Assembly: GCF_018398335.1 (NCBI RefSeq)
Contig: NZ_JAHBRX010000002.1
Span: 1,612,001 to 1,676,000, forward strand
Direction: 5' to 3'
Origin: Chelatococcus sp. HY11
GTDB taxonomy: Bacteria > Pseudomonadota > Alphaproteobacteria > Rhizobiales > Beijerinckiaceae
Length of the DNA: 64,000 nucleotides
Part shown: piece after piece, positions 1 to 64,000 of the stretch
Position numbering within the stretch: the first letter of the stretch is position 1
Layout: every line of letters begins with the position of its first letter
Program-made: the position numbers and the translations under genes
Notes under the pieces: model-generated
The model's input: only the letters and a program-made list of their open reading frames with translations
The model's database searches: none
Told to the model about the DNA's origin: nothing

Positions 1-1
1 A

Positions 2-640
2 TTGGCCATATTCGCCATATCCATCGTTATTGTCTGGCAACTGTTCCAGCTCGCGCTCGACTATATTCTCTTCCCCGCGTTGGCCGGCTTCATGGTGGTC
101 GGCCCGCTCATCGCGATCGGCCTTTATCAGAAAAGCCGCGATATCGAGGAGGGACGGCCCGTCAGTCTCGTCCGCATGATTTTCGTCAAGGCGGCCTCCG
201 GCGCCCAGGTATGGTACACGGGCGCGATCCTGTGCCTGCTGATGCTGGTCTGGATGCGGGCGGCGGTGATCATCTATGCCCTGTTCTTTGGGCTACGGCC
301 GTTTCCTGGCCTCGACGGCGTGGTCTCGATGCTGCTCACGACCCCGGAGGGATGGGGCATGCTGGTTGTGGGCACCGCCGCCGGTGGCTTGTTCGCGGCC
401 TTTTCCTTCGCCATCAGTACCTTCGCCATTCCCATGCTGCTCGATGAGAAGACCGATGCCTTCACGGCGATGGGCACGAGCATTTCGCTGGTGTGGAACA
501 ATCTGCCCGTCATGCTCGCCTGGGGCGCAATCGTGCTCGCGCTCTTCATCCTGAGCCTGGCAACCGGTCTCCTCGGCTTGATCGTGGTGTTCCCGCTGCT
601 CGGGCACGCGACCTGGCACAGTTACAGGGCGATCGCATGA
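2..640 (+). CDS. DUF2189-like integral membrane protein (5' truncated)
   Basis: The N-terminus lies upstream of the window, so base 2 is only the first in-frame base. The visible 212 residues contain about five hydrophobic segments separated by short loops. A conserved-looking Gly-Pro-Leu stretch is followed by YQKSRDIEEG, which fits the DUF2189 family of bacterial membrane proteins; this is recognised from general pattern, not from a search. The stop overlaps the fixI start by ATGA at 637-640, so the gene is probably translated together with the cbb3-oxidase assembly genes. No catalytic residues are evident and the function is unknown. A role in membrane handling of copper or respiratory components is inference from position only. 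Confidence 0.72.
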   Translation: MAIFAISIVIVWQLFQLALDYILFPALAGFMVVGPLIAIGLYQKSRDIEEGRPVSLVRMIFVKAASGAQVWYTGAILCLLMLVWMRAAVIIYALFFGLRPFPGLDGVVSMLLTTPEGWGMLVVGTAAGGLFAAFSFAISTFAIPMLLDEKTDAFTAMGTSISLVWNNLPVMLAWGAIVLALFILSLATGLLGLIVVFPLLGHATWHSYRAIA

Positions 641-2910
641 CCTGTTGCGCGCTGCCGGTCGACAAGCTGGCGGAGGTGGCCCGTATTTCGGCGCGGGAGG
701 AGTTCCGGTTGGCGAGCCGGGACCTGGGTGAAGGGCTGTATCAGACGGATTTGTCTGTGCCGGGCGTGCGTTGCGCCGCTTGTATCCGGACCGTCGAAAA
801 CGGCCTCCTGCAACTGCCGGGCCTTGAATATGCGCGGGTCAATCTGTCGACGAAGCGCGCAACCGTGAAATGGCGCGGAAGCGAGCCACCGAACGTGTTG
901 GAGACCTTGGATCGACTCGGTTTTCCCAGTCATCTTTCCGAGGCGGAAGGAGGCCGGAACGACCCGGAACTGGGGCGCCTCATTCGCGCGCTGGGGGTGG
1001 CCGGCTTCTCGTCCATGAACATCATGCTGCTGTCGGTCTCCGTGTGGTCGGGGGCCGATGCCGAAACCCGCCAGGCCTTTCACTGGATCTCGGCGGCGCT
1101 GGCGCTGCCCTGCCTCATCTATTCCGGGCGTGTTTTCTTTGTCTCGGCCTGGGGGGCACTACGCCACGGGCGCACCAACATGGACGTGCCGATCTCGATC
1201 GGCGTCTGCCTCGCCTTCGCTCTCAGCCTCTATGACACCATCCACAATGGGCGGCACGCCTATTTCGACGCCGCCACCTCACTGATCTTTTTCCTCCTGA
1301 TCGGCCGCACGCTCGATCACCTCATGCGGGAAAAGGCCCGCGCCGCTGTTCGCGGCCTGGTGCGGCTGGCGCCGCGCGGCGCGACCGTGCTGCGCGCGGA
1401 CGGCAGCCGGGACTATCTGCCTGTCGCCGATATCGAGCCGGGGATGCGCATTGCCCTTGCCGCCGGTGACCGCGTGCCCGTGGACGGCGTTGTCGCGGAT
1501 GGTATGTCTGACCTTGATTGCGCCATCGCGACCGGTGAGGGCGCTCCACAACCTGTCCAGCCGGGCTCGCCGGTTCAGGCTGGGACGCTCAACCTTTCGG
1601 CGCCACTGACGATCATCGCGTCGGTTCGCGCGGACAACTCCTTCCTGTCGGAGATGGTGCGCCTGATGGAGGCGGCGGAGGGCGGCCGAGCCCGCTATCG
1701 CCGCCTGGCCGATAGGGCCGCCCGGCTCTATTCCCCTGTCGTCCACGCCACCGCTTTCCTGACCTTCATCGGCTGGATGGTGGCGACCGGCGATTGGCAC
1801 CGGGCGATCACCATCGCGATCGCCGTGCTCATCGTCACCTGTCCCTGTGCATTGGGGCTCGCAGTCCCGATCGTGCAGGTTGTCGCGGCGCGCCGCCTTT
1901 TCGACAACGGCATCATGGTCAAGGATGGCGCGGGGCTCGAGCGCCTGGCGGAGATCGACACAATTGCCTTCGACAAGACCGGGACCCTGACGCTGGGTCG
2001 GCCCCGCCTTTTGGGCAAGGAGGCTGTCGATCCCCAGGCGCTCGCTATCGCGGCCGCGCTCGGCACGCGCTCGAACCATCCCTATTCCAGGGCGATCGCC
2101 GCTGCGATGCCAGGGGCGGCCGTGCCCCTTGCCGAAAGTGTCGAGAGGCCGGGCCTCGGTATCGAGGCGCGCATCGATGGCGCGCTCTATCGACTGGGGC
2201 GGGCGGAATGGGCACTGTCGGATCGCGCACGGATGGATGGCGTCCGCGCGGATGCGCCCGGCACGGTGCTCAGTCGTGACGGCGCGCTGGTCGCGTCCTT
2301 CACCTTCGAGGACGCCTTGCGTCCTGGTGCTGACGCCGCGGTCGCCCGGCTCCGCGGCGAGGGTGTCAGGCTCTGCCTGTTGTCGGGCGATCGCGAGGCG
2401 GCTGTTGCCGCCGTGGCGCGACGGCTTGGCGTCAGTGATTTCGCGGCACGCCTTTTACCGGCCCAGAAGGTGGCGCGGCTGGAGGCGCTGGCTGATGCCG
2501 GCCACAAGGTGTTGATGGTCGGCGACGGCCTTAATGATGCGCCGGCGCTCGCCAAGTCCCATGTCTCCATGGCGCCTGCCACGGCCGCCGATATCGGGCG
2601 AAACGCTGCCGATTTCGTCTTTCTCCGGGACAGTCTCGACGCCGTTCCGGTGGCAATGGCTGTCGCGCGCGAGGGCGGCCGGCTGATACGGCAGAATTTC
2701 GCATTGGCCATCATTTACAACGTCATTGCCCTGCCCATAGCCATCGCGGGCTTCGTCACGCCTTTGATCGCGGCGCTGGCGATGTCGCTGTCGTCCGTCA
2801 TCGTCGTCGCGAATGCCTTGCGCCTTGGGGCCGGAAGAGGCGCCCGGCGGGGAACACGGCAGGTGACTGGAACGGGCGCGTTCGAGCCGGCATTGGGGCC
2901 GGGTCGATGA
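637..2910 (+). CDS. fixI: Cu(+)-exporting P1B-type ATPase FixI/CcoI
   Basis: This is a copper-transporting P-type ATPase of 757 residues that supplies copper for cbb3-type cytochrome oxidase assembly. A heavy-metal-associated domain near the N-terminus carries CAAC (residues 46-49). The membrane CPC metal site, in CPCALGL, is at residues 402-404. The phosphorylation motif DKTGTLT starts at residue 446 and the hinge motif GDGLNDAP at 629. A TGE actuator motif precedes the CPC helix, and about eight membrane segments are visible. The ATG at 637 was chosen because it overlaps the previous stop as ATGA and the protein then begins at normal FixI length; a longer in-frame extension to 493 lies inside the upstream gene. 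The following fixS overlaps it by four bases, which supports FixI rather than a general CopA. Confidence 0.93.
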   Translation: MTCCALPVDKLAEVARISAREEFRLASRDLGEGLYQTDLSVPGVRCAACIRTVENGLLQLPGLEYARVNLSTKRATVKWRGSEPPNVLETLDRLGFPSHLSEAEGGRNDPELGRLIRALGVAGFSSMNIMLLSVSVWSGADAETRQAFHWISAALALPCLIYSGRVFFVSAWGALRHGRTNMDVPISIGVCLAFALSLYDTIHNGRHAYFDAATSLIFFLLIGRTLDHLMREKARAAVRGLVRLAPRGATVLRADGSRDYLPVADIEPGMRIALAAGDRVPVDGVVADGMSDLDCAIATGEGAPQPVQPGSPVQAGTLNLSAPLTIIASVRADNSFLSEMVRLMEAAEGGRARYRRLADRAARLYSPVVHATAFLTFIGWMVATGDWHRAITIAIAVLIVTCPCALGLAVPIVQVVAARRLFDNGIMVKDGAGLERLAEIDTIAFDKTGTLTLGRPRLLGKEAVDPQALAIAAALGTRSNHPYSRAIAAAMPGAAVPLAESVERPGLGIEARIDGALYRLGRAEWALSDRARMDGVRADAPGTVLSRDGALVASFTFEDALRPGADAAVARLRGEGVRLCLLSGDREAAVAAVARRLGVSDFAARLLPAQKVARLEALADAGHKVLMVGDGLNDAPALAKSHVSMAPATAADIGRNAADFVFLRDSLDAVPVAMAVAREGGRLIRQNFALAIIYNVIALPIAIAGFVTPLIAALAMSLSSVIVVANALRLGAGRGARRGTRQVTGTGAFEPALGPGR

Positions 2911-3164
2911 GCAGCCTCGCCTTTCTTATCCCCCTGGCGCTGGTGTTCGGCGGTGCGGCATTGGCCGCCTTGTTCTGGTCGTTGCGCAGCAGCCAGTATG
3001 ACGATCTGGATGGAGCGGCCGAGCGGATTTTCCTCGATCCCGACGACGACCGGGCCGACGCGGATACTCTTGGCTTGCCTCCGGGACAGGTTGCACAGTC
3101 CGCAAAAGCTGTCTCCCAGCCCGGAGAGATTTGGCCCGCCGTACAGAAAGGTCAGGACCCATGA
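2907..3164 (+). CDS. fixS: cbb3-type cytochrome oxidase assembly protein CcoS/FixS
   Basis: This is a small protein of 85 residues with one N-terminal membrane helix (about residues 4-26) followed by SSQYDDLDGAAERIFLD, the CcoS signature. CcoS is needed to place heme and copper in the active cbb3 oxidase. Its start overlaps the fixI stop (ATGA, 2907-2910) and its own stop overlaps the next gene (ATGA, 3161-3164), so translation is probably coupled. The acidic C-terminal tail is somewhat longer than in the shortest family members. The structural ccoNOP genes are not in this window and presumably lie upstream. Confidence 0.92.
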   Translation: MSSLAFLIPLALVFGGAALAALFWSLRSSQYDDLDGAAERIFLDPDDDRADADTLGLPPGQVAQSAKAVSQPGEIWPAVQKGQDP

Positions 3165-3625
3165 AAGGTCGCCCGGTGCCGATGCGCACGATCCTGGTGG
3201 ATGGCAAGCCGCTGCCTGACATTCTCGACGAGGCGATGATCCACGCCGTCGTGCATGGCTTCTATGGCCGGATTCGTGAGGATGCCTTGCTCGGACCGGT
3301 GTTCAAAGCGGCGATCGCGCCGGCCGCCTGGCCCCATCATCTCGACAAGATGTGCGATTTCTGGTCGTCAATGCTGTTGCGCACCGGTCGTTACGAGGGC
3401 AGGCCGTTGCCTCCGCATCTTGCCATCCCGGGACTGGCCGAAGAGCATTTCCGGCGTTGGCTGACACTGTTCCAGGCGACGGTCAATGCGCTCTGCCCGC
3501 CGGAAGTGGCGGAGCTTTTCCTGGATCGCGCCTTGCGCATCGCCCATTCCTTTCGCCTGGCGATCGCTTTCAGCCGTGGCGAGAATTCCATGGAGGTTCA
3601 TCCGATCCTCCAAGACAGCCTTTGA
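3161..3625 (+). CDS. Group III truncated hemoglobin
   Basis: This 154-residue protein matches class III truncated hemoglobins. It has the early HGFYGRIREDALLGPVF segment (helix B region with the B10 Tyr) and the EEHFRRWLTLF segment carrying the likely proximal heme His. These proteins bind O2 or NO, and some lower NO or help oxygen metabolism; the specific role is not known for most members. The ATG at 3161 was chosen because it overlaps the fixS stop; an upstream in-frame TTG at 3131 would only extend into fixS. Coupling to fixI-fixS suggests expression under low oxygen, which is inference. Confidence 0.9.
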   Translation: MKGRPVPMRTILVDGKPLPDILDEAMIHAVVHGFYGRIREDALLGPVFKAAIAPAAWPHHLDKMCDFWSSMLLRTGRYEGRPLPPHLAIPGLAEEHFRRWLTLFQATVNALCPPEVAELFLDRALRIAHSFRLAIAFSRGENSMEVHPILQDSL

Positions 3626-3712
3626 CCCAATCGCGCGATGCGGCAGCCGCCATCTAGCGCTCCCTGAACGATCTGCCCGCGCGCTTGCTCGCCTTGGCGT
3701 CCGATCGTGCCT

Positions 3713-4618
3713 TCATTCGGCGGCAAGGAACGATTGGAGCGGCGGGACCACACAATCGAGAAATGCCCGCACGCGTTGCGGCATGCGGGAACCACCGAGA
3801 TAGAGGGCATGGATCTCCTCTTCATCGACCTGCACGACATCGCCCAGCACCTCAACGAGACGCCCGGCGGCTATGTCGGCGCGCGCGTGGTAGTCCCCGA
3901 GCCTGGCGAGGCCGATGCCCGACACCGCCATGCGGCGCACGGTTTCTCCATTGTTGGCCAGGAGGGACCCGCGCACGGCCCGATCGACGATCCGTCCACT
4001 TTCCTTGAGCGGCCAGACCGGCGACGACCTGCGGAAATTGAAACCGAGGCAGTTGTGCCGAGCGAGATCCTCGATTGTGTGGGGAACACCGTGTCGCTCG
4101 AGATAGGACGGTGAGGCAACGATCTTGCGGCGCGCTATGCCGATGCGCCGCGCCATCATGCTGGAGGCGGGCAGGCTGCCCGTGCGGAAGGCGACATCTG
4201 TTCTGTCGAGATAAAGATCGATGATCTCATCCGACAGTGAGAGGTCTACGACGATATCAGGATAAGCCTTCCAGAAAGCGGGCAGAATCGGTTCCAGCCC
4301 AATGATTCCAAACGCGACGGACGCATTGACGCGAATGGTCCCGCCAAGGCTTGCCGCGCCTCGGGAAAGGCCACGCTCCATTTCGTCGAGCTCGCCCAGC
4401 AACACCTGGCTTCTCTCATAGTAGGTCTGCCCTTCCGCCGTCAGCGATAGTCGACGCGTCGACCGCTCAAGAAGCCTGGCTCCAAGGCGCTCCTCGATGC
4501 GCGCTATGAGCTTGCTAACGGTAGATGGGGTCATCCGAAGCGCTCTAGCGGCTTCCGAAAAGCTGCCGGTCTCAACGACCCGGATAAAGACCTGCATCTC
4601 CCCGAACCGATTATCCAT
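3713..4618 (-). CDS. LysR-family transcriptional regulator
   Basis: This 301-residue protein has an N-terminal winged helix-turn-helix (about residues 4-62, including SFSEAARALRMTPSTVSKL) and a C-terminal periplasmic-binding-protein-like effector domain (about 90-295). This is the normal LysR layout, closest in feel to the DsbM/YafC/PecT-like branch that controls neighbouring redox genes. It is divergent from the aldo/keto reductase-MFS pair, and a perfect 15-bp dyad lies between them, nine bases or so from its own start when the extended dyad is counted. Autoregulation and control of the divergent pair are therefore likely. The effector is unknown. Confidence 0.93.
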   Translation of the reverse strand: MDNRFGEMQVFIRVVETGSFSEAARALRMTPSTVSKLIARIEERLGARLLERSTRRLSLTAEGQTYYERSQVLLGELDEMERGLSRGAASLGGTIRVNASVAFGIIGLEPILPAFWKAYPDIVVDLSLSDEIIDLYLDRTDVAFRTGSLPASSMMARRIGIARRKIVASPSYLERHGVPHTIEDLARHNCLGFNFRRSSPVWPLKESGRIVDRAVRGSLLANNGETVRRMAVSGIGLARLGDYHARADIAAGRLVEVLGDVVQVDEEEIHALYLGGSRMPQRVRAFLDCVVPPLQSFLAAE

Positions 4619-4626
4619 ATGCGCCT

Positions 4627-4651
4627 CATCTGTGAAATCATTTCACTGATG
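4627..4651. promoter_or_regulatory. LysR operator candidate (25-bp dyad)
   Basis: The core GTGAAA-TCA-TTTCAC (4632-4646) is a perfect 15-bp palindrome. It is extended by CATC on the left and GATG on the right, each after one unpaired base. The inner 13 bases fit the T-N11-A rule for LysR boxes. The dyad sits in the divergent promoter region directly before the LysR start. Its use as an operator is inference from form and place. Confidence 0.7.
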
Positions 4652-4763
4652 ATGTGGAAAACTAGCGGATTATCAAGCCAGTCCCTCCGAGCCATCTAGG
4701 GCGTGGGTATCCGACGCCTCCGACTCAGATTGCGCCGCCTCAATCATCCAACGGACAGACACC

Positions 4764-5585
4764 ATGCAGACCATTTTGGCGCACGGCGCCCGTATTCCCG
4801 CCCTCCGATTCGGCCTGTTCCGCATGTCCGATGCCGAAGTGGAACGCGCGATTCCGGCAGCGCTGGCCGCTGGCTTCCGCCATTTCGATACGGCACAGAT
4901 CTACGACAATGAAGCCGCGCTAGGTCGGGCCCTTCAGGGGGCAGGGGCGCGGCGCGAGGATATCTTCCTGACGACGAAGGTGTGGGTCGACAACTATCGA
5001 CCCGAACGCTTCGCTGCGTCGGTCGAGGAAAGCCTGGAAAAGTTGAAGGTCGACCGCGTCGACCTTCTTCTGCTGCATTGGCCGGGAAACACCGTGCCGA
5101 TCGCCGATCAGATCGCGATGCTGAACGCGGTGCGTGAGGCGGGCAAGACCGACCACATCGGCGTCAGCAACCAGAATGTCGCGCAGTTGAAGGAGGCGAT
5201 CACGGTGAGTCCGGCGCCGATCGTCGCCAACCAGATCGAGGTGCATCCCTATCTGGATCAGCATGCCATCGCGGGAGTGGCAAGGGCGGCCGGTGTCGCG
5301 ATCACCGCCTATTTCGGCATGGCAGACGGCCGGGTGCCGCAAGATCCGGTTCTACGAGAGATCGGTGCCCGCTACGGCAAAACCGCCGCGCAGGTCGCAT
5401 TGCGCTGGCTGGTGCAGCAGGGATTCATAGCATTGTCCAAGACCGCGCGGCCAGAGCGCGTCGCCGAGAATGCCGCGATCTTCGATTTTACATTGAGTGT
5501 TGCCGACATGACGGCAATCGGTGGGCTCGCCAGGCCTGATGGCCGGCTCGTGAGCCCTGACGGCCTGGCGCCGGATTGGGACTGA
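4764..5585 (+). CDS. Aldo/keto reductase (2,5-diketogluconate reductase-like)
   Basis: This 273-residue protein is an (alpha/beta)8-barrel NAD(P)H-dependent reductase. The catalytic tetrad is visible as Asp42, Tyr47, Lys72 and His105, in FDTAQIYDNE, TTK and LLLLHW. The C-terminal half has the cofactor-binding SKTARPERV segment. Length and motifs fit the AKR5-like group that includes DkgA/DkgB. It is followed 16 bases later by an MFS exporter and is controlled probably by the divergent LysR gene. The physiological aldehyde or ketone substrate cannot be told from sequence. Confidence 0.92.
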   Translation: MQTILAHGARIPALRFGLFRMSDAEVERAIPAALAAGFRHFDTAQIYDNEAALGRALQGAGARREDIFLTTKVWVDNYRPERFAASVEESLEKLKVDRVDLLLLHWPGNTVPIADQIAMLNAVREAGKTDHIGVSNQNVAQLKEAITVSPAPIVANQIEVHPYLDQHAIAGVARAAGVAITAYFGMADGRVPQDPVLREIGARYGKTAAQVALRWLVQQGFIALSKTARPERVAENAAIFDFTLSVADMTAIGGLARPDGRLVSPDGLAPDWD

Positions 5586-5601
5586 CAGGAAAGAACGCAT
5601 C

Positions 5602-6810
5602 ATGGATCTCTGCACAACCGCCGATGAGGCATCCGCGGTAGCCGATCGGTCACGGTCACATTCATCCTGGCCCCTACTGGCCCTGGCAGTGGGTGCGTTT
5701 GGGATCGGGACGACGGAATTTGCGCCCATGGGACTGCTTCCGGTCATTGCCGAGGGTGTGGGCGCCTCCATTCCGGAGGCAGGTCTGCTCGTCAGTGCCT
5801 ATGCGCTCGGTGTGTTGTTGGGGGCGCCCCTGATGACGCTGGGGTTGGGGCGGGTTTCACGCAAGACCGCGCTGATCGTGCTCATGGCGATCTTCACCGT
5901 CGGCAATCTCCTGTCCGCGGCCGCGCCCGGCTATGGCACCTTGATGATGGCCCGGCTCGTGACCAGCCTGGCCCATGGCGCGTTCTTTGGCCTGGGGTCG
6001 CTGGTCGCAGCCAGTGTCGTGCCTCCAGGCAAGGGTGCGAGCGCGGTTGCGACCATGTTCCTCGGTCTCACGATCGCCAATGTGGGTGGTGTGCCGGCCG
6101 CGACCTGGGTCGGGCAGCAGATCGGTTGGCGCATGGCATTTGCGGGAACCGCGGGGCTCGGGTTGCTTGCGATGGCCGCGTTGGCCTTCGCGCTGCCACG
6201 GGGCGAACGTGGGCAGATGCCAGACCTCCGTCGCGAATTGAGTGTTCTCAGCAGACCAGCGGTGCTGACCGCGTTCGCGACCACCGTTCTCGGTTCTGGC
6301 GCAATGTTCACGCTTTACACGTACGTGGCTCCGGTTCTCGCCAATCTCAATGGTGCGCAGCCCGGTTTCATCACGATGATGCTTGTGTTGATCGGCATCG
6401 GCTTCACCGTCGGCAATATGGCCGGAGGGAGGCTCGCGGATCGCTCGCTGGACGGCAGTCTGTTGCTGTTCCTCGCCCTGTTGGCAGCGATCATGCTGGT
6501 CTTTCCGCTGTTGGCGAGAAGCGAACTCGGCGCTGCGGTAGCGCTTTTGGCTTGGGGCGCCGCGACCTTCGCCGTGGTGCCGCCGTTGCAGATGCGCGTG
6601 ATGCAACTTGCGGTCGAAGCCCCCGGGCTAGCCTCTTCCGTCAATGTCGGCGCCTTTAATCTGGGGAATGCCCTCGGAGCGGGCGTCGGTGGCGCCGTGA
6701 TCGCCCTCGGGCTGGGTTACGCGGCAGTGCCGATTGCCGGCGCTTTCCTTGCGGGCGGCGGTCTCCTGCTTGTTCTCGCTGGACGAGCGAGCCGCCCCGC
6801 GCGCGCTTGA
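5602..6810 (+). CDS. MFS transporter (AraJ/DHA1-type efflux)
   Basis: This 402-residue protein has about twelve membrane segments in two halves. The early motif GIGTTEFAPMGLLPVIAEGV is typical of the AraJ/YdhP/sugar-efflux branch of the DHA1 family. A hydrophilic N-terminal stretch of about 25 residues precedes the first helix; an internal ATG could shorten it. The gene follows the aldo/keto reductase closely and is probably co-transcribed with it. The pair suggests reduction and export of a small toxic compound, which is inference. Confidence 0.9.
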   Translation: MDLCTTADEASAVADRSRSHSSWPLLALAVGAFGIGTTEFAPMGLLPVIAEGVGASIPEAGLLVSAYALGVLLGAPLMTLGLGRVSRKTALIVLMAIFTVGNLLSAAAPGYGTLMMARLVTSLAHGAFFGLGSLVAASVVPPGKGASAVATMFLGLTIANVGGVPAATWVGQQIGWRMAFAGTAGLGLLAMAALAFALPRGERGQMPDLRRELSVLSRPAVLTAFATTVLGSGAMFTLYTYVAPVLANLNGAQPGFITMMLVLIGIGFTVGNMAGGRLADRSLDGSLLLFLALLAAIMLVFPLLARSELGAAVALLAWGAATFAVVPPLQMRVMQLAVEAPGLASSVNVGAFNLGNALGAGVGGAVIALGLGYAAVPIAGAFLAGGGLLLVLAGRASRPARA

Positions 6811-6868
6811 CATAAGTCGCCCATGGCGGGGCGCGGAACCCTATTACGGAGGCCGCGCCTGCGCCTGC

Positions 6869-8425
6869 TTAGCCGACCGTGGCATCGACTACGCTGATCC
6901 GGACCTTGCCGATGCTGCGCTTGTCGAGTGAGACGATACCAAACCGAAGACCTTCCAGCTCCAGAGTTTCGCCAATGGCCGGCAAATGTCCCAAATGCGT
7001 CAGAATATAGCCGCCGAGCGTGAAATAGCGGTTCGAATCATCAACCAGATCATGTCCAATCGCGCCGCTGAGCTGGCGTATGTCGATGAATCCATCGACC
7101 AGCCAGGAACCGTCCTCCTGGCGATCCACCGCTGCCGCTTCCTCGTCCATGTCGGGAAACTCACCTGCGATTGCCTCAAGGATATCCGTCGGTGTGGCTA
7201 TCCCTTCGAAGGACCCATATTCATCAACGATCATCGCGAGCTGCACAGGCGACCCACGCAGCTGTTCCATGACCTTGAGCACATCAGTCGTTTCATGGAC
7301 GATGACCGGCTGACGTGTGACCCGTCCCCAATCGATTGGCTTGCCGTCGATCAGGATGTTCAAAAGCTCCTTTGTGATCGCAACGCCAACGAAATCGTCG
7401 ACCTTCTCGCGCGCCAGGATGACGCGGCCATGCGTGAGCTTCCGAATTGACGCCTGTAGCTGCTCGGCGCTCTCGTTGAGGTCCAGCCACTCAACCTCAT
7501 TGCGCGGCGACATGATGGAGCTGACGGGGCGCTCTCCGAGATCGAGGACGCCGCGAATCATTTCCTTTTCCTCGGGCCTGAACAGGTCGCTTTGTGCGGC
7601 CTGCTCCGCGATGACGTCGATCGTCTCTCCCATCGGCGCCTGGCCCACGCGGCCACCGAGCATGCGAAGTACGGCTTCCGACGTGCGTTCGCGGAGATCC
7701 CCGGTGCTGATCAGTTTTTCCCTGTTGTGACGCCCGACCTGATTGGCGGCCTCGATCAGAACCGAGAAGCCGATCGCCGCATAGAGATATCCCTTGGGGA
7801 TATGCATGCCGAAACCTTCGACCACCAGGCTGAAGCCGATCATCAGCAGGAAGCCAAGACAGAGGATGACGACGGTCGGATGCTTCGACACAAAGGCCAT
7901 CAACGGCCTCGATGCGGCCATCATGACGGCCATGGCCACGCAGACCGCCACGATCATGACCCAGAGTTGGTCAACCATGCCGACGGCGGTGATGACGCTA
8001 TCGAGCGAGAAGACAGCGTCGAGCACGACGATCTGGACAATCACCTGCCAGAAGACCGCGTGGACAACTTTGCCTTCTTTGGGCTTGTGCGCCCCTTCGA
8101 GCCGCTCGTGGAGCTCCATCGTCCCCTTTGCCAGGAGAAACACGCCGCCGACGATCAAAATGAGATCACGGCCCGAGAAGGAGAAGTCGCCGACACTGAA
8201 GATCGGCCGCGTCAACGTGACGATCCAGGAGATCGAGAACAGAAGCCCGATGCGCATGATGAGCGCGAGCGACAGGCCGATGACACGCGCTTTGTTGCGC
8301 TGGCTGGGTGGCAGCTTGTCGGCCAGAATCGCAATGAACACGAGGTTGTCGATGCCGAGAACGACTTCCAGAACGATAAGCGTGACGAGGCCGATCCAGA
8401 TGTTCGGATCTGCGAGGAATTCCAT
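6869..8425 (-). CDS. TerC-family membrane protein with CBS and CorC/HlyC domains
   Basis: This protein has 518 residues. Residues 1-230 form a TerC-type multispan domain with acidic membrane motifs (DNLVF and [10 protein letters not shown]) typical of metal-related TerC/Alx proteins. A paired CBS region follows (about 290-405, beginning [10 protein letters not shown]), and then a CorC/HlyC transporter-associated domain (about 425-505). The layout matches the YoaE/YegH/YtfL-like fusion family. TerC-type proteins are linked to manganese homeostasis or metalation of exported proteins; the exact role of the CBS fusion form is not settled. The gene stands alone on its strand and has a terminator hairpin in its own leader. 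Confidence 0.93.
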
Positions 8426-8898
8426 CGTGAGGCCCTTATAGGGTATTGGGTAAACGCAAAAAGCCCCGGATTGAATATCCGAGGCACCCGTCTTCCAAAT
8501 CGCAGCTTAGGACATGAGAGTTACGCTGGCGGCGCAAAAGCGGCACCAGCCACGATCGGTATCGACTGTCGTCTGTACTGTCGTCGTCGTCGGGCATGCT
8601 CTCAGATCATCTCGTAAGGCGCGCTGATAGTATCACTTTGATGGTTAGCACACCGCTCCGGGATAGGAAAGAACGTGCCCGTCCGCTAAGGGCTGATGAC
8701 GCTCTCGTGTTCCGACCGATTGCCGGCGGAAGCCCTTGAAGGGCCGGTTGAACGAACATATTTCAATTATCCACGGATTTTCGTTGGGCATCCAGAATTA
8801 CACATCATGTTTGTGTTTATTTGCGATCAAACGACGGAACGCCTGAGAAGGTATGATTCTCCGCTCAACGATCCGGGACCTGAACGAAGGGACTCCCA
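8426..8898. other. Non-coding region between TerC-CBS and the LLM monooxygenase
   Basis: This 473-base region has no convincing gene. The TerC-side part (about 8430-8640) reads on the minus strand as a structured leader. A TGAGAG segment near 8602 can pair with CTCTCA near 8514. A GCTGG/CCAGC hairpin lies inside that, and the terminator at 8458-8484 follows. The part from about 8640 to 8898 is the upstream region of the plus-strand monooxygenase gene and is locally AT-rich near 8755-8830; I see no clear operator there. Confidence 0.5.
8458..8484 (-). terminator. Intrinsic-terminator hairpin in the TerC 5' leader
   Basis: Read on the minus strand, CCTCGGAT and ATCCGGGG form an 8-bp stem (one G-U pair) around a 5-base loop, followed by CTTTTT. 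The U tract ends about 33 bases before the TerC start codon at 8425, so it lies upstream of the gene, not after it. This is the layout of a transcription attenuator or a riboswitch expression platform. The alternative is that it ends some short upstream minus-strand transcript. Confidence 0.65.
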
Positions 8899-10224
8899 AT
8901 GTCGCATTCTCGTCGCCTTCATCTTGGTGCCTTCATGCGGCCGGCCAGTATTCACACCGGTGCCTGGCGATACCCTGGAGCCTATCCCGATGCCAATTTC
9001 AACCTGAGGCATCTCGTGGCTTTCGCTCAGAAGCTGGAGCGCGCGAAGTTCGATGCATTTTTCATGGCCGATCATCTGGCCGTCCTGAACATGCCCCTGG
9101 AGGCGCTGAAACGCAGTCACACGGTGACTTCATTCGAGCCTTTCACGTTACTCTCCGCCCTGGCTATGGTGACGGAGCGTATCGGCTTGGTCGCGACTGC
9201 GTCGACGACATTCGACGCGCCATTCCATATCGCGAGGCGCTTTGCCTCGCTTGATCACATCAGCGGCGGCAGGGCCGGCTGGAACATCGTGACGACCGCC
9301 AATCCGGATGCCGCCCTGAACTTCGGGCTGGAGGAACATATCGCCCATGACGAGCGCTATGTGAGGGCACGGGAGTTCTACCAAGTTGTAACAGGGCTCT
9401 GGGACAGCTTTGCCGATGATGCTTTCATCCGGGATGTGGAGCACGGCATCTATCTTGATCCGGGCAAACTCCATGTCCTTGATCACAAGGGACCCTATCT
9501 CACGGTCCGTGGCCCTTTGAACATCGCGCGTCCTGTCCAGGGTTGGCCGGTGATCGTGCAGGCCGGCTCTTCGGAGGCCGGACGTCAGATTGCGGCCGAA
9601 ACCGCGGAGGTCGTCTTCGCCGCGGCCTCCACGCTGTCCGAGGGGCAACGTTTCTATGCCGATGTGAAGAGCAGGGTGGAAAACGTCGGGCGCGATCGTG
9701 ATCATCTCAAGATCCTGCCGGGAGCCTTCGTCGTCGTCGGCGATACCGTCGCCGAAGCGCAAGCCAAGCGGGCGCATCTTGACAGCCTCGTGGACTATCA
9801 GAGCGCGATCGCGTCGTTGTCGATTGCCATCGGCCAGGATGCTTCCCTTTTCGATCCCGACGCGCCTTTACCGGATATCCCGGAGACAAACGCGAGCAAG
9901 AGCGGGCGCGAGAGAGCCATAGCTCTAGCGCAGCGCGATAATCTGACGGTCCGGCAACTGGCCCAACGCATGGGGGGCTATGCCGGTCTTGCCTTCGTGG
10001 GCACGCCGGCCACCATCGCCGATGCGATGGAAGAGTGGCTTGTGTCGGAAGCCAGCGACGGATTCAACGTGATGTTCCCCTATCTTCCGGCTGGGCTTGA
10101 CGACTTTGTCGACAAGGTTGTTCCAGAACTGCAGAGGCGCAATCTGTTCCGGACGGACTACGAGGGGACGACGCTCCGCGAGAATCTCGGCCTCCCTCGG
10201 CCCGAGAACCGCTTCTTTAGCTGA
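8899..10224 (+). CDS. LLM-class FMNH2-dependent monooxygenase (NtaA/SnaA/DszA-like)
   Basis: This 441-residue protein has the luciferase-like TIM barrel of the nitrilotriacetate monooxygenase component A group. Visible features are WRYPGAYPDANFNLRHLV near residue 23, FDAFFMADH near 52, TVTSFEPFTLLSALAMVT, the HISGGRAGWNIVTT segment and the SEAGRQIAAETAEVVF segment. Such enzymes use FMNH2 from a partner flavin reductase to oxidise aminocarboxylates, thioethers or sulfonates. No flavin reductase is adjacent; the nitroreductase-family gene that follows is convergent, so its partnership is uncertain. The ATG is preceded by AAGGGA at good spacing. Confidence 0.92.
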   Translation: MSHSRRLHLGAFMRPASIHTGAWRYPGAYPDANFNLRHLVAFAQKLERAKFDAFFMADHLAVLNMPLEALKRSHTVTSFEPFTLLSALAMVTERIGLVATASTTFDAPFHIARRFASLDHISGGRAGWNIVTTANPDAALNFGLEEHIAHDERYVRAREFYQVVTGLWDSFADDAFIRDVEHGIYLDPGKLHVLDHKGPYLTVRGPLNIARPVQGWPVIVQAGSSEAGRQIAAETAEVVFAAASTLSEGQRFYADVKSRVENVGRDRDHLKILPGAFVVVGDTVAEAQAKRAHLDSLVDYQSAIASLSIAIGQDASLFDPDAPLPDIPETNASKSGRERAIALAQRDNLTVRQLAQRMGGYAGLAFVGTPATIADAMEEWLVSEASDGFNVMFPYLPAGLDDFVDKVVPELQRRNLFRTDYEGTTLRENLGLPRPENRFFS

Positions 10225-10269
10225 TCGGATGCCTGCGGCGCGGGACGTCACGGGTCTCATCGCGCCTTC

Positions 10270-11151
10270 TCACCTCAAGCCAAAGCCCAGCGCGTCGAGA
10301 GCGGCGCGCATGCGATCGCGGCCGGACAGCGAATGAGCGCCGCCGACACGCTGGAGAACGCGTTCGGACCAGGGAACCTGCGCCATCGCCTGATCCCGCT
10401 GAAAGCTCAGCAGGGTTTCGTCATAGTCCGCCACATAGTCCTGGGCGGCAGCAACGTCGTATTGCTCGCGGTGCAAGACAACACGCTGATCGAGCCGGGG
10501 CTTGACACCGGATGTCCGCGCCGGGTCGGGGTAGCCGATACACAGCCCGAAGACCGCGAAGACTTGGCTCGGCAGCCCAAGCTCCGCAGCCACTTCGATC
10601 GGCTTGTTGCGCATGGCTCCGATGTACACGCCGCCCAGGCCAAGACTCTCAGCCGCGACCAGGGCATTCTGCGCCGCCAGGGCGGCATCGACGATGGCGA
10701 CGACCACCATCTCGAGATAGGCGAGGCCATCGACGGCGCGCCCGCGCTCGTCCCCGAGCCGCTGAAGGCGGCTGAGGTCGGCGAGCCAGACAAGAAGGAG
10801 CGGCGCCTCGCGCATCGCATTCTGGTTGGCGGAGAGCGCGGCCAGGCGCGACTTGCGCGCGGGGTCGGTGACGGAAAGCACGCTCCAGGTCTGCAGGTTC
10901 GACGAGCTCGATGCCGATTGGGCGGCGGCAACAAGAGTTTCCAGGGTGCCGTCCGGCAGCGCTCTCGGGAGATAGGCCCGTACGGAGCGATGGGCGAGCA
11001 TCGTGCCGATCACGTCGTTCCAGGGAAGCGGCGCCTCAGGCAAGGCTTGGCCATATCGTGCGCCCAACAGGCGTTCGCGCGTATCCCCCGCCTGGACGTC
11101 CGAGAGACGGGCTGCGGGAATGTCATCGGTTTCGGGCGTGTCGACGCTCAT
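10270..11151 (-). CDS. Nitroreductase-family NADPH-dependent FMN oxidoreductase
   Basis: This 293-residue protein has the nitroreductase fold signs. AHRSVRAYLPRALPD comes near residue 50, followed by SASSSSNLQTW for FMN phosphate binding. A central LGLGGVYIGAMRN stretch and a C-terminal IGYPDPARTSGVKPRL segment are typical of the NfsA/Frp-like branch. The ATG at 11151 was preferred to an upstream in-frame ATG at 11262, because the extra 37 residues are basic, unlike the family and lack a domain. It converges on the monooxygenase gene. It could supply reduced flavin to that enzyme, which is inference. Confidence 0.88.
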   Translation of the reverse strand: MSVDTPETDDIPAARLSDVQAGDTRERLLGARYGQALPEAPLPWNDVIGTMLAHRSVRAYLPRALPDGTLETLVAAAQSASSSSNLQTWSVLSVTDPARKSRLAALSANQNAMREAPLLLVWLADLSRLQRLGDERGRAVDGLAYLEMVVVAIVDAALAAQNALVAAESLGLGGVYIGAMRNKPIEVAAELGLPSQVFAVFGLCIGYPDPARTSGVKPRLDQRVVLHREQYDVAAAQDYVADYDETLLSFQRDQAMAQVPWSERVLQRVGGAHSLSGRDRMRAALDALGFGLR

Positions 11152-11505
11152 GACGCGAGCGCCGATGGTCCGTGGCGTCCGGGCTTTGCCCTGGATTCGC
11201 CTGTGATGTGATCGCGCATGGGGGAGCCACCCGTTCAAACATGAGCCGCGAGAAAGAGCCATTCAGTCGCCTGCCGGCTTCTCCCAATGCCGATAGCTCG
11301 ATCACATCAAGCTGTCGATCCCGATATCCTGATACTCGCGGGCGGGTTCCGGCTATCTCACGGGTTGCGCACTCCCTTATTATGACTGGCGCGTCGATCC
11401 TCCCGATGCGAAAGATTGACGGGCAACCATAGCTGGGCATCCGAGCCTAACGGCGGCCATACCCAGGCAGTGGACGCCTTTGGATGGAAACGATGGAACA
11501 GACCT
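11152..11505. other. Intergenic region between nitroreductase and cupin genes
   Basis: This 354-base divergent spacer holds no gene that I can support. It contains an exact 11-bp inverted repeat, TGATGTGATCG at 11204-11214 and its complement at 11299-11309, separated by 84 bases. No terminator is visible. Confidence 0.45.
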
Positions 11506-12021
11506 ATGAGCGATCATTCACACGATCTTCCGTATTCTCACGGCCATGCGCACGGGGAGGATCAATGGAAGCATGATGGCGTCCGGGTCATCAAGGGCGA
11601 CCAGCTCGACGCCAATACGGCCCAGACCCCGGGCATGTTCCGGCAGGCGGCGATCAACCATGCGCGCGTCGGCGCGCAGAAGATCTGGGCCGGTACCGTG
11701 ACGATCCAGCCCAACGCGAAGACCGGCGTGCATCATCATGGCGAACTGGAAAGTGTTATCTATGTCGTGCGCGGCAAGGCGCGCATGCGTTGGGGCGAGC
11801 GGCTGGAATATGTCGCGGAGGCCGGGCCCGGCGATTTCATTTATGTGCCGCCGTATGTGCCGCACCAGGAGATCAATGCCGATCCCGCGCAGCCGCTGGA
11901 TTGCGTGCTGGTGCGATCGGACAATGAGGCCGTCGTCGTCAATATCACCGACGTCGATCCGGTGGAGAAGCCGGAGGAGGTCTACTGGATCGATCCGATC
12001 CACAAGGAACCTGGGGTCTGA
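11506..12021 (+). CDS. Cupin-domain protein
   Basis: This 171-residue protein has a single cupin beta-barrel. Motif 1 is HHHGELESVIYVVRG and motif 2 is GDFIYVPPYVPHQEIN, giving the usual His/Glu metal-binding set. The N-terminus is His-rich (DHSHDLPYSHGHAHGED), which is unusual and may bind metal. The ATG at 11506 was chosen because GGA-rich sequence precedes it and the longer upstream reading has no family character. Cupins of this kind are isomerases, dioxygenases or small-molecule sensors, so function is open. A PfkB kinase follows 66 bases later on the same strand. Confidence 0.88.
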   Translation: MSDHSHDLPYSHGHAHGEDQWKHDGVRVIKGDQLDANTAQTPGMFRQAAINHARVGAQKIWAGTVTIQPNAKTGVHHHGELESVIYVVRGKARMRWGERLEYVAEAGPGDFIYVPPYVPHQEINADPAQPLDCVLVRSDNEAVVVNITDVDPVEKPEEVYWIDPIHKEPGV

Positions 12022-12087
12022 GCGGCGCATTGCCTATTCGCAAGGGCCGGCGCTACGCCACGGCGCTTTCGATATTGGTGTCGCGGC

Positions 12088-13023
12088 ATGAATGAAATCA
12101 CCTCCGCTACTCGCCCTACGCGCGTGGTCTGTGTCGGCACCACGACAATGGACTTCATCTTCGCGCTCGACAATTTTCCGGTCGGGCCGTTGAAATTCCG
12201 CGCCAAGAGCTTCCACGCCGTCGGCGGCGGCAATGCCGGCACGGCGGCGGTGGCGATCCAGCGCCTCGGAGGCGAGGCGCATCTGATGGCGCGGGTCGGT
12301 GACGACCCGATCGGACGACAGGCGCTCGACGAACTGAGGGCGCGCGGAATCAACACCGCGTTGATGATGGTGCATCCGGGGGCGAAGACGACCTTGGCCT
12401 GCATCATGATCGACGGATTGGGCGAGCGACAGATCGTCAGTTACACCGATCCAGACCTGCCGTCGACGGTCGCGGATGTAGACCTTCCCGAAGGCACCGA
12501 CGCTCTTCTCGCCGACGCCCGTTGGGCGGAGGGGGCGCTCCACATGATGCGCCAGGCGCGCAAGGCCGGAATCCCGATCGTCCTCGATGGGGACATTCCT
12601 GTTATCCCGGACGCCTTGCTCGTGCTGTCGAGCATCGCCGCTTTCTCACGGCAGGCGCTCGCGGAGAACACCGGGAGCCCGGACGTGGAAGAGGGCTTGA
12701 GGCGGCTCGCCAAGCGTACCCCCGGCGTTCCGGTGGTGACGGATGGCGCCAATGGGCTCTACTGGCTTGACCAAGGCCTCCTACGGCACATGCCGGCCTT
12801 CAAGGTGGAGGCGCGCGACACGCTTGGCGCCGGCGACGTCTTCCATGGTGCGCTGGCCCTGGCGATCGGCCGCGGCGACAATGTGGAGCAGGCCTTGCGC
12901 TTCGGCTCCGCCGCGGCCGCTGTCAAGGTGACGCGCTTTGGCGGACGTGAGGGCTGCCCCAAAGCGGGCGAGGTCGAGCGCTTGCTTGCGGAGCAGCCTG
13001 GAACTCACGCGGACGTCAGCTGA
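12088..13023 (+). CDS. PfkB-family carbohydrate kinase (ribokinase-like)
   Basis: This 311-residue protein carries the PfkB signature 1 region (VGGGNAGTAAVAIQRLGG, about residues 46-65) and signature 2 (DTLGAGDVFHGALA, about 247-260) with the catalytic Asp in GAGD. These enzymes phosphorylate a sugar or nucleoside with ATP. It follows the cupin gene and its 3' end overlaps the convergent D-cysteine desulfhydrase gene by eight bases. Substrate is not predictable here; sulfofructose, ribose and similar kinases share the fold. Confidence 0.9.
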   Translation: MNEITSATRPTRVVCVGTTTMDFIFALDNFPVGPLKFRAKSFHAVGGGNAGTAAVAIQRLGGEAHLMARVGDDPIGRQALDELRARGINTALMMVHPGAKTTLACIMIDGLGERQIVSYTDPDLPSTVADVDLPEGTDALLADARWAEGALHMMRQARKAGIPIVLDGDIPVIPDALLVLSSIAAFSRQALAENTGSPDVEEGLRRLAKRTPGVPVVTDGANGLYWLDQGLLRHMPAFKVEARDTLGAGDVFHGALALAIGRGDNVEQALRFGSAAAAVKVTRFGGREGCPKAGEVERLLAEQPGTHADVS

Positions 13024-14020
13024 CGCGGTCCTGTGTCAACAGTTCCGCATGGGGGAAGAGGGCGGGCGACCCGCCGCAATGGACGAACAAGACTTTGCTG
13101 CCCTTGGCGATCGAGCCCCGCGCCACGCAGTCGAGAAGGCCGGCGACGGCCTTGCCGGTATAGACCGGGTCGAGCAGCATACCCTCGGCGCGGGCGGCCT
13201 TGGTGATCGCGGCGTTGCCCTCCGGGCTGGGGATCGCGTAGCCCGCGCCCACATAGCCGTTCTCGATGCGGATATCGGCCGGCTCGAAGCGCTTGTCGAA
13301 GTCGAGCAATTCGGCGCCGGCATTGGCCATCACGGCAATGCGCTCCGAGAAGGGGACGGCGCTGCCGCTGACGGCGATGCCGGCGACCTTGGTGTCCGGC
13401 CAGAAGAGCGCGCACCCGATCAGAAGGCCGGCGAGCGTGCCGCCCGAGCCGACGGGCGCGACGATGAGATCGGGCGCGGTCTCCCCAGCGGCCGCATATT
13501 GCGCCGCGAGTTCTTTTACCGCCGCGACATAGCCCATCGCGCCGAGCGCGCTCGCCCCCCCGAGGGGAATGATATAGGGCTTCTCGCCACGGGCTGTGGC
13601 CTGATCCGCGTGATACTGCATGCGCGGATTGATCTCGGTGAAATAAGCGTCCGGATCGAGGAAGTCGATCTCTGCCCCGAAGAGATGATCGAGCAACAGG
13701 TTGCCCTGCAACACCGCCGGACTGTTGCCGCGCAGCACGAGGATAGGTTTCATCCCGAATTTGCGCGCGGCAGCGGCTGTCATCCGCGCGTGGTTGGACT
13801 GGTGCCCACCCGTCGTGATCAGGACCTTCACATTCTGGGCGACCGCATCGGCCATTAGAAACTCGAGCTTCCGGACCTTGTTGCCGCCACCGCCGAAGCC
13901 CGTGAAGTCATCGCGCTTTACCGAGAGGTCGATGCCGTATTCGGCGCTGAGTCGCGGGAGCTTTTCTATCGGCGTCGGGAGAAAGCCGAGGGAGAGACGC
14001 GGAATGTCTTCGAGTTTCAT
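13016..14020 (-). CDS. D-cysteine desulfhydrase / ACC deaminase-family PLP enzyme
   Basis: This 334-residue protein belongs to the PLP fold-type II group of 1-aminocyclopropane-1-carboxylate deaminases and D-cysteine desulfhydrases. GFGGGGNKVRKLEFL (about residues 42-56) carries the PLP lysine, and TTGGHQSNHARMTA (about 69-82) follows. D-cysteine desulfhydrase gives pyruvate, sulfide and ammonia. The family boundary between the two activities depends on a few active-site residues I cannot score reliably. The mercaptopyruvate-type sulfurtransferase in the same apparent regulon favours a sulfur substrate. A perfect 15-bp dyad lies 56-70 bases before the start. Confidence 0.88.
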   Translation of the reverse strand: MKLEDIPRLSLGFLPTPIEKLPRLSAEYGIDLSVKRDDFTGFGGGGNKVRKLEFLMADAVAQNVKVLITTGGHQSNHARMTAAAARKFGMKPILVLRGNSPAVLQGNLLLDHLFGAEIDFLDPDAYFTEINPRMQYHADQATARGEKPYIIPLGGASALGAMGYVAAVKELAAQYAAAGETAPDLIVAPVGSGGTLAGLLIGCALFWPDTKVAGIAVSGSAVPFSERIAVMANAGAELLDFDKRFEPADIRIENGYVGAGYAIPSPEGNAAITKAARAEGMLLDPVYTGKAVAGLLDCVARGSIAKGSKVLFVHCGGSPALFPHAELLTQDRVS

Positions 14021-14075
14021 GGAACGTCCTCGGGAGCGCGCGGCATATAGACCCGCGTCAAGAAGATTGAAAGAG

Positions 14076-14090
14076 GATATATCATATATC
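14076..14090. promoter_or_regulatory. GntR operator candidate, copy 1
   Basis: GATATATCATATATC is a perfect dyad, with GATATAT and ATATATC around a central C. It lies just before the D-cysteine desulfhydrase homologue. The same dyad recurs at 19826-19840 beside the GntR gene and, with two changes, at 22316-22330. Confidence 0.75.
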
Positions 14091-14151
14091 TATCCTGTCA
14101 AAGACAGGGCGGCCTTCGGAGTTATGCAGTGTCCTTTGGTTGGAGATGTCC

Positions 14152-15138
14152 CTAGAGATACGGCAGGGCGGTTCCGATGCCGCGCGCTTCCGCCTGATCC
14201 AGCACGCGGGCAGCGAGCGCGATGTCGAACAGGTTGAGGCCGAAGCTGGAGAAATAGAGCGAGGCCCCGGCCGGCGGTCGCCAGCCGTTCACCACCAAGC
14301 TGGTGAGATCTGCCGCAACCTGGTCCGGCTTGAACTGGCCGGCACGGTACATCTGGAAGAGGCTTTTCGCGCTCCTTGCGGCGAAGTCCCCCCATAGGTC
14401 GACCACGACCACGTCACTGGCGGCGATCGCGGCGAAGGACACCTCGTGATAGCCGACCTGCACGACCAGCCGACCGGGTCGCACCGCATCGTCATCGAGG
14501 ATTGGTTGCGGCGCGGTCGTGCAGCTCAGGATGACGTCGGCATCCGCGATGGCATCGGTCTTTTCCGCGCATCGGACAAGCGCCACACCGGCGGGAGAGG
14601 GCGTGTCCGCAAGAAGCGCATCCAGCTTGTCCGCGCTTCTGTTCCAGAGCCGGATTTCGTTGACGGACGGAAACAGTGCCAGCACCATGGCGAGGTGAGC
14701 CTTCGCCTGGGCGCCCGCACCGAGAATGGCGATGCGGCTGGGTGGTCTCGGCAGAAGGCTTTCAATGGCGAGAGCGGAAACGGCGGCTGTCCGCATCCGC
14801 GTCAGCAGCGCGCTTTCGACCAGCCCGAGCGGACGGCCGTCGCTCAGGCGATTGATGAAGGTGGTGTTGGTGATGCTGGGCAGGTCGCCCCGGCTTTCCG
14901 GTAGATGCACGGCCCATTTGAGGCCCGCCGCATCATAACGGCCGCCGACGAAGGCCGGCAGGCCGTAGGCGTTGGCGCGAGGATCGCCGCCCATCGGCAT
15001 GACGCTCTCAGCCTCCATGCCGGCCTCTCCCGCCCGCAGCAGGCGGGTGGCTTCGCGAACGTCGGCGAGCGCCGACGGCCAGTCATCGCCGCCGGCGGCG
15101 ATGACATCGGCGCGGGAGAGATAGCGCAACGTGATCAT
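14152..15138 (-). CDS. Ornithine cyclodeaminase / mu-crystallin-family protein
   Basis: This 328-residue NAD(P)-binding protein has the OCD layout: an N-terminal dimerisation part, the substrate-entry motif GGRYDAAGLKWAV (about residues 65-77), and the Rossmann motif ILGAGAQAKAHLAM (about 139-152). OCD-family members include ornithine cyclodeaminase, alanine dehydrogenase, ketimine reductase and lysine cyclodeaminase. Its start overlaps the stop of the M20 gene by ATGA, so it is the last gene of the importer operon. Given the sulfur-related neighbours, ketimine reduction or an amino acid dehydrogenase role is possible, but this is inference. Confidence 0.9.
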   Translation of the reverse strand: MITLRYLSRADVIAAGGDDWPSALADVREATRLLRAGEAGMEAESVMPMGGDPRANAYGLPAFVGGRYDAAGLKWAVHLPESRGDLPSITNTTFINRLSDGRPLGLVESALLTRMRTAAVSALAIESLLPRPPSRIAILGAGAQAKAHLAMVLALFPSVNEIRLWNRSADKLDALLADTPSPAGVALVRCAEKTDAIADADVILSCTTAPQPILDDDAVRPGRLVVQVGYHEVSFAAIAASDVVVVDLWGDFAARSAKSLFQMYRAGQFKPDQVAADLTSLVVNGWRPPAGASLYFSSFGLNLFDIALAARVLDQAEARGIGTALPYL

Positions 15139-16502
15139 GAGCTCGCCCCCGGCGCGGGCACCTTTGCCACTTCGGTCAGCCAGATCGCGATGGATTTGAG
15201 GAAACGCTCGAAGCCTTCCAGCGTCATGAATTCATCGATGCCATGGGCATTGCCGCCGCGCCCCGCGCCCCCGATGAGAAACGAATCCGCGTGGCGTGCA
15301 AAGGCATAGCCGGGCGCCGCGCCGATCGCCCAGGGCCAGATTTGTGGCGGTGTTGACGTCGCGGCATAGGCGGCGAGCAGGGCGCCGACGCCCGCCGCGT
15401 CCCGGGTGAAACGCGTGCCGGGATAGGCATCTGCGACATCGAAGGAGACACCATCGAGGCCCGCTGTCTGCAACGTCTCGCGGAAGCCCGCGAGATACTC
15501 GGCGGGGTCGAGGGAGGGCGGACACCGCAGGTCGAACGTCGCGCGCGCGGCATGCGGGATGATCGCATCACCGGCGAGCGGCTCCGTCGCGAGTGAATTG
15601 ATAGTGGCTGAAGCGGTCGTCAGCACGCGTGTCAGCAGGGCGTCCGCATCGCCTTCCAACGCGAAGCGGTCCGTCTTGCGGAAGCTGAGCTCCGCCTGTG
15701 GATCGAAGCTTGCCGCGAGGTCGGCGACGATGGCGCGTGCTTCCGCGTCGAGCGTGATCCTGCCGAGTCCGCCGGTCGGCGATCGGCCGAACAGGGCAAG
15801 GGCCGCGATGAGACGGCTTGCCGGGTTGGCGATCCACGGCGCATTGCTGGAGTGGATGGCCGCGCGCGGCCCACCCCACGCGCCTCCCTCCACGCTGACC
15901 TCGCCCTTGGCGATGCCGGAAAAACCGAGATAAACGCGTGGCGGTCCCCCACCATATTCGCAGAAGGACGGGAACAGGCCGCCGATGCTGGCGCGGAGCG
16001 GGCAGGCGGGGTCGAGGAGATAGGCGCGCAGCGCGCCGCTGCCGCTTTCCTCCTCGCCCTCCACGAGGATCTCGACATTGACGGCCAAGGCGCCGCTCTC
16101 GGCCATCTGTTTCAGGACAGCCAGCATGCCCGCCAGCGGGCCCTTGTTGTTCTCCGCGCCGCGCCCCACGAAACAGGCGCCGATCTCAGGCAGATCGACG
16201 ATGCCACCGCTGAAGGGGGCAACGGACCAGCCGGCGGGATCGGCGGGCATCACGTCATACATATTGTAGAGGATGACCGTATGGGCCGCGCCGACGTCGA
16301 GTCGCGCGTGGATAATCGCTGGCCGGCCGTCCCGGCGACTGTCATTGATGATCGTGGCGCCGAGCTCGCGGCTGAGCCAGTGGCTGACGGCCGCCGCCTG
16401 GCTGTCAAGCGCCTGATCGTTACCCCTCACGGATGGAATGCGGCACCACGCCTCGGCAAGGTCGAGGGCGTCCTGGGCAAGAGGGGAGAGCGGCTGGGTC
16501 AC
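15135..16502 (-). CDS. M20-family peptidase/deacylase homologue with substituted metal ligands
   Basis: This 455-residue protein has the M20 two-domain form. The GTG at 16502 was chosen because it overlaps the permease stop (GTGA); the open frame continues to 17096 but only inside the permease gene. LYNMYDVMPADP (residues 78-89) aligns with the usual LYNHYDVQP, so the first zinc His is Met81. GRGAENNKG (113-121) has Asn118 where a bridging Asp is expected. EGEEESGS (148-155), with the catalytic Glu pair, and a late AHGIDEF with His are kept. Family members cleave peptides or N-acyl amino acids. Whether this one is active, or uses another metal arrangement, is unclear. Confidence 0.88.
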   Translation of the reverse strand: MTQPLSPLAQDALDLAEAWCRIPSVRGNDQALDSQAAAVSHWLSRELGATIINDSRRDGRPAIIHARLDVGAAHTVILYNMYDVMPADPAGWSVAPFSGGIVDLPEIGACFVGRGAENNKGPLAGMLAVLKQMAESGALAVNVEILVEGEEESGSGALRAYLLDPACPLRASIGGLFPSFCEYGGGPPRVYLGFSGIAKGEVSVEGGAWGGPRAAIHSSNAPWIANPASRLIAALALFGRSPTGGLGRITLDAEARAIVADLAASFDPQAELSFRKTDRFALEGDADALLTRVLTTASATINSLATEPLAGDAIIPHAARATFDLRCPPSLDPAEYLAGFRETLQTAGLDGVSFDVADAYPGTRFTRDAAGVGALLAAYAATSTPPQIWPWAIGAAPGYAFARHADSFLIGGAGRGGNAHGIDEFMTLEGFERFLKSIAIWLTEVAKVPAPGASS

Positions 16503-17419
16503 AGCCTGATCCTCGGGTTGAGCCAGAGATAGGCCAGGTCGACGAGAAAATTCACGACGACAAACACGAAGGCGGCGAACAGGACCACGGCCTGGACCAC
16601 GGGGAAGTCGCGGTTCTGGATGGATTCCACTGCGAGCCGCCCGATGCCCGGCCAGGCGAAGATGATCTCGGTCACGAGCGCGCCGCCAAGCAGTGATGCA
16701 AAGTATATCCCCTGTACGGTGATCACCGGGATCAGCGCGTTGCGCAGGGCATGGTGGACGACGAGGGACCAGCCCTTGACGCCCTTCGCGCGGGCCGTGC
16801 GGATGTACTGCTCGCCCAGCACCTCGATCAGGCTGGCGCGCACCAGACGCGTGATCGCGCTGAGGTAATAGGCGCCGAGCGCGATCGACGGCATGATCAG
16901 CTGCTTGAAGGTGCCGATGCCGCTGCTCGGCAGCCAACGCAGATTGAGCGAGAAGACGATGATCAGAAGGAGGGCCAGCCAGAATACCGGAATGGCCTGG
17001 CCCAGCAGCGATATCACCCGGATCGCGAAATCGATGGGGCTGTCCTTGCGGACGGCGGCAATGGTGCCGAGGACGAAGCCGAGCAGCGAGCTCCACAGGA
17101 GTGCGGCGCAGGCGAGAAGCGCGGTGGCGGGAAGGCGCTCGATGAGAAGGTCGAATGCCGGACGCTGGAAGCGGAGCGAATTGCCGAACTCGCCGGAAAT
17201 TACGCCGCCAAGGAAGCGACCGTATTGAACCCAGATCGGGTCATTGAACCCCATCGCCTGGCGGAAGGCCTCGATCTCGGCGCGTGAGGCATCGGGCGGC
17301 ATCATCAGGGCGGCGGGGTCGCCCGTGAGGAAAAGCGCGAAAAAGACGATGGCCGATACGCCGAGCAGCACGATCACACCCTGTGCGGCGCGATTGGCGA
17401 TGAAGATCAACGCCTTCAC
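16499..17419 (-). CDS. Peptide/nickel-type ABC transporter permease (DppB-like)
   Basis: This 306-residue inner-membrane permease has about six helices. The DppB-type loop before the second helix is visible (GFNDPIWVQYGRFLGGVISGE, then RLPATALL), and the EAA-like region lies in the middle of the protein. The GTG start at 17419 overlaps the preceding permease stop as GTGA, and the C-terminus overlaps the M20 start. In most peptide importers the B gene precedes C; here C comes first. No ATP-binding genes of this system are in the window. Confidence 0.92.
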   Translation of the reverse strand: MKALIFIANRAAQGVIVLLGVSAIVFFALFLTGDPAALMMPPDASRAEIEAFRQAMGFNDPIWVQYGRFLGGVISGEFGNSLRFQRPAFDLLIERLPATALLACAALLWSSLLGFVLGTIAAVRKDSPIDFAIRVISLLGQAIPVFWLALLLIIVFSLNLRWLPSSGIGTFKQLIMPSIALGAYYLSAITRLVRASLIEVLGEQYIRTARAKGVKGWSLVVHHALRNALIPVITVQGIYFASLLGGALVTEIIFAWPGIGRLAVESIQNRDFPVVQAVVLFAAFVFVVVNFLVDLAYLWLNPRIRL

Positions 17420-18261
17420 GCTGTGGCGCCCCTGCGGTCGGCGCGGCGCACCAGCCAATCCCCAAGGAGATTGCAGCCGACGACGAGGCAGCCGATGACA
17501 AGCCCGGGATAGAGCACGAGCCAGTTGGCGAGAAGAATGAAGGACCGGCCTTCGCCGATCAGATTGCCGAGCGTCGGCGTGGGCGGCTGGACGCCAAGGC
17601 CGAGAAAGCCGACTGAGGCCTCCAGGATGACAAGCCGTGGCAGGTCGAGCGTGACGAGGACGATCTGCGAGCCCGCAATGTTCGGCAGAACGTGCCGCAG
17701 GAGCACCGCGAAGTCCGAGAGGCCGATGGCCCGCGACGCGTCGATATATTCGAGATCGCGCACCTCGAGCGTTCTGGCGCGGGCAACCCGCGCGAAGATC
17801 GCCCAGCCGGTGACACCGAGCACCACGATGAGATTGAGCATCGAGGGACCGACCACGGCGACGATAAGGAGGATGAGCAGGATGAAGGGAATGGCGAGCT
17901 GTATGTCGACAGCGCGCATGATCACCGCGTCCAGCCAGCCCCCGTAATAGCCGGCGATCATGCCGAGCAGCGTACCGAGGACCACGGCGATGACGGAGGC
18001 GAAGAGAACGATCCCGAGGGAGATCGCTGTGCCCAGGCCGAGCCGCGCCAGGAGATCGCGGCCGAGCTGGTCCGTGCCGAGGGGGTGCAACTGGCCCCCC
18101 ACGACACTCATTGGCGGCTTGAACGTCGCGGTGATCTGACCACGGATCGGGTCGACCGGCCAGAAAAGCGGCACCAGAACGGCAAGCGCAAGGACCGCGA
18201 CCAGAAGACTGATGGCGAAGACCGCGTCCGCATTCCGACCAGCGTTCCAGAACCGCGTCAT
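17416..18261 (-). CDS. Peptide/nickel-type ABC transporter permease (DppC-like)
   Basis: This 281-residue permease has the DppC N-terminal form, one helix followed by a long periplasmic stretch. That stretch contains HPLGTDQLGRDLLARLGLGTAISL, the family's best-known signature (about residues 60-83). An EAA loop appears near 165-185 (YIDASRAIGLSDFAVLLRHVLPN). It begins three bases after the binding-protein stop and overlaps the DppB-like gene. Together they form the membrane part of an importer for peptides or related amino compounds. Confidence 0.93.
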   Translation of the reverse strand: MTRFWNAGRNADAVFAISLLVAVLALAVLVPLFWPVDPIRGQITATFKPPMSVVGGQLHPLGTDQLGRDLLARLGLGTAISLGIVLFASVIAVVLGTLLGMIAGYYGGWLDAVIMRAVDIQLAIPFILLILLIVAVVGPSMLNLIVVLGVTGWAIFARVARARTLEVRDLEYIDASRAIGLSDFAVLLRHVLPNIAGSQIVLVTLDLPRLVILEASVGFLGLGVQPPTPTLGNLIGEGRSFILLANWLVLYPGLVIGCLVVGCNLLGDWLVRRADRRGATA

Positions 18262-18264
18262 CGT

Positions 18265-19752
18265 TCAGCGCTTGCTCATCTCGAACACCGGGATGCGCGC
18301 ATCAGGCCTTCCCTCGAAATTGAGGGTCTTGGCTTTGCCATAGAGCGAATCCTCCTGATAGAGCGTGATCAGCGGAACCTGTTCGGCGGCAAGCTTCTGG
18401 ATATTGTGCAGAACCGTCTTGCGCGCCTCGGGGTCAACGATCTTGCGGCTTTCGTCGAGGAGCTTGTCGAGCTCCGGGATGGACGCCGTGGAATAGGGCT
18501 CGCCGGTCCGCAGGATGGCATAGACGGCCGCATCAGCATCAAGGGTCTGCGTTGAACCCCAGCCGAGCATGAAGATCGGGCCCTTGCGCGGCACCTGCTG
18601 CACATAGACCGACCAGTCCAGGACCTCCTGATCGATCTTCACGCCGATGTCGCCGAACTGCTGGGCGATGGCCTGGGCGACCTCGCCGTCCTTCATGTAG
18701 CGCAGGGTCGACTGCATCTTGATGCGGAAGCCATCCGGGAAGCCGGCCTCCGCGAGGAGCGCCTTCGCCTTCTTCGGATCATAGGCTGGCGGAGGAATGT
18801 CGAGATAGCCGAAATCGGCAGGGCCGACCTGCGTGCCCTTCGGCGTCGCCATGCCCTTCAGGATATTGTCGACGATGCCCTTGCGGTCGATCGCCATGTC
18901 GAGGGCCTGGCGGACCTTGACGTTGTCGAGCGGCTTGTCCTTCATGACCAGCCCGAGATAGATCGTCAGACCGCCGTTCTTGACCTGCACGAGGTCGGCA
19001 TCGGAGCTCGACGAGATCATTGGCGCGAGATCGACCGGCACACCCTCGATCAGGTCCACTTCCCCGGTGACGAGCGCCGTGATGCGGGCCGTTCCGTCCG
19101 GGATGGCACGCCAGGTCACCTGATCAATCGACGGTTTGCCTCGCCAATAGTTTGGATTGGCCTTCAGGATGACGTGCTGATCGGGAATGAAAGCCGTGAG
19201 CTGATAGGGGCCGGTGCCGACCGGCTTCGACGCGAAGCCGTCATTGCCGACCTGCTTCACATAGCCGGGCGGCACGATATAGGCCGGATAGCGGCTCATG
19301 CGGGTCGGCAGGAGAGGATCTGGTTCGGTGGTCCTGATGCGCACTGTGTAGGGATCGACCACATCCACGCCCGCCACGGTCCTGATGTAGGAGAGGGTCG
19401 GGGATTTGGCGGCGGGGTCTATGATGCGGTCGATCGTGAACTTCACCGCCTCGGCGTTGAAATCCTCGCCGTTGTGGAATTTGACGCCCTGGCGGAGCTT
19501 AAACTCCCATGTGGTGTCGTCGATCGATTTCCAGGACTCCGCAAGCCCGGGCACGAGCTGCATCGCCTTGTCACGCATGACAAGCGTGTCGAAGATGTTG
19601 TCGACGATTGTGGCCGCCTCGCGCAGGAACCCGGGGTCCATCGCGGTGGTCGAAACCGGCCGTGCTATCGTGATCTGGCTGGCTTGGGCCCATGCCGCTG
19701 ATCCCGGCAATAAAATGGCTGCCGCCAAGGCTAACGCTTTCAGTTGTCTCAT
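18265..19752 (-). CDS. ABC transporter solute-binding protein, family 5 (peptide/opine type)
   Basis: This 495-residue periplasmic binding protein begins with a clear signal peptide (MRQLKALALAAAILLPGSAAWA). The ATG at 19752 was chosen because an AAGG-type ribosome site precedes it; the extra upstream residues of the open frame have no function. Family-5 features include AESWKSIDDTTWEFKLRQGVKFHNGEDF and the later SVYVQQVPRKGPIFMLGW-type region. It is the first gene of the operon with DppC, DppB, M20 and OCD. The 15-bp dyad at 19826-19840 is 74-88 bases before its start. The ligand is unknown. Confidence 0.93.
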   Translation of the reverse strand: MRQLKALALAAAILLPGSAAWAQASQITIARPVSTTAMDPGFLREAATIVDNIFDTLVMRDKAMQLVPGLAESWKSIDDTTWEFKLRQGVKFHNGEDFNAEAVKFTIDRIIDPAAKSPTLSYIRTVAGVDVVDPYTVRIRTTEPDPLLPTRMSRYPAYIVPPGYVKQVGNDGFASKPVGTGPYQLTAFIPDQHVILKANPNYWRGKPSIDQVTWRAIPDGTARITALVTGEVDLIEGVPVDLAPMISSSSDADLVQVKNGGLTIYLGLVMKDKPLDNVKVRQALDMAIDRKGIVDNILKGMATPKGTQVGPADFGYLDIPPPAYDPKKAKALLAEAGFPDGFRIKMQSTLRYMKDGEVAQAIAQQFGDIGVKIDQEVLDWSVYVQQVPRKGPIFMLGWGSTQTLDADAAVYAILRTGEPYSTASIPELDKLLDESRKIVDPEARKTVLHNIQKLAAEQVPLITLYQEDSLYGKAKTLNFEGRPDARIPVFEMSKR

Positions 19753-19825
19753 GACGGTGACCTTTTCTCTGGTGGCTGCAGAAAGCTGCGCGACAAAAGG
19801 CAGAAAAGTCTGTGAGTGTCGGAAC

Positions 19826-19840
19826 GATATATGATATATC
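19826..19840. promoter_or_regulatory. GntR operator candidate, copy 2
   Basis: GATATATGATATATC is a perfect 15-bp dyad in the divergent region between the ABC operon and the GntR gene, about 75 bases from each start. It is identical to copy 1 apart from reading the central base on the other strand. Confidence 0.78.
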
Positions 19841-19873
19841 CGGTGTGCACAAGGTGTGAGCGGTGAGGAGGCC

Positions 19874-19918
19874 ATGGTAAAAATTCAGGCAGCCATCCGA
19901 AGCATGAGGGTGTTGTGA
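19874..19918 (+). CDS. Possible 14-residue leader peptide before the GntR gene
   Basis: An ATG at 19874, three bases after GAGGAG, opens a frame of 14 residues ending at TGA 19916-19918. That stop overlaps the GTG start of the GntR gene as GTGA. The arrangement would allow coupled translation and autoregulation. The peptide has no recognisable family and may be chance. Confidence 0.25.
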   Translation: MVKIQAAIRSMRVL

Positions 19919-20601
19919 GCATTGGTTCTTTCAACGCGGCCCCCCGCAAAAGCCTCGTTGGCTATGTCGAGGAAGAACTGCGCAACGCCTTGGTCGAGGG
20001 GCGTCTGGAGCCAGGCACAAGGCTTGTCACCAAGGAACTCGCGGATACCCTCGGGATGAGCATTACCCCGGTGCGCGAGGCGCTGGTGCGCTTCGCCGCG
20101 TCGGGCATCCTGACCGCCGAGCCTGCGCAGTCCTTCCGCGTCCCGGCGCTGAATGCCGCGCAATATCTGGAGCTCTCGGAGGTCCGCAAGGCCGTTGAGG
20201 GGCTCGCGGCGGCAAAAGCGGCACTGCGGATCGCTGCCGCCGACATCACGCGGATGCAGGAGCTGCTCGCTCAGTATCTGGCGGCGAAGTCTGCCGGTGA
20301 TCCTCATTCCGCTCTCATGAGGAACAAGGAATTTCGGTTCGTCCTCTACGGCGCTGCCGAAATGCCGACTTTGCTCAGCGTGATCGAGACCTTGTGGTTG
20401 AGGGCAGGTCCGGGCTTCAACTATCTCTATCCCGAGGAACGCAGGCCTCTTACAATCCATAACAACTACAATGAGTTGCTCGAGGCCTTGCACCGTCGCT
20501 CCGCCGACGCCGCCCGGGTGGCGATCGAACACGCGATCGATGATGGCGCCAAACGTGTGCTCGCGGCGATCAACGCGCGCGAGAGTTCCAGCGCGGCGTG
20601 A
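19915..20601 (+). CDS. GntR-family regulator, FCD subgroup
   Basis: This 228-residue regulator has an N-terminal winged helix-turn-helix (about residues 12-75, with GTRLVTKELADTLGMSITPVREAL) and a helical FCD effector domain (about 85-215). The usual FCD metal-site positions are partly changed: where many members have a His after Asn/Asp-x-x-Phe, this protein reads NKEFRF. The GTG start at 19915 has GAGG upstream. It is divergent from the importer operon and convergent with the VOC gene. The shared dyad in three promoters makes it the likely local regulator. Confidence 0.9.
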   Translation: MSIGSFNAAPRKSLVGYVEEELRNALVEGRLEPGTRLVTKELADTLGMSITPVREALVRFAASGILTAEPAQSFRVPALNAAQYLELSEVRKAVEGLAAAKAALRIAAADITRMQELLAQYLAAKSAGDPHSALMRNKEFRFVLYGAAEMPTLLSVIETLWLRAGPGFNYLYPEERRPLTIHNNYNELLEALHRRSADAARVAIEHAIDDGAKRVLAAINARESSSAA

Positions 20602-20607
20602 TCCGTT

Positions 20608-21372
20608 TCACCGGGGCGCGAAACGGATCGTTGCTCCATGCGTCAAGGCCGGATCGGGCTCTGGCTGGGGTATCGTGGTTGCGATGACTGCCTCGAAGAG
20701 GCCGGGGCTACCCTTGTTGACCGATAAATCTTCAAGCACATCGATCCAGCCGGTGCCAAAGCCGATGCGTGTCGCCGGACGGCCATGAGCCTCGGTTTCT
20801 GACAGCGAGATCGTCTCTCCGAGGATGCCGCGCAGCGTTGCGATCACAGTGGCCACCGAGGAGGTCGCGACCCTGATGCCCGCGATGCCCGCCGCCCCAT
20901 TCCGGTGCCGCGTCGCTGCGGGAATGCGATGCGCGCGGCCGGCGCGATCCTCGACAATGAAAGGCAGGGCGTCATCGCCACCGGCGCCGATGCCGGTCAT
21001 CAAGAGGTCCAGTGACCAACGGTCGCCACTCGCGACGGAGTTGGAAACCTGGACCGGCCCGCGCGTTGGCGCGTGTAGCGACTGAAGGCGGGCTGTAATC
21101 TCCTCAATCCCCTCGACGACGAAAGAATAGTCGGCCCAGCCTTCGCCTCTTTGCAGCAACGGACCGAGGCGGTGCTTATCCGCTGCGGCGGGATCCGCAA
21201 AGGCACTGAGAAGCAGGTATGAGCCGTCCGCGAAGCTTATGAAGCGGTTAAGCATGGATCCGGCGACACCGTCATGCCGCTCGGTGACGGTAAAGCCCAA
21301 GCTTTCAAAATCGCGCGCAGCTTTGTCGAGATCATGGACGAGGACGATGAGATGATCGAAGGAAGCGCGCAC
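20608..21372 (-). CDS. VOC / glyoxalase-like-domain protein
   Basis: This 254-residue protein starts with FDHLIVLVHDLDKAARDFESLGFTV, the typical first VOC beta-alpha unit, and has a second diverged half. It resembles the Glyoxalase_3 group of uncharacterised proteins. It lies 43 bases downstream of the sulfurtransferase gene on the same strand and is probably co-transcribed with it. Possible activities are an isomerase, lyase or dioxygenase acting on a small acid; no further call is justified. Confidence 0.82.
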   Translation of the reverse strand: MRASFDHLIVLVHDLDKAARDFESLGFTVTERHDGVAGSMLNRFISFADGSYLLLSAFADPAAADKHRLGPLLQRGEGWADYSFVVEGIEEITARLQSLHAPTRGPVQVSNSVASGDRWSLDLLMTGIGAGGDDALPFIVEDRAGRAHRIPAATRHRNGAAGIAGIRVATSSVATVIATLRGILGETISLSETEAHGRPATRIGFGTGWIDVLEDLSVNKGSPGLFEAVIATTIPQPEPDPALTHGATIRFAPR

Positions 21373-21415
21373 GGCTGATCCTCGTTCGCTTGTGGAGGTC
21401 GTTAAATCAGGGCGA

Positions 21416-22288
21416 TCAGATCGTGCTGTCGACGTCGTTCGCCGGACCGGTGGCCGCCTTGGGCAGGTCGTCGCGGCGTCCCCACTCGTTCCACGAACCG
21501 TCGTAGATCGTCCAGTCCGTCTTGCCCATGCGCAGCAGCTGGAAGGCGAGCACCGCCGCCGTCACGCCAGACCCGCAGGTCGCGATGATCGGCTGGTCCG
21601 GGTCAATGCCGGCGCTACGGAAGGCCTCGTCAGCTTCTTCGGGCGAGATGAAGCTGAAATCACCCTCCTGCCGCATCATGGCTGTCCAGGGCAGATTGAC
21701 GGCACCGGGCATATGTCCTGGCGCCAGTCCTGGATACCCGGAGGGAAGCGCGCCGGAGAAGCGGTCGGGCATGCGTGCATCGACGACCTGGGCCGTGCCT
21801 TCGCTCAGTGCGATGGCGACATCGACCCAGCCCGCGATATCGGTGACAGGCGGCTTTGCCTCGAAGGTTCGCGCAATGGCCGGACTTGCCTCGCCGCTTT
21901 CGAGGCCTCTGCCTTCCGCCTTCCAGCGGCGCAAACCGCCGTTGAGTATGAAGACATTGTCGTGACCGAAGCGGTGGAACATCCACCACACGCGCGCGGA
22001 AACATAGCCCGCGTCGTAGATCACGACCGTCATGCCGTTGTCGATTCCGAGCGCGCCGACAATGGCTGAAAACTGCGCCGGACCCGGCATCATGTTCGGA
22101 TAGGGCGACGTGCCGTCCGAGGCGGCGTTGAGGTCGAAGTGGCGAGCTGTTGGAATATGCTCCGCGCGGAAAGCGTCGAGGCCGGTCTTGCCGGCCTCCG
22201 GCGCAAACCAAGCGCAATCCAGCACCGCCAGATCATGTGAGCCGAGCTTCGCTTCGAGCCACGAAGGCTCCACGAGAAAGGTTTCCAC
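21416..22288 (-). CDS. sseA: 3-mercaptopyruvate/thiosulfate sulfurtransferase (two rhodanese domains)
   Basis: This 290-residue protein has an inactive N-terminal rhodanese domain (about residues 8-125) and an active C-terminal domain (about 150-280). The active-site loop is CGSGVT with Cys238. That loop is the one known for 3-mercaptopyruvate sulfurtransferases, whereas thiosulfate enzymes carry CRKGVT. It would transfer sulfur from mercaptopyruvate, a cysteine transamination product, to an acceptor. It heads a two-gene unit with the VOC protein, and an AATATATCATACATC dyad variant lies 28-42 bases upstream, linking it to the GntR regulon. Confidence 0.92.
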   Translation of the reverse strand: METFLVEPSWLEAKLGSHDLAVLDCAWFAPEAGKTGLDAFRAEHIPTARHFDLNAASDGTSPYPNMMPGPAQFSAIVGALGIDNGMTVVIYDAGYVSARVWWMFHRFGHDNVFILNGGLRRWKAEGRGLESGEASPAIARTFEAKPPVTDIAGWVDVAIALSEGTAQVVDARMPDRFSGALPSGYPGLAPGHMPGAVNLPWTAMMRQEGDFSFISPEEADEAFRSAGIDPDQPIIATCGSGVTAAVLAFQLLRMGKTDWTIYDGSWNEWGRRDDLPKAATGPANDVDSTI

Positions 22289-22315
22289 GCCACGCCTCTC
22301 AATGTCGGATCGATC

Positions 22316-22330
22316 AATATATCATACATC
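22316..22330. promoter_or_regulatory. GntR operator candidate, copy 3 (two mismatches)
   Basis: AATATATCATACATC matches copy 1 at 13 of 15 positions and keeps the same centre. It lies directly before the sulfurtransferase gene. Imperfect symmetry suggests a weaker site. Confidence 0.6.
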
Positions 22331-22392
22331 GACTCGAGGAAAGGCCATCCGCGTCCGGAGATAAATCGGGAATGCGGGGTGGCTGGCGGCGG

Positions 22393-23406
22393 TCAAGCCG
22401 TGATGTCGTAAAGGGCCTCCCAGCCCTGGGCGCGCGCTCCGTTCTCGATGCTTTCCACGGTCGTCTTGAGGCGCTCGAGATGCGGGACGCCCACACCGGC
22501 TTCTTCCGCGATGCGAATGACCGCCCCCACTTGCCATTCCACCTCTGTCTTGCGGCGATGAATCTTCAGGTCGCGCCAGACGCCGGTGTGGGTATTGTCG
22601 TGGCTCTTCCAATAGACGCGCTGGGCATCCCAGGAAGCGGCCTGAGCCGCGTCATCGGTCGGCCGGTCCAGCCGAAACACCTTCGGGTCGAAGCCGTCGC
22701 AGTTTTCCGTGCGAATGCCGATCGCGTCCGCGACGCTGACCGCCTCGCCCGCCAGAATGGCGAGGACGGCCCGGGCGCGTGGATCATCGTAAATCTCAAG
22801 TACAGGCGCGTCGACAATGGCGGTGCCAAAATAAACCGAGCCCAAGGCCATCTTCGACCAGAGGTAACCGAAGATATTGTCTGTCACATCGATATTTTGC
22901 TGCGAAGACAACGCTTTTTGCAACGCCGTGACGCGTGATGATGTCCCGCGGCCGTCGATTTCCCCGATCTTGAAGCTTCCGGGGCCGCCATAGACGATAT
23001 GGCCTGGTTCCTTGTAGTAGCCGCCAAAGGTGAGATAGGCGCCAATCGTGCGTTCTTTCCCGACGATGGCCGCGATCTTTTCTTCCTCAAGCCCATTCTG
23101 GAGCGACAGAACATAGCCGTCCGCCGCGATCCGATCGGCATAGGGGGACAGGCCGGCGATCGTATCGCGCGACTTCACGGCGAGAAGCACGCGCTCCATC
23201 GGCCCGTCATAGGTCGATGGCGCGTGAATGGCGGGACGGACCAGCGCGTCGAGATGTCCGCTGATCCTGAGGCCATTGCGCCGGATGGCATCCGCATGTG
23301 CCTCGTTGGCCTCGATGAAGACGACCTCGTGTCCGGAGCGGATGAGATGAGCGCCGACAATGCCGCCGATCGCTCCCGCGCCGACAATGACAAAGGGAGA
23401 GGTCAT
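22393..23406 (-). CDS. Ketopantoate reductase-family protein (PanE/ApbA-like)
   Basis: This 337-residue protein begins with a Rossmann motif (FVIVGAGAIGGIVGAHLIRSGHEV). KSRDT with the likely catalytic Lys and LQNGLEEE follow, and a C-terminal helical domain completes the 2-dehydropantoate 2-reductase fold. Its N-terminus overlaps the SDR stop by one base (TGATG). The setting next to an SDR, an M28 protein and an ABC importer argues for a catabolic reductase or dehydrogenase rather than pantothenate synthesis. Substrate is unknown. Confidence 0.88.
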   Translation of the reverse strand: MTSPFVIVGAGAIGGIVGAHLIRSGHEVVFIEANEAHADAIRRNGLRISGHLDALVRPAIHAPSTYDGPMERVLLAVKSRDTIAGLSPYADRIAADGYVLSLQNGLEEEKIAAIVGKERTIGAYLTFGGYYKEPGHIVYGGPGSFKIGEIDGRGTSSRVTALQKALSSQQNIDVTDNIFGYLWSKMALGSVYFGTAIVDAPVLEIYDDPRARAVLAILAGEAVSVADAIGIRTENCDGFDPKVFRLDRPTDDAAQAASWDAQRVYWKSHDNTHTGVWRDLKIHRRKTEVEWQVGAVIRIAEEAGVGVPHLERLKTTVESIENGARAQGWEALYDITA

Positions 23407-24197
23407 CAGCGCATGTTCCTCGAGAGGGGCATATGGGTGCGGCCGCAGTGGGAGCCGCCGGTGACCTTCAGGATAGATCCCGTGGTCCAGGGCGAGGCCT
23501 TGGAGGAGGCGAGGAACACGACGGCCTCGGCGATGTCGTCGGGATGGCCGGTGCGGCCGAGTGGCGTGCCCTTCAACATCAGATCGGCATAGGGATGCAG
23601 GTCCGCCCCGCTGTCCTTCGTCCAGACCTCGTCCATGACGAGACCGGGCGCCACCGCATTGACGCGAATGCCGTGCGGCCCGAATTCAATCGCCATCACC
23701 TCGGTCATCATGCTGACCGCCGCTTTCGAGCCGTTGTATCCCGCCCCACCCGCCCGCGCGGAGGTGGCGGCCCCCGATGACAGGTTGACGATCGAGCCTT
23801 TGACCCCCCGGTCTATCCAGCGCTGGGCTATCGCCTGCACGGGCAGCATTGTCCCGCGGACGTTGATCGCGAAGATGCGATCCCAATCTTCGACCTCGAC
23901 CTCGAGCAGCGGAATATTGGGGAAGATTCCATGCGCGTTGATGAGGACATCCGGCAGGCCGAGCTGCTCCTCCGCATCGTCGATCATACGCAGGACGTCT
24001 TCCTTGGAGGACACATCGCCCGCGACTGCCGCCGTGCGTCCCGAGGACGCGAGCTCTGTCGCGACTGCCTTGGCCGCGGCCATGTTCAGGTCCGCAATGA
24101 CGACCGCCGCGCCCTCCCGCTGGCATGAGCGGGCGATTGCCCGGCCAAGACGGCCGCCGCCGCCCGTGATGAACGCCGTCTGTCCTTCGAGAAGCAT
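23406..24197 (-). CDS. SDR-family NAD(P)-dependent oxidoreductase
   Basis: This 263-residue classical short-chain dehydrogenase has the cofactor motif TGGGGRLGRAIA near residue 11, the NAHG-type stretch near 90, a catalytic Ser in SSGAATS, and YNGSKAA with the catalytic Tyr and Lys near 155-159. It sits 12 bases after the M28 gene in the same operon. The C-terminal half includes GSILKVTGG, a common SDR end motif. It probably oxidises or reduces a hydroxyl or keto product of the imported compound. Confidence 0.92.
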   Translation of the reverse strand: MLLEGQTAFITGGGGRLGRAIARSCQREGAAVVIADLNMAAAKAVATELASSGRTAAVAGDVSSKEDVLRMIDDAEEQLGLPDVLINAHGIFPNIPLLEVEVEDWDRIFAINVRGTMLPVQAIAQRWIDRGVKGSIVNLSSGAATSARAGGAGYNGSKAAVSMMTEVMAIEFGPHGIRVNAVAPGLVMDEVWTKDSGADLHPYADLMLKGTPLGRTGHPDDIAEAVVFLASSKASPWTTGSILKVTGGSHCGRTHMPLSRNMR

Positions 24198-24209
24198 CGC
24201 GATATTGTC

Positions 24210-25970
24210 CTATTGCGCCGTGGCGCCAAGATTTTGAAGGCAGGTTTCGATAGCCTTGATGGCGTCAGCCAGCGCCAGGGCGGTGCGGTTGTGGGCGCGC
24301 ATCATGCCCACATGCAGAAATCTGGCCGCGTCGCTGTCCGGATCGAGCGCTGCGAACTGCCGGATGGGTTGCAGGCCGGGATAGGCCTGCTGCGCGAGGG
24401 CGGGATCCTGGGTGAAGCGATCTTTCTCCGTGTAGTCCACCGGCACGAGCGCGCGTGACACCGCTTTGAGCGCCTCGTTGATGGTTGTGGCGTCTTCATC
24501 GCTCGCCACCTCAGAGACGGCCTTGAGCCGGGTCGCAAGCTGTTCCAGACGGCTGGCGCGAGATTGCAGCAGGCTGAGGTCAAAGCGGGCGCCGGCGGCG
24601 TCCTGCAACTCGCGCAGGGTCGCCGTGAGATAGCGGGCATGTTCGGCATAGTCGAGCGGCAGGATTTGGTCGGTGAGCAGCCGCCAGACGGCGTGCATGT
24701 AGATCTTCGTGTCGCGCACGAGGATCGTCTCGTCGATCTTGTCCAGGGTATCGGCCGGATTGTGCCACCACCACCCCGTGCCGTGGCCCACCCGGTTACC
24801 GCCGCCGAACACCGAGGCGGAGGCATTCGTTTCCGCGTCCGGCGAGGCCGGCTGTTCGCTCATGTTCTGGAAAATTCCAGGCACGCCGATGCCCCAGAAC
24901 GACTGATCGCCCGCCCTGTTTTGCCGTCTGTTGTTGAACGTCTGGCCGCTATAGGCCATGACCGCCTCGGCCGCGAGCGGGCGCAGCTCGGCTGCGCAGC
25001 TCGTGTCGCCGACGATCGTATTGCCCAGGCCGCCCGTCGAGTCCACGTTGACATGGACCAAGGCGCGTCTGTCGATATCCTCCCAATGCGCATCCGAATA
25101 CCAGGATGAACTGGAATATCGCCCTTGCGAATGCCCGGACCAGAAGACGACGCGCAGCCCGCGCCGCCATGCATCGCGATTGAGGGCCGCGATACGGGAG
25201 ACCTCCATCATGGTCGCATTCGCGCCGCCGTTGTCCATCACCCCGTAGTACCAGGTGTCGTGATGCCCCGTGTAGAACACGTAGGGTTGTTCGTGCGGGT
25301 CTGATCCCGTCATCAGGTCCGCCACCAGTATCGGTGTCTTGCGCCATCCGGTGTCGACGTCGGCGTGCAGGGTGACTTCGAGTGAGGCATCATCCTTCAG
25401 TCGCTGGCGCAGTACCTGGCCTTCATCGAAGGGGATCTGGACAATGACTGTCTTTGGCAGGCGATCGACCGTCTCATGGGTTGGGCTGCCCCAGACGGAG
25501 GACACGCACATCTCGTGAAGATGCTCGTGCGGGCTGATATGGATCTGGCCGGCTGCGCCCGCCTGCGATGCGCGTAGCGCCGCCGCGGGATTGGCGATGC
25601 CGTCGATCAGGACAATTTTGCCGACGACGGCCTGACGCGCGAAATCGGCGGCTGTCCCCGCCCCGAGGTCGATGACTTCAGCCGTGAGGCCCCCGGCGGG
25701 GGAGGATCGCGAGAAGGAATGGGTGATCGCGCGCAAAACGCGACCGTCGAGAACGACCTCGCCCTTGAGCGGAATGCTTATATAGGCGTCGTGAAGAATA
25801 ATCTCCGTGGCGAAGCCGTAGGATTTCATCTGCTCTTCACAGTAGCGCAAACTGTCGAGCTCGGTTGGCGTGCCGGCCACCTTCGTATAGCGATCGAAAA
25901 GATGCATGTGTTGCATCATCAAGGGGCCATCGACGGCCGCGATGACGGCTTCCATTGAAGGGGCGCTCAT
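24210..25970 (-). CDS. M28-family peptidase homologue with inserted PA-type domain
   Basis: This 586-residue protein resembles PSMA-like M28 metallopeptidases. An apical PA-type segment (about residues 110-180) precedes the catalytic part. Zinc-ligand motifs are seen as GHHDTW, DNGGAN, HVNVDS and WWHNPADT. The usual Glu-Glu pair is replaced by His280-Ser281 in FWSGHSQGRY. No signal peptide is obvious. It is translated in overlap with the permease gene (ATGA at 25967-25970), so it acts with that importer, perhaps cleaving an amide bond in the substrate; activity is uncertain. Confidence 0.85.
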   Translation of the reverse strand: MSAPSMEAVIAAVDGPLMMQHMHLFDRYTKVAGTPTELDSLRYCEEQMKSYGFATEIILHDAYISIPLKGEVVLDGRVLRAITHSFSRSSPAGGLTAEVIDLGAGTAADFARQAVVGKIVLIDGIANPAAALRASQAGAAGQIHISPHEHLHEMCVSSVWGSPTHETVDRLPKTVIVQIPFDEGQVLRQRLKDDASLEVTLHADVDTGWRKTPILVADLMTGSDPHEQPYVFYTGHHDTWYYGVMDNGGANATMMEVSRIAALNRDAWRRGLRVVFWSGHSQGRYSSSSWYSDAHWEDIDRRALVHVNVDSTGGLGNTIVGDTSCAAELRPLAAEAVMAYSGQTFNNRRQNRAGDQSFWGIGVPGIFQNMSEQPASPDAETNASASVFGGGNRVGHGTGWWWHNPADTLDKIDETILVRDTKIYMHAVWRLLTDQILPLDYAEHARYLTATLRELQDAAGARFDLSLLQSRASRLEQLATRLKAVSEVASDEDATTINEALKAVSRALVPVDYTEKDRFTQDPALAQQAYPGLQPIRQFAALDPDSDAARFLHVGMMRAHNRTALALADAIKAIETCLQNLGATAQ

Positions 25971-26806
25971 GCCGTGGTTTCCTTCCGAGAGCCGCCGACA
26001 TCAAGTGGCAGCTTCTGATTGCGCAGAACAAGGCTGAGCCCGCCGATGATGGCGACCGCGAAGAGGATGAGAACCGTCGACAGCGCGGCGATTGTCGGAT
26101 CCTGCCACTTCTGCAGATAGAGGAACATTTCGACGGGCAGCGTATTGTCGCCCGGCCTGACAAGGAAAAGCGTCGTCTCGACCTGGTCGAATGATGTAAC
26201 GAACGCGAAAACGCCCGCGACTACGACCGAGACCGAGATTTCAGGAAGGATTACGCGAAAGAAGGTCTCTAGCGGACCCGCGCCGAGATCCATCGCCGCT
26301 TCCTGCAGCGTCCAGTCAAAACTGAACAGGGCCGCTGTGATCAGGGATATCACGAAGGGCAGGACAACGAGCATATGGGTGAAGAGGAGGCTCGAATATC
26401 CACCCAGAGTGCCGATGCGCACGAAGAACATGAACAGAGCAACGCCCAGCACGATCTTCGGCATGACGATGGGCGACAGCATGAAGGCCTTCACCACGTT
26501 GGGCATGGGCAGGCGGTAGCGGACGAGCGCATAGCCGGCCATGGTGCCGATGATCAAGGCGCCGATTGTCGCCAGGGAGGCGAGGACAAGGCTGCGCCAG
26601 GCGCCGGCGTAGAACGCGGCCTGGCCCGCGAGGTTCTGATACCAGCGCAGCGAAAAACCCTCTGGCGGGAAAACATTATAGGCGACTGCCGAGAAAGAGT
26701 TGACGACCACGACGAACAGCGGCGCTATGATGAACAGAATGCCGAGAACCGTGAATGTCCAAAGAAAGACATAACGTATTCGAATGCCGGATGCTGCAGC
26801 CTGCAT
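25967..26806 (-). CDS. Polyamine/opine-type ABC transporter permease (PotC-like)
   Basis: This 279-residue permease has six helices and the EAA loop EAAMDLGAGPLETFFRVILPEI (about residues 160-181). The ATG at 26806 lies one base after the preceding permease stop, which decided it over an upstream in-frame start. It pairs with the PotB-like gene, the ATPase and the binding protein of the same operon. Confidence 0.92.
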   Translation of the reverse strand: MQAAASGIRIRYVFLWTFTVLGILFIIAPLFVVVVNSFSAVAYNVFPPEGFSLRWYQNLAGQAAFYAGAWRSLVLASLATIGALIIGTMAGYALVRYRLPMPNVVKAFMLSPIVMPKIVLGVALFMFFVRIGTLGGYSSLLFTHMLVVLPFVISLITAALFSFDWTLQEAAMDLGAGPLETFFRVILPEISVSVVVAGVFAFVTSFDQVETTLFLVRPGDNTLPVEMFLYLQKWQDPTIAALSTVLILFAVAIIGGLSLVLRNQKLPLDVGGSRKETTA

Positions 26807-26807
26807 C

Positions 26808-27713
26808 TCACGCCTCGCTATATTTGAGAAGACGGTTGCAGAGTGCGACCACGATGATCGCAATCACGAGGAGGACCAGCCCGCCAACCGCCGCGACCGG
26901 CCAATTGATCTCGGCCGTGGCGTTGTAGACCTGTAGCGGGAGCACGAGCACGCGGCCTCCACCCAGCATGGCGGGCGTGACGAACGCGCCGAGCGCCAGC
27001 GTGAAGGCGATCTGCACGGCCGCGACGACGCCTGGCAAGGTGAGCGGCAGGGTGACGCTGCGGAACGTGCGCAGCCAGCCGGCCCCGAGGTCCATGGCAG
27101 CCTCGCGCAGGGCCGGGTCGATCCGGCTCATCGAGGAATAGATGGGGAAGACGACAAAGGGCAGGAAGACATGGGCAAGGCTCAGGACGACACCGGAAAG
27201 GTTGAAAACAAGTGTCACGGGCTCCGCCGCGAGGCCTGTCGTTTTCAAGACCCAGTTCACCGGTCCCTGATCCGCCAGCAGAACGATCCAGCCATAGGAG
27301 CGCACCACGACGCTGACGATGATCGGCGAGAAGATGATCAGCGAAAGCCAACGCTTCATCCACGGGCGCTCGAGGCGCCAGAGGGCGAAGGCCAGCGGAT
27401 AGCCGATCGCGAGCGCCAGAACCGTTGTCAGCGCGGCCATCCACAAGGTGTCGAAAACGATTGTCTGATAATAGGCGTCGAACAGGAAGCGACGATAGGT
27501 TGCGAGTGAGAATTCGTCGATGAGCTTCCCGCGCCGGAAGGTATAGAACGAATACTCGAAGAAGGTGAGCATCGGGAGGACGAAGGCGTAGAGCATCAAC
27601 GCCAGGCTCGGAGCCAGCAAGAGCCATGGCATGGCACGTCTGCGCCATTCCCGACGGGGCCTTGCCGCGGCGAGCGTGCGCGCGGCGGGATCAACCATTG
27701 CCGCCTCAGACAT
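26808..27713 (-). CDS. Polyamine/opine-type ABC transporter permease (PotB-like)
   Basis: This 301-residue inner-membrane protein has a basic N-terminal tail of about 30 residues, six helices and the EAA loop EAAMDLGAGWLRTFRSVTLPLT near residues 205-226. It overlaps the ATPase gene by eight bases at its start. The order binding protein, ATPase, B, C is complete here, unlike the other three sugar or peptide importers of this window. Confidence 0.92.
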   Translation of the reverse strand: MSEAAMVDPAARTLAAARPRREWRRRAMPWLLLAPSLALMLYAFVLPMLTFFEYSFYTFRRGKLIDEFSLATYRRFLFDAYYQTIVFDTLWMAALTTVLALAIGYPLAFALWRLERPWMKRWLSLIIFSPIIVSVVVRSYGWIVLLADQGPVNWVLKTTGLAAEPVTLVFNLSGVVLSLAHVFLPFVVFPIYSSMSRIDPALREAAMDLGAGWLRTFRSVTLPLTLPGVVAAVQIAFTLALGAFVTPAMLGGGRVLVLPLQVYNATAEINWPVAAVGGLVLLVIAIIVVALCNRLLKYSEA

Positions 27714-28782
27714 CGCCGAACAGCCGTGTCACGCTAGGCTCCCAGCCAATGTCGACCAGGCTCCCCTGCATGAGGGGGCTGGACAACCCATCATGTCCCG
27801 CCTCGACGGTGATTTCGGTTCCTGACGGTTCGATCGCCATGACATAGTGCACGGTCGATCCGGCGAAAATCGCATCCCGCACGCGGGCCTGCGTACGGAT
27901 CGGCATGCCGCCGGCCGCCTCGCCCATGCGGATGCGTTCATAGCGGATGACGATCCAGCCCTTGTCACCTGTCGGCTCCTGCGCGATCGGCGTCGGGAAG
28001 GTAAAGCCGTCCAGCGACACCGTTGCCGTTCCGGCTTCCCGGCCCTCTACCGCGACGGGGAGAAGATTGGCGTTGCCGATGAAGCCCGCGACGAACCGCG
28101 TGGCGGGATGATCATAGATCTCCTGCGGCGAGCCGAGCTGGTCTATGCGGCCGTTATTCATCACGGCGATCTGGTCGGACATGGTCAAGGCTTCGCCCTG
28201 ATCATGGGTCACATAGATGAAGGTGGTTCCGACCTCGCGCTGAATGCGTTTCAGCTCGAGTTGCATCTGCATGCGCAGCTTCAGGTCCAGCGCGCCGAGC
28301 GGCTCGTCCAGCAGAAGAACCTTCGGGCGTTTCACCAGGGCGCGGGCCAATGCGACACGTTGCATCTGCCCGCCGGACAGCTGGCGCGGCTTGCGTGTCG
28401 CGAACTGGGTCAACCCGACTAGCTCGAGCGCCTCGCCGACACGGCGTTGGATGACGTCGCGTGGTTGTCGCTCGACGCTCAGCCCAAAGGCGATGTTGTC
28501 GAACACCGTCATGTGCGGAAAGAGCGCCCAGCGCTGGAAGACCATGTTGGTCGGGCGCCGGTAGGCCGCAATGCCGGCCATGTTCTCGCCCGCGATCATG
28601 ATGTCACCACGATCGGGAAACTCGAATCCGCTCGTCATGCGCAATGTCGTGGACTTGCCGCAGCCTGAGGGGCCGAGAAGAGAGAAGAAGCTGCCGGCTG
28701 GTACAGAGAAGGATATATTATCAACAGCAGCGTATGCGCCGAAGAATTTCGAGACGTTGCGGAATTCGACGTCGGAGGTCAC
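27706..28782 (-). CDS. ABC transporter ATP-binding protein (PotA/FbpC-like)
   Basis: This 358-residue ATPase has Walker A GPSGCGKST near residues 38-46, the LSGGQMQR signature near 138, and Walker B LLLDEPLGALD near 158. A C-terminal TOBE-type domain follows (about 280-355). The GTG at 28782 was chosen because AAGGA lies seven bases upstream and the protein then begins at the usual place; the extra upstream residues lack family character. It powers the PotB/PotC-like permeases. Confidence 0.93.
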   Translation of the reverse strand: MTSDVEFRNVSKFFGAYAAVDNISFSVPAGSFFSLLGPSGCGKSTTLRMTSGFEFPDRGDIMIAGENMAGIAAYRRPTNMVFQRWALFPHMTVFDNIAFGLSVERQPRDVIQRRVGEALELVGLTQFATRKPRQLSGGQMQRVALARALVKRPKVLLLDEPLGALDLKLRMQMQLELKRIQREVGTTFIYVTHDQGEALTMSDQIAVMNNGRIDQLGSPQEIYDHPATRFVAGFIGNANLLPVAVEGREAGTATVSLDGFTFPTPIAQEPTGDKGWIVIRYERIRMGEAAGGMPIRTQARVRDAIFAGSTVHYVMAIEPSGTEITVEAGHDGLSSPLMQGSLVDIGWEPSVTRLFGDV

Positions 28783-28807
28783 GAGGCATTCCTTGTCGTC
28801 ATTGGTT

Positions 28808-28827
28808 CGGGCGGCCGAAGCCGCCCG
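28808..28827 (-). other. Intercistronic hairpin with UUCG loop
   Basis: On the minus strand CGGGCGGC and GCCGCCCG form an 8-bp perfect stem around TTCG, the very stable tetraloop. It begins eight bases after the binding-protein stop and precedes the ATPase gene; no U tract follows. Such hairpins commonly protect the upstream binding-protein mRNA. Confidence 0.7.
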
Positions 28828-28834
28828 GCAAATC

Positions 28835-29893
28835 CTAGCGCAGTTTGAACTTGACCTCGCGGTCCCAGCGTTCCCGCCAATCCGCGGCATCCTGGCCGAT
28901 GGAGCCGTAGTCGAAGGGAATGGAGGTGGCGGCGAGTTCAGCGTTCAACAGTGGATCGCTCTTCTGCTCGTCATCAAGCGTCGCATTCTTCACCAGCGAT
29001 ACAGCGAATGTGAGCTTGGAGTAGCGGCCGGCGTTAGCGGGCGACATCAGTTCGTTGATCAGATCCTCGCAGACCGCCTTTTGAGCGGGGTTCACGCCTT
29101 GAACCATGCTGAGATAGAGCGGGAAGCCAATCGTGCCTTCCTTTGGAATGGCAAAGCCGAGCGGGGCGCCTTCGCGGATCCAGACATAGGACAGGCCGGA
29201 GAACCACGGGGCCATCCAGGCATCGCCGGAGACAAGGAGGTTCTTCACCGCGTCGTTGGAATCGACCAGCGCCCGGAAGTTTTTGGCATTATCGGACCAG
29301 ACCTTGAAGCCGGGATCGATATTGTCCTCACCGCCGCCGTTCAATCGCGCTGCGATGACCAGCATGCGATTGTCATAGTCAAACATGGTGATGCGCCCCC
29401 TATTCTTGGGGTCCCACATGTCGGCCCAGGTCGTCGGGGGCTCCTTGACAGCATTCTTGTTATAGAGAATGCCGATTCCAGACATCATATAAGGCGTGCC
29501 CTTGTTGTCGGGACGCGCATACTTAGGTTCGATATTGGCGAGATTCGGGACACGCGCCGGGTCGAGCGGCGCCCAGAGGCCCTCGACATCACCCTTGGTG
29601 ATCGAATCGACATTGAAGAAGCCGCAGTGGACCAGCGGCTTATCCGGCGTGGTACGGTAGGCCGCAACCATCTTGGGGTAGGTGATCGTATTGTTAGACT
29701 CCAAGATGTTGATCTTAACATCCGGATGTTCTTTGCGATACTTCTCGATCACCTCGGTCGGCACGATGCCCTGGTTCGAGCCCGCCCAGATGAAGAACGT
29801 AATTTCCGTAGGCTCGGCGCTGCTGGCCGCATTTCCAAACAGGCTGATACCGAGCGCGACGCCTGCCGCCGCGATGATGCGAGACACCTTCAT
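28835..29893 (-). CDS. Extracellular solute-binding protein (PotD/opine type)
   Basis: This 352-residue periplasmic protein has a signal peptide with AASSAE at the cleavage region (about residues 22-27). The body has a family-1 binding-protein form, with TFFIWAGSNQG near the mature N-terminus and the NAKNFRALVDSND region. It is the first gene of the importer operon and is divergent from the Lrp regulator. Polyamine-type, opine-type and iron-type ligands all occur in this group. Confidence 0.9.
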   Translation of the reverse strand: MKVSRIIAAAGVALGISLFGNAASSAEPTEITFFIWAGSNQGIVPTEVIEKYRKEHPDVKINILESNNTITYPKMVAAYRTTPDKPLVHCGFFNVDSITKGDVEGLWAPLDPARVPNLANIEPKYARPDNKGTPYMMSGIGILYNKNAVKEPPTTWADMWDPKNRGRITMFDYDNRMLVIAARLNGGGEDNIDPGFKVWSDNAKNFRALVDSNDAVKNLLVSGDAWMAPWFSGLSYVWIREGAPLGFAIPKEGTIGFPLYLSMVQGVNPAQKAVCEDLINELMSPANAGRYSKLTFAVSLVKNATLDDEQKSDPLLNAELAATSIPFDYGSIGQDAADWRERWDREVKFKLR

Positions 29894-29934
29894 TCCCCGT
29901 CCCCTCTGTTATGGGTGACTGTGATGTGAGTTCG

Positions 29935-29949
29935 TTACGCTTTGCGTAA
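29935..29949. promoter_or_regulatory. Lrp/AsnC operator candidate
   Basis: TTACGC-TTT-GCGTAA is a perfect 15-bp dyad in the 173-base divergent spacer between the importer operon and the Lrp gene. Lrp-family sites are about 15 bp with this kind of symmetry. Use by the adjacent regulator is inference. Confidence 0.6.
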
Positions 29950-30066
29950 AAAAAGTTGCTTCTTATTGCGGAATGCGAAAATGATATGTCGATTGGCGGC
30001 GGTCGTCAATGTGTTGATGGAGACGATCTGCGCATATAACGTGGGCGGACAGCTGAAATTTTAAGC

Positions 30067-30606
30067 GTGGCAATACAGGAGCCCGGAGTGCCCGGACCAT
30101 TGGACAAACTGGACCGGCGGATCGTCGCCGCCTTGGCCCGTGATGGGCGACGTACATTTCGGGACATCGCGCGTGAACTCGATATTTCCGAGGGGACAGT
30201 GCGATTCCGCGTGACGCGGCTGCAGGAGGAGGGGCTCATTCGCGTGACGGCGGTCGGCAGTCCGCTTGCGCTCGGTGTCGAGGTCTATGCGATGATCCTG
30301 ATCCGCGTTAAGCCGGGCCATGTGAAAGAGGCGGGGACGATACTCAGCTCCTATCCCAATGTGCGATTTGTTGGATCAGCTTTCGGATCGGTCGATCTAT
30401 TCATTCAAACCTTGCATCGCGATACACGAGACCTTCACCGCTTCGTCAGCGAGGAACTGCCTCAGCGCATCCCCGCCATTACGAGCATAGAAACCTGCCA
30501 GCTTGCCGAAGTTCTCAAGAGTACATGGACCTGGGGTGACTGGTTTGAATACCTGGATGGGGCCGACGCGGTGCGCGAGCCTCTGCAGGAGGCGGCGGAC
30601 GCCTGA
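30067..30606 (+). CDS. Lrp/AsnC-family transcriptional regulator
   Basis: This 179-residue protein has an N-terminal helix-turn-helix (about residues 11-60, LDKLDRRIVAALARDGRRTFRDIA) and a C-terminal RAM/AsnC ligand domain (about 75-150). The GTG start follows AAGC-type sequence and is only moderately supported. It is followed 40 bases later by gamma-glutamyltransferase and then a dehydrogenase on the same strand, and is divergent from the importer, so it likely senses an amino acid derived from the substrate. Confidence 0.9.
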   Translation: MAIQEPGVPGPLDKLDRRIVAALARDGRRTFRDIARELDISEGTVRFRVTRLQEEGLIRVTAVGSPLALGVEVYAMILIRVKPGHVKEAGTILSSYPNVRFVGSAFGSVDLFIQTLHRDTRDLHRFVSEELPQRIPAITSIETCQLAEVLKSTWTWGDWFEYLDGADAVREPLQEAADA

Positions 30607-30646
30607 CAGTCCACGCGTTTCATCTTCTCCAAGGCAGGGGTCAGCG

Positions 30647-32431
30647 ATGTTGTCACGCGCGTCAACTTTTACCACACGCCCCGAGATCGAAGGCAGTTTC
30701 GGCGTGGTGACGTCGACGCACTGGATCGCGACCGCGGTCGGGATGTCGATTTTGGAGCGCGGCGGTAATGCGTTCGATGCCGGTGTGGCCACAGCCTTCA
30801 CCCTCCAGATCGTCGAGCCGCATCTCAACGGTCCGGGTGGCGACGCGCCGATCATTGTCCATGACCGCCGCACGCGGCGCACCGATGTCATTTGCGGGCA
30901 GGGGCCCGCGCCGGCGGCGGCCACGATCGATGCGTTCGAGCAGCTCGGACTGGATCTTGTGCCGGGCACGGGGCTGCTTGCGGCCTGTATCCCTGGCTCT
31001 TTCGATGCCTGGATGCTGCTGCTCCGGGATTATGGCTCGCTGCGCCTCTCGGAAGTCCTCTCGCCGGCGATCTATTACGCGGAGCATGGCGTGCCGGTCA
31101 TTCCCCGGATCGCCGCGGGCATCGCCTCCGTCGCATCCCTTTTTCGCGAGCATTGGCCAAGCTCCGCCGCGGTCTTCCTGCCGCATGATGCCGTGCCGCA
31201 GGTTGGCCAGTTCTTTGCCAATCCCGGGCTTGCGGACACCTACGCCCGCGTGCTGCGAGACGCTGCGGGTGGTAGCCGCGAGCAGGAAATCGAACGCGCG
31301 AGGCGCGTATGGAGCCAGGGCTTCATCGCCGAGGCCATCGACCGGTTCTGCCGGGAAGAGCGGGTATTCGACGTGTCGGGGCGCCATAATCCTGGCTTGC
31401 TGACCGGCCAGGACATGGCAGGCTGGCAGGCTCATGTGGAAGCTCCCGTCAGCTATGACTACGGACACTACTCCGTCTGCAAGACGGGCCCGTGGAGCCA
31501 GGGGCCGGTGCTTCTCCAGCAACTGGCACTACTGGCCGGATTTGAGCTCGATGCGTTGGATCCCTGCGGCCCAGATTTCATTCATCTCCAGGTCGAGGCT
31601 GCAAAGCTCGCCTTCGCGGATCGTGAGGCCTTCTATGGAGATCCCGATTTTACGCCCGTGCCGCTGGAGGTGTTGCTGTCGCGGGACTACAACGCAGCGC
31701 GACGCGCATTGATCAGTAACCGTGCATCTCTGGATCTTCGCCCCGGGCAGGTTGGGGAACTCGGCCGCCATATCCCCGTCGTCGCGCATGCCGCTGTGGC
31801 CGCGGCGGAGGGAGCCGGCGAGCCTACCTTGGCGGATCTTCCGGCTGAGCGCGGGGACACGGTGCATTTCGATATCATCGATCGCGACGGCAATATGATT
31901 TCGGCAACGCCGAGCGGCGGATGGCTGCAGAGTTCGCCGGTCATTCCGGGGCTTGGCTTCCCGTTGGGCACGCGCGCGCAAATGTTCTGGCTGGAACGCG
32001 ACCTGCCTAATTCGCTTGCGCCAGGAAAGCGGCCGCGCACGACATTGACGCCTTCCTTCGCGCTGCGTGACGGTGAGCCATGGCTTGCCTGGGGCACGCC
32101 GGGTGGCGACCAGCAGGATCAATGGAACCTCCAATACTTTCTGCGCGTCGTCCATGGCGGCATGAACCTGCAGCAGGCCATGGATGCGCCAGCCTGGCAC
32201 AGCGAGCATTTTCCGGAATCCTTCTGGCCACGGCGGGCCGAACCCGGGCTGCTCGTGGTCGAGGAGAATGTGCCGTCGTCGACGATCGACGAGCTACGGG
32301 CCCGGGGGCATGTGGTGCGCGTTGGCGCGGCCTGGAGCGAGGGGCGCTTGTCGGCGGCCTCGCGCGAAGGCCGGCACCTCAGGGCCGCGTCAAGTCCCCG
32401 GGGGATGCAAGGGCTGGCCGTTGGCCGCTGA
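30647..32431 (+). CDS. Gamma-glutamyltransferase-family protein
   Basis: This 594-residue Ntn-hydrolase is expected to self-cleave before Thr405 in GDTVHFDIID, the counterpart of the usual T-T-H-F/Y site. The later PRTTLTPSFALRDGEPWLAWGTPGGDQQ region fits the small subunit. No signal peptide is present, so it is probably cytoplasmic, unlike enterobacterial Ggt. The ATG at 30647 was chosen since it follows AAGGCAGGGG. Catabolic GGT-like enzymes also hydrolyse acylated or gamma-glutamylated amines; the substrate here is unknown. Confidence 0.9.
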   Translation: MLSRASTFTTRPEIEGSFGVVTSTHWIATAVGMSILERGGNAFDAGVATAFTLQIVEPHLNGPGGDAPIIVHDRRTRRTDVICGQGPAPAAATIDAFEQLGLDLVPGTGLLAACIPGSFDAWMLLLRDYGSLRLSEVLSPAIYYAEHGVPVIPRIAAGIASVASLFREHWPSSAAVFLPHDAVPQVGQFFANPGLADTYARVLRDAAGGSREQEIERARRVWSQGFIAEAIDRFCREERVFDVSGRHNPGLLTGQDMAGWQAHVEAPVSYDYGHYSVCKTGPWSQGPVLLQQLALLAGFELDALDPCGPDFIHLQVEAAKLAFADREAFYGDPDFTPVPLEVLLSRDYNAARRALISNRASLDLRPGQVGELGRHIPVVAHAAVAAAEGAGEPTLADLPAERGDTVHFDIIDRDGNMISATPSGGWLQSSPVIPGLGFPLGTRAQMFWLERDLPNSLAPGKRPRTTLTPSFALRDGEPWLAWGTPGGDQQDQWNLQYFLRVVHGGMNLQQAMDAPAWHSEHFPESFWPRRAEPGLLVVEENVPSSTIDELRARGHVVRVGAAWSEGRLSAASREGRHLRAASSPRGMQGLAVGR

Positions 32432-32443
32432 GGTGAGGAAACG

Positions 32444-33442
32444 ATGCGCGCAGCGTTCTTTGATAGCTTCGGGCCACCCGATGTTCTGATGATCGACGAC
32501 ATCGATCAGCCGGAGTTGCGGCCCGGCGAGGTGCTGATGCGTGTTGTCGCGTCAGGGATCAATCCATCCGATGTCAAGCGACGGGCCGGCTGGGGCGGCG
32601 CGGCGTGGCCGGGCCACAGGATTGTCGCACATTGCGATGGCGCTGGCGATATTGTCGCAGCCGCCGATGCGCTCGGCCAAACCTGGGTCGGTCGCCGTGC
32701 CTGGGTGTGGAGCGTGCCGGGCCGGACGTTCCTGCGCCAGGGTATTGAATATGGAACGGCAGCCGAATGGCTCGCGGTGCCGGTTGCCAATCTCGCGCCG
32801 CTTCCGGATAGGGTGGACTATCGCATCGGCGCCTGCCTCGGCGTTCCCGCCATAACGGCCCACTATGCAGTTTTTGCGGACGGGCCCGTCGCGGGCAAGA
32901 CGGTGCTCGTCCAGGGCGGTGGGGGAGCCGTGGGTGAACTCGCTGTCCAGATGGCGAAAGCGGCCGGCGCCTATGTGATAGCCACCGCGCGCACGGAGGC
33001 ACGCGCCGCGATCGCGCGGGCGGCCGGGGCCGAACTGGTGGTCGATGTATCCCAAGATAACGCCGGTGATCTCGTGCTGGCCTCTCGCCCGGACGGCGTT
33101 GACAGGGTGATCGAGGTGGATTTCGGCGCCAATGTTGATTTCAACGCGCGCATTGTTGCGACCGGCGGGACAATCGTCAGCTATTCGTCGACAAGCTGCC
33201 CCAACCCCGTCATCCCTTATTACGCGTTGCAACGGAAGGCCGCGCTGATCCGTCTTTTATCGAATTACATTTTGCCGGTCGAAAGTATTCGCGCCGCTAT
33301 CGACCATGTGGCCATGATGCTTGAAACAGGTGGTCTGCGTCCGACGATTGCCATGGACATGCCTCTCGATGCCATCGTCGCGGCCCATGAAGCCGTGGAA
33401 GCGAGAACACCGGGCAAGGTTGTTCTGCATTGCGCGCGCTGA
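32444..33442 (+). CDS. NADPH:quinone reductase-type MDR dehydrogenase
   Basis: This 332-residue medium-chain dehydrogenase has a GroES-like N-terminal domain and a Rossmann core with VLVQGGGGAVGELAVQMAKAAGAYVIATA (about residues 150-178). Zinc-ligand cysteines are missing, as in quinone oxidoreductases. It begins 12 bases after the gamma-glutamyltransferase stop. A strong hairpin at its 3' end ends the transcript. Confidence 0.9.
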   Translation: MRAAFFDSFGPPDVLMIDDIDQPELRPGEVLMRVVASGINPSDVKRRAGWGGAAWPGHRIVAHCDGAGDIVAAADALGQTWVGRRAWVWSVPGRTFLRQGIEYGTAAEWLAVPVANLAPLPDRVDYRIGACLGVPAITAHYAVFADGPVAGKTVLVQGGGGAVGELAVQMAKAAGAYVIATARTEARAAIARAAGAELVVDVSQDNAGDLVLASRPDGVDRVIEVDFGANVDFNARIVATGGTIVSYSSTSCPNPVIPYYALQRKAALIRLLSNYILPVESIRAAIDHVAMMLETGGLRPTIAMDMPLDAIVAAHEAVEARTPGKVVLHCAR

Positions 33443-33467
33443 AAAAGGGGAGCATGGGCTCCCCTTT
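33442..33467. terminator. Bidirectional terminator
   Basis: AAAGGGGAGC (33444-33453) and GCTCCCCTTT (33458-33467) form a perfect 10-bp stem around a 4-base loop. The minus-strand reading ends in TTTTT, and the plus-strand reading in TTT. It separates the convergent dehydrogenase and binding-protein genes. Confidence 0.85.
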
Positions 33468-33555
33468 CGTCTGGCACGGTTGCCGGCGTTGTCCGCGGGC
33501 TCTGTGCAAGAGGTCTCGATCAAGCGGCCTCCTGGCAACGATCGTCCGGAAACCG

Positions 33556-34914
33556 TCAGGCCTTGGCCAGCCGGCGGGCTTCGTCCGCTGTCTTCTTGAT
33601 CGCATCGGGGATGCCCGTGCGACCCATCATGGCCTCCTGGAACTGGGCCATCATGAAGAGCTCCCACTCGGCATACCACGCGGTTTTCGTCGCCTGGCGC
33701 AGGCGGGACATGCTTGAGAGTTTCTGGAAGTCGCTATCGTTTCCGCCCGTCATCTTCGCGACGAGCTCTTTCACCGCCGGGTCCTGATAGAGGGCCGGAT
33801 AAGGAGAGCGACCTCCCTCACCGAGCAGCCTTTCACGCGGCAGCGTGAACTGCCCATTCTTGTCGGTTCCAGCGTAGTATTCGAGCAATTTCCACGCTTG
33901 ATCTGGAGATTTCGTCGTCGCCGCGATGCCAACGCTATGCGCATAGCTTACGGTCGCGATGCATTCTGGCCCCAGGCCTGGGACCAGAGCCATCTTGATC
34001 TTTCCGGCAACCTTCGAATCCGGCCAGACGTTGAATTCGGCCAAGGCGTACTGTGCCATATATCCGAACTTGACGATCCCTGTGCGGATACCGGTGCGAG
34101 CCGCGCCCCAGTCGCGTTGCATGTCTTCCTGGCCAACGATCTTCCATTCGTTGAGGGCGGCCGCATACCATTCTAGGACGGCCTTCAACGGGTTGTCGGC
34201 TTTATCGAAGACGGGTTGGTTGTCCGCATCGAACAAGTCTCCGCCCGAGGCGAACACAGTTGCCCAGAGGCTCCAGAAGTTACCGGGCTGGCGCTTCATG
34301 GCGAGACTGAGCGGAAACTCGTCGATGCCCGCTTTCTTGACCGCAAGCATCTGGGTTTTGAGCTCGTCGAGATTGCGTGCGGGTTTGTCGAAGCCGGCCT
34401 TGTGCAAGGCCTCCTCATCATAAGCGAAGCCGAAGGCGTCGCTGAGGTAAGGCAGGCCATAGACCTTGCCGTCGACGCCTTTGACACCTTCCCGCGCCGC
34501 GGGCGTGGCGGCGGCAAGCAGTCTGTCGAGACCCGGAGTGCCATCGAGAGGCTTGAGCCATCCGCTATCGGCCCAGGCCGCGATTTCGCTTTCGGGGAGC
34601 TGGACGATGTCGAGGGGGGCCGCCGATATGAACTCCGCGATCATGCGGTCGCGATAACGCGAATAGGGCGTGCTCACCCATTCGACCGAAAGTCCCGGCG
34701 TTGCATCGAGATAGCGATTGATGCCTGGAATATCGGCTGCGGGATAACGCTCCCAGGCGCGCATTTGCAGGGTTGTTCCCCCGCGTTTGAGAGAAGCAGG
34801 CGCATTGCGATCCTGCGCGCTGGCCCGATGCCCGAGAGCGAAAGCGCCGCCGGCGGCGGCTGCAATCTGGATCAGGCGGCGGCGTGACAAAGACCTCCGT
34901 GGGTCGTGATACAT
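33556..34914 (-). CDS. Sugar-type ABC transporter solute-binding protein (family 1, Tat-like signal)
   Basis: This 452-residue periplasmic protein starts with SRRRLIQIAAAAGGAFALG, a twin-arginine-like export signal. The body is a family-1 carbohydrate-binding protein: RDRMIAEFISAAPLDIVQLPE, GVDGKVYGLPYLSDAFGFAYDE and the aromatic-rich C-terminal region are visible. It is encoded apart from its likely permeases, which lie on the other strand beyond the GntR gene. It is read in the same direction as that GntR gene and starts about 20 bases after it. Confidence 0.92.
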   Translation of the reverse strand: MYHDPRRSLSRRRLIQIAAAAGGAFALGHRASAQDRNAPASLKRGGTTLQMRAWERYPAADIPGINRYLDATPGLSVEWVSTPYSRYRDRMIAEFISAAPLDIVQLPESEIAAWADSGWLKPLDGTPGLDRLLAAATPAAREGVKGVDGKVYGLPYLSDAFGFAYDEEALHKAGFDKPARNLDELKTQMLAVKKAGIDEFPLSLAMKRQPGNFWSLWATVFASGGDLFDADNQPVFDKADNPLKAVLEWYAAALNEWKIVGQEDMQRDWGAARTGIRTGIVKFGYMAQYALAEFNVWPDSKVAGKIKMALVPGLGPECIATVSYAHSVGIAATTKSPDQAWKLLEYYAGTDKNGQFTLPRERLLGEGGRSPYPALYQDPAVKELVAKMTGGNDSDFQKLSSMSRLRQATKTAWYAEWELFMMAQFQEAMMGRTGIPDAIKKTADEARRLAKA

Positions 34915-34935
34915 GGTTTCCTCCCGATATCGTTG

Positions 34936-35709
34936 TTATCTGTCGCTGGCGCGCGAACGCCGACCGGCGGACGCTGGCCCTGAGATGGCTCTGACCTGCG
35001 CGGTGAGATCGCGCGGCATTTCAAACAACTCCGGTCGCAGGTCTCGCAGCAGGTCCACCCGGTGCAGCACCTTGGCGATATGGGCGTGCATGATGGCCGC
35101 CGCCTCATCCGGTGCGCCAGCTGCAATGGCCGCAACGAGCTGGCGATGTTCCTCGACGATCGGCGCGAGGGGATAATTGCTCGCCCGCGTCAGATGCGCG
35201 ATGCGCACACGATCAAGGTGCACCTTCGCGTTCTGAACAACGCTCCAGACGCTGGGGACGCCAGCTATCGTCATGATCTCGATGTGAAAGGCATCGTTCA
35301 AGGCGAAGAACGTGCGCTCGTCTTCAACAGCAAGTGCCGCCATATGCGTCTCCACATGCTGATGAAGGCGTGCCACATCAGCAGGGCTCGCCCGCCGTGC
35401 CGCCTCAGCCGCCGCGGCGCATTCAAGCGAAGAGCGGACAAAGTAGGCCGCGCGGAATTCGTCGAGATCGAGCGGCGCCACCACGGTGCCGCGTTGTGGA
35501 AACACGAACAGCAATCTCTCGCGTTCAAGCCTTTGGATCGCCTCACGAACCGGCGTGCGGCTGGCGCCGAGCTCACGGGCCAGCGCATTCTCGGAAATTG
35601 TGCTTCCCGGCTCCAGGGTGAGGTCGAGGATGGCGCCGCGAATGGCGCGGTAAACCTCTTCCGAGACGGAAGCCGAAGCGAGTGCTGTGACAGGTGTGGC
35701 GACGATCAT
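34936..35709 (-). CDS. GntR-family regulator, FCD subgroup
   Basis: This 257-residue regulator has a helix-turn-helix (about residues 12-75, with GSTISENALARELGASRTPVREAIQRL) and an FCD domain (about 85-235) that keeps acidic and His positions such as NDAFHIEIM. It precedes the binding-protein gene on the same strand and faces the permease operon. Two CATACAAG-type motifs in the divergent spacer are its probable sites. Confidence 0.92.
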   Translation of the reverse strand: MIVATPVTALASASVSEEVYRAIRGAILDLTLEPGSTISENALARELGASRTPVREAIQRLERERLLFVFPQRGTVVAPLDLDEFRAAYFVRSSLECAAAAEAARRASPADVARLHQHVETHMAALAVEDERTFFALNDAFHIEIMTIAGVPSVWSVVQNAKVHLDRVRIAHLTRASNYPLAPIVEEHRQLVAAIAAGAPDEAAAIMHAHIAKVLHRVDLLRDLRPELFEMPRDLTAQVRAISGPASAGRRSRASDR

Positions 35710-35736
35710 GTCTCACCTTTAGCATGCGAGAAAATG

Positions 35737-35773
35737 CCATACAAGATTATTTGGGTACTTGCATACAAGTATG
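35737..35773. promoter_or_regulatory. GntR operator candidates with CATACAAG motif
   Basis: CATACAAG occurs at 35738-35745 and again at 35762-35769. The second forms two nested dyads, ACTTG-CATA-CAAGT (35757-35770) and CATAC-AA-GTATG (35762-35773). The motifs lie between the GntR gene and the sugar operon. FCD-GntR sites often have a TTGTATAC-like form, which this resembles. Confidence 0.65.
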
Positions 35774-35822
35774 TTGAAAGCTAGCTTGCCCTCGTTGTGC
35801 CCAATCCCAATGGACAATTCGC

Positions 35823-36749
35823 ATGCCTGATGCTGCCGCCTTCCGCTCGGCACTCGTTGCCGCCAATCCAGCCCTAAGTCGCTTCAATCCGCTTCCGCGT
35901 ATTCTCTTCCATGATGATTTCGATTTCGGCGTGAATGGCTGGTGCGAGCTCATCGGCAACCACGACGGCAATCTCGACCACGTTCGATCCGTTCTTGCAG
36001 ACATGCGGCCACCCCAGCTCAGCACCTGCTCGTTCTTCGACATCGGAACGCATGGTCCGCTGAGCGGGACCTATGCCCTCAAGCTTGCGACCCGGCCGAA
36101 GCCCAATCACATGGCACTTGCGATCAAGCGGGCGACCTCGGTGAAGCCCGGTCTTGTCCAGTTCGAAACGTATTTTTGCTTCAAGGCCGAGCAGTGGATT
36201 GGCGCGAGGCCGGATCACCAGAACGGGTTTGATGGTAATCTTGATCCGAGCGTTTATGACTTCGGCGATTTCACGATCGGAAATGATGTCTGTGATCGCG
36301 AATACGGTCGGCGCTATCACTGCTCGCTGCGCTATCAAAATACAAACTCCGCCGGAGAGCTTGTGCGCAAATGGCGCTACAAGACCTCGGTGCAGACCAC
36401 GACCTTGATGGAGAGGAGCGGAAGCGCACCGGTTCAAGACTATCACGTGGCGCATCCTGACGACTGGGCCGACGTGCCAGATGGTCAGCAAGCGCTATGC
36501 TACAACGAAGTGCCAACAAAGCTGAACTGGCACTATCTGCGTTATCTGTTTGACACGGATGCCGGAAGAAACGTGGAACTCCAGGTCAATGACAAGATCA
36601 TGGACCTCAGGGCCATACCTGTTCCGCGCTTTGAGCACGGCTATTGGGGGCTGGAGCGGCTTCTCAACTTCACCATCGACGTGAAGACACACCGCTCGGT
36701 GCGGAATTTCCTGTTTCTCGATTCGGTTCTCGTATCTGTCGATTGGTGA
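35823..36749 (+). CDS. Uncharacterised protein of a sugar-ABC cluster (DUF6772-like)
   Basis: This 308-residue soluble protein begins an operon with a small protein and MalF/MalG-type permeases. It has no signal peptide or membrane segment. Aromatic and Asp/Asn-rich stretches (FHDDFDFGVNGWCELIGNHDGN; TNSAGELVRKWRYKTS; HYLRYLFDTDAGRNVELQVND) and a WGLERLLNFTIDVKTH end suggest a beta-sandwich of the lectin or glucanase kind. I believe related proteins are grouped as DUF6772 but cannot confirm this. Linkage suggests a role in carbohydrate recognition or processing; no catalytic residues can be named. Confidence 0.75.
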   Translation: MPDAAAFRSALVAANPALSRFNPLPRILFHDDFDFGVNGWCELIGNHDGNLDHVRSVLADMRPPQLSTCSFFDIGTHGPLSGTYALKLATRPKPNHMALAIKRATSVKPGLVQFETYFCFKAEQWIGARPDHQNGFDGNLDPSVYDFGDFTIGNDVCDREYGRRYHCSLRYQNTNSAGELVRKWRYKTSVQTTTLMERSGSAPVQDYHVAHPDDWADVPDGQQALCYNEVPTKLNWHYLRYLFDTDAGRNVELQVNDKIMDLRAIPVPRFEHGYWGLERLLNFTIDVKTHRSVRNFLFLDSVLVSVDW

Positions 36750-36754
36750 TATCC

Positions 36755-37093
36755 ATGCTTTCTCGCGCTTTCACGGCTGTTATCGAACGCAATGTCTCGC
36801 TGAGCGGGGATTTCTGGACCGAACCTTACGAGACGGCTTGGGCCGCGGAGGCGCGCTGGTTCATCCATGTCCTCGAGGCGGACAGGGGCGCCACGTTGCG
36901 CGTCGCCAGCCACATATCTCCCGAAGGGTTGACCTGGTGTCCGCATGAGGCCCTGCCTGTGACGCTGGACGGGCCGGGTTTGCTGTCGCTTCCCTTGAAC
37001 AATGTCGGCCCCTGGCTCAGGCTGAACGGCCGGGTGGAGGGGCCGGAGGGCGCGCGGGTGAAGGCGATCATCTATTTGACGTTGAGAGGCTGA
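36755..37093 (+). CDS. Small uncharacterised protein next to DUF6772-like gene
   Basis: This 112-residue protein starts six bases after the previous stop and ends three bases before the MalF-type gene, so it belongs to the operon. It looks beta-rich (VIERNVSLSGDFWTEPYETAWAAEARWFIHVL; RLNGRVEGPEGARVKAIIYLTLR). No signal peptide or family is recognised. It could be a partner or accessory domain of the preceding protein. Confidence 0.7.
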   Translation: MLSRAFTAVIERNVSLSGDFWTEPYETAWAAEARWFIHVLEADRGATLRVASHISPEGLTWCPHEALPVTLDGPGLLSLPLNNVGPWLRLNGRVEGPEGARVKAIIYLTLRG

Positions 37094-37095
37094 GC

Positions 37096-38094
37096 ATGGC
37101 GGTGAAGGGCGATTTTCCGTCGGCGGCATTTGCCGGTTCGCCAGCCGGCCCGCAGAAGGCTGCCTGGCGCCTCTCGCGGGATGGTCTCGGTCGGGGGCGG
37201 TGGGTTGCGCCGCGGGAGCCGCAACCATTCCTGTTCTTTGTGCTGAACACACCCGCGATCCTGCTTCTGCTGGTCTTCGTTCTCTATCCGATCATCTACT
37301 CGTTCCTGCTGTCCCTGCATCAGTATAACCTGCGCCAGCCGGCGCGCTTTCAGTTCATTGGGCTTGATAACTACATATCGATACTGGGAAGCGAGCAGTT
37401 CTGGAGGGCTGCCCAGACGACCGCACTCTTCTCCCTCGGTTCGATTACGCTGACGATCGTGCTCGGGACGCTCCTGGCGCTTCTCCTCAACGAAGTCTTC
37501 CCCGGACGAGCGCTTCTGCGTGCCATCATTCTCGTTCCCTGGGCGGTTCCTCCCGTGGTCAACGGGCTCATCTGGCAGTGGCTGCTCGACGGGCGTTATG
37601 GGCTCATCAATGCTGTGCTTGTCGGGGCCGGCGTGCTCGATGAGTATCGATCGTGGCTGACCGATGTGAATACCGCGATGCCGGCACTGATCGTTGCGCA
37701 GGCGTGGAACCATATTCCCTTCGTTTCCCTGGTGGTTCTGGCGGCGCTTCAGACCATTCCCGAAGAGCTCTATGAAGCGGCGCGCATGGACGGCGCCAAT
37801 GTGCTGCAGCGTTTCAAGGCGATTACCTTGCCGTGGCTTAGCCATTCGCTTCTACTCGTGTTGATTACACAGACCATGGTCGCCTTGCGCACCTTCGACA
37901 TCATCTATGTCCTGACCGGCGGCGGACCAGGCGACAGCACAACTGTGCTGGCATGGCTCACCTATGTCACGACATTCAACTTCGCGGATTTTGGACGCGG
38001 CAATGCCTATGCTTATCTGATCGCACTGACAACGCTGGCCTTGTCCATCATTTACATCAGGCTTTTGTGGAAGCGGGGAGAACTCGCCCGATGA
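37096..38094 (+). CDS. Sugar ABC transporter permease (MalF/UgpA-like)
   Basis: This 332-residue permease has a hydrophilic N-terminal tail of about 40 residues, then six helices. The EAA loop EAARMDGANVLQRFKAITLPWL is near residues 230-251. Its end overlaps the MalG-like start by ATGA (38091-38094). No ATP-binding gene is present in the cluster, so a shared MsmK/UgpC-type ATPase elsewhere is likely. Confidence 0.94.
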   Translation: MAVKGDFPSAAFAGSPAGPQKAAWRLSRDGLGRGRWVAPREPQPFLFFVLNTPAILLLLVFVLYPIIYSFLLSLHQYNLRQPARFQFIGLDNYISILGSEQFWRAAQTTALFSLGSITLTIVLGTLLALLLNEVFPGRALLRAIILVPWAVPPVVNGLIWQWLLDGRYGLINAVLVGAGVLDEYRSWLTDVNTAMPALIVAQAWNHIPFVSLVVLAALQTIPEELYEAARMDGANVLQRFKAITLPWLSHSLLLVLITQTMVALRTFDIIYVLTGGGPGDSTTVLAWLTYVTTFNFADFGRGNAYAYLIALTTLALSIIYIRLLWKRGELAR

Positions 38095-38978
38095 TGTCCG
38101 AACGCGCGCGCATTCTCCGCACCTGCGTCCTCATGGTGGCGGCTGCGCTTTTCTTCCTCTTCATGTTCACTCCCGTCTACTGGATGGTCGCAACCAGCCT
38201 GATGACGGAAGCCGAGATGCTGGCGGTGCCGCCGCATTTCATTCCGCAAGCGCCAACGCTGCGCAACTACGCCACCATATTCGGTATCGGCGACCCGGAG
38301 TTCATCGCATTCGCGCAGAACAGGGCGCCTGCTGTCTTCGACATTTTTCCCGCCATGATCAACAGCCTGACGGTCGGGCTATGCGTGGCGCTCGCCAACC
38401 TGCTGGTCGCGTCGCCCGCGGCTTACGCCTTCTCACGCCTCAACGTCAGGCGATCGTTGCCGCTTCTGATGGTCTATCTCGGTAGCCGCATGTTGCCGCC
38501 GATCATGCTCGTGGTGCCGATGTTCCTCCTCATGCGCAATCTCGGCCTGATCGATACGCCGCTTTCGCTCATCGCTGCCTATTGCATCCTGACCGTCCCA
38601 TTCTCGATCTGGCTGTTGCAGGCCTATTTCAAGACGATGCCCGTCGAGCTGGAGGATTCGGCGACCATCGACGGGGCGACACGCTGGCAAACCATGCGCT
38701 ATGTGATCTTGCCGCTGGCGCGCCCCGGTTTGACCTGTGTCGCCATACTGGCGTTCATGGCGTCGTGGAGCGAGTTTCTGTTCGCTGTGGTCTTCACGAA
38801 GACGACAGCCAGCAAGACGCTTCCCGTCGTGACCGCGAGCTTCGTCGACACCGCCTCCATCCAGTTCGACTATGTCATGACCGCCGGTGTTCTCACGGCC
38901 TTGCCGCCATTTCTGCTCGCGCTCATCTTCCAGCGCTACATCGTCGGCGGCCTGGCTGCCGGTGCCGTGAAAGGCTGA
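38091..38978 (+). CDS. Sugar ABC transporter permease (MalG/UgpE-like)
   Basis: This 295-residue permease has six helices and an EAA loop reading DSATIDGATRWQTMRYVILPLA near residue 190. The ATG at 38091 was chosen because it overlaps the preceding stop. It ends with the LIFQRYIVGGLAAGAVKG tail typical of MalG-type permeases. Confidence 0.94.
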   Translation: MMSERARILRTCVLMVAAALFFLFMFTPVYWMVATSLMTEAEMLAVPPHFIPQAPTLRNYATIFGIGDPEFIAFAQNRAPAVFDIFPAMINSLTVGLCVALANLLVASPAAYAFSRLNVRRSLPLLMVYLGSRMLPPIMLVVPMFLLMRNLGLIDTPLSLIAAYCILTVPFSIWLLQAYFKTMPVELEDSATIDGATRWQTMRYVILPLARPGLTCVAILAFMASWSEFLFAVVFTKTTASKTLPVVTASFVDTASIQFDYVMTAGVLTALPPFLLALIFQRYIVGGLAAGAVKG

Positions 38979-38984
38979 TCGGCG

Positions 38985-39896
38985 ATGCTGCCGAAGCTCG
39001 GTCTCGGCTGCGCCGCCTTCGGCGTTCTCACTGACGCGACGTCGGACAGCGCGGTGATGGCCCTGATAGACCATGCCTGGAATGCCGGCATCCGCTATTT
39101 CGACACGTCGCCGCTTTATGGAAGCGGCCGGTCCGAGGTCCTTCTCGGTCGTGCTTTAGCGGACCATCGACCGGGCGCGGTCCTGTCGACGAAGGTCGGG
39201 CACCGGCTCACCGCGCCCTTCGGGACGCGACCATCACCGGCTGAACGGCGGACGGACTTTTCCGCCAGTTTTGTCGTCAGCTCGGTTGACGAGAGCCTGA
39301 CGCGGCTTCAGCGGGAGACCATCGATCTTGTCTTGCTGCACGATCCGGATGAGGGCCTGCTTGATGAGGCGATGGACGAAGCGCTTCCTGCCTTGAGGGA
39401 GTTGCAGCATAGGGGCGTGATCGCGGCTGTCGGGATTGGAACCAACCGTGTTGATACGGCGCTGCGGGCTATCGCGCGCGCGAAACTCGATGTCGTGTTG
39501 GTGGCGGGACGCCATACGCTCCTTGACCGGTCCGCCGATACGCGCTTGCTCCCGGCATGCGCGCGTGCGGACCTCCCTGTCATTCTCGGCGGTCTCTTGA
39601 ACTCGGGTTTGCTCGCGGATCGTCCGGGGCGGGAGACATTCGACTACGCGCCGGCGCCCGCGGAGATGCTGGCCATGCGTGATCGCCTGGCCGGTATCTG
39701 TTCCGCGCATCACGTCCCGCTGCGGGCCGCGGCTCTGCAGCTCGCGGGCAGACTTGCGCGCGCAACAACATTGCTGGGGCCGGCAACGGTGGAAGAACTC
39801 AAGGACAGTCTTGCGATGCTGAAGCTCGCCATTCCGGAGGATTGCTGGCTTGCCCTTGACGCAGCCTACGAAACCCACGCGGTCCCGCCTCGATGA
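38985..39896 (+). CDS. Aldo/keto reductase (aldose/L-fucose dehydrogenase-like)
   Basis: This 303-residue barrel enzyme has YFDTSPLYGSGRSEVLLGRAL (Asp and Tyr of the tetrad, near residues 36-56), LSTKVGH and DLVLLHDPD. The form fits D-threo-aldose/L-fucose 1-dehydrogenases, which oxidise a sugar to a lactone. The next gene is a lactonase-type amidohydrolase overlapping by four bases, which supports this. The substrate sugar is unproven. Confidence 0.9.
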   Translation: MLPKLGLGCAAFGVLTDATSDSAVMALIDHAWNAGIRYFDTSPLYGSGRSEVLLGRALADHRPGAVLSTKVGHRLTAPFGTRPSPAERRTDFSASFVVSSVDESLTRLQRETIDLVLLHDPDEGLLDEAMDEALPALRELQHRGVIAAVGIGTNRVDTALRAIARAKLDVVLVAGRHTLLDRSADTRLLPACARADLPVILGGLLNSGLLADRPGRETFDYAPAPAEMLAMRDRLAGICSAHHVPLRAAALQLAGRLARATTLLGPATVEELKDSLAMLKLAIPEDCWLALDAAYETHAVPPR

Positions 39897-40789
39897 TTGA
39901 CAGCCACCTTCACTGCTGGATGCCCGGCGATGGCTTTCTCGTCAGGATTCGCGAGCGCTTCAAGCGGCTTGACCAGAAGTTTGATTTGGCGGAAGCCGCC
40001 CCCTTTTGTCGGGACGCCGGGGTCTCAGGCGTCGTGCTTGTTTCGTCGGCTCAGGATGCCGGCGAGACGGACCGGCTGTTCGCCGAGGCAAGTTGCGGCG
40101 CCTTTCCTGTCGTCGGCATCGTGGGTTTTCTCGATCCGGCTAGCGATGATGTCGAAGCGCGCCTCGACCGCTGGATGCAGACCCCCCTTTTCGTTGGCCT
40201 GCGGCTGCCCTTACCCGTCATGCCAGCTGGCTGGCTGGAAGCGGCCCGCACACAGGCCCTGCTCGATCAGCTGGCCCGCCGAAGGCTCATCGCCGAGATC
40301 CTTGCCCTGCCGGAGCAGTTGCCGGAGGTCCTTGCGTCGCTCCAGCGCCGCCCTGGCTTGCGCGCCATCATCGACCATGCCGCCAATCCCCCGGTGGCAA
40401 CGGGCGCCCTCCATCCCTGGGCGGACTGGATGGAGCGGGTTGCCCGGGAGACATCGGCGGTCTGCAAGATCTGCGATTTTCACCACGCCGGGGAGACGGA
40501 CTTGACGGATGACGCCATCCTGCCGTTCCTGCGCCATCTCCTGGAGGTCTTCGGGCCAGAACGGCTTATGGCGGGCTCGAACTGGCCAGTCTCCTCGCTG
40601 CACGGCGGCTATGGCGACAGCTTCGCGCGTCTCGATCGTTTCTTGCGGCGCGTCGGGCTCGACGCCCATGGCCGCGCGGCGGTCTTCGACGACAATGGAC
40701 GCGCGCTGTTCCTCGGCAGCGGCGAAGGCGCTGTAGTCGCGCCGATCGGGATCGCCCCATGCCGTCTCAGCTGTCCGCCTTCACCGTGA
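39893..40789 (+). CDS. Amidohydrolase (L-fuconolactonase/pyrone-dicarboxylate lactonase-like)
   Basis: This 298-residue TIM-barrel protein starts MIDSHLHCW with the His-x-His pair near residues 4-6. It has IIDHAANPP near the middle and MAGSNWPVSSLHGG near the end, where family members have a GS[DN]WP motif. Related enzymes open sugar lactones. Its start overlaps the aldose dehydrogenase stop (ATGA), giving a dehydrogenase-lactonase pair. The 3' end overlaps the convergent amidohydrolase gene by 23 bases. Confidence 0.9.
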   Translation: MIDSHLHCWMPGDGFLVRIRERFKRLDQKFDLAEAAPFCRDAGVSGVVLVSSAQDAGETDRLFAEASCGAFPVVGIVGFLDPASDDVEARLDRWMQTPLFVGLRLPLPVMPAGWLEAARTQALLDQLARRRLIAEILALPEQLPEVLASLQRRPGLRAIIDHAANPPVATGALHPWADWMERVARETSAVCKICDFHHAGETDLTDDAILPFLRHLLEVFGPERLMAGSNWPVSSLHGGYGDSFARLDRFLRRVGLDAHGRAAVFDDNGRALFLGSGEGAVVAPIGIAPCRLSCPPSP

Positions 40790-41687
40790 GGCCGTAAAGT
40801 CGCGCGGCGGTGTCGCAGAGAATAGCGCGTTGATCCTGCTCGCCATAGGCGGCCATCGCTGAGCGGATCGACTGGACGAGGCTCGGATAGTCTGTCCAAA
40901 GCTTCTCGATCGGGAAGTTCGATCCCCACAGGCAGCGCTCGGCGCCGAAGATCGAGACGGTTTCCGCCACGATTTCGGCGATCAGCGCGCTGTCATTTCT
41001 ATGGATGAACGTGCCGAGCCCTGAAAGCTTTGTCGCGACATTGGGACAGTCCGCAAGCCGCCGCATGCCGTCGCGCCAGCGGCTTTTGCCGGCGTTTGAG
41101 AGATCCTCCAGCATGCCGGCGTGTTCAAGCACGAAGGTGACGTCGGGGGTCGTTTCGGCGAGCCTTGCACCGGATGCCATCTGGGATTCGAAGAGCTGCA
41201 ACTCGAAGAGCCAGCCGTGATCTGCGAGCTGCGCGAGATTGCGGCGGAAACGCGGATCATCGGCGATATCTGGCCGGTCGGCGAAGCGATAGAGAGCCTC
41301 CTCATGCCAGTGGATCTGCTGGCGGATGCCGCGCATGCGGGGAAACCGCGACTGCGCCTTGAGAAGCGTCGCGACATCATCGTCCAGGAAGTTCGCGTAG
41401 CCGACTATGGCATGGGGCCAGCCGGTACGTCCTGCTTCTTCCTCGACCCACTCAACCTCTCGCAGCGCGCCACCTGCTGGCCAGTTGGTCTGGACATAAA
41501 CGGAGGCGATCACGCCTGTCCCGGCTATGTCGGTCAGATATTCCTCGATCGGATAATCGCGCTTGATGGATTCATAGTCACCGAAGATGCGCGGCTGACT
41601 GGGCCCTTGCAGCCAAGTGAGATCCTCTCGCCGCCAGATATGATGGTGCGCGTCGATGATGGGGACAGTGTCGGGTTGCGCTGCCAT
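40767..41687 (-). CDS. Amidohydrolase (PF04909 type), last gene of the Liv operon
   Basis: This 306-residue protein has IIDAHHHIW at residues 9-17, HWHEEAL in the middle, LEHAGM near 190 and WGSNFPIEKL near 255. These are the metal and catalytic areas of the lactonase/decarboxylase-type amidohydrolases. It starts seven bases after livF and shares the family, but not close similarity, with the gene it converges on. It may hydrolyse a lactone or cyclic intermediate of the imported acid. Confidence 0.9.
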   Translation of the reverse strand: MAAQPDTVPIIDAHHHIWRREDLTWLQGPSQPRIFGDYESIKRDYPIEEYLTDIAGTGVIASVYVQTNWPAGGALREVEWVEEEAGRTGWPHAIVGYANFLDDDVATLLKAQSRFPRMRGIRQQIHWHEEALYRFADRPDIADDPRFRRNLAQLADHGWLFELQLFESQMASGARLAETTPDVTFVLEHAGMLEDLSNAGKSRWRDGMRRLADCPNVATKLSGLGTFIHRNDSALIAEIVAETVSIFGAERCLWGSNFPIEKLWTDYPSLVQSIRSAMAAYGEQDQRAILCDTAARLYGLTVKADS

Positions 41688-41694
41688 GGGAGGC

Positions 41695-42393
41695 TCACAT
41701 CAGATGATCGAGGATTTGAGGATTTTGCAGCAGGGTCTCGGCATTGTCGTGATAGCGGACCGCGCCGGTGGCGAGAATGTAGATGCGATCGGCCACCGAA
41801 CACGTCAACTTGGCGTTCTGCTCGAACAATGCAACCGTCAGGCCGTCTTCTCTTAGCCGTCTCAATGCGCGACCGATCTCACCGATGACGATCGGCGCCA
41901 GGCCAAGAGAAGGCTCGTCGAGGACGAGGAGCTTGGGGTCGGCCATCAGCCCCACGGAGACGGCCACCATCTGCTGCTGGCCGCCGGAGAGGGTCCCCAC
42001 AGCCTGCCAGCGCCGCTCCTTGAGAATGGGGAAAAGCTGATAGCAGCGATCGAGGTTGCGCTCTCGCCTTGCGCGGTCGCCGATGGCATCGGCGCCGATA
42101 ATGAGGTTCTCCTCCACCGACATGCGAGGGAATAGCCCTCGCCCTTCCGGCACGATCGAGAGGCCGTGCGCGATGCGCTGGTAGGGCGGAATGGCGAGCA
42201 GGTCCTGCCCATCAAAAGTAATCGCGCCGCTTTTCGGGGCGACGAGGCCGCCGATAGCCTTGACGACGGAGGATTTACCCGCGCCGTTCGGACCGACGAT
42301 GCCGACGATCTCGCCCGCGCCGACGCTCATGGCGAGGTCGTCGACCGCGAGAAAGGGCCCATAGCGGATAGTCAGGCTGGCGACGTCAAGCAT
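41695..42393 (-). CDS. livF: Branched-chain amino acid-type ABC ATPase (LivF-like)
   Basis: This 232-residue ATPase has Walker A GPNGAGKSS near residues 34-42, LSGGQQQM near 134, and Walker B LLVLDEPSLGLAP near 152. Its size and lack of C-terminal extension fit LivF. It overlaps the livG-like gene by eight bases. Confidence 0.94.
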   Translation of the reverse strand: MLDVASLTIRYGPFLAVDDLAMSVGAGEIVGIVGPNGAGKSSVVKAIGGLVAPKSGAITFDGQDLLAIPPYQRIAHGLSIVPEGRGLFPRMSVEENLIIGADAIGDRARRERNLDRCYQLFPILKERRWQAVGTLSGGQQQMVAVSVGLMADPKLLVLDEPSLGLAPIVIGEIGRALRRLREDGLTVALFEQNAKLTCSVADRIYILATGAVRYHDNAETLLQNPQILDHLM

Positions 42394-43102
42394 CGGCGCC
42401 TCCTAGATAGCGATCGATGACCCGCTGGTCGGCGAGAATTTGTGCGGGAGGGCCCTCCGCGAGCTTCTCTCCGGCAAGCAGGACGACGACCTTGTCGGCC
42501 AATTCGCGGATGACCTTCATCGTGTGTTCGATGATGAAGACCGTGCAGCGCGACTTCAGTTCGGCGAGAAGGGCGATCATCGCTCTCACCTCGCTGGAGG
42601 AGAGGCCGCCCACCGGCTCGTCGAGCATGATGAGCTTCGGTTGCTGTACGAGCCGCATCATCAGTTCAAGGCGCCGCTGCTCGTCGAGCGAGAGGCTGCC
42701 GGCCTGCGTTTCGAGGCGGTGGGCGATCCTCAGCCAGTCGGCGAGTTCCGCATAGCGCTCGGGCGAGACCGGATCGGCGGCGTCGACCATCGCGATCGCG
42801 ATGTTGTCCGCCACGGTGAGCTCGCCGAAGATGCGCACGGCCTGATAGGTCCGCGTGAGACCCACCTGGGCCAATTCAAACGGCTTCTTGGCGGTCATGG
42901 CATGGCCGTTAAATCCCACGCTGCCGGCATTCGGCTTCAGATGGCCGGTAATGCAATTGACGAAGGTCGTCTTGCCGGAACCATTCGGGCCGATCATCCC
43001 CAATGTCTCGCCGCGATGCTGGGTCAGATCGATGCTTCGCAGCGCAACGACACCGCCGAAGCGCTTCGACAAGCTTTTGACGTCGAGAAGGACATCGCTC
43101 AT
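42386..43102 (-). CDS. livG: Branched-chain amino acid-type ABC ATPase (LivG-like)
   Basis: This 238-residue ATPase has Walker A GPNGSGKTT near residues 37-45 and Walker B LIMLDEPVGGLSSSE near 157. The signature region reads LSLDEQRRLEL rather than LSGGQ, a shift seen in some LivG proteins. It overlaps the livM-like gene by four bases. It acts with LivF on the LivH/LivM permeases. Confidence 0.93.
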   Translation of the reverse strand: MSDVLLDVKSLSKRFGGVVALRSIDLTQHRGETLGMIGPNGSGKTTFVNCITGHLKPNAGSVGFNGHAMTAKKPFELAQVGLTRTYQAVRIFGELTVADNIAIAMVDAADPVSPERYAELADWLRIAHRLETQAGSLSLDEQRRLELMMRLVQQPKLIMLDEPVGGLSSSEVRAMIALLAELKSRCTVFIIEHTMKVIRELADKVVVLLAGEKLAEGPPAQILADQRVIDRYLGGADA

Positions 43103-44112
43103 GCCGCGCTCCTCTGATCGAGCTGACGAGAAGGGGCGTTCTTCGCGATCTCGGCCTTCGGCGCCTTGCGCTTGAAGCCACTCGCGAGGCCGCCTGGCAT
43201 CAGGATCGTTACGGCGATGATGAGGACGCCGTAGAGAATGTCCTTTACCGTGTAGTAATCCTGCAGAAGGAAGGGGATTGGTGCCAAAAGCATCGCGCCG
43301 AATACAGGGCCCCAGATGGTTCCTCGCCCTCCGAATGCGACCATCAACCAGATATTCATGGATATCAGGACGTCGAAGGAGCGGGGGGAAATGAAACCGA
43401 TATAGGGAGCGTAAAGCGCACCGCCGACGCCCGCATAGAGCGAGCCTATGAAGAAGGCCGCGAGCTTCTGGTAGGTAACGTTGATGCCGAGTGTTTCGGC
43501 CAGCCCGTCATCTTCGCGGATCGCCGCGAGGCGCCGTCCGAACGGCGATCGCACGATCAGCATCAATACGGCTATGCCGACAATGGCCATCACCGCAATC
43601 ACGATTTCGTAGCCGAGGCCCGTGAGTTCGCCGCCGCCGGGTATCGATGGCGGCGGAATCTGCGAGATCCCGGTATCACCGTTGGTGATACTGGCAAAAT
43701 AGACGAAACCGAGCGTAATGACGGTCTGAATGACGAGCGAACATAGCGTGAAGTAGAAGCCCTTGAGCCTGAGAGACGGCAGACCGAGGATCGTGCCGGC
43801 GACAGAGGCCGCGAGCGTGCCGACAGGCAGGGCGAGCCAGAACGACCAGCCCATGGCTGTCAGGTTCACCACGAAATAGGCGCTGATACCGGCCAGCCCC
43901 GCAAACATCAGCGGCATCAGGCCCGTATAGCCATAGAGCAGATTCATGCCCGTCGCCCACAGGATATGGAGCAGTGTCATGCCCGCGACGAACGCGAGGT
44001 ATCGGTTCCCCGAGAGCAGGATGGGCACCAGCACGGAGGCCACGGTGAAGGCAGCAAGCGGCCAATGGGCGGCAAGGCCGCGCGGCGCGTCTTTGGTGGG
44101 CTGGGCCGTCAT
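43099..44112 (-). CDS. livM: Branched-chain amino acid-type ABC permease (LivM-like)
   Basis: This 337-residue permease has eight or nine helices, YGYTGLMPLMFAGLAGISAYFV early and GVGGALYAPYIGFISPRSF late. The ATG at 44112 overlaps the livH stop as ATGA; the open frame continues to 44793 only as a shadow of livH. A hydrophilic tail of about 25 residues ends the protein. Confidence 0.93.
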   Translation of the reverse strand: MTAQPTKDAPRGLAAHWPLAAFTVASVLVPILLSGNRYLAFVAGMTLLHILWATGMNLLYGYTGLMPLMFAGLAGISAYFVVNLTAMGWSFWLALPVGTLAASVAGTILGLPSLRLKGFYFTLCSLVIQTVITLGFVYFASITNGDTGISQIPPPSIPGGGELTGLGYEIVIAVMAIVGIAVLMLIVRSPFGRRLAAIREDDGLAETLGINVTYQKLAAFFIGSLYAGVGGALYAPYIGFISPRSFDVLISMNIWLMVAFGGRGTIWGPVFGAMLLAPIPFLLQDYYTVKDILYGVLIIAVTILMPGGLASGFKRKAPKAEIAKNAPSRQLDQRSAA

Positions 44113-44990
44113 CGTGCGAAAACCCCCGAGGGCTTGAAGAGCAGGATCAGCAGCATCGCGCCGAGATAGGAGAAAGCGGCGATGGTGGGGCTTGCGAAGA
44201 TGGAGACGATCGCCTGGGTGAAGCCGAAGACCATGCCGACGACGAGGGCACCCAGCACCGAGCCTGGGCCCCCGATGATCATGATGGCGAAGGCCGTGAT
44301 CGCCATCGTCCAGGCGACGGTGAGATCGAAGGAATAGGCGAGTGCGAACAACACGCCACCGGCGAAGATCACCGCGTTGCCGAGGATGAATGACAGGCTG
44401 TAGATAGCCTTGACATTGACGCCACGCAACGTGGCGGCATCCCTGTTCTGGAAAACGGCGCGCAGGGCCCGGCCATAGCGGTGATAGCGCAGCAGGATGA
44501 ACAGCGCGGCCAGGAGCGCTATCGCGATCGCGAGCACCATGAGCCTGTTGTTGGCGATGGGGAACGGGCCGATCAAGGTAATGCCGGTGACGAGCGGAGG
44601 AAGCTGGAACTGATCGCTCCAGCGCCCGTAGGTAATGGCGTAGATGCCGGCCAGGATCTGCGTGATGCCGAGGCTCAGGACGAAGTAGGAAATATTGCGG
44701 TTCGGCACATCGTAAAAGCGGCGAATAAGCAGTACTTCCAGAATATAGGAGAGCGGGACCGACACGCCGATGACGAGGAGGGCGGCGATCCACGGACTGA
44801 GGCCCCAGCCGACCGTCATCGTCCAGCCGAACAGCGCCGCGAGGACAAAAAACTGGCCGTTGGCGGCATTCGGCATCCAGATGCTGCCGTAGACGATCGT
44901 CACGCCGGCCGCGACAAGCGCGAAGATCGCGCCGAGGATCAGACCTGTTGAAAGAGTCGACAGAAGAATGATCAGATTGGCATTAGACAT
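44109..44990 (-). CDS. livH: Branched-chain amino acid-type ABC permease (LivH-like)
   Basis: This 293-residue permease has about eight helices and the LivH-type segments GVTIVYGSIWMPNAANGQFFVLAA and FQNRDAATLRGVNVKAIYSLSF. The ATG at 44990 was chosen because GGATGGGG precedes it; an in-frame upstream start adds a basic stretch without family character. It follows livK after about 100 bases holding a stable hairpin. Confidence 0.93.
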   Translation of the reverse strand: MSNANLIILLSTLSTGLILGAIFALVAAGVTIVYGSIWMPNAANGQFFVLAALFGWTMTVGWGLSPWIAALLVIGVSVPLSYILEVLLIRRFYDVPNRNISYFVLSLGITQILAGIYAITYGRWSDQFQLPPLVTGITLIGPFPIANNRLMVLAIAIALLAALFILLRYHRYGRALRAVFQNRDAATLRGVNVKAIYSLSFILGNAVIFAGGVLFALAYSFDLTVAWTMAITAFAIMIIGGPGSVLGALVVGMVFGFTQAIVSIFASPTIAAFSYLGAMLLILLFKPSGVFAR

Positions 44991-45058
44991 CGCCCCATCC
45001 AAATCGTTCCGTGATGCGCGACTGAACCGGCATCGCCGTGATATCAATTATCAAATGG

Positions 45059-45087
45059 ACGCCACCGGATGATCTTTCCGGTGGCGT
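45059..45087 (-). other. Intercistronic hairpin between livK and livH
   Basis: ACGCCACCGGA and TCCGGTGGCGT form a perfect 11-bp stem with a 7-base loop, starting five bases after the livK stop. No U tract follows on the minus strand, so it is more likely an mRNA-stabilising or partial attenuation hairpin than a terminator. Confidence 0.75.
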
Positions 45088-45092
45088 TGCGA

Positions 45093-46280
45093 TCACTTGA
45101 CGAGCGTATAGACGGGGATGACTTCAGGGTCCCATTCCGTGTAGAATTCTTGCTTGGCCTTGTAGCCTTTCTCGGCGACATCCTGGATCTGCATGAAGTA
45201 GATATACTCCTTGCGCGCTCCGTTCTTGTCGAACTCGATCGGGATTCCGGACGTTGTCTCCTTGGTCTTCAAGGCCGACATCGCATCACGGAATTTCTCA
45301 CGATCGTCAGCGGCTTCCGGGTTATTGTCGAGGGCCTCGCGAATGACGTGGGCTGTCACATAGCAGAAGTTCTCGCCATAGGACGGGGGGCGTCCGTTCT
45401 GGGCCGTGAATTGCTCGACGAAGGTTTTGCCTTCGGGAGTGAGGTTATCGAGGTTCGAGTCAAAGAAAGTTCCGTAGAAGGAGCCGACCGAACGCTTGCC
45501 CCAATTCATGACCTGGGTGGTGATGCCGAAGGGATGGATGATCTGCTCCGGCTTGATGCCGAGATCGAGAAGCTGGTTGGTGATCGTATTGTCAAAGCCG
45601 CCGGCGCCCGACACGAAGACATAGTCCGGCTGCGCCGCCAGCACCTGCGCCGCCTGCACGGTGGCGTCGTTGGCGCCTTGCGGGAAGACGATGTCAGCCA
45701 CGATATTGAGCTTCGACAAAGGCGCCTGATACTTCAATCCGGCAGTGATTGCGCGCATCAAAGCATAGTCTGAGTAGATCAGTGCGATCTTCGCGCCGGG
45801 CTTGCGCTGTTCGACGAATTTAGCGATCGCATAGCCCCAGCCGGCGGCGTTCGGTTCCAGTCGGAAGGTATAGCGCGTGCCTGGCTTGGTGAGCTGCGGA
45901 AATGCGGCCACCGGCACCACGAATGGCACCTTGTTCTGCTCGGCATAGCCGTACTGGGCCAATCCTGTGTCGGAGCTCGTCGGACCTGACAAGGCGAGCA
46001 CCTTGTCCTGAACGTCAAGAGAGCGCGAAGCCGCGACCGCCTGTGCCGGATTGGTCTGGTTATCCGTTACGATGAATTCGATGCGACGCTTGCCGGGAGG
46101 ATTGATCTTTTGTTCGGCAAGTTTCAGCCCGGCTACGCAGCTCGTGCCGAAGAACGACCATGGGCCGGTCAATTCCGTCACGAAGCCGATCTTCACGGGT
46201 GGCTTGTCCTGGGCTTGGGCGAACGCAGGCACCACACCCGCGAGCAGCGCGCAGGCCACTGACCTCAGAAATATGCTCAT
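45093..46280 (-). CDS. livK: Branched-chain amino acid-type ABC solute-binding protein (LivK-like)
   Basis: This 395-residue periplasmic protein has a signal peptide ending near PAFAQAQ (residues 18-24). The type-I binding-protein body contains KIGFVTELTGPWSFFG and ALSGPTSSDTGLAQYGYAEQNKVPFV. The ligand is probably a carboxylate or amide rather than a true branched-chain amino acid, given the neighbouring hydantoinase-type and FAH genes; that is inference. It begins 58 bases after the DapA-family gene. Confidence 0.92.
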   Translation of the reverse strand: MSIFLRSVACALLAGVVPAFAQAQDKPPVKIGFVTELTGPWSFFGTSCVAGLKLAEQKINPPGKRRIEFIVTDNQTNPAQAVAASRSLDVQDKVLALSGPTSSDTGLAQYGYAEQNKVPFVVPVAAFPQLTKPGTRYTFRLEPNAAGWGYAIAKFVEQRKPGAKIALIYSDYALMRAITAGLKYQAPLSKLNIVADIVFPQGANDATVQAAQVLAAQPDYVFVSGAGGFDNTITNQLLDLGIKPEQIIHPFGITTQVMNWGKRSVGSFYGTFFDSNLDNLTPEGKTFVEQFTAQNGRPPSYGENFCYVTAHVIREALDNNPEAADDREKFRDAMSALKTKETTSGIPIEFDKNGARKEYIYFMQIQDVAEKGYKAKQEFYTEWDPEVIPVYTLVK

Positions 46281-46338
46281 AAGTTTCTCCCCTTATGGCG
46301 CCGCGCTCTGTCGGCCGGTCGCCGGTTGAAGTCCAGTC

Positions 46339-47304
46339 TCAGGCGGCGCGGCCCTCCCGCGTCCCCGACAGCAGTTCAGCCTCGACCAATGCCTTGCGAA
46401 TTTGGGCAATCTCGGCTGCAGAAAGCTTGACAAGCGGCGGTCGGACAACGGCCCGGGGCAGCTTGCCAAGCAACACGAGCGCCTCCTTCATGCGATTGTG
46501 CATATCGACGAAGGGATCGGCGTAAAACACGCGTGCGAGAGGATGGATGCGATCATTGAGGCGGCGCGCCTCGACGAGATCGTTGGTCTGTACGGCTCGA
46601 AACAACTGCGCCTGGAGGTCGGCGATCACGCTGCCGGAGCCCGAAAGCAAGCCGTTGCAACCAAGCACAAGTGATGACAGCAGCCAGGCGCTGTTGGTCG
46701 ACAGGACGTTGACGGGGCGGCTCCGGCCCTGGAGCGCGCGGACCGTTTCCTCATGCTGCTGCACGATCGGCGTCCAGTCCTTGATGGCGCGCAAAGTCGG
46801 GATCTCATCCGCGAGCCTGTGCAGCGTCTCAAGGGGGTAGCCCTGCCCGGTCGCGCGCGGATACTGGAACACGATCAGCGGCAAGTCGCTTGCATCGGCG
46901 ATGCGGCGGAAATGGGTGAGCGCCATCTCGGCGGTCTGGCCGAGCGTGAAGGGAGCGGGCGGGAAAACGAGCAGGGCCGACGCCCCGCCAGAGGTTGCGC
47001 GGCGGGCGATGGCCGCGGCCTCGAGGCTGCCGTCCGCCCATATGCCATGAACGATGGGAAGACGGTCTCCCACGGTGTCCGCGCCGATCTCCATGACGCG
47101 GCGCTGTTCGTCCGCGTTGCAGGAGGCAACCTCGGTCGAATGAGCGTTCAAGGTGATGGCCGACAGGCCCTCGACCGACGCGACGTCGCGAAGATGTGCC
47201 CTGAAGCTCGCTTCGTCGATTGACAGGTCGTCATGGAACGGAAGCAGGACGGCGGGGATAACGCCGGTTGGTAGGTCGTTCGCAAAACGCGGCATTCTCT
47301 CCAT
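46339..47304 (-). CDS. Dihydrodipicolinate synthase/N-acetylneuraminate lyase-family protein
   Basis: This 321-residue TIM barrel has FQYPRATGQG with the conserved Tyr and RAIKDWT with the Schiff-base Lys. The usual GTTGE loop is replaced by AHSTEVAS, so the carboxylate partner site differs from true DapA. It lies five bases after the IclR gene. In a catabolic operon it is probably an aldolase or lyase giving pyruvate from a keto acid. Confidence 0.88.
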   Translation of the reverse strand: MERMPRFANDLPTGVIPAVLLPFHDDLSIDEASFRAHLRDVASVEGLSAITLNAHSTEVASCNADEQRRVMEIGADTVGDRLPIVHGIWADGSLEAAAIARRATSGGASALLVFPPAPFTLGQTAEMALTHFRRIADASDLPLIVFQYPRATGQGYPLETLHRLADEIPTLRAIKDWTPIVQQHEETVRALQGRSRPVNVLSTNSAWLLSSLVLGCNGLLSGSGSVIADLQAQLFRAVQTNDLVEARRLNDRIHPLARVFYADPFVDMHNRMKEALVLLGKLPRAVVRPPLVKLSAAEIAQIRKALVEAELLSGTREGRAA

Positions 47305-47309
47305 CCTCC

Positions 47310-48176
47310 TCAGGTGCGATGCGGAAAGGGCCCGGACCGGGCACGAGCTTCCAGCGGCCAGATCCGCCCGAGCTGTTCGGTGGCGCGGACAAGCGCCGGG
47401 CCCCAGGCTTCCAGATCAGCCCGTGTCGTTCGGTTGGTGGGGGCAGCAAGGCTGACGGCGCCGACGCACTCACGTCCTCCCTGGAGCGTGTCGGCCCAGA
47501 TCGGCGCGGCGATCGCACTGATGCCGATCTCGTTCTCCTCGAACGAACCGGCGAAGCCCCGCTGCGCCGCCTGTTCGAGATCCTCGCGGATCACCTCTGG
47601 GGCGGTCTTGCTGTGGATGGTGCGCGCCTCGATGCCCTGTGCCGCGATCAGCGCCATCGCGCGCTCCATGGGCATGGTCGAAAGCCAGGCCTTGGCGATC
47701 GCGTGGGTGTGGAGACTGATCTCCAGCGAATAATTCGGGTCGATCTGCAGTGTTCTCTTGGTACCGGAGACCAAGTGAACCCAGGTCAATTTGTCACCTC
47801 CCGGCTCGACAACCGCGAGGCGGACGAGTTCACCACTTTCTTCGGCCAACGTCTTCAACACGGCGGCGCACTGATCGAGCAGCCTGCTGGTTTGAAGATG
47901 GCGCAAGCCGATGTTGCTGACCCGGTAGGTCAGATAGAAGCGCTGCACGCGATCGTCGCGCCAGATATAGCCGGCGTGTTCGAGCGTATCGAGCAGCCGC
48001 ACGGCGATGGCCTTGTTAACGACGAGCTCACGGGAAATCTCGGCGAGACTCATGCCATCGGTCGCGCTGGACAAGTGCTCGATCAGTTCGAGAGCGCGCT
48101 CTACGGCGAGGATAGTATCCTCGCCAGATCGCTCTGCTGTCCGCCGCTCGCCAGTACCAACGCTTCTCATCCGCAT
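47310..48176 (-). CDS. IclR-family transcriptional regulator
   Basis: This 288-residue regulator has an N-terminal winged helix (about residues 20-85, with MSLAEISRELVVNKAIAVRLLDTLEHAG) and an IclR effector domain (about 100-270). The ATG at 48176 has GGAG close upstream; an ATG two codons later is a possible alternative. The longer open frame to 48362 is not supported. A CAATAGA dyad lies 47-68 bases upstream. It probably controls the Liv operon in which it is the first or early gene. Confidence 0.9.
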   Translation of the reverse strand: MRMRSVGTGERRTAERSGEDTILAVERALELIEHLSSATDGMSLAEISRELVVNKAIAVRLLDTLEHAGYIWRDDRVQRFYLTYRVSNIGLRHLQTSRLLDQCAAVLKTLAEESGELVRLAVVEPGGDKLTWVHLVSGTKRTLQIDPNYSLEISLHTHAIAKAWLSTMPMERAMALIAAQGIEARTIHSKTAPEVIREDLEQAAQRGFAGSFEENEIGISAIAAPIWADTLQGGRECVGAVSLAAPTNRTTRADLEAWGPALVRATEQLGRIWPLEARARSGPFPHRT

Positions 48177-48222
48177 GTCTCCGTTCAGAGCAAGTCCGTC
48201 TGCCGCGGACTTACTCCTCTCA

Positions 48223-48244
48223 CAATAGACGAGCAAATCTATTG
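48223..48244. promoter_or_regulatory. IclR operator candidate
   Basis: CAATAGA and TCTATTG form 7-bp perfect arms separated by eight bases in the 110-base gap between hyuB and the IclR gene. It is the only AT-rich dyad there. Autoregulation by the IclR protein is inference. Confidence 0.55.
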
Positions 48245-48286
48245 ATCTGACTGGCATCGGATGATGGCGTCCAGGTCGGATTTGCC

Positions 48287-50179
48287 CTAGCAGCATCGCC
48301 ACCGGCTCAAACCGCTGGCGGCCGCTTCGCGGGCCATCTGTTCGGCTTCCGGATGCGGCCAAAGCATCCTATCGCAGTAGGGACAGCCCCCCCAGTCGGA
48401 ATGATCCTCCGTGGCAAAAGGTCGATCTTTCGGCAGCCCCCGCCGCCGCAGGTCGGTCCGGCGCAGCGCCGTCGCCTCGCGGTCGATGCTACCCTCCTTG
48501 TCGAAGGCGGCGCCGTAGAATTCAGACGCGGCTTTCCTTGAGACATAGCCCTGTCGAACGTCATTCTCGAGGTCCGCGAGGTTACGCTCGAGCGGTGAAC
48601 CGAAGCCTCCTCCACCGCCGGAGCACACCGTATAGACATCGCCGGCTGAAAGCTTCTGTGAAAGGACCTTGCCGGTCGGAAAGCGCTCGGCTGTACCGTC
48701 GCGTTCGAGACGGACCTCGTTGCCGAGCGCCGATAGACCGCCGAAAAGGCCCCAGGGTCTGCAGTCGACCCGGTCGATCTGGGCGTTGAACATGATGTCG
48801 TGGCGCGCGCGAACGACCTGCTCGGTTCCGAGGCCACCGCGATACTTGCCGGCGCCGCCGGAGTCCTCACGCAAGGCGTAACGCTCCACGATCAGTGGAT
48901 ATTTTGCCTCCACCTGTTCCGAGGGTCCGTTATGTGTGTCGCCATCATTAATGGCGACGGTGGCGCTCATGCCGTCCTCGCCCATCTTCGCGCCCCAGCC
49001 GCCGCCGATCAAGCCGCCGAGATAGAGATAGAGCTTGTTGTCCTGCGGTTGCCGGCCGTTGATGGAGGCGATCACGAGATCCGCGTGATGCCCGGCAATC
49101 ACCCGCGTGGGGACCGCCGGAGCGAGCGCCTTGAAGATCGTATCGACCACCGTCATGGGATAGGTCATCCACCAACGCATGGGGGCAGGGCGCTCCGCCG
49201 AGACGACCCGCCCCGGCGGCAGTACGATGCTGAGATTGCGAAATGCGCCGTCATTGACCGGGAGCTCAAGCCCGGAGGTCAGGCATTTGAAGGCAACCTG
49301 AGCCGCGGAGCGTCCCGCCGTTTCGCCGGAGTTGTAGAACCCCCGCACCTGGGCGCCGACATCCGTCAGGTCGATGGTCATCTCGTCGCCGGCCACCGTC
49401 ACCTTCACGCGGATCGGGATACGCCGGCCGGCTTCGATGCCGTCGTCATCCATGAAGCTTTCGGCTTCATAGACGCCGTCCGGGATCTGCGCGACGCTGG
49501 AGCGCGCCACGGCTTCGCCATGGTCGAAGATCGAGCCTATGGCGTCGTCGACCGCAACCTCGCCATACTTTGCGACCAGTTCGAGAAAGCGCTTCTCGCC
49601 TGTTCTGACTGCCGCCACCTGGGCCTTCAGATCGCCCATCGCCCGCTCGGGCAGGCGCACGTTCATGCGGATGATCGACAGGATCTCGTCGTTGGGAACG
49701 CCTGCTCGCCATGCCTTGACGATCGGCAGTTGCAGCCCTTCGGAATAGATGTCGGTCGTCATGCCGTCGAGCGTGCCGCCGATATCCTGCCAATGGGCCA
49801 TGCAGGCCGAAAAGCCGATCAGCCCGCCGTCATGGAAGATCGGCACGGAGAAGGTCATGTGGTTGAGATGGCTGCCTGTCGTGTAGGCGTCGTTCGTGAG
49901 GAGAACGTCGCCCGGCTGGATACCGTCCGCACCGAAATGCGCCAGTTTCGCCTTGATCGTTTCGCTCATTCCACGGATGAACATCGGGAGGCCGAGGCCG
50001 ATCGATACGGTGTTTCCGTGGCGGTCGAAGAGCCCAACGGTGAAGTCGAGTGCCTCGTAGATAATCATATTATAGGCGGTCCGCATCAGGTTGGTCTTCA
50101 TCTCTTCGGTCGCAGCGATGAAGCCATTGCGGATGATCTCGGTGGTGACCGGATCAGGGCCCTTATAGATCTTGCCCAT
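48287..50179 (-). CDS. hyuB: Hydantoinase B/oxoprolinase-family protein (HyuB-like)
   Basis: This 630-residue protein starts DPVTTEIIRNGFIAATEEM, the usual HyuB N-terminus, and contains GDVLLTNDAYTTGSHLNHMTFSVPIFHDG. It works with HyuA in ATP-dependent ring opening of hydantoins, 5-oxoproline or carboxylation-type reactions. It is longer than typical because of a C-terminal tail with Cys599, Cys602, Cys629 and Cys630 (GGCPYC and a final CC), which could hold zinc. Its start overlaps the hyuA stop by one base (TAATG). Confidence 0.92.
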   Translation of the reverse strand: MGKIYKGPDPVTTEIIRNGFIAATEEMKTNLMRTAYNMIIYEALDFTVGLFDRHGNTVSIGLGLPMFIRGMSETIKAKLAHFGADGIQPGDVLLTNDAYTTGSHLNHMTFSVPIFHDGGLIGFSACMAHWQDIGGTLDGMTTDIYSEGLQLPIVKAWRAGVPNDEILSIIRMNVRLPERAMGDLKAQVAAVRTGEKRFLELVAKYGEVAVDDAIGSIFDHGEAVARSSVAQIPDGVYEAESFMDDDGIEAGRRIPIRVKVTVAGDEMTIDLTDVGAQVRGFYNSGETAGRSAAQVAFKCLTSGLELPVNDGAFRNLSIVLPPGRVVSAERPAPMRWWMTYPMTVVDTIFKALAPAVPTRVIAGHHADLVIASINGRQPQDNKLYLYLGGLIGGGWGAKMGEDGMSATVAINDGDTHNGPSEQVEAKYPLIVERYALREDSGGAGKYRGGLGTEQVVRARHDIMFNAQIDRVDCRPWGLFGGLSALGNEVRLERDGTAERFPTGKVLSQKLSAGDVYTVCSGGGGGFGSPLERNLADLENDVRQGYVSRKAASEFYGAAFDKEGSIDREATALRRTDLRRRGLPKDRPFATEDHSDWGGCPYCDRMLWPHPEAEQMAREAAASGLSRWRCC

Positions 50180-52269
50180 TAGCTCACCTCCACGGCGACG
50201 TCGAGATTGCCGCGCATGTCGACCTCGGCCACGTCGCCCGGCGGCAGGACGGTCGCCGAGGCGTATTCCTGGATCAGGGCAGGGCCGGGGATCCGATGAC
50301 GGGCGGCGAGCCGGGCGCGATCGTAGACCGGCGTGTCATGGCGGCCGCCGAGCGCGCCGAAGTCAACAACCCGGACACCGATGAGCGCGGCATCGATCCC
50401 ATGCTGCGCGGTCGGGACCGCGACCAGCGATGGCTTCACGATGTTGCCGATCGCCGATAGCCGCAGGCTGACGATCTCGGCCTGCTCGTCCTGCGAGGAG
50501 TAACCGTAGCGCACGGCATGCACCGCGTCGAAGGCCTCCTTGATCTTGGCGGAGTCCCGCCGCGTGAAGGCGTCAACCGGTACTTCGACTGTCACGGCAT
50601 GTTCCTGGCCGATATAGCGCATGTCGGCGGCATATTTGATCTGAATATCCAGATTCCCCGGCGCGGCCGCTTGGATTTCCGCACGCCCCTGACGTTCCAT
50701 TTCGGTGAAAATGCCATCAAATACATCGAAAGGGGCTTCTGAGAGCCTGGCGAAGAGCGTGCGCACGAAATCGCGGCGCAGGTCGCTGACCAACATTCCG
50801 TAAGCGGAGAAATGTCCCGGTGCGTTTGGAATGATGACGCGCGGAATTTGCAACTCGCGGGCCACAAACACCGCGTGCAGGGGTCCCGCACCGCCATAGG
50901 CGACCATGGCAAAGTCGCGCGCGTCCAGGCCGCGTGCCGTCGTCACGCGCTTAACGACATTCGCCATCTGGGTGACCGCGATGCGGATCACACCGTCGGC
51001 CGCCTCTGCGGTCGTGAGGCCGAGCGGACGCGCCACGCGCTCATCCATCGCCTGACGGGCGCCTTCGAGGTCGAGCTTCATCTCACCACCGAGGAAAAGA
51101 TCCGCCGACAGACGTCCCAGCAGGAGATTGGCGTCCGTCACTGTCGGCTCGGTGCCACCTCCGCCGTAGCAGACGGGACCGGGCACGGCGCCGGCGCTTT
51201 CAGGCCCGACGCGCATCTGGCCGTGGACCACACGGGCGATCGAGCCGCCGCCGGTGCCGACCTCCTCGATATCGATCATCGGGATCTGGATCGGCAGGCC
51301 TTCCGCGTAGCCCCCGACCATCACCTGATTAGCCGTCAGCTCGACGCCGTCGAGGATGACACCGGCCTTGGCCGTCGTCCCGCCCATGTCGAAGGCTATG
51401 ACATTGTTGAGGCCGATTTCGGCGCAGAGCTCGCGGGTGCCGATGACGCCCGCTGCCGGGCCTGACTCCAGCATGCGGATGCATTCCCGGCTGGCTTGCG
51501 CGGCGTCATAAAGGCCGCCAGTCGATTGGACAATGAGAAACTTCCCGTCGAAATCGACGCTGCCCAATACACCCTCAGCTTCCGCCAGGTAACGCGTGAC
51601 CCGTGGGCCGACATAAGCATTCGCCGCGACTGTCGAGGAGCGCTCGAACTCGCGATATTCCTGTGAAAGCTCGTGTGAAGCGGTGACGAACACATTCGGC
51701 AATAGCTCGCTCAGCAGATCCCGCGCGCGGATCTCGTGGGCCGGGTTGCGATAGGAATGCAGGAAGAGGATTGCGACCGCCTCCACCTTCTCCTCCCGCA
51801 GCACGGCGGCGACACGTTCGATCTCGGCGTCGTCGAGCGGCCGCAGCACCTCCCCGGCAGCATCCAGGCGCTCGTCGACCTCGATGCGCAACGCGCGCTC
51901 GACGAGCGGCCGGTGTTTGCGGAAGAACAGATTATAGGCTTCCGGCCGGTTGATGCGGCCGATCTCGTAGATATCGCGGAAGCCCTTTGTCGTGACGAGC
52001 GCGGTGCGCGCGCCCTTGCGTTCGAGCAGCGCGTTGATAGCGACTGTGGTGCCGTGAAGGAACAGCCCGGCGTCGGCAAAACGCGCTTCGGCCTTCTCCA
52101 CGCCACGGTTCATGCCGGCAATGAGGCTCGCCGGTGTCGTCAGGGTCTTGCCGAGGCGAATAGCGCCGGTTGCTTCGTCGAAAACGGCAACATCTGTAAA
52201 AGTACCGCCGACATCTGCCGCGATGCGCAGGTCTCGTGTATCTGTACTATTTTTTTCCACGACGCTCAC
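50179..52269 (-). CDS. hyuA: Hydantoinase A/oxoprolinase-family protein (HyuA-like)
   Basis: This 696-residue ATP-dependent subunit has the N-terminal ASKHA motif AADVGGTFTDVAVFDEATG (about residues 17-35), GTTVAINALLERKGARTALVTTKGFRDI and a central IAFDMGGTTAKAGVI. The GTG start at 52269 overlaps the FAH gene stop as GTGA. With HyuB it forms a heteromeric amidase or carboxylase for a cyclic amide or ketone; acetone carboxylase and N-methylhydantoinase are relatives. Confidence 0.93.
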   Translation of the reverse strand: MSVVEKNSTDTRDLRIAADVGGTFTDVAVFDEATGAIRLGKTLTTPASLIAGMNRGVEKAEARFADAGLFLHGTTVAINALLERKGARTALVTTKGFRDIYEIGRINRPEAYNLFFRKHRPLVERALRIEVDERLDAAGEVLRPLDDAEIERVAAVLREEKVEAVAILFLHSYRNPAHEIRARDLLSELLPNVFVTASHELSQEYREFERSSTVAANAYVGPRVTRYLAEAEGVLGSVDFDGKFLIVQSTGGLYDAAQASRECIRMLESGPAAGVIGTRELCAEIGLNNVIAFDMGGTTAKAGVILDGVELTANQVMVGGYAEGLPIQIPMIDIEEVGTGGGSIARVVHGQMRVGPESAGAVPGPVCYGGGGTEPTVTDANLLLGRLSADLFLGGEMKLDLEGARQAMDERVARPLGLTTAEAADGVIRIAVTQMANVVKRVTTARGLDARDFAMVAYGGAGPLHAVFVARELQIPRVIIPNAPGHFSAYGMLVSDLRRDFVRTLFARLSEAPFDVFDGIFTEMERQGRAEIQAAAPGNLDIQIKYAADMRYIGQEHAVTVEVPVDAFTRRDSAKIKEAFDAVHAVRYGYSSQDEQAEIVSLRLSAIGNIVKPSLVAVPTAQHGIDAALIGVRVVDFGALGGRHDTPVYDRARLAARHRIPGPALIQEYASATVLPPGDVAEVDMRGNLDVAVEVS

Positions 52270-53117
52270 GATGAAGCCTCGTCAACAATGGGATTGACGA
52301 GCTTGCCGATGCCTTCGACTTCCACTTCGCAGATGTCGCCGGCCTTCATGAACAGCGGAGGCTTCCGGGCGAAGCCGACACCAGCCGGAGTTCCGGTGAC
52401 GATGACGTCGCCGGGGCGAAGCGTCATGGCTTCGGATATGCGCGCGATCAGCTCAGGAATTGGGAAAAGAAGATCGTGCGTATTGGCGTCCTGGACAATT
52501 TCGCCGTTCAGTCGCGTGGTAATTCTAAGCCCTTTTCCGCTCGATGGCACTTCATCGGATGAAACAAGGAAAGGACCGATTGGAGCTGTGTTGTCGAAGT
52601 TCTTGCCTAGCGTCCACTGCGGTCCTTTGAACTGCCAGTCGCGGATCGACCCGTCGTTGAAAACCGTATAGGCAGCGACATGATCGAGCGCCTGTTCTTC
52701 AGGGATGCGTCGCCCGCCGCTCCCGAGGACAACAGCCATTTCGGCTTCAAAGTCGAGATGATCAGAAATCAGCGGACGTATGATCGGATCGTTAGGGCCG
52801 ATGATTCCAGTATCCACGCGCAGGAAGAACACCGGAAACTTTGGGCGATCATAAGGGCTCTCAGCCGCGTGATCCGCATAGTTCAGACCCACGCATATAA
52901 TCTTTCCGAATTGTGCCAGAGGTGGGAGTAGTCGCGCGGATGTGGAATCAACCGGCTTCGCGTTCGCGATAGCCGCGCTGGCCTTCGCCCTCAGGAACGC
53001 ATCAGTGAGGATCTTGAGTGGGTCGATGGGTAGTTCGCTGTCGAGACGAACGGTGACACCATCGCGCAAAGCAACCAGCGTGCGCACGCCCTCAATCTCG
53101 GCCAAGCCAAGGCGCAT
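52266..53117 (-). CDS. Fumarylacetoacetate hydrolase-family protein
   Basis: This 283-residue protein has the FAH fold signs: ICVGLNYADHAAES, LDFEAEMAVVLG with Glu metal ligands, NDGSIRDWQFKGPQWTLGKNFDNTAPIGPF, and VIVTGTPAGVGFARKPP. Members hydrolyse or decarboxylate acyl-pyruvates and related diketo acids. The ATG at 53117 was chosen because GGGAGGG precedes it. It heads the hyuA-hyuB series, with tandem dyads 31-57 bases upstream. Confidence 0.93.
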   Translation of the reverse strand: MRLGLAEIEGVRTLVALRDGVTVRLDSELPIDPLKILTDAFLRAKASAAIANAKPVDSTSARLLPPLAQFGKIICVGLNYADHAAESPYDRPKFPVFFLRVDTGIIGPNDPIIRPLISDHLDFEAEMAVVLGSGGRRIPEEQALDHVAAYTVFNDGSIRDWQFKGPQWTLGKNFDNTAPIGPFLVSSDEVPSSGKGLRITTRLNGEIVQDANTHDLLFPIPELIARISEAMTLRPGDVIVTGTPAGVGFARKPPLFMKAGDICEVEVEGIGKLVNPIVDEASS

Positions 53118-53146
53118 AGAGCCCTCCCAACGTCTTAACAATTTTT

Positions 53147-53185
53147 TGTAACGGCGTTACTGTAACGGCGTTACTGTAATTGCGT
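53147..53185. promoter_or_regulatory. Tandem operator repeats before the FAH-hyuAB genes
   Basis: TGTAACGGCGTTAC occurs twice head to tail (53147-53160, 53161-53174) and is followed by TGTAATTGCGT (53175-53185), a degenerate third copy. Each full copy contains the dyad GTAAC-GGC-GTTAC. The 14-bp pitch suggests cooperative binding by a dimeric regulator at the promoter. Which regulator binds is not known. Confidence 0.75.
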
Positions 53186-53422
53186 CAAGCGCTCTTTTGT
53201 GACTTTTGGAGAACCGCTGCCGTTGCGGGGGTACCCATCGCGCCACAACGTATGAACGCGACAGGGCCTCCGGGCGAGCCGGCTCTCGGACTCGATCCCC
53301 TATCTCAGGCGAATGAGCCAAATTGAGGTGGATCTGATATGAAGCGTTCCGCGCGAGGAGAATGACGGGATCCTGCCAATTATCCCCGTGCTTGAATGAA
53401 CCTGACCAAGAGGAAATCTGCA

Positions 53423-54367
53423 GTGCTGCGCCATTTCTCCCACTCGGATGTCGAGGCAGGCCTCGACTATCCCAGGCTTATCGAGGCTCTCGCGGACGCT
53501 TTCCGGCGTGGCGGCGAACCGATGCCTGTCCGGCGCAGTTACGAAGTTGGCTTGGATCATGCGCCTGGTCACCTTCTGACCATGCCGGCCTGGCACCGCG
53601 GCAGAGCACTTGGTGTGAAGCTGGTGACGGTTTTCCCGCAGAACGCCACGCGTGGTCTCGGTGCGGTGTCATCTCTCTATGTTCTGTTCGACGGCGAAAC
53701 CGGCCAGCCCCGTGCCATGATCGATGGAGAGGCTTTGACGAATCGGCGCACGGCGGCGGCTTCAGCACTTGCCTCGCGTTATCTTTCGCGTCCGGATAGC
53801 CGAACTCTGCTGCTCGTTGGTACCGGCCATGTGGCGTCGCACCTGCCGAGCGCTCATCGTGCTGTGCGGCCGATCGAGAGGGTCATGATCTGGGGACGCA
53901 ACCCCCAACACGCGCAGACGCTGGCTGAGCGACTGGCCGGCCAAGGCTTCGCCTCCACCGCGATCTCCGATCTCTTCGAGGGGATGGCGCATGCGGACAT
54001 CATCAGTTGCGCCACGACGGCCACTGTCCCGCTTGTCGCCGGTGCGTATCTTCGGCCGGGAACTCATCTTGATCTCGTCGGCGCTTTCACGCCGCAGATG
54101 CGCGAAAGCGATGACGAGGCCGTGCGTCGCAGTCGCGTTTTCGTGGATACCTACGCGGGCGCTCTCGCGGAGGCGGGGGATCTGTTGCAGCCGATCGCGG
54201 CCGGGACCTGGCAGGCCGCAGAGGTTTGCGCGGATCTTCACGAGCTGACGAGCGGCACGAGGCCGGGTCGGGTCACCGAGGAGGAGATTACGATGTTTAA
54301 GTCCGTCGGCGCGGCGATCGAGGATCTCGCCGCCGCGACGCTGCTTGTTGGCCATGCGTCGTCCTGA
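53423..54367 (+). CDS. Ornithine cyclodeaminase-family protein (second copy)
   Basis: This 314-residue protein has an N-terminus MLRHFSHSDVEAGLDYPRLIEAL like other OCD proteins. It also has HLLTMPAWHRGRALGVKLVTVFP and the Rossmann LLVGTGHVASHLPSAH (about residues 130-145). The GTG at 53423 was chosen because AGAGGAA lies six bases upstream and the protein then begins as family members do; an ATG at 53396 would add nine residues without a ribosome site. It is divergent from the FAH-hyuAB genes. It may be an imino-acid reductase or amino acid dehydrogenase. Confidence 0.9.
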   Translation: MLRHFSHSDVEAGLDYPRLIEALADAFRRGGEPMPVRRSYEVGLDHAPGHLLTMPAWHRGRALGVKLVTVFPQNATRGLGAVSSLYVLFDGETGQPRAMIDGEALTNRRTAAASALASRYLSRPDSRTLLLVGTGHVASHLPSAHRAVRPIERVMIWGRNPQHAQTLAERLAGQGFASTAISDLFEGMAHADIISCATTATVPLVAGAYLRPGTHLDLVGAFTPQMRESDDEAVRRSRVFVDTYAGALAEAGDLLQPIAAGTWQAAEVCADLHELTSGTRPGRVTEEEITMFKSVGAAIEDLAAATLLVGHASS

Positions 54368-54378
54368 ACGGGGCCGGA

Positions 54379-54401
54379 GACGAAGGCTTGTCGGCTTCGT
54401 C
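54379..54401 (+). terminator. Weak hairpin after the OCD-family gene
   Basis: GACGAAG and CTTCGTC form a 7-bp stem around nine bases, starting 11 bases after the stop. Only a short mixed T-containing stretch follows, so termination strength is doubtful. Confidence 0.35.
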
Positions 54402-54534
54402 ATTCTAAAATCCAAGGGGGGCCGATCTGCGGCGATGGATGATCCGCTCAAACCTGTCTGGGAACCGCGAAGGGACACTTGTCGTGGTATATCCTAGGAT
54501 TCGCGGCGGCGAAAAATAAATGCCGCGCTTGGCT

Positions 54535-54555
54535 CTTTGCGGTAAGGTCGCAAAG
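54535..54555. promoter_or_regulatory. Dyad upstream of the third GntR gene
   Basis: CTTTGCG and CGCAAAG are perfect 7-bp arms separated by seven bases, ending 24 bases before the first possible start of the GntR gene. It could be an autoregulatory operator. No U tract follows, which argues against a terminator. Confidence 0.55.
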
Positions 54556-54596
54556 TTGTAATAATTAGAACAAGTGAAGTGACGGGGGAGACCGAC

Positions 54597-55310
54597 TTGG
54601 CGCGCAGGCCCAAGCTGAGTGACGTGCTGTATGCCGAGGTTCTGGACCAGATCCGGAGCGGTGAGTTCGAGCATGACGCGAAATTGCCATCGGAGAACGA
54701 GCTCAGCACACGGTTTGGTGTTTCGCGGCCCGTTGTCCGCGATGCTTTGCGCCGCTTGCGCATCGACGGCTATATCCACTCGCGGCAAGGCGCGGGAAGC
54801 TTCGTGACGGCGCCAGCCGCGGGGGCGGACGAGCATGAGCCCGCCCCGCGGTTCCTGCCAACACAGATCACGAGCATCTCGGATGTTCAGAAATTTTACG
54901 ATTATAGGATTTCCCTTGAGGGGGAAGCAGCCTATTTTGCCGCGACTTATCGCACCGAGGACGATATCAGGCGTATCGGCGCGCTTCTTCAGAGTATGAA
55001 AGCGCAGCAAGCGGACGCGAGTGGCGCGATCGAAGAAGATCTGAAGTTTCATTTTGCGATCGCCCAGGCGACACACAACCAATTTTTCCTGTCGGTCTGG
55101 GATGCATCGCGGTCACATATTCGATTTATCATCGAGATGGCGCGGAATTTCGCCGTTCGTCATAGCCGGGACCACACAACGATGATTCGGTCGAGCCATG
55201 AGCCGATCTTTGAATGTATTCGCGACGGTGATGCGGAAGGTGCCCGGGAGAAGATGCGGGAACATATATCCCGCTCGCGCGAGCGCGTGTTTTTCGGCAA
55301 ATGGACTTGA
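54597..55310 (+). CDS. GntR-family regulator, FCD subgroup
   Basis: This regulator of about 237 residues has a helix-turn-helix (about residues 5-70, with DAKLPSENELSTRFGVSRPVVRDALRRL) and an FCD domain (about 90-225) with EDLKFHFAIAQATHN carrying expected metal-site residues. A TTG at 54597 has GGGGGAG six bases upstream and was preferred to a GTG at 54579 that lacks a ribosome site. It converges on the hydroxyacid-dehydrogenase operon and could control either neighbour. Confidence 0.9.
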   Translation: MARRPKLSDVLYAEVLDQIRSGEFEHDAKLPSENELSTRFGVSRPVVRDALRRLRIDGYIHSRQGAGSFVTAPAAGADEHEPAPRFLPTQITSISDVQKFYDYRISLEGEAAYFAATYRTEDDIRRIGALLQSMKAQQADASGAIEEDLKFHFAIAQATHNQFFLSVWDASRSHIRFIIEMARNFAVRHSRDHTTMIRSSHEPIFECIRDGDAEGAREKMREHISRSRERVFFGKWT

Positions 55311-55389
55311 AAAGACAGTCTCTGCGTCAACTGGTGGCAGTCGTCGTATTCTCCTCGATTGAGAAGCTGATTTAAGGGACTTCTCGCGC

Positions 55390-55418
55390 AAAAAAAAAGA
55401 CGCGGCTGATGCCGCGTC
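55390..55418 (-). terminator. Terminator of the Tm-1-like/PEP-hydrolase operon
   Basis: GACGCGGC and GCCGCGTC form a perfect 8-bp stem with a 4-base loop. Read on the minus strand it is followed by nine T. It lies about 70 bases after the hydroxyacid dehydrogenase stop, ending the minus-strand operon. Confidence 0.9.
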
Positions 55419-55490
55419 AGGGGGAGGAAGATCACCGATGGAGGCTTGCACCATCGGAACACTACGGAGCGCTTCAGTGAAGGCCGCGCG

Positions 55491-56495
55491 TTACTCCATA
55501 TCCGGCGTGATCACATTGATAGGGCGCTTGGAGAAAAGCGCTGCGATCATGGTTTCAGCTGACTTGCGCTTGACGTCCTCATACGCCTCAGGCGACACGA
55601 AGGCTGCATGGGGCGTGATCACAAGCCGGCCTGTCACCCAGGGTTCGCGCACACGATAGGCCCGCACAAGCTCCGGCACCGGATCCGCGGGGGGCTCAAC
55701 CGGTAGCACATCGAGACCAAGACCGGCGAGATGACCGCTCTTCAGCGCGGCGCCTGCCGCGTCGATGTCGATCAGCGGGCCGCGCGCCGTGTTGACGATC
55801 ACTGCGCCCTTGGGCAGCCGTGCGATTTCGGAGGCTCCAATCATGCCGCGTGTCTCACGGGTGAGCGGGGCATGCAGGGAGAGGATGTCGGTCTGCCGCA
55901 ACAGGTCTTCGAGGGTGGCGGCACGCTCGATGCCGAGCGCAGTCTCGACACCGTTGCTCAGGTAAGGGTCGTAAAAGACCACGCGGCAGCCGAAGGCCTT
56001 GGCGCGCAAAGCGGCTGTGGTGCCGATGCGTCCAAGCCCGACGACGCCGAAAGTGAGCGCTGACAAGCGGCGAAACAGCGGATCCTGGATCGGAGCCCAG
56101 GCCGCCGGTGGGTCCGCGCGCTGGGCATCATGGTGCAGGAAGAGGCCCTTGCGCAGGGCAAGCGCCAGCGCGACAGCGTGATCGCCGACTTCCGCCGTCG
56201 CATAGTCAGGGCAGTTGCAGACGATCACGCCGCGCTTGGCAGCAACTTCGCGATCAATCCGATCATAGCCGACGCCCATGCGCACGATGGCCTTGAGCCG
56301 GGGAAAGCGCTCGAAATCCGCGGCCGCCATGAAATGCCGGAACAGCATCAGGCCGTCGGCGGCCGCGCAGTCCTCATCGCTGACGTCCTTCAGACTTTTG
56401 ACATCCCGACGGGTAATCGTGATGTCCTGACCGAAGACAGAGGCTTCCAAGGCCTCGTCAGTATAGATCGATTCAGTATAAAGTACGTTGGCCAT
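55491..56495 (-). CDS. D-isomer-specific 2-hydroxyacid dehydrogenase
   Basis: This 334-residue NAD-dependent dehydrogenase has a Rossmann motif FGVVGLGRIGTTAALRAKAFG (about residues 150-170). VNTARGPLIDIDA carries the catalytic Arg, and a late TPHAAFVSPEA carries the catalytic His. It is of the glycerate/phosphoglycerate or CtBP type. It is the last gene of the minus-strand operon. In a sugar-acid pathway it could act on glycerate, hydroxypyruvate or a larger 2-keto acid. Confidence 0.92.
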   Translation of the reverse strand: MANVLYTESIYTDEALEASVFGQDITITRRDVKSLKDVSDEDCAAADGLMLFRHFMAAADFERFPRLKAIVRMGVGYDRIDREVAAKRGVIVCNCPDYATAEVGDHAVALALALRKGLFLHHDAQRADPPAAWAPIQDPLFRRLSALTFGVVGLGRIGTTAALRAKAFGCRVVFYDPYLSNGVETALGIERAATLEDLLRQTDILSLHAPLTRETRGMIGASEIARLPKGAVIVNTARGPLIDIDAAGAALKSGHLAGLGLDVLPVEPPADPVPELVRAYRVREPWVTGRLVITPHAAFVSPEAYEDVKRKSAETMIAALFSKRPINVITPDME

Positions 56496-56510
56496 GCACC
56501 TGCCCCTATA

Positions 56511-56960
56511 TCAGCCCTTCGCGGGAGCCTTTTCCAGGAGCTCTATGAGAACACCGAGCGGATCACGCATGTAAAGGCCGCGAATTCCGGCTGCAGCGCC
56601 TTCGGTGATCGTCGTGATCTTGCCGGCGAGCGCGCCGCCGCCTGCGAGGATCTTGTTCACCGTGGCGTCGAGGTCGTCGACCTTGAAGCAGACATGGCCA
56701 ACCGCGACCTGGTTGGCCTGCGCGGCCGTCGGCTCGCCGCGGGCGGTCGCGAATTCGATGAACTCGAGGTGCGCGTCATGACTGAAGAGATGTGCGATGC
56801 GCAGCGTCGCGCCGTCTATCCCAGTGAACGGCGGCACCCATTCCCCGCTGCGCTCGACGATCGGACGCGGCTCGAAGCCCATCACGTCAGTCCAGAACGC
56901 CACCGATTTTTCCAATGATGGCGTTATGAAGCCCGTGTGGTCAAAAACATGCGGCATCAT
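56511..56960 (-). CDS. VOC/glyoxalase-family protein
   Basis: This 149-residue single-unit protein has the pattern MPHVFDHTGFITPSLEKSVAFWTDVMGFE, then DLDATVNKILAGG, then IRGLYMRDPLGVLIELLE, with the His and Glu metal positions of the glyoxalase I group. It lies between the PEP-hydrolase-type and dehydrogenase genes in the same operon. It may be an isomerase or dioxygenase of the pathway rather than a true glyoxalase. Confidence 0.88.
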   Translation of the reverse strand: MMPHVFDHTGFITPSLEKSVAFWTDVMGFEPRPIVERSGEWVPPFTGIDGATLRIAHLFSHDAHLEFIEFATARGEPTAAQANQVAVGHVCFKVDDLDATVNKILAGGGALAGKITTITEGAAAGIRGLYMRDPLGVLIELLEKAPAKG

Positions 56961-56981
56961 CTGTCTCCTGGCTGAATATCT

Positions 56982-57821
56982 TCAGCGCTGAACCTTGATC
57001 GACTTGAAGCTGCGGCAGGCGGACTTCAGCGTTTCCTCGATCGGGATGCGCTCTACGCTCGAGGCTGCGACGAAGCCGACAGCGTCCGTGTGGAAGTTCA
57101 CGTATTCCGCATCTTCAGGAGAAGAGATCGGGCCACCATGCGAGAGGAGAATGATGTCGTCCCGCGCGGATTTGGCGGCATCGAAAAGCGTCTTCAGGGT
57201 GGAGACCGCGTTGTCGAGCGGCATGGCGTTGAGCGAACCGACATCGCCGCCCGCGGTGAGGCCGCAATGGCCGACGATGACGTCGACGCCGGCTTCCACC
57301 ATCATGCGCGTGTCCTGGGGCGAGTACACGTAGGCCATGGTGAACATGTCCTTGTCGCGGGCGCGACGGACCATGTCGGCCTCACGGAAGAAGCCAAGAC
57401 CCGCCGACTCCAGGTCCTTCCGGTACTGCCCGTCGATGCGGCCGACAGTCGGGAAGTTGATGATTCCTGAGAAGCCAACGCCCGAGATCTGCTCGAGCAG
57501 ACGGTCCATGTCGCGGGTTGGATCGACGCCGTAGGCGCCGCCGATCACCGGCATGTCCTTCGTGGCGGGAATGACGGCGCGTTCGCCAAGGCGCAGCATG
57601 ATCTCATTCGCATCACCGACGGGCAGGTTGCCGACCATGCTCGGATGGCCGTTCAGGCGGAAATAGCCGGAGTTGTAAACAACGACCAGATCAGCGCCCG
57701 CCTGCTCCGCGCAGCGTGCAACGAGGCCATTGCCCGCACCAACCACGAGGATGGACTGCTTGGCTTCGATCTGCGCCTTCAGACGGCCAAGAATCTCAGT
57801 CCGGGTGAAGCGTTTGCTCAT
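56982..57821 (-). CDS. Phosphoenolpyruvate hydrolase-family TIM-barrel protein
   Basis: This 279-residue protein has the pattern of PEP-hydrolase-family TIM barrels: ILVVGAGNGLVARCAEQAGADLVVVYNSG, VIGGAYGVDPTRDM, INFPTVGRIDG, and VIVGHCGLTAGGDVG. Its start overlaps the Tm-1-like gene by ATGA (57818-57821). In tomato, a single Tm-1 protein carries the two domain types that are here separate neighbouring genes. Its biochemical role in bacteria is not known; carbon-carbon or phosphoenol cleavage has been suggested by fold only. Confidence 0.9.
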   Translation of the reverse strand: MSKRFTRTEILGRLKAQIEAKQSILVVGAGNGLVARCAEQAGADLVVVYNSGYFRLNGHPSMVGNLPVGDANEIMLRLGERAVIPATKDMPVIGGAYGVDPTRDMDRLLEQISGVGFSGIINFPTVGRIDGQYRKDLESAGLGFFREADMVRRARDKDMFTMAYVYSPQDTRMMVEAGVDVIVGHCGLTAGGDVGSLNAMPLDNAVSTLKTLFDAAKSARDDIILLSHGGPISSPEDAEYVNFHTDAVGFVAASSVERIPIEETLKSACRSFKSIKVQR

Positions 57822-59056
57822 GGGCGAGCCTCATTCTTTTTAGTGTTGATCATATCGATCAGAAGCGAAGTCGCTGCTTCGATCGTGGCGCGATCGTTGA
57901 TGTGCGCATCGACATCGATCACGGGGATATCGGACGCGAGTTCCGCGCGGATGGTGTTACGGAATGCATCATCCGCGGCGGGATCCCAGAAGGGACCACC
58001 CTTGCGGTCGTAGGCGGAGAAACCGCCGAGCGGCAGCACGACCGCGACAGGCCCCTTGGCCGCGTTGAGCTTGCGCGCGATGAAGCGCGCGATCTCGACA
58101 TTCTCCTCCGGCGTAGTGCGCATCAGGGTCGCGAGCGGGGTATGCGACACGAAGCTGCGGCCGCGGAAACGCTCGGGCACGGTTGCACGCGGGCCGAAAT
58201 TCACCATATCCACGGCGCCAGGCAGGATAACTTGCGGCAATCCGCGCTCTCCCGCCGCCTCAAGGCGGTTAGGGCCGGCGCTGCAGATGCCGCCGACGAG
58301 CTCGTCCGCCACCTCTGTCGTCGTCAGATCAAGGACCGCGTCGATCCGCTCTTCGCGGATCAGGGCTTCCATGGCCTCGCCGCCGACACCTCGGGCGTGG
58401 AAGCCGAGCACCTCGAGGCCTTCCGGCTGCAGGATGGCGAGTGCATGTTCGGCGCCCTCGGTCGTCGAGCCAAAGCTCGTCAGACCGACACAACCCCGGC
58501 CAGAACGCGCGGATGTTGCTGTATCGAGCGCGAGCATGGCATCCATCGCCGCGACGGCGCGATCCAGAATGCTGCGCAGGAACGTGTTAAGGCCGAGGAT
58601 ATCGACCACGGAGTGGAAGAGCAGCGCATCCTTGATGCCGACGAAGGGACGCGTGTTTCCGCAGGCAACCGTCGACACCAGCATCTTGGGCAGGCCGAAG
58701 GGCATCATACGGAAGGCGGTCGCGGCGAGTGCCGCGTTGGTGCCGCCGCCGATGCCAAGAAAGCCGGCAACCTCGCCCTTGGCGAGCAGCTCGCCCAGGA
58801 TGCGCTCCAGACCTGCAATCATCACCGGCAGGGCGGTTTCCCGGTCGCGCCGGGCGACGAGCGCGGCGAGGTCGCCGCCGCCCGCCTTGGCCACCGCCTC
58901 GCGCGGGAAGTCGGCCGCCAGGGTCGGACGGCCGAGAATCCCGCAGTCGATGACGATGACCCGTCGCCCGCGCTTCTCGAGCGCTGACCGGACATAGCCG
59001 ATCTCCTCGCTCTTGGTATCGAGCGTGCCCGCGATGATGACGGCGCCGTTGCCCAT
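57818..59056 (-). CDS. Tm-1-like ATP-binding protein (UPF0261)
   Basis: This 412-residue protein starts AVIIAGTLDTKSEEIGYVRSALEKRG and has FLGIGGGTNAALAATAFRMMPFGLPKMLVSTVACGNT, the main marks of UPF0261. The N-terminal domain (about 1-180) binds ATP in the plant homologue. GKE-rich and TNRLEAAGERGLPQVILPGAVDMVNFG segments follow. Its start overlaps the Gfo/Idh/MocA stop by one base. The bacterial function is unknown. Constant pairing with the TIM-barrel gene suggests one complex. Confidence 0.92.
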   Translation of the reverse strand: MGNGAVIIAGTLDTKSEEIGYVRSALEKRGRRVIVIDCGILGRPTLAADFPREAVAKAGGGDLAALVARRDRETALPVMIAGLERILGELLAKGEVAGFLGIGGGTNAALAATAFRMMPFGLPKMLVSTVACGNTRPFVGIKDALLFHSVVDILGLNTFLRSILDRAVAAMDAMLALDTATSARSGRGCVGLTSFGSTTEGAEHALAILQPEGLEVLGFHARGVGGEAMEALIREERIDAVLDLTTTEVADELVGGICSAGPNRLEAAGERGLPQVILPGAVDMVNFGPRATVPERFRGRSFVSHTPLATLMRTTPEENVEIARFIARKLNAAKGPVAVVLPLGGFSAYDRKGGPFWDPAADDAFRNTIRAELASDIPVIDVDAHINDRATIEAATSLLIDMINTKKNEARP

Positions 59057-60150
59057 CAGTTGCCGCTCCGACTGGCATGCCAGGCATCACGGACGTCGTC
59101 AGGGATGTCGACCGTGACGATAGTGTTGTTGGTCATGCTCTCGACGAGCGCGTCGAGCGTGTAGGAATTCACGACCGAGTCGATCAGACGAGGCGAGGGC
59201 GCAGACTGGCCGCGCACCGCCTCGACGAAGCGGGCGAGCTGCGGCTTGTAGGCCTGATAGGACGGCAGATCGTCCTGCAGCGGGTATTCGGACGGCACGG
59301 GATGCTCGATGGTCTTCACATGGGAGAACCTGAGCGCCTCGTATTCGAAGATCGTGGCGTCGCCGGCGAGCGTGAAGGGGGTCGACAGGCGATAGACGCG
59401 GTTGGCGCAGGTGATCTGCACTTCCTGCGTGAAGATCGCGGCGTTGCTGGTCTCGATGAGGCCAATACGGCCGTTCTCGTAGGTGACTTCACCGAAAAGC
59501 CGCGTGATCGTGCCGTAGCTCGGGCTGATGGTGCCGGAGGCATAAACCTGCGCCGGCAAAGCATCCGCGTAGCGGCTAAGGATGTTCACGGGATAGCAGG
59601 TGCGATCGTAGGGCACCGAGCCGCCGGTCTCCTTGCGCTGCCGCCAGGTTTCCTTGCCGTCCACGGGATCAGGCGCGTACATGCTGAAGCTGGAGCGGAT
59701 GGAATCGATGGCGCCGCTCACATCGCGCCGCACCAGCTTGTCGAGTTCGCCGACGACGGGATGATGCGTGTACATGAAGGCTTCAACCAGCGTCACGCCC
59801 GCGGCCGTTGCCGCCTGCCACATCTCGCGGGCCTCCGCGCCGGTCAACGCCAGCGCCTTTTCGCACAGGATGAAGCGGACGCCCGCGTCGATGGCTGACT
59901 GGATCTGCTCGCGGTGCTGCGCCGGCCAGGTCGCGAAGACGACACCGTCAAGCGACTCCTTCGCCATCATCTCACGCGCATCGGTGTAGATGCTGTTGCT
60001 GCCGAACTTGTGCGCGAAACGCCGCGCGGATTCTTCGTTGACGTCCGCGCACGCCGTGAAGCGTACAGAGTCGCCTAGACGATCCGCGGCGATGCCATGA
60101 GCTTCCGAAATACGCCCGCAGCCGACGATACCGAGCCGCACCTGATCCAT
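59056..60150 (-). CDS. Gfo/Idh/MocA-family oxidoreductase
   Basis: This 364-residue protein has an N-terminal Rossmann domain, LGIVGCGRISEAHGIAADRLGDS, and CEKALALTG where the catalytic Lys of the EKP-type motif sits (about residue 97). A C-terminal beta-sheet domain completes it. Family members oxidise sugars, inositols or sugar acids at a secondary alcohol. It lies 54 bases after the sugar-phosphate-isomerase-type gene, as in many such operons. Confidence 0.92.
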   Translation of the reverse strand: MDQVRLGIVGCGRISEAHGIAADRLGDSVRFTACADVNEESARRFAHKFGSNSIYTDAREMMAKESLDGVVFATWPAQHREQIQSAIDAGVRFILCEKALALTGAEAREMWQAATAAGVTLVEAFMYTHHPVVGELDKLVRRDVSGAIDSIRSSFSMYAPDPVDGKETWRQRKETGGSVPYDRTCYPVNILSRYADALPAQVYASGTISPSYGTITRLFGEVTYENGRIGLIETSNAAIFTQEVQITCANRVYRLSTPFTLAGDATIFEYEALRFSHVKTIEHPVPSEYPLQDDLPSYQAYKPQLARFVEAVRGQSAPSPRLIDSVVNSYTLDALVESMTNNTIVTVDIPDDVRDAWHASRSGN

Positions 60151-60204
60151 GTAAACAGTCCTCCGAGGCCCAACGCTGTCGAGGCGTATGGGGTAAAAGC
60201 CGTG

Positions 60205-61068
60205 TCAGGCGCTGCGCGGCAGGAAAGCGGTGCCGGCGCGCTTGGCGATCTGATGGAGACGGGCGAAATTCACCGCATAGTCCCGCTCTTCGGCAAAATG
60301 CTCGCAGTAGCAGGTCACATCGGCGTCAAGCGTCGCGATCTTCTTAAGGTAGCTTGTGAGGTCCATCGTGCCTTCGCCGATGTAGACCTCGTTCCAGCGC
60401 AGGCCGAAATGCGCGCCTTCCCACTGGATGTCCTTGATGTGAACGCTCACCACCTTGTCGGCGAGCAATTTGAACGTACGTTCGATCATCGACGTCGTAT
60501 CGTAGAAGGAAGCGTGCGAGATCATGTTGCCCTGATCCATATGGACGCCGAAACGCGGATGATCCACGGAATCGATGAAGGCGCGGATATCCTCGGGCTG
60601 GTAGAAGAACGACGTGTACCAGGGCTCGACGCCGTATTTGGAGACCTTCAGGTCAATCCCGTCCAGTGCGCGCAGGACGATTTCCCGGAACTCGGCCTTA
60701 CAAGCTTCGGTGAAGTTGTAAGCATCCGGAAACAGGGGACGGTCGGATGGGTGCTTGGTGCCGACCAGGGTATTGGTGGAGCGGCAACCCATCAGTTCCG
60801 CGTTGCGCAGGACCGTGCGAAAGCGCTTCATGCGGCTCGCGCGCAGATCGGCGTCATCCGTCAGCAGATTTTCCCAGAACCCGGCCTCGCCGATGACAAT
60901 CCCTAGCTTCCTGGCCTCCTCGCCATAGGCGATGGCCTCATCTTCCGTGAAATGTTCCAGCTGGCGTGGGGCGATGATGGCCGACAAGCCGTAGCAATCC
61001 AGCTTGTCGCAAAGTGCCCTGAGTTCTTCGATCGTGCTGGGTGCGAACAGAGTGCAGCCGAGACGCAC
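60205..61068 (-). CDS. Sugar phosphate isomerase/epimerase (xylose isomerase-like TIM barrel)
   Basis: This 287-residue protein has the AP2EC-type TIM barrel: ISEA-like LGCTLFAPSTIEELRALCDKL start, VEPWYTSFFYQPEDIRAFIDSV, FGVHMDQGNMI and VSVHIKDIQWEGAHFG, which give the metal Glu/Asp/His set. The GTG at 61068 was chosen because GGGAGGG lies five bases upstream. It is the first gene of the minus-strand operon, divergent from the sugar importer. Confidence 0.92.
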   Translation of the reverse strand: MRLGCTLFAPSTIEELRALCDKLDCYGLSAIIAPRQLEHFTEDEAIAYGEEARKLGIVIGEAGFWENLLTDDADLRASRMKRFRTVLRNAELMGCRSTNTLVGTKHPSDRPLFPDAYNFTEACKAEFREIVLRALDGIDLKVSKYGVEPWYTSFFYQPEDIRAFIDSVDHPRFGVHMDQGNMISHASFYDTTSMIERTFKLLADKVVSVHIKDIQWEGAHFGLRWNEVYIGEGTMDLTSYLKKIATLDADVTCYCEHFAEERDYAVNFARLHQIAKRAGTAFLPRSA

Positions 61069-61548
61069 ATGACCCTCCCTTGCTGGTCTTGTTTCACCAA
61101 CCATACTTGCGATCTTTATGACATGAAACTTTACATGTCAAACGGGCTTGCCAGCCGCTGGATTCTGCTGGTTTTCGCCGAAAATGTGGCGATTATTCAG
61201 AGTATTAAACAATTCTATCGACGCCGGTGAAGTTTCGGCTTGTTTCAAAAAAGGTCACAATAAAGTTATATGTTGACATGTTCGATTTACCAGTTAGCTT
61301 CTGGGCGGCCGGCTGATATGAAAACGGCACTGAATTAAGAGCGCGTGACTGAGAAGCGGAGCGCGCCGGTTGATCAGGGAGTGATCGCGTGACGATACCG
61401 GGGCTAAGGTGGCTCCACATTCCCGATCAGCTGTTTCGGTGCCTGCGCACCGCACGATGCCGTGCCGTGCGATCAGAGCGCCGACGCGTAATGGACGCAT
61501 GAGGCCTCCTCAGAGGGGCGGCAAGGACAGGCGATAGGGAGAGTGGCG
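61069..61548. other. Divergent regulatory region of the two sugar operons
   Basis: This 480-base spacer has no gene that I can support. It holds TGACATG and CATGTCA as 7-bp arms around eight bases (61119-61140), and a further TGACATG at 61274-61280. A TTGTTTCA motif occurs near 61089 and again near 61240. The region is AT-rich from 61100 to 61300. No local regulator gene is next to it in the window. Confidence 0.6.
61119..61140. promoter_or_regulatory. Operator candidate TGACATG-N8-CATGTCA
   Basis: This perfect 7-8-7 dyad lies about 50 bases before the isomerase/epimerase start. One more copy of the half-site is at 61274-61280, nearer the importer. Two spaced sites suit a looping or dual-promoter regulator; the protein is unknown. 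Confidence 0.65.
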
Positions 61549-62811
61549 ATGGGATCAATCAATAAAGTTCAATATCTATTAGCTGGCGCAGTTATCGCCA
61601 TAGCCTGTTCCCAGGCTTCAGCCGCTGATGTGACGATCGGCTTTCTATCTTCCCAGAAGCCCGGCGCGTTCAGCGACGTCATCGCCAGCTTCGAGAAGGC
61701 CAATCCTGGCATCAAGGTTCAGGCCCAATACATCCCATTTGACCAGCTCAACGCGCAGGTGCAAGCGCGCCTTGGTTCGGGTGACACGAGCGTAGACGTC
61801 TACACGGTGGACGAGCCGCGCGTTCCTTATTACGCCCATCGCGGCTTCCTGATGGACCTGTCCGATCAACGTGCTGAGATTGAGGCAGCCTCCAACGCCG
61901 CGCCGATCGCGGGTGCAAGCTATGATGGCAAGATCTGGGCATTCCCGTTCTGGACCACGGCGCAATTCCTGTTTTACAACAAGGATCTCCTGAACAAGGC
62001 GGGGCTTCCTGAGCCGACCGGCGACCCTGCCAAGCGCCTGACCTGGGAGGAGCTTCTTCCGAATGCGAAGAAGGCGCAGGAAGCCGGCGCCAAATGGGGC
62101 TTCGCCTTCGACCAGAACGATCGCTATTACGAACTTCAGCCGCTCTATGAGAGCCTCGGTTATGGCCCCGGCCTCAAGGGTGACAAGCTGCTGGAGCCGG
62201 CGCTGACAAGTGACGGCTGGGTCAAGACCACGAATTGGTATCGCGATCTTTACGCCAACGGTCTGGCGCCGCGCGGCGTCACCTATGAACAGATGCCGGC
62301 CCTCTTTTCGTCTGGCCAATTGGCCTACATGGTCGGCGGTGTCTGGCATGCGCGCGCCTTCCGCAACGCCGAGGGCTTGAACTTCGGTGTCGCCGCCATG
62401 CCTTATTTCAAGGATGGCAAGCCCGTCACGCCGACCGGCTCCTGGACCATCGGCGTCAATCCGAAGAGCACCAAGAAGGATGCAGCGCTCGCCTTCGCCA
62501 AATACATCACCCTCAACTCGGAGGGAGCTCTTCAGGCGAGCACGGTGGCGCCCCAGCCGCCGGCCAACAAGTCGGCTTTCGAAGCTTATCTCAAGCGTGA
62601 AAGCGAAGCTGGCAAAACGCCCGCCTTCGGCGATATCGTGCGCTACGATCTCGCCAACACGGCGGTCAATCGTCCCCGTACCATCGGCTATGTGGTCTTC
62701 GAAGAGAACATGAACAAAACCTTCAGCGATATCCGCAATGGCGCCGAGGCGAAACCTTCGCTGGAACGCGCTGAGGGCGTGCTGCGCGCCGGTTTCGGAC
62801 GCTTGAACTAA
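61549..62811 (+). CDS. Sugar ABC transporter solute-binding protein (family 1)
   Basis: This 420-residue periplasmic protein has a signal peptide ending near QASAADV. The body has family-1 marks: VTIGFLSSQKPGAFSDVIASFEKANPGIKV, SVDVYTVDEPRVPYYAHRGFLMDL, WTTAQFLFYNKDLLNKAGL and KPVTPTGSWTIGVNPKS. The ATG at 61549 has GGGAGAG five bases upstream; an in-frame GTG at 61543 is less likely. Its stop overlaps the next permease start by one base (TAATG). Confidence 0.94.
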   Translation: MGSINKVQYLLAGAVIAIACSQASAADVTIGFLSSQKPGAFSDVIASFEKANPGIKVQAQYIPFDQLNAQVQARLGSGDTSVDVYTVDEPRVPYYAHRGFLMDLSDQRAEIEAASNAAPIAGASYDGKIWAFPFWTTAQFLFYNKDLLNKAGLPEPTGDPAKRLTWEELLPNAKKAQEAGAKWGFAFDQNDRYYELQPLYESLGYGPGLKGDKLLEPALTSDGWVKTTNWYRDLYANGLAPRGVTYEQMPALFSSGQLAYMVGGVWHARAFRNAEGLNFGVAAMPYFKDGKPVTPTGSWTIGVNPKSTKKDAALAFAKYITLNSEGALQASTVAPQPPANKSAFEAYLKRESEAGKTPAFGDIVRYDLANTAVNRPRTIGYVVFEENMNKTFSDIRNGAEAKPSLERAEGVLRAGFGRLN

Positions 62812-63722
62812 TGTCTTCTGTCGGGCAAGGCCAAAACGGCTCACGCTGGGGGGAGGCGCTTCGGTCCGGCTCCCTCGGCACTGCGCTCCTCTTCCTGGCG
62901 CCCGCGCTGGTGGCCGTCGTCGTCCTGCGTATCTGGCCGGCGGGACTGGCGCTCTGGCAATCCCTGCATGAGCCCGGAGCCGCGCCCGGCTTTACCAATC
63001 TCGGATTTGGGAACTACACATATCTTCTGAGCGATCCGGTCTTCATCGAGTCGCTCACCACGACATTTCTGTTCCTCATCATCGTCAATCCGGTGCAGAT
63101 CGGCCTTGCACTCCTGTTGGCCCTCGCCATGGACAAGGCGTTGCCGGCAGCAGGGCTTTGGCGCACCTTGATGCTTCTGCCCGTCGCCGTGCCGCAAAGT
63201 GTCTCGGCGATCATCCTCGGCGTGGCCTTCAGGCCGGACGGCCCGGTCAATGCCTTGCTTGCCACGATTGGCATTCCACCCCAGGGCTTCATGACATCGA
63301 CAAGCCAGGCATTGATGACGATCATCATGATCGTCAGCTGGGTCGGGGTCGGCTACTGGATGACCTTCCTGCTCGCCGGATTGCGCGACATTCCGCCCAT
63401 TCTCTACGAAGCGGCGGAGATTGACGGCGCCAACGGCTGGCAGCGCTTCTGGCATGTCACCCTGCCGCAGCTCAGGCGCACTCTGACTTTCGTGCTCGTG
63501 GCCAACACGGTTGCCAACTTCCTGGTTTTCGCGCCGGTCCAGATCTTGACCAAGGGCGGACCGCAGGGCTCGACCAACCTGATCATGAATGAAATCTACA
63601 CACGCGGCTTTCTCTCCGGGGACATGTCCGGCGCGGCGGCAGCGACCGTCATTCTCGTCGCCCTCGTCATTGTCGTGGTCGGCATCCAGTTCCGCATGAT
63701 GACCGAGCGGGCAAAATCATGA
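62811..63722 (+). CDS. Sugar ABC transporter permease (MalF/UgpA-like)
   Basis: This 303-residue permease has six helices and the EAA loop EAAEIDGANGWQRFWHVTLPQL near residues 200-221. It overlaps the following permease by ATGA (63719-63722). Cognate ATPase genes are not visible and may lie after the window end. Confidence 0.94.
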   Translation: MSSVGQGQNGSRWGEALRSGSLGTALLFLAPALVAVVVLRIWPAGLALWQSLHEPGAAPGFTNLGFGNYTYLLSDPVFIESLTTTFLFLIIVNPVQIGLALLLALAMDKALPAAGLWRTLMLLPVAVPQSVSAIILGVAFRPDGPVNALLATIGIPPQGFMTSTSQALMTIIMIVSWVGVGYWMTFLLAGLRDIPPILYEAAEIDGANGWQRFWHVTLPQLRRTLTFVLVANTVANFLVFAPVQILTKGGPQGSTNLIMNEIYTRGFLSGDMSGAAAATVILVALVIVVVGIQFRMMTERAKS

Positions 63723-64000
63723 AGGCGAACGGTCCCTGGTTGCGCTTCGCCTTCGTTGTCGCCTGCTGCGTCGTCGTCATGCTGCCCCTGTGGTGGGCGG
63801 CCGCAAGCGCGCTGCGTCCGAGCGAGGAGGTGTTCCGCTATCTCTCGCCCATCAGCGTCTGGACTCTGATCCCCAGGGAGTGGACGCTTTCCAACTTCGC
63901 GGCTTTGAGCCAAGGGCCCTTCGCGCAGGCCATGATCAATTCGGCTCTGGTGACAACGCTCACGGTTGTCATCGGTCTCGTGGTGTGCTCAACCGCCGCC
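63719..64000 (+). CDS. Sugar ABC transporter permease (MalG-like), 3' truncated
   Basis: The first 94 residues run to the end of the window without a stop. They begin with one helix (FAFVVACCVVVMLPLWWAA), then a periplasmic stretch (LRPSEEVFRY and PREWTLSNFAAL) and INSALVTTLTVVIGLVV, matching the MalG/UgpE N-terminus. The start overlaps the preceding stop as ATGA. Confidence 0.9.
   Translation, partial: MKANGPWLRFAFVVACCVVVMLPLWWAAASALRPSEEVFRYLSPISVWTLIPREWTLSNFAALSQGPFAQAMINSALVTTLTVVIGLVVCSTAA

Follow-up and report, generated by a model that had tools for sequence, protein, structure and literature searches.

A conserved 15-letter dyad appears to place import and breakdown genes for an amino-acid compound under one GntR regulator in Chelatococcus

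Parts of the locus analysed here resemble systems that have already been described (PMC13343897 for McbR; also PMC7797058, PMC3344862, PMC7170509, and PMC11876095). The VanR-type GntR/FCD regulator McbR (YncC) of Escherichia coli seems to have sites that include ATATAT; dihydrofolate is reported as a ligand, and the protein's AT-rich binding sites are said to be very numerous (PMC13343897). The VanR-type GntR protein Atu1419 of Agrobacterium is described as an autorepressor whose palindromes overlap the -10 boxes of catabolic promoters. In E. coli, the YecSC-FliY cystine importer and D-cysteine desulfhydrase are up-regulated through CysB upon sulfur limitation. In the Salmonella enzyme of the family to which DCyD (see below) belongs, Tyr287 is the residue that abstracts the alpha proton from D-amino acids, and beta-chloro-D-alanine is accepted as well.

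In this study, a stretch of 64,000 nucleotides from Chelatococcus sp. HY11 (hereafter the window) was compared with these systems. Its GntR/FCD protein (PF00392, 51.6 bits; PF07729, 66.9 bits; both above cut-offs) has McbR as its closest relative in sequence among solved structures (133 bits), and its predicted site, which co-occurs with the gene, is built of arms of ATATAT, a sequence that McbR sites seem to include. The protein scores 168 bits against a cut-off of 225 for the equivalog model NF008504/PRK11414, which we take to be McbR. This missed cut-off sets it apart from McbR, as do the dihydrofolate and the very many AT-rich sites reported for the latter. With Atu1419, the proposed regulator shares the overlap of palindrome and -10 box, the operator being predicted here; Atu1419 has a 10-bp site, ATGTATACAT, and serves another pathway. 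The gene set is nowhere described among the literature matches listed, in keeping with the preliminary description, which knew of no such system. No published use of the dyad came up among the matches listed, the sole paper being an unrelated adipocyte study.

The dyad and its neighbouring genes in the window

The preliminary description had placed GATATATNATATATC as an exact copy at 14076-14090 and 19826-19840, and with two changes at 22316-22330, each just before a separate transcription unit. These positions were confirmed, and the distances bear out the placement: dyad 1 lies 55 bases 5' of the D-cysteine-desulfhydrase-like (DCyD) gene, dyad 2 inside the spacer of 162 bases that separates the divergent GntR gene from the importer operon, and dyad 3 27 bases 5' of the sulfurtransferase-VOC gene pair.

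13016..14020, minus strand: DCyD, D-cysteine desulfhydrase/ACC deaminase-related PLP enzyme (PF00291; TIGR01275), own promoter with dyad
14076..14090, no strand: putative operator dyad 1, exact
14152..15138, minus strand: ornithine cyclodeaminase/mu-crystallin (OCD) family protein (PF02423; nearest solved chain by sequence 4m54)
15135..16502, minus strand: M20-family metallo-hydrolase (PF01546; nearest solved chain by sequence 4mmo)
16499..17419, minus strand: GsiC/DppB-type importer permease (PF00528; NCBIfam)
17416..18261, minus strand: GsiD/DppC-type importer permease (PF00528; NCBIfam)
18265..19752, minus strand: GsiB-like substrate-binding protein (PF00496; best NCBIfam match GsiB, 218 bits, cut-off 594)
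19826..19840, no strand: putative operator dyad 2, exact, in the spacer shared by GntR gene and importer operon
19915..20601, plus strand: McbR-like GntR/FCD regulator (PF00392, PF07729; nearest solved chain by sequence 4p9f, McbR)
20608..21372, minus strand: VOC/Glyoxalase_3 protein, 3' of the sulfurtransferase gene (PF13468)
21416..22288, minus strand: 3-mercaptopyruvate-type sulfurtransferase (PF00581; loop CGSGVTA)
22316..22330, no strand: putative operator dyad 3, two changes

The dyad is genuine and lies far above chance. Five places in the window match it with at most three mismatches, against 0.37 (sd 0.58) in shuffles, and five were reached in 0 of 100 shuffles; of the two matches besides the three dyads, one overlaps dyad 1 and one lies within a permease gene (17743). 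No exact copy besides dyads 1 and 2 occurs anywhere in the genome (6.95 Mb), in which nine places have at most two mismatches, against four for a reversed-pattern control. First-order Markov resampling of the three spacers equalled the observed match (R/Y form) in 0, 0, and 1 of 5000 trials. In a family comparison of 298 genomes, any exact site was found in 4/4 carriers of a GntR orthologue versus 8/294 non-carriers. A chance match as the origin of the dyad was rejected on the shuffles, the genome count, the resampling, and this contrast between carriers and non-carriers. On the minus strand, dyad 1 occupies the spacer and -10 of a -35/-10 pair of the DCyD gene (TTGACA-N16-TATCCT); a promoter scan gave three promoter-like pairs, barely above the 1.8 in shuffles.

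The dyad and the gene set in other genomes

Eighteen genomes carrying a homologue of the GntR gene were examined, and 11 of them hold a total of 25 exact copies of RATATATNATATATY. All but one of these (24/25) precede genes of the set, in one case an unlinked sulfurtransferase gene, and the one left over, in Jiella mangrovi, stands before another importer operon that does not belong to the set. The preliminary description had made its proposal depend on conservation of the dyad near orthologues; there it is kept, being present in R/Y form with at most two mismatches in 16 of 19 importer/GntR spacers (12 exact). Genomes G302, G1014, and G1046 have an importer/GntR spacer without a dyad within two mismatches, and DCyD is likewise not detected in them at E <= 1e-60; in stretches L024, L078, and L079, GntR and importer are kept and the dyad is absent. 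The dyad stands before the D-cysteine desulfhydrase gene, or between it and a divergent ATPase gene, in seven genera (Chelatococcus, Aureimonas, Aurantimonas, Neorhizobium, Jiella, Rhizobium, and Paracoccus). At the position of dyad 3 in other Chelatococcus, it is exact (R/Y form) in G055 and G087 and has one mismatch in G015. It is kept in Rhizobium and Paracoccus and is found in a degraded form on Pantoea and Ewingella plasmids. Across 21 sites outside Chelatococcus, some of them from close relatives, the arms have a mean of 1.72 bits versus 0.25 in the flanks, the arm figure being inflated because the sites were picked by pattern. One-mismatch sites also occur outside the set (two each in G087, G302, and G304, one each in G300 and G409), and no gene of the set adjoins those examined in gene context (L056, L057, L059). 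The sulfurtransferase gene adjoins GntR but is preceded by no dyad within two mismatches in Aurantimonas (L022), Fulvimarina (L021), and the MAG L019.

The genes that form separate units in the window lie in a single run in G374, G409, G528, Pantoea, and Ewingella; on the plasmids of the latter two, importer, M20, DCyD-like, OCD, and rhodanese genes lie in one run beside the GntR gene. Because units that are separate in the window form one run elsewhere, the genes of the set likely serve one function. Stretch L113 has importer, M20, DCyD, HyuAB, and OCD genes; GntR and the dyad are both absent from the stretch examined. In the window, HyuA/HyuB genes (48287-52269) and an OCD gene (53396) were excluded from the set because of low identity to the proteins of the set (39, 29, and 29 %) and no dyad nearby. 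The sulfurtransferases of the set are of two kinds (CGSGVTA and CHRGAR), one or other of which recurs in most stretches compared; in L024, L027, L078, L079, and L113, no sulfurtransferase gene of the set was found within the stretch examined. Orthologues of the VOC gene were seen only in Chelatococcus among the stretches compared. Family tests of an S/N-oxide-reductase-like gene cover L025 and L053; its name in L023, L027, L077, and L108 was given by eye. In one genome (L112), a TonB-receptor-like gene lies immediately upstream of DCyD; it may hint at a siderophore, with weak family scores, no solved relative found, and a single genome showing it.

Importer and enzymes

The importer-M20-OCD operon of the preliminary description stands as a dyad-preceded operon beside the divergent GntR gene, with the correction that its importer has no ATPase gene in the window. 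An ATPase elsewhere in the window was rejected, GsiA-like matches there being just 26-35 % identical, and a gsiA-like gene on contig C1 of the same genome (69 % identical to the ATPase of a relative) was therefore taken as the likely partner. No importer genes adjoin it in this genome, and no dyad within three mismatches lies nearby. The set is like the E. coli glutathione importer GsiABCD in its subunit families and, in relatives, its fused ATPase; it differs in that its proteins fall below the Gsi family cut-offs (GsiB 218/594, GsiC 258/463, GsiD 190/484 bits), as does the relative's fused ATPase for GsiA (820 bits, cut-off 1077). To our knowledge, YecSC-FliY is of another importer class and has no M20, OCD, or sulfurtransferase partner. 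What it has in common with the window set is the theme of sulfur scavenging by importer and desulfhydrase.

No protein of the set reaches any single-function cut-off in NCBIfam. DCyD passes the subfamily cut-off of TIGR01275 (304.3 versus 289.4 bits) and stays below the equivalog cut-offs for D-cysteine desulfhydrase, as well as that for the D-cysteate sulfo-lyase CuyA/XcbE (317 and 324 bits versus 450). It keeps Gln77, Ser78, Tyr287, and Thr288 of the Salmonella enzyme; Thr315 is replaced by Cys, as in 17/18 DCyD homologues compared, and its specificity may therefore differ. Matches of the M20 hydrolase include DUG1 and cytosolic dipeptidases. BhcB/BhcD and EutB/EutC are pairs of a PLP lyase and an OCD-family imine reductase; the window OCD protein weakly matches BhcD and EutC (66/500 and 76/472 bits, far below cut-offs) and the solved iminosuccinate reductase 6rqa, the likeness in reaction being putative. 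CG[S/T]GVT is the active-site loop of 3-mercaptopyruvate sulfurtransferase; the window sulfurtransferase carries CGSGVTA and scores 235 bits against a cut-off of 250 for NF008557.

Regulation, substrate, and alternative readings

The earlier proposal of one GntR regulon is supported by the comparison through the site, its link to GntR, and the conserved gene set, with GntR binding being predicted; judged on these, the three units very probably form one regulon of the window GntR. A Pfam scan of ten proteins encoded between 13016 and 23406 finds no second regulator, in agreement with the claim that GntR is the only one inside the set. We infer binding, repression, a sulfur-containing substrate, and the following order of steps. 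The McbR-like protein, likely a repressor, would act locally on the three-unit regulon, its dimer sitting on RATATAT-N-ATATATY over the core promoters. In this way it would block the importer operon, its own gene, and the genes for DCyD and the sulfurtransferase, with release brought about by an intracellular ligand. The Gsi/Dpp-type ABC importer, with its ATPase encoded elsewhere in Chelatococcus, would take up a peptide-sized compound, whose amide would be cut by the M20 hydrolase; DCyD would remove sulfur via PLP-dependent beta-elimination, the OCD-family protein would reduce or oxidise an imine, and the sulfur would be handed on to the sulfurtransferase. Such a GntR-repressed import and breakdown pathway is, with reasonable confidence, the best explanation of the whole.

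Two other readings concern the dyad itself. Since -10 boxes are alike in GC-rich genomes and a palindrome arises easily, it may be a chance AT-rich promoter element, with which the overlap of dyad 1 and a -10-like sequence agrees; this is hardly credible given just two exact copies across 6.95 Mb, the tie to GntR carriers, and conservation at the same places across orders while the flanks diverge. Binding by another GntR paralogue would fit the many related proteins (45 places in the genome at E <= 0.001, the window gene included) and the exact sites in some genomes without the orthologue, e.g., three in G027 and two in G272. However, from Chelatococcus to Paracoccus, the GntR orthologue adjoins one site in examined genomes with at least two exact set sites, and the genomes that lack the spacer dyad also have no detected DCyD, which makes a paralogue very improbable.

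As for the substrate, the enzymes suggest sulfur release from a peptide-like or cyclic cysteine derivative, and a cysteine-like sulfur compound is somewhat favoured; the cysteine conjugate named in the preliminary description is a plausible inference, and a D-configuration is a tentative idea that we hold in some doubt. A real regulon for glutathione or L-cysteine S-conjugates would combine Gsi-like import, a Cys-Gly-type M20 dipeptidase, a C-S beta-lyase, and, in relatives, 5-oxoprolinase-like HyuAB. In its favour are the GsiA score of the relative's ATPase, GsiB as the best family match of the binding protein, the dipeptidases among the M20 matches, a relative's HyuA near N-methylhydantoinase and 5-oxoprolinase, and a gamma-glutamyltranspeptidase gene at 30647; yet the Gsi cut-offs are missed, DCyD keeps the Tyr287 that acts on D-amino acids in the Salmonella enzyme, and the transpeptidase gene has no dyad within three mismatches, so that this reading is unlikely. 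Also unlikely is a sulfur-free substrate from which the PLP enzyme removes another beta-leaving group, the sulfurtransferase having a side role: the beta-chloro-D-alanine accepted by the Salmonella enzyme, the exchange of Thr315, and the five stretches without a set sulfurtransferase gene are consistent with it, whereas the recurrence of one of the two sulfurtransferase kinds in most stretches, once unlinked and with its own exact dyad, argues against it. More speculative and improbable is a dedicated, partly plasmid-borne degradation of natural products with a unit of the D-cysteine type, such as a thiazoline or thiazolidine ring or D-penicillamine from penicillin. Such a compound would be imported whole, opened by M20/HyuAB-type enzymes, and desulfurised by DCyD, and an OCD-family reductase would save the imine as an amino acid, so that both sulfur and nitrogen would be recovered.

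Overall, the 15-letter site appears to be conserved in position across many bacteria and to let one regulator control genes for the import and breakdown of an amino-acid compound that probably contains sulfur. The outline of the putative operator, the regulator, nine core genes, and several partners that recur with them now spans Alpha- and Gammaproteobacteria, plasmids included. The putative repressor should sense a compound, and would thereby offer a handle for finding a probably sulfur-containing nutrient and its breakdown route.

Dyad copies, promoters and the predicted regulator

The 15-bp dyad GATATATNATATATC occurs exactly at 14076-14090 and 19826-19840 of the window and with two changes at 22316-22330, which confirms the positions in the preliminary description, and five matches with at most three mismatches were counted in the window versus 0.37 expected. 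As had also been claimed, the importer operon with its divergent GntR gene, the gene for a D-cysteine-desulfhydrase-like protein (DCyD) and the sulfurtransferase-VOC pair each have their own dyad:

14076-14090, dyad 1: in front of the DCyD gene, which lies behind the OCD-family gene on the minus strand; enclosed by a sigma-70-like pair, TTGACA-N16-TATCCT
19826-19840, dyad 2: common to the importer operon and the divergent GntR/FCD gene
22316-22330, dyad 3: precedes the sulfurtransferase-VOC pair
minus strand, gene order: GsiB-like binding protein, two permeases, M20 hydrolase, OCD-family protein, then DCyD

Dyads 1 and 2 are the only exact copies in the 6.95-Mb genome, where the dyad is found at 9 places with at most two mismatches versus 4 for a reversed-pattern control. 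When the three spacers were resampled with a Markov chain, a match as good as the one seen came up in 0, 0 and 1 of 5000 trials. Beyond 22330, the window holds no dyad at up to three mismatches. The adjacent stretch (22393-32431) begins with an operon for a ketopantoate-reductase-like protein, an SDR, an M28 peptidase and an ABC importer, followed by an AsnC/Lrp-like gene (by eye) and a gamma-glutamyltranspeptidase; the first three genes are retained in the compared Chelatococcus stretches. A HyuA/HyuB pair with a second OCD gene (48287-54367) was set aside as paralogous to, and distinct from, the set's own.

Before gsiB, the compared spacers share a hexamer starting with TTG at a distance of 5-7 bases on the upstream side of the dyad (by eye; an exception is Neorhizobium lilium, TTCCCC), and therefore the -10 region could lie under dyad 2. 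The pair that a promoter scan picks there is a different and weaker one, and the scan reports three pairs in all, near the 1.8 seen in shuffled sequence. Sites that are autoregulated and overlap a promoter usually mediate repression, and we infer that GntR acts as a repressor of the set. The VanR-type repressor Atu1419 likewise occupies -10 boxes, according to a passage of PMC7797058. The nearest solved relative of the window's GntR is E. coli McbR (133 bits), and the sites of McbR in E. coli seem to include ATATAT according to a passage of PMC13343897, which lends independent support to the pairing of GntR with the dyad. From sequence comparison, the assignment of the window set to one predicted regulon under this GntR protein is well supported.

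Conservation of the dyad and its specificity

Among 19 importer/GntR spacers gathered by gene position, the R/Y dyad (purine/pyrimidine-relaxed ends) is kept in 16, being exact in 12 and within two mismatches in 4; this was the check proposed in the preliminary description. It is absent from three (stretches L024, L078 and L079), with a half-site retained in L078. The pattern was also searched in 18 different genomes that encode a GntR homologue (G087 and G298 are the same genome and counted once), and 11 of them hold 25 exact copies.

Exact dyads per genome (G, searched genome; G000, Chelatococcus sp. HY11)
G000 2, G015 2, G055 3, G087 3, G299 3, G300 2
G301 2, G303 2, G304 3, G942 1, G1053 2

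Genes of the set follow 24 of the 25 copies; in one case, in Aureimonas AU4 (L053), this is a sulfurtransferase gene unlinked to the others. The remaining copy, in Jiella mangrovi (L054:7444-7458), precedes a second Opp-type importer operon ending in an S15-family hydrolase gene, a possible extra regulon member. No exact copy was found in G302, G305, G374, G409, G528, G1014 and G1046 (7 of the 18); the importer/GntR spacer site has one mismatch in G305 and G528 and two in G374 and G409. One-mismatch sites outside the set number 2 in G087, 1 in G300, 2 in G302, 2 in G304 and 1 in G409, and the reversed-pattern control gives 0 or 1 per genome. For 21 sites from genera other than Chelatococcus, information content is 1.72 bits per position in the arms versus 0.25 in the flanks; the arm figure is biased upward because the pattern itself selected the sites and close relatives supplied some of them.

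In the window's family, 4 of 298 genomes carry a GntR orthologue (E <= 1e-40) and together hold 10 exact sites, versus 11 sites in 8 of the 294 non-carriers. Exact R/Y dyads are repeated in two family genomes lacking the orthologue, G027 (C23:52972, 62657, 63599) and G272 (C49:26457, C70:44787), and perhaps belong to another McbR-like regulon.

Distribution and membership of the set

Within the order, 7 of 397 genomes have a GntR homologue (E <= 1e-40), as do 9 of 394 in the family of G303 (E <= 1e-50); close DCyD homologues (E <= 1e-110) occur in 3 of 385 genomes of the class, the query genome being counted where searched. Scanning genome contigs with GntR yielded 13 loci: 10 are 63-89 % identical to it, and three at 32-43 % showed no genes of the set at the thresholds used. 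Searching plasmids with the OCD protein returned six records. Each of Rhizobium WYJ-E13, Paracoccus pantotrophus and P. versutus carries one exact dyad in the importer/GntR spacer and a second one between its ATPase and DCyD genes. In Pantoea At-9b, P. dispersa and Ewingella, GntR adjoins an SBP-permease-permease-M20-DCyD-OCD-rhodanese run with GntR-SBP intergenic dyads of one or two mismatches, and in the latter two the ATPase gene is also preceded by a dyad with one mismatch. G374, G409 and G528 unite these enzymes and the ATPase in a single run.

The importer, M20 and OCD genes are present in the stretches long enough to reach them; an exception is L112, which within 20 kb has ATPase, HyuAB and DCyD genes but lacks the remaining importer genes, M20 and OCD. 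In this genome (G1402), the gene immediately upstream of DCyD is TonB-dependent-receptor-like and has a one-mismatch dyad in front of it (dyad and gene, L112:7137-9471). In a seven-genome search at E <= 1e-60, DCyD was present in G300 and G304 and was not found in G302, G1014, G1046 and the distant G309 and G592. The sulfurtransferase gene, of two kinds (loop CGSGVTA, the window type, or CHRGAR), is in most stretches and absent from L024, L027, L058 (unlinked there), L078, L079, L112 and L113. HyuA/HyuB-type genes adjoin the set in 10 (L026, L027, L055, L058, L080, L081, L109, L112, L113, L115) of the 28 stretches examined, among which several come from one genome or do not extend far enough to decide; identity to the L055 pair falls to 36-41 % in L080, L081 and L109. 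Chelatococcus sp. HY11 has a gsiA-like fused ATPase gene at C1:4574187-4576004 (L094:8170-10026), 69 % identical to a relative's ATPase, with no permease or binding-protein neighbours and no nearby dyad at up to three mismatches; three other Chelatococcus genomes searched have matches at 69-70 %.

Enzymes and proposed chemistry

Literature searches that covered few subscription journals showed no description of the set: D-cysteine desulfhydrase combined with OCD and ABC transporter, or with hydantoinase, gave no paper, and its combination with GntR and sulfurtransferase gave a single unrelated one; among the matches listed for CuyA/XcbE or FliY/CysB the set is not described, and nothing relevant was found on the dyad as a published motif. 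This agrees with the preliminary description, which knew of no such system.

DCyD reaches the TIGR01275 subfamily cut-off and none of the equivalog cut-offs. The 11 aligned sequences all have the equivalents of the Salmonella enzyme's Gln77, Ser78, Asn79, His80, Tyr287 and Thr288; at the Thr315 position 17 of 18 homologues have Cys and Paracoccus has Thr, and a motif search did not find the Tyr287-region motif in one homologue (G1402). The OCD protein is nearest, by weak matches throughout, to SbnB-like 4m54, mu-crystallin and further OCD-family reductases, and the M20 protein to an archaeal carboxypeptidase and, distantly, a Cys-Gly dipeptidase. A BisC/DMSO-reductase-like molybdoenzyme gene adjoins GntR at L025:10690 (family-tested) and, by eye, at L023:10693, L027:10693 and L108:2218, and one lies behind the Aureimonas sulfurtransferase gene (L053:2-2458, family-tested); this neighbour may point to an S- or N-oxide as a pathway compound.

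The pathway chemistry described for the set is a proposal. In the BhcB/BhcD and EutB/EutC pairs, the lyase makes an imine that the reductase turns into an amino acid, and the PLP beta-lyase and OCD-family reductase side by side in the set resemble these pairs. If such BhcB/BhcD-like lyase-reductase chemistry holds, both sulfur and nitrogen would be recovered.
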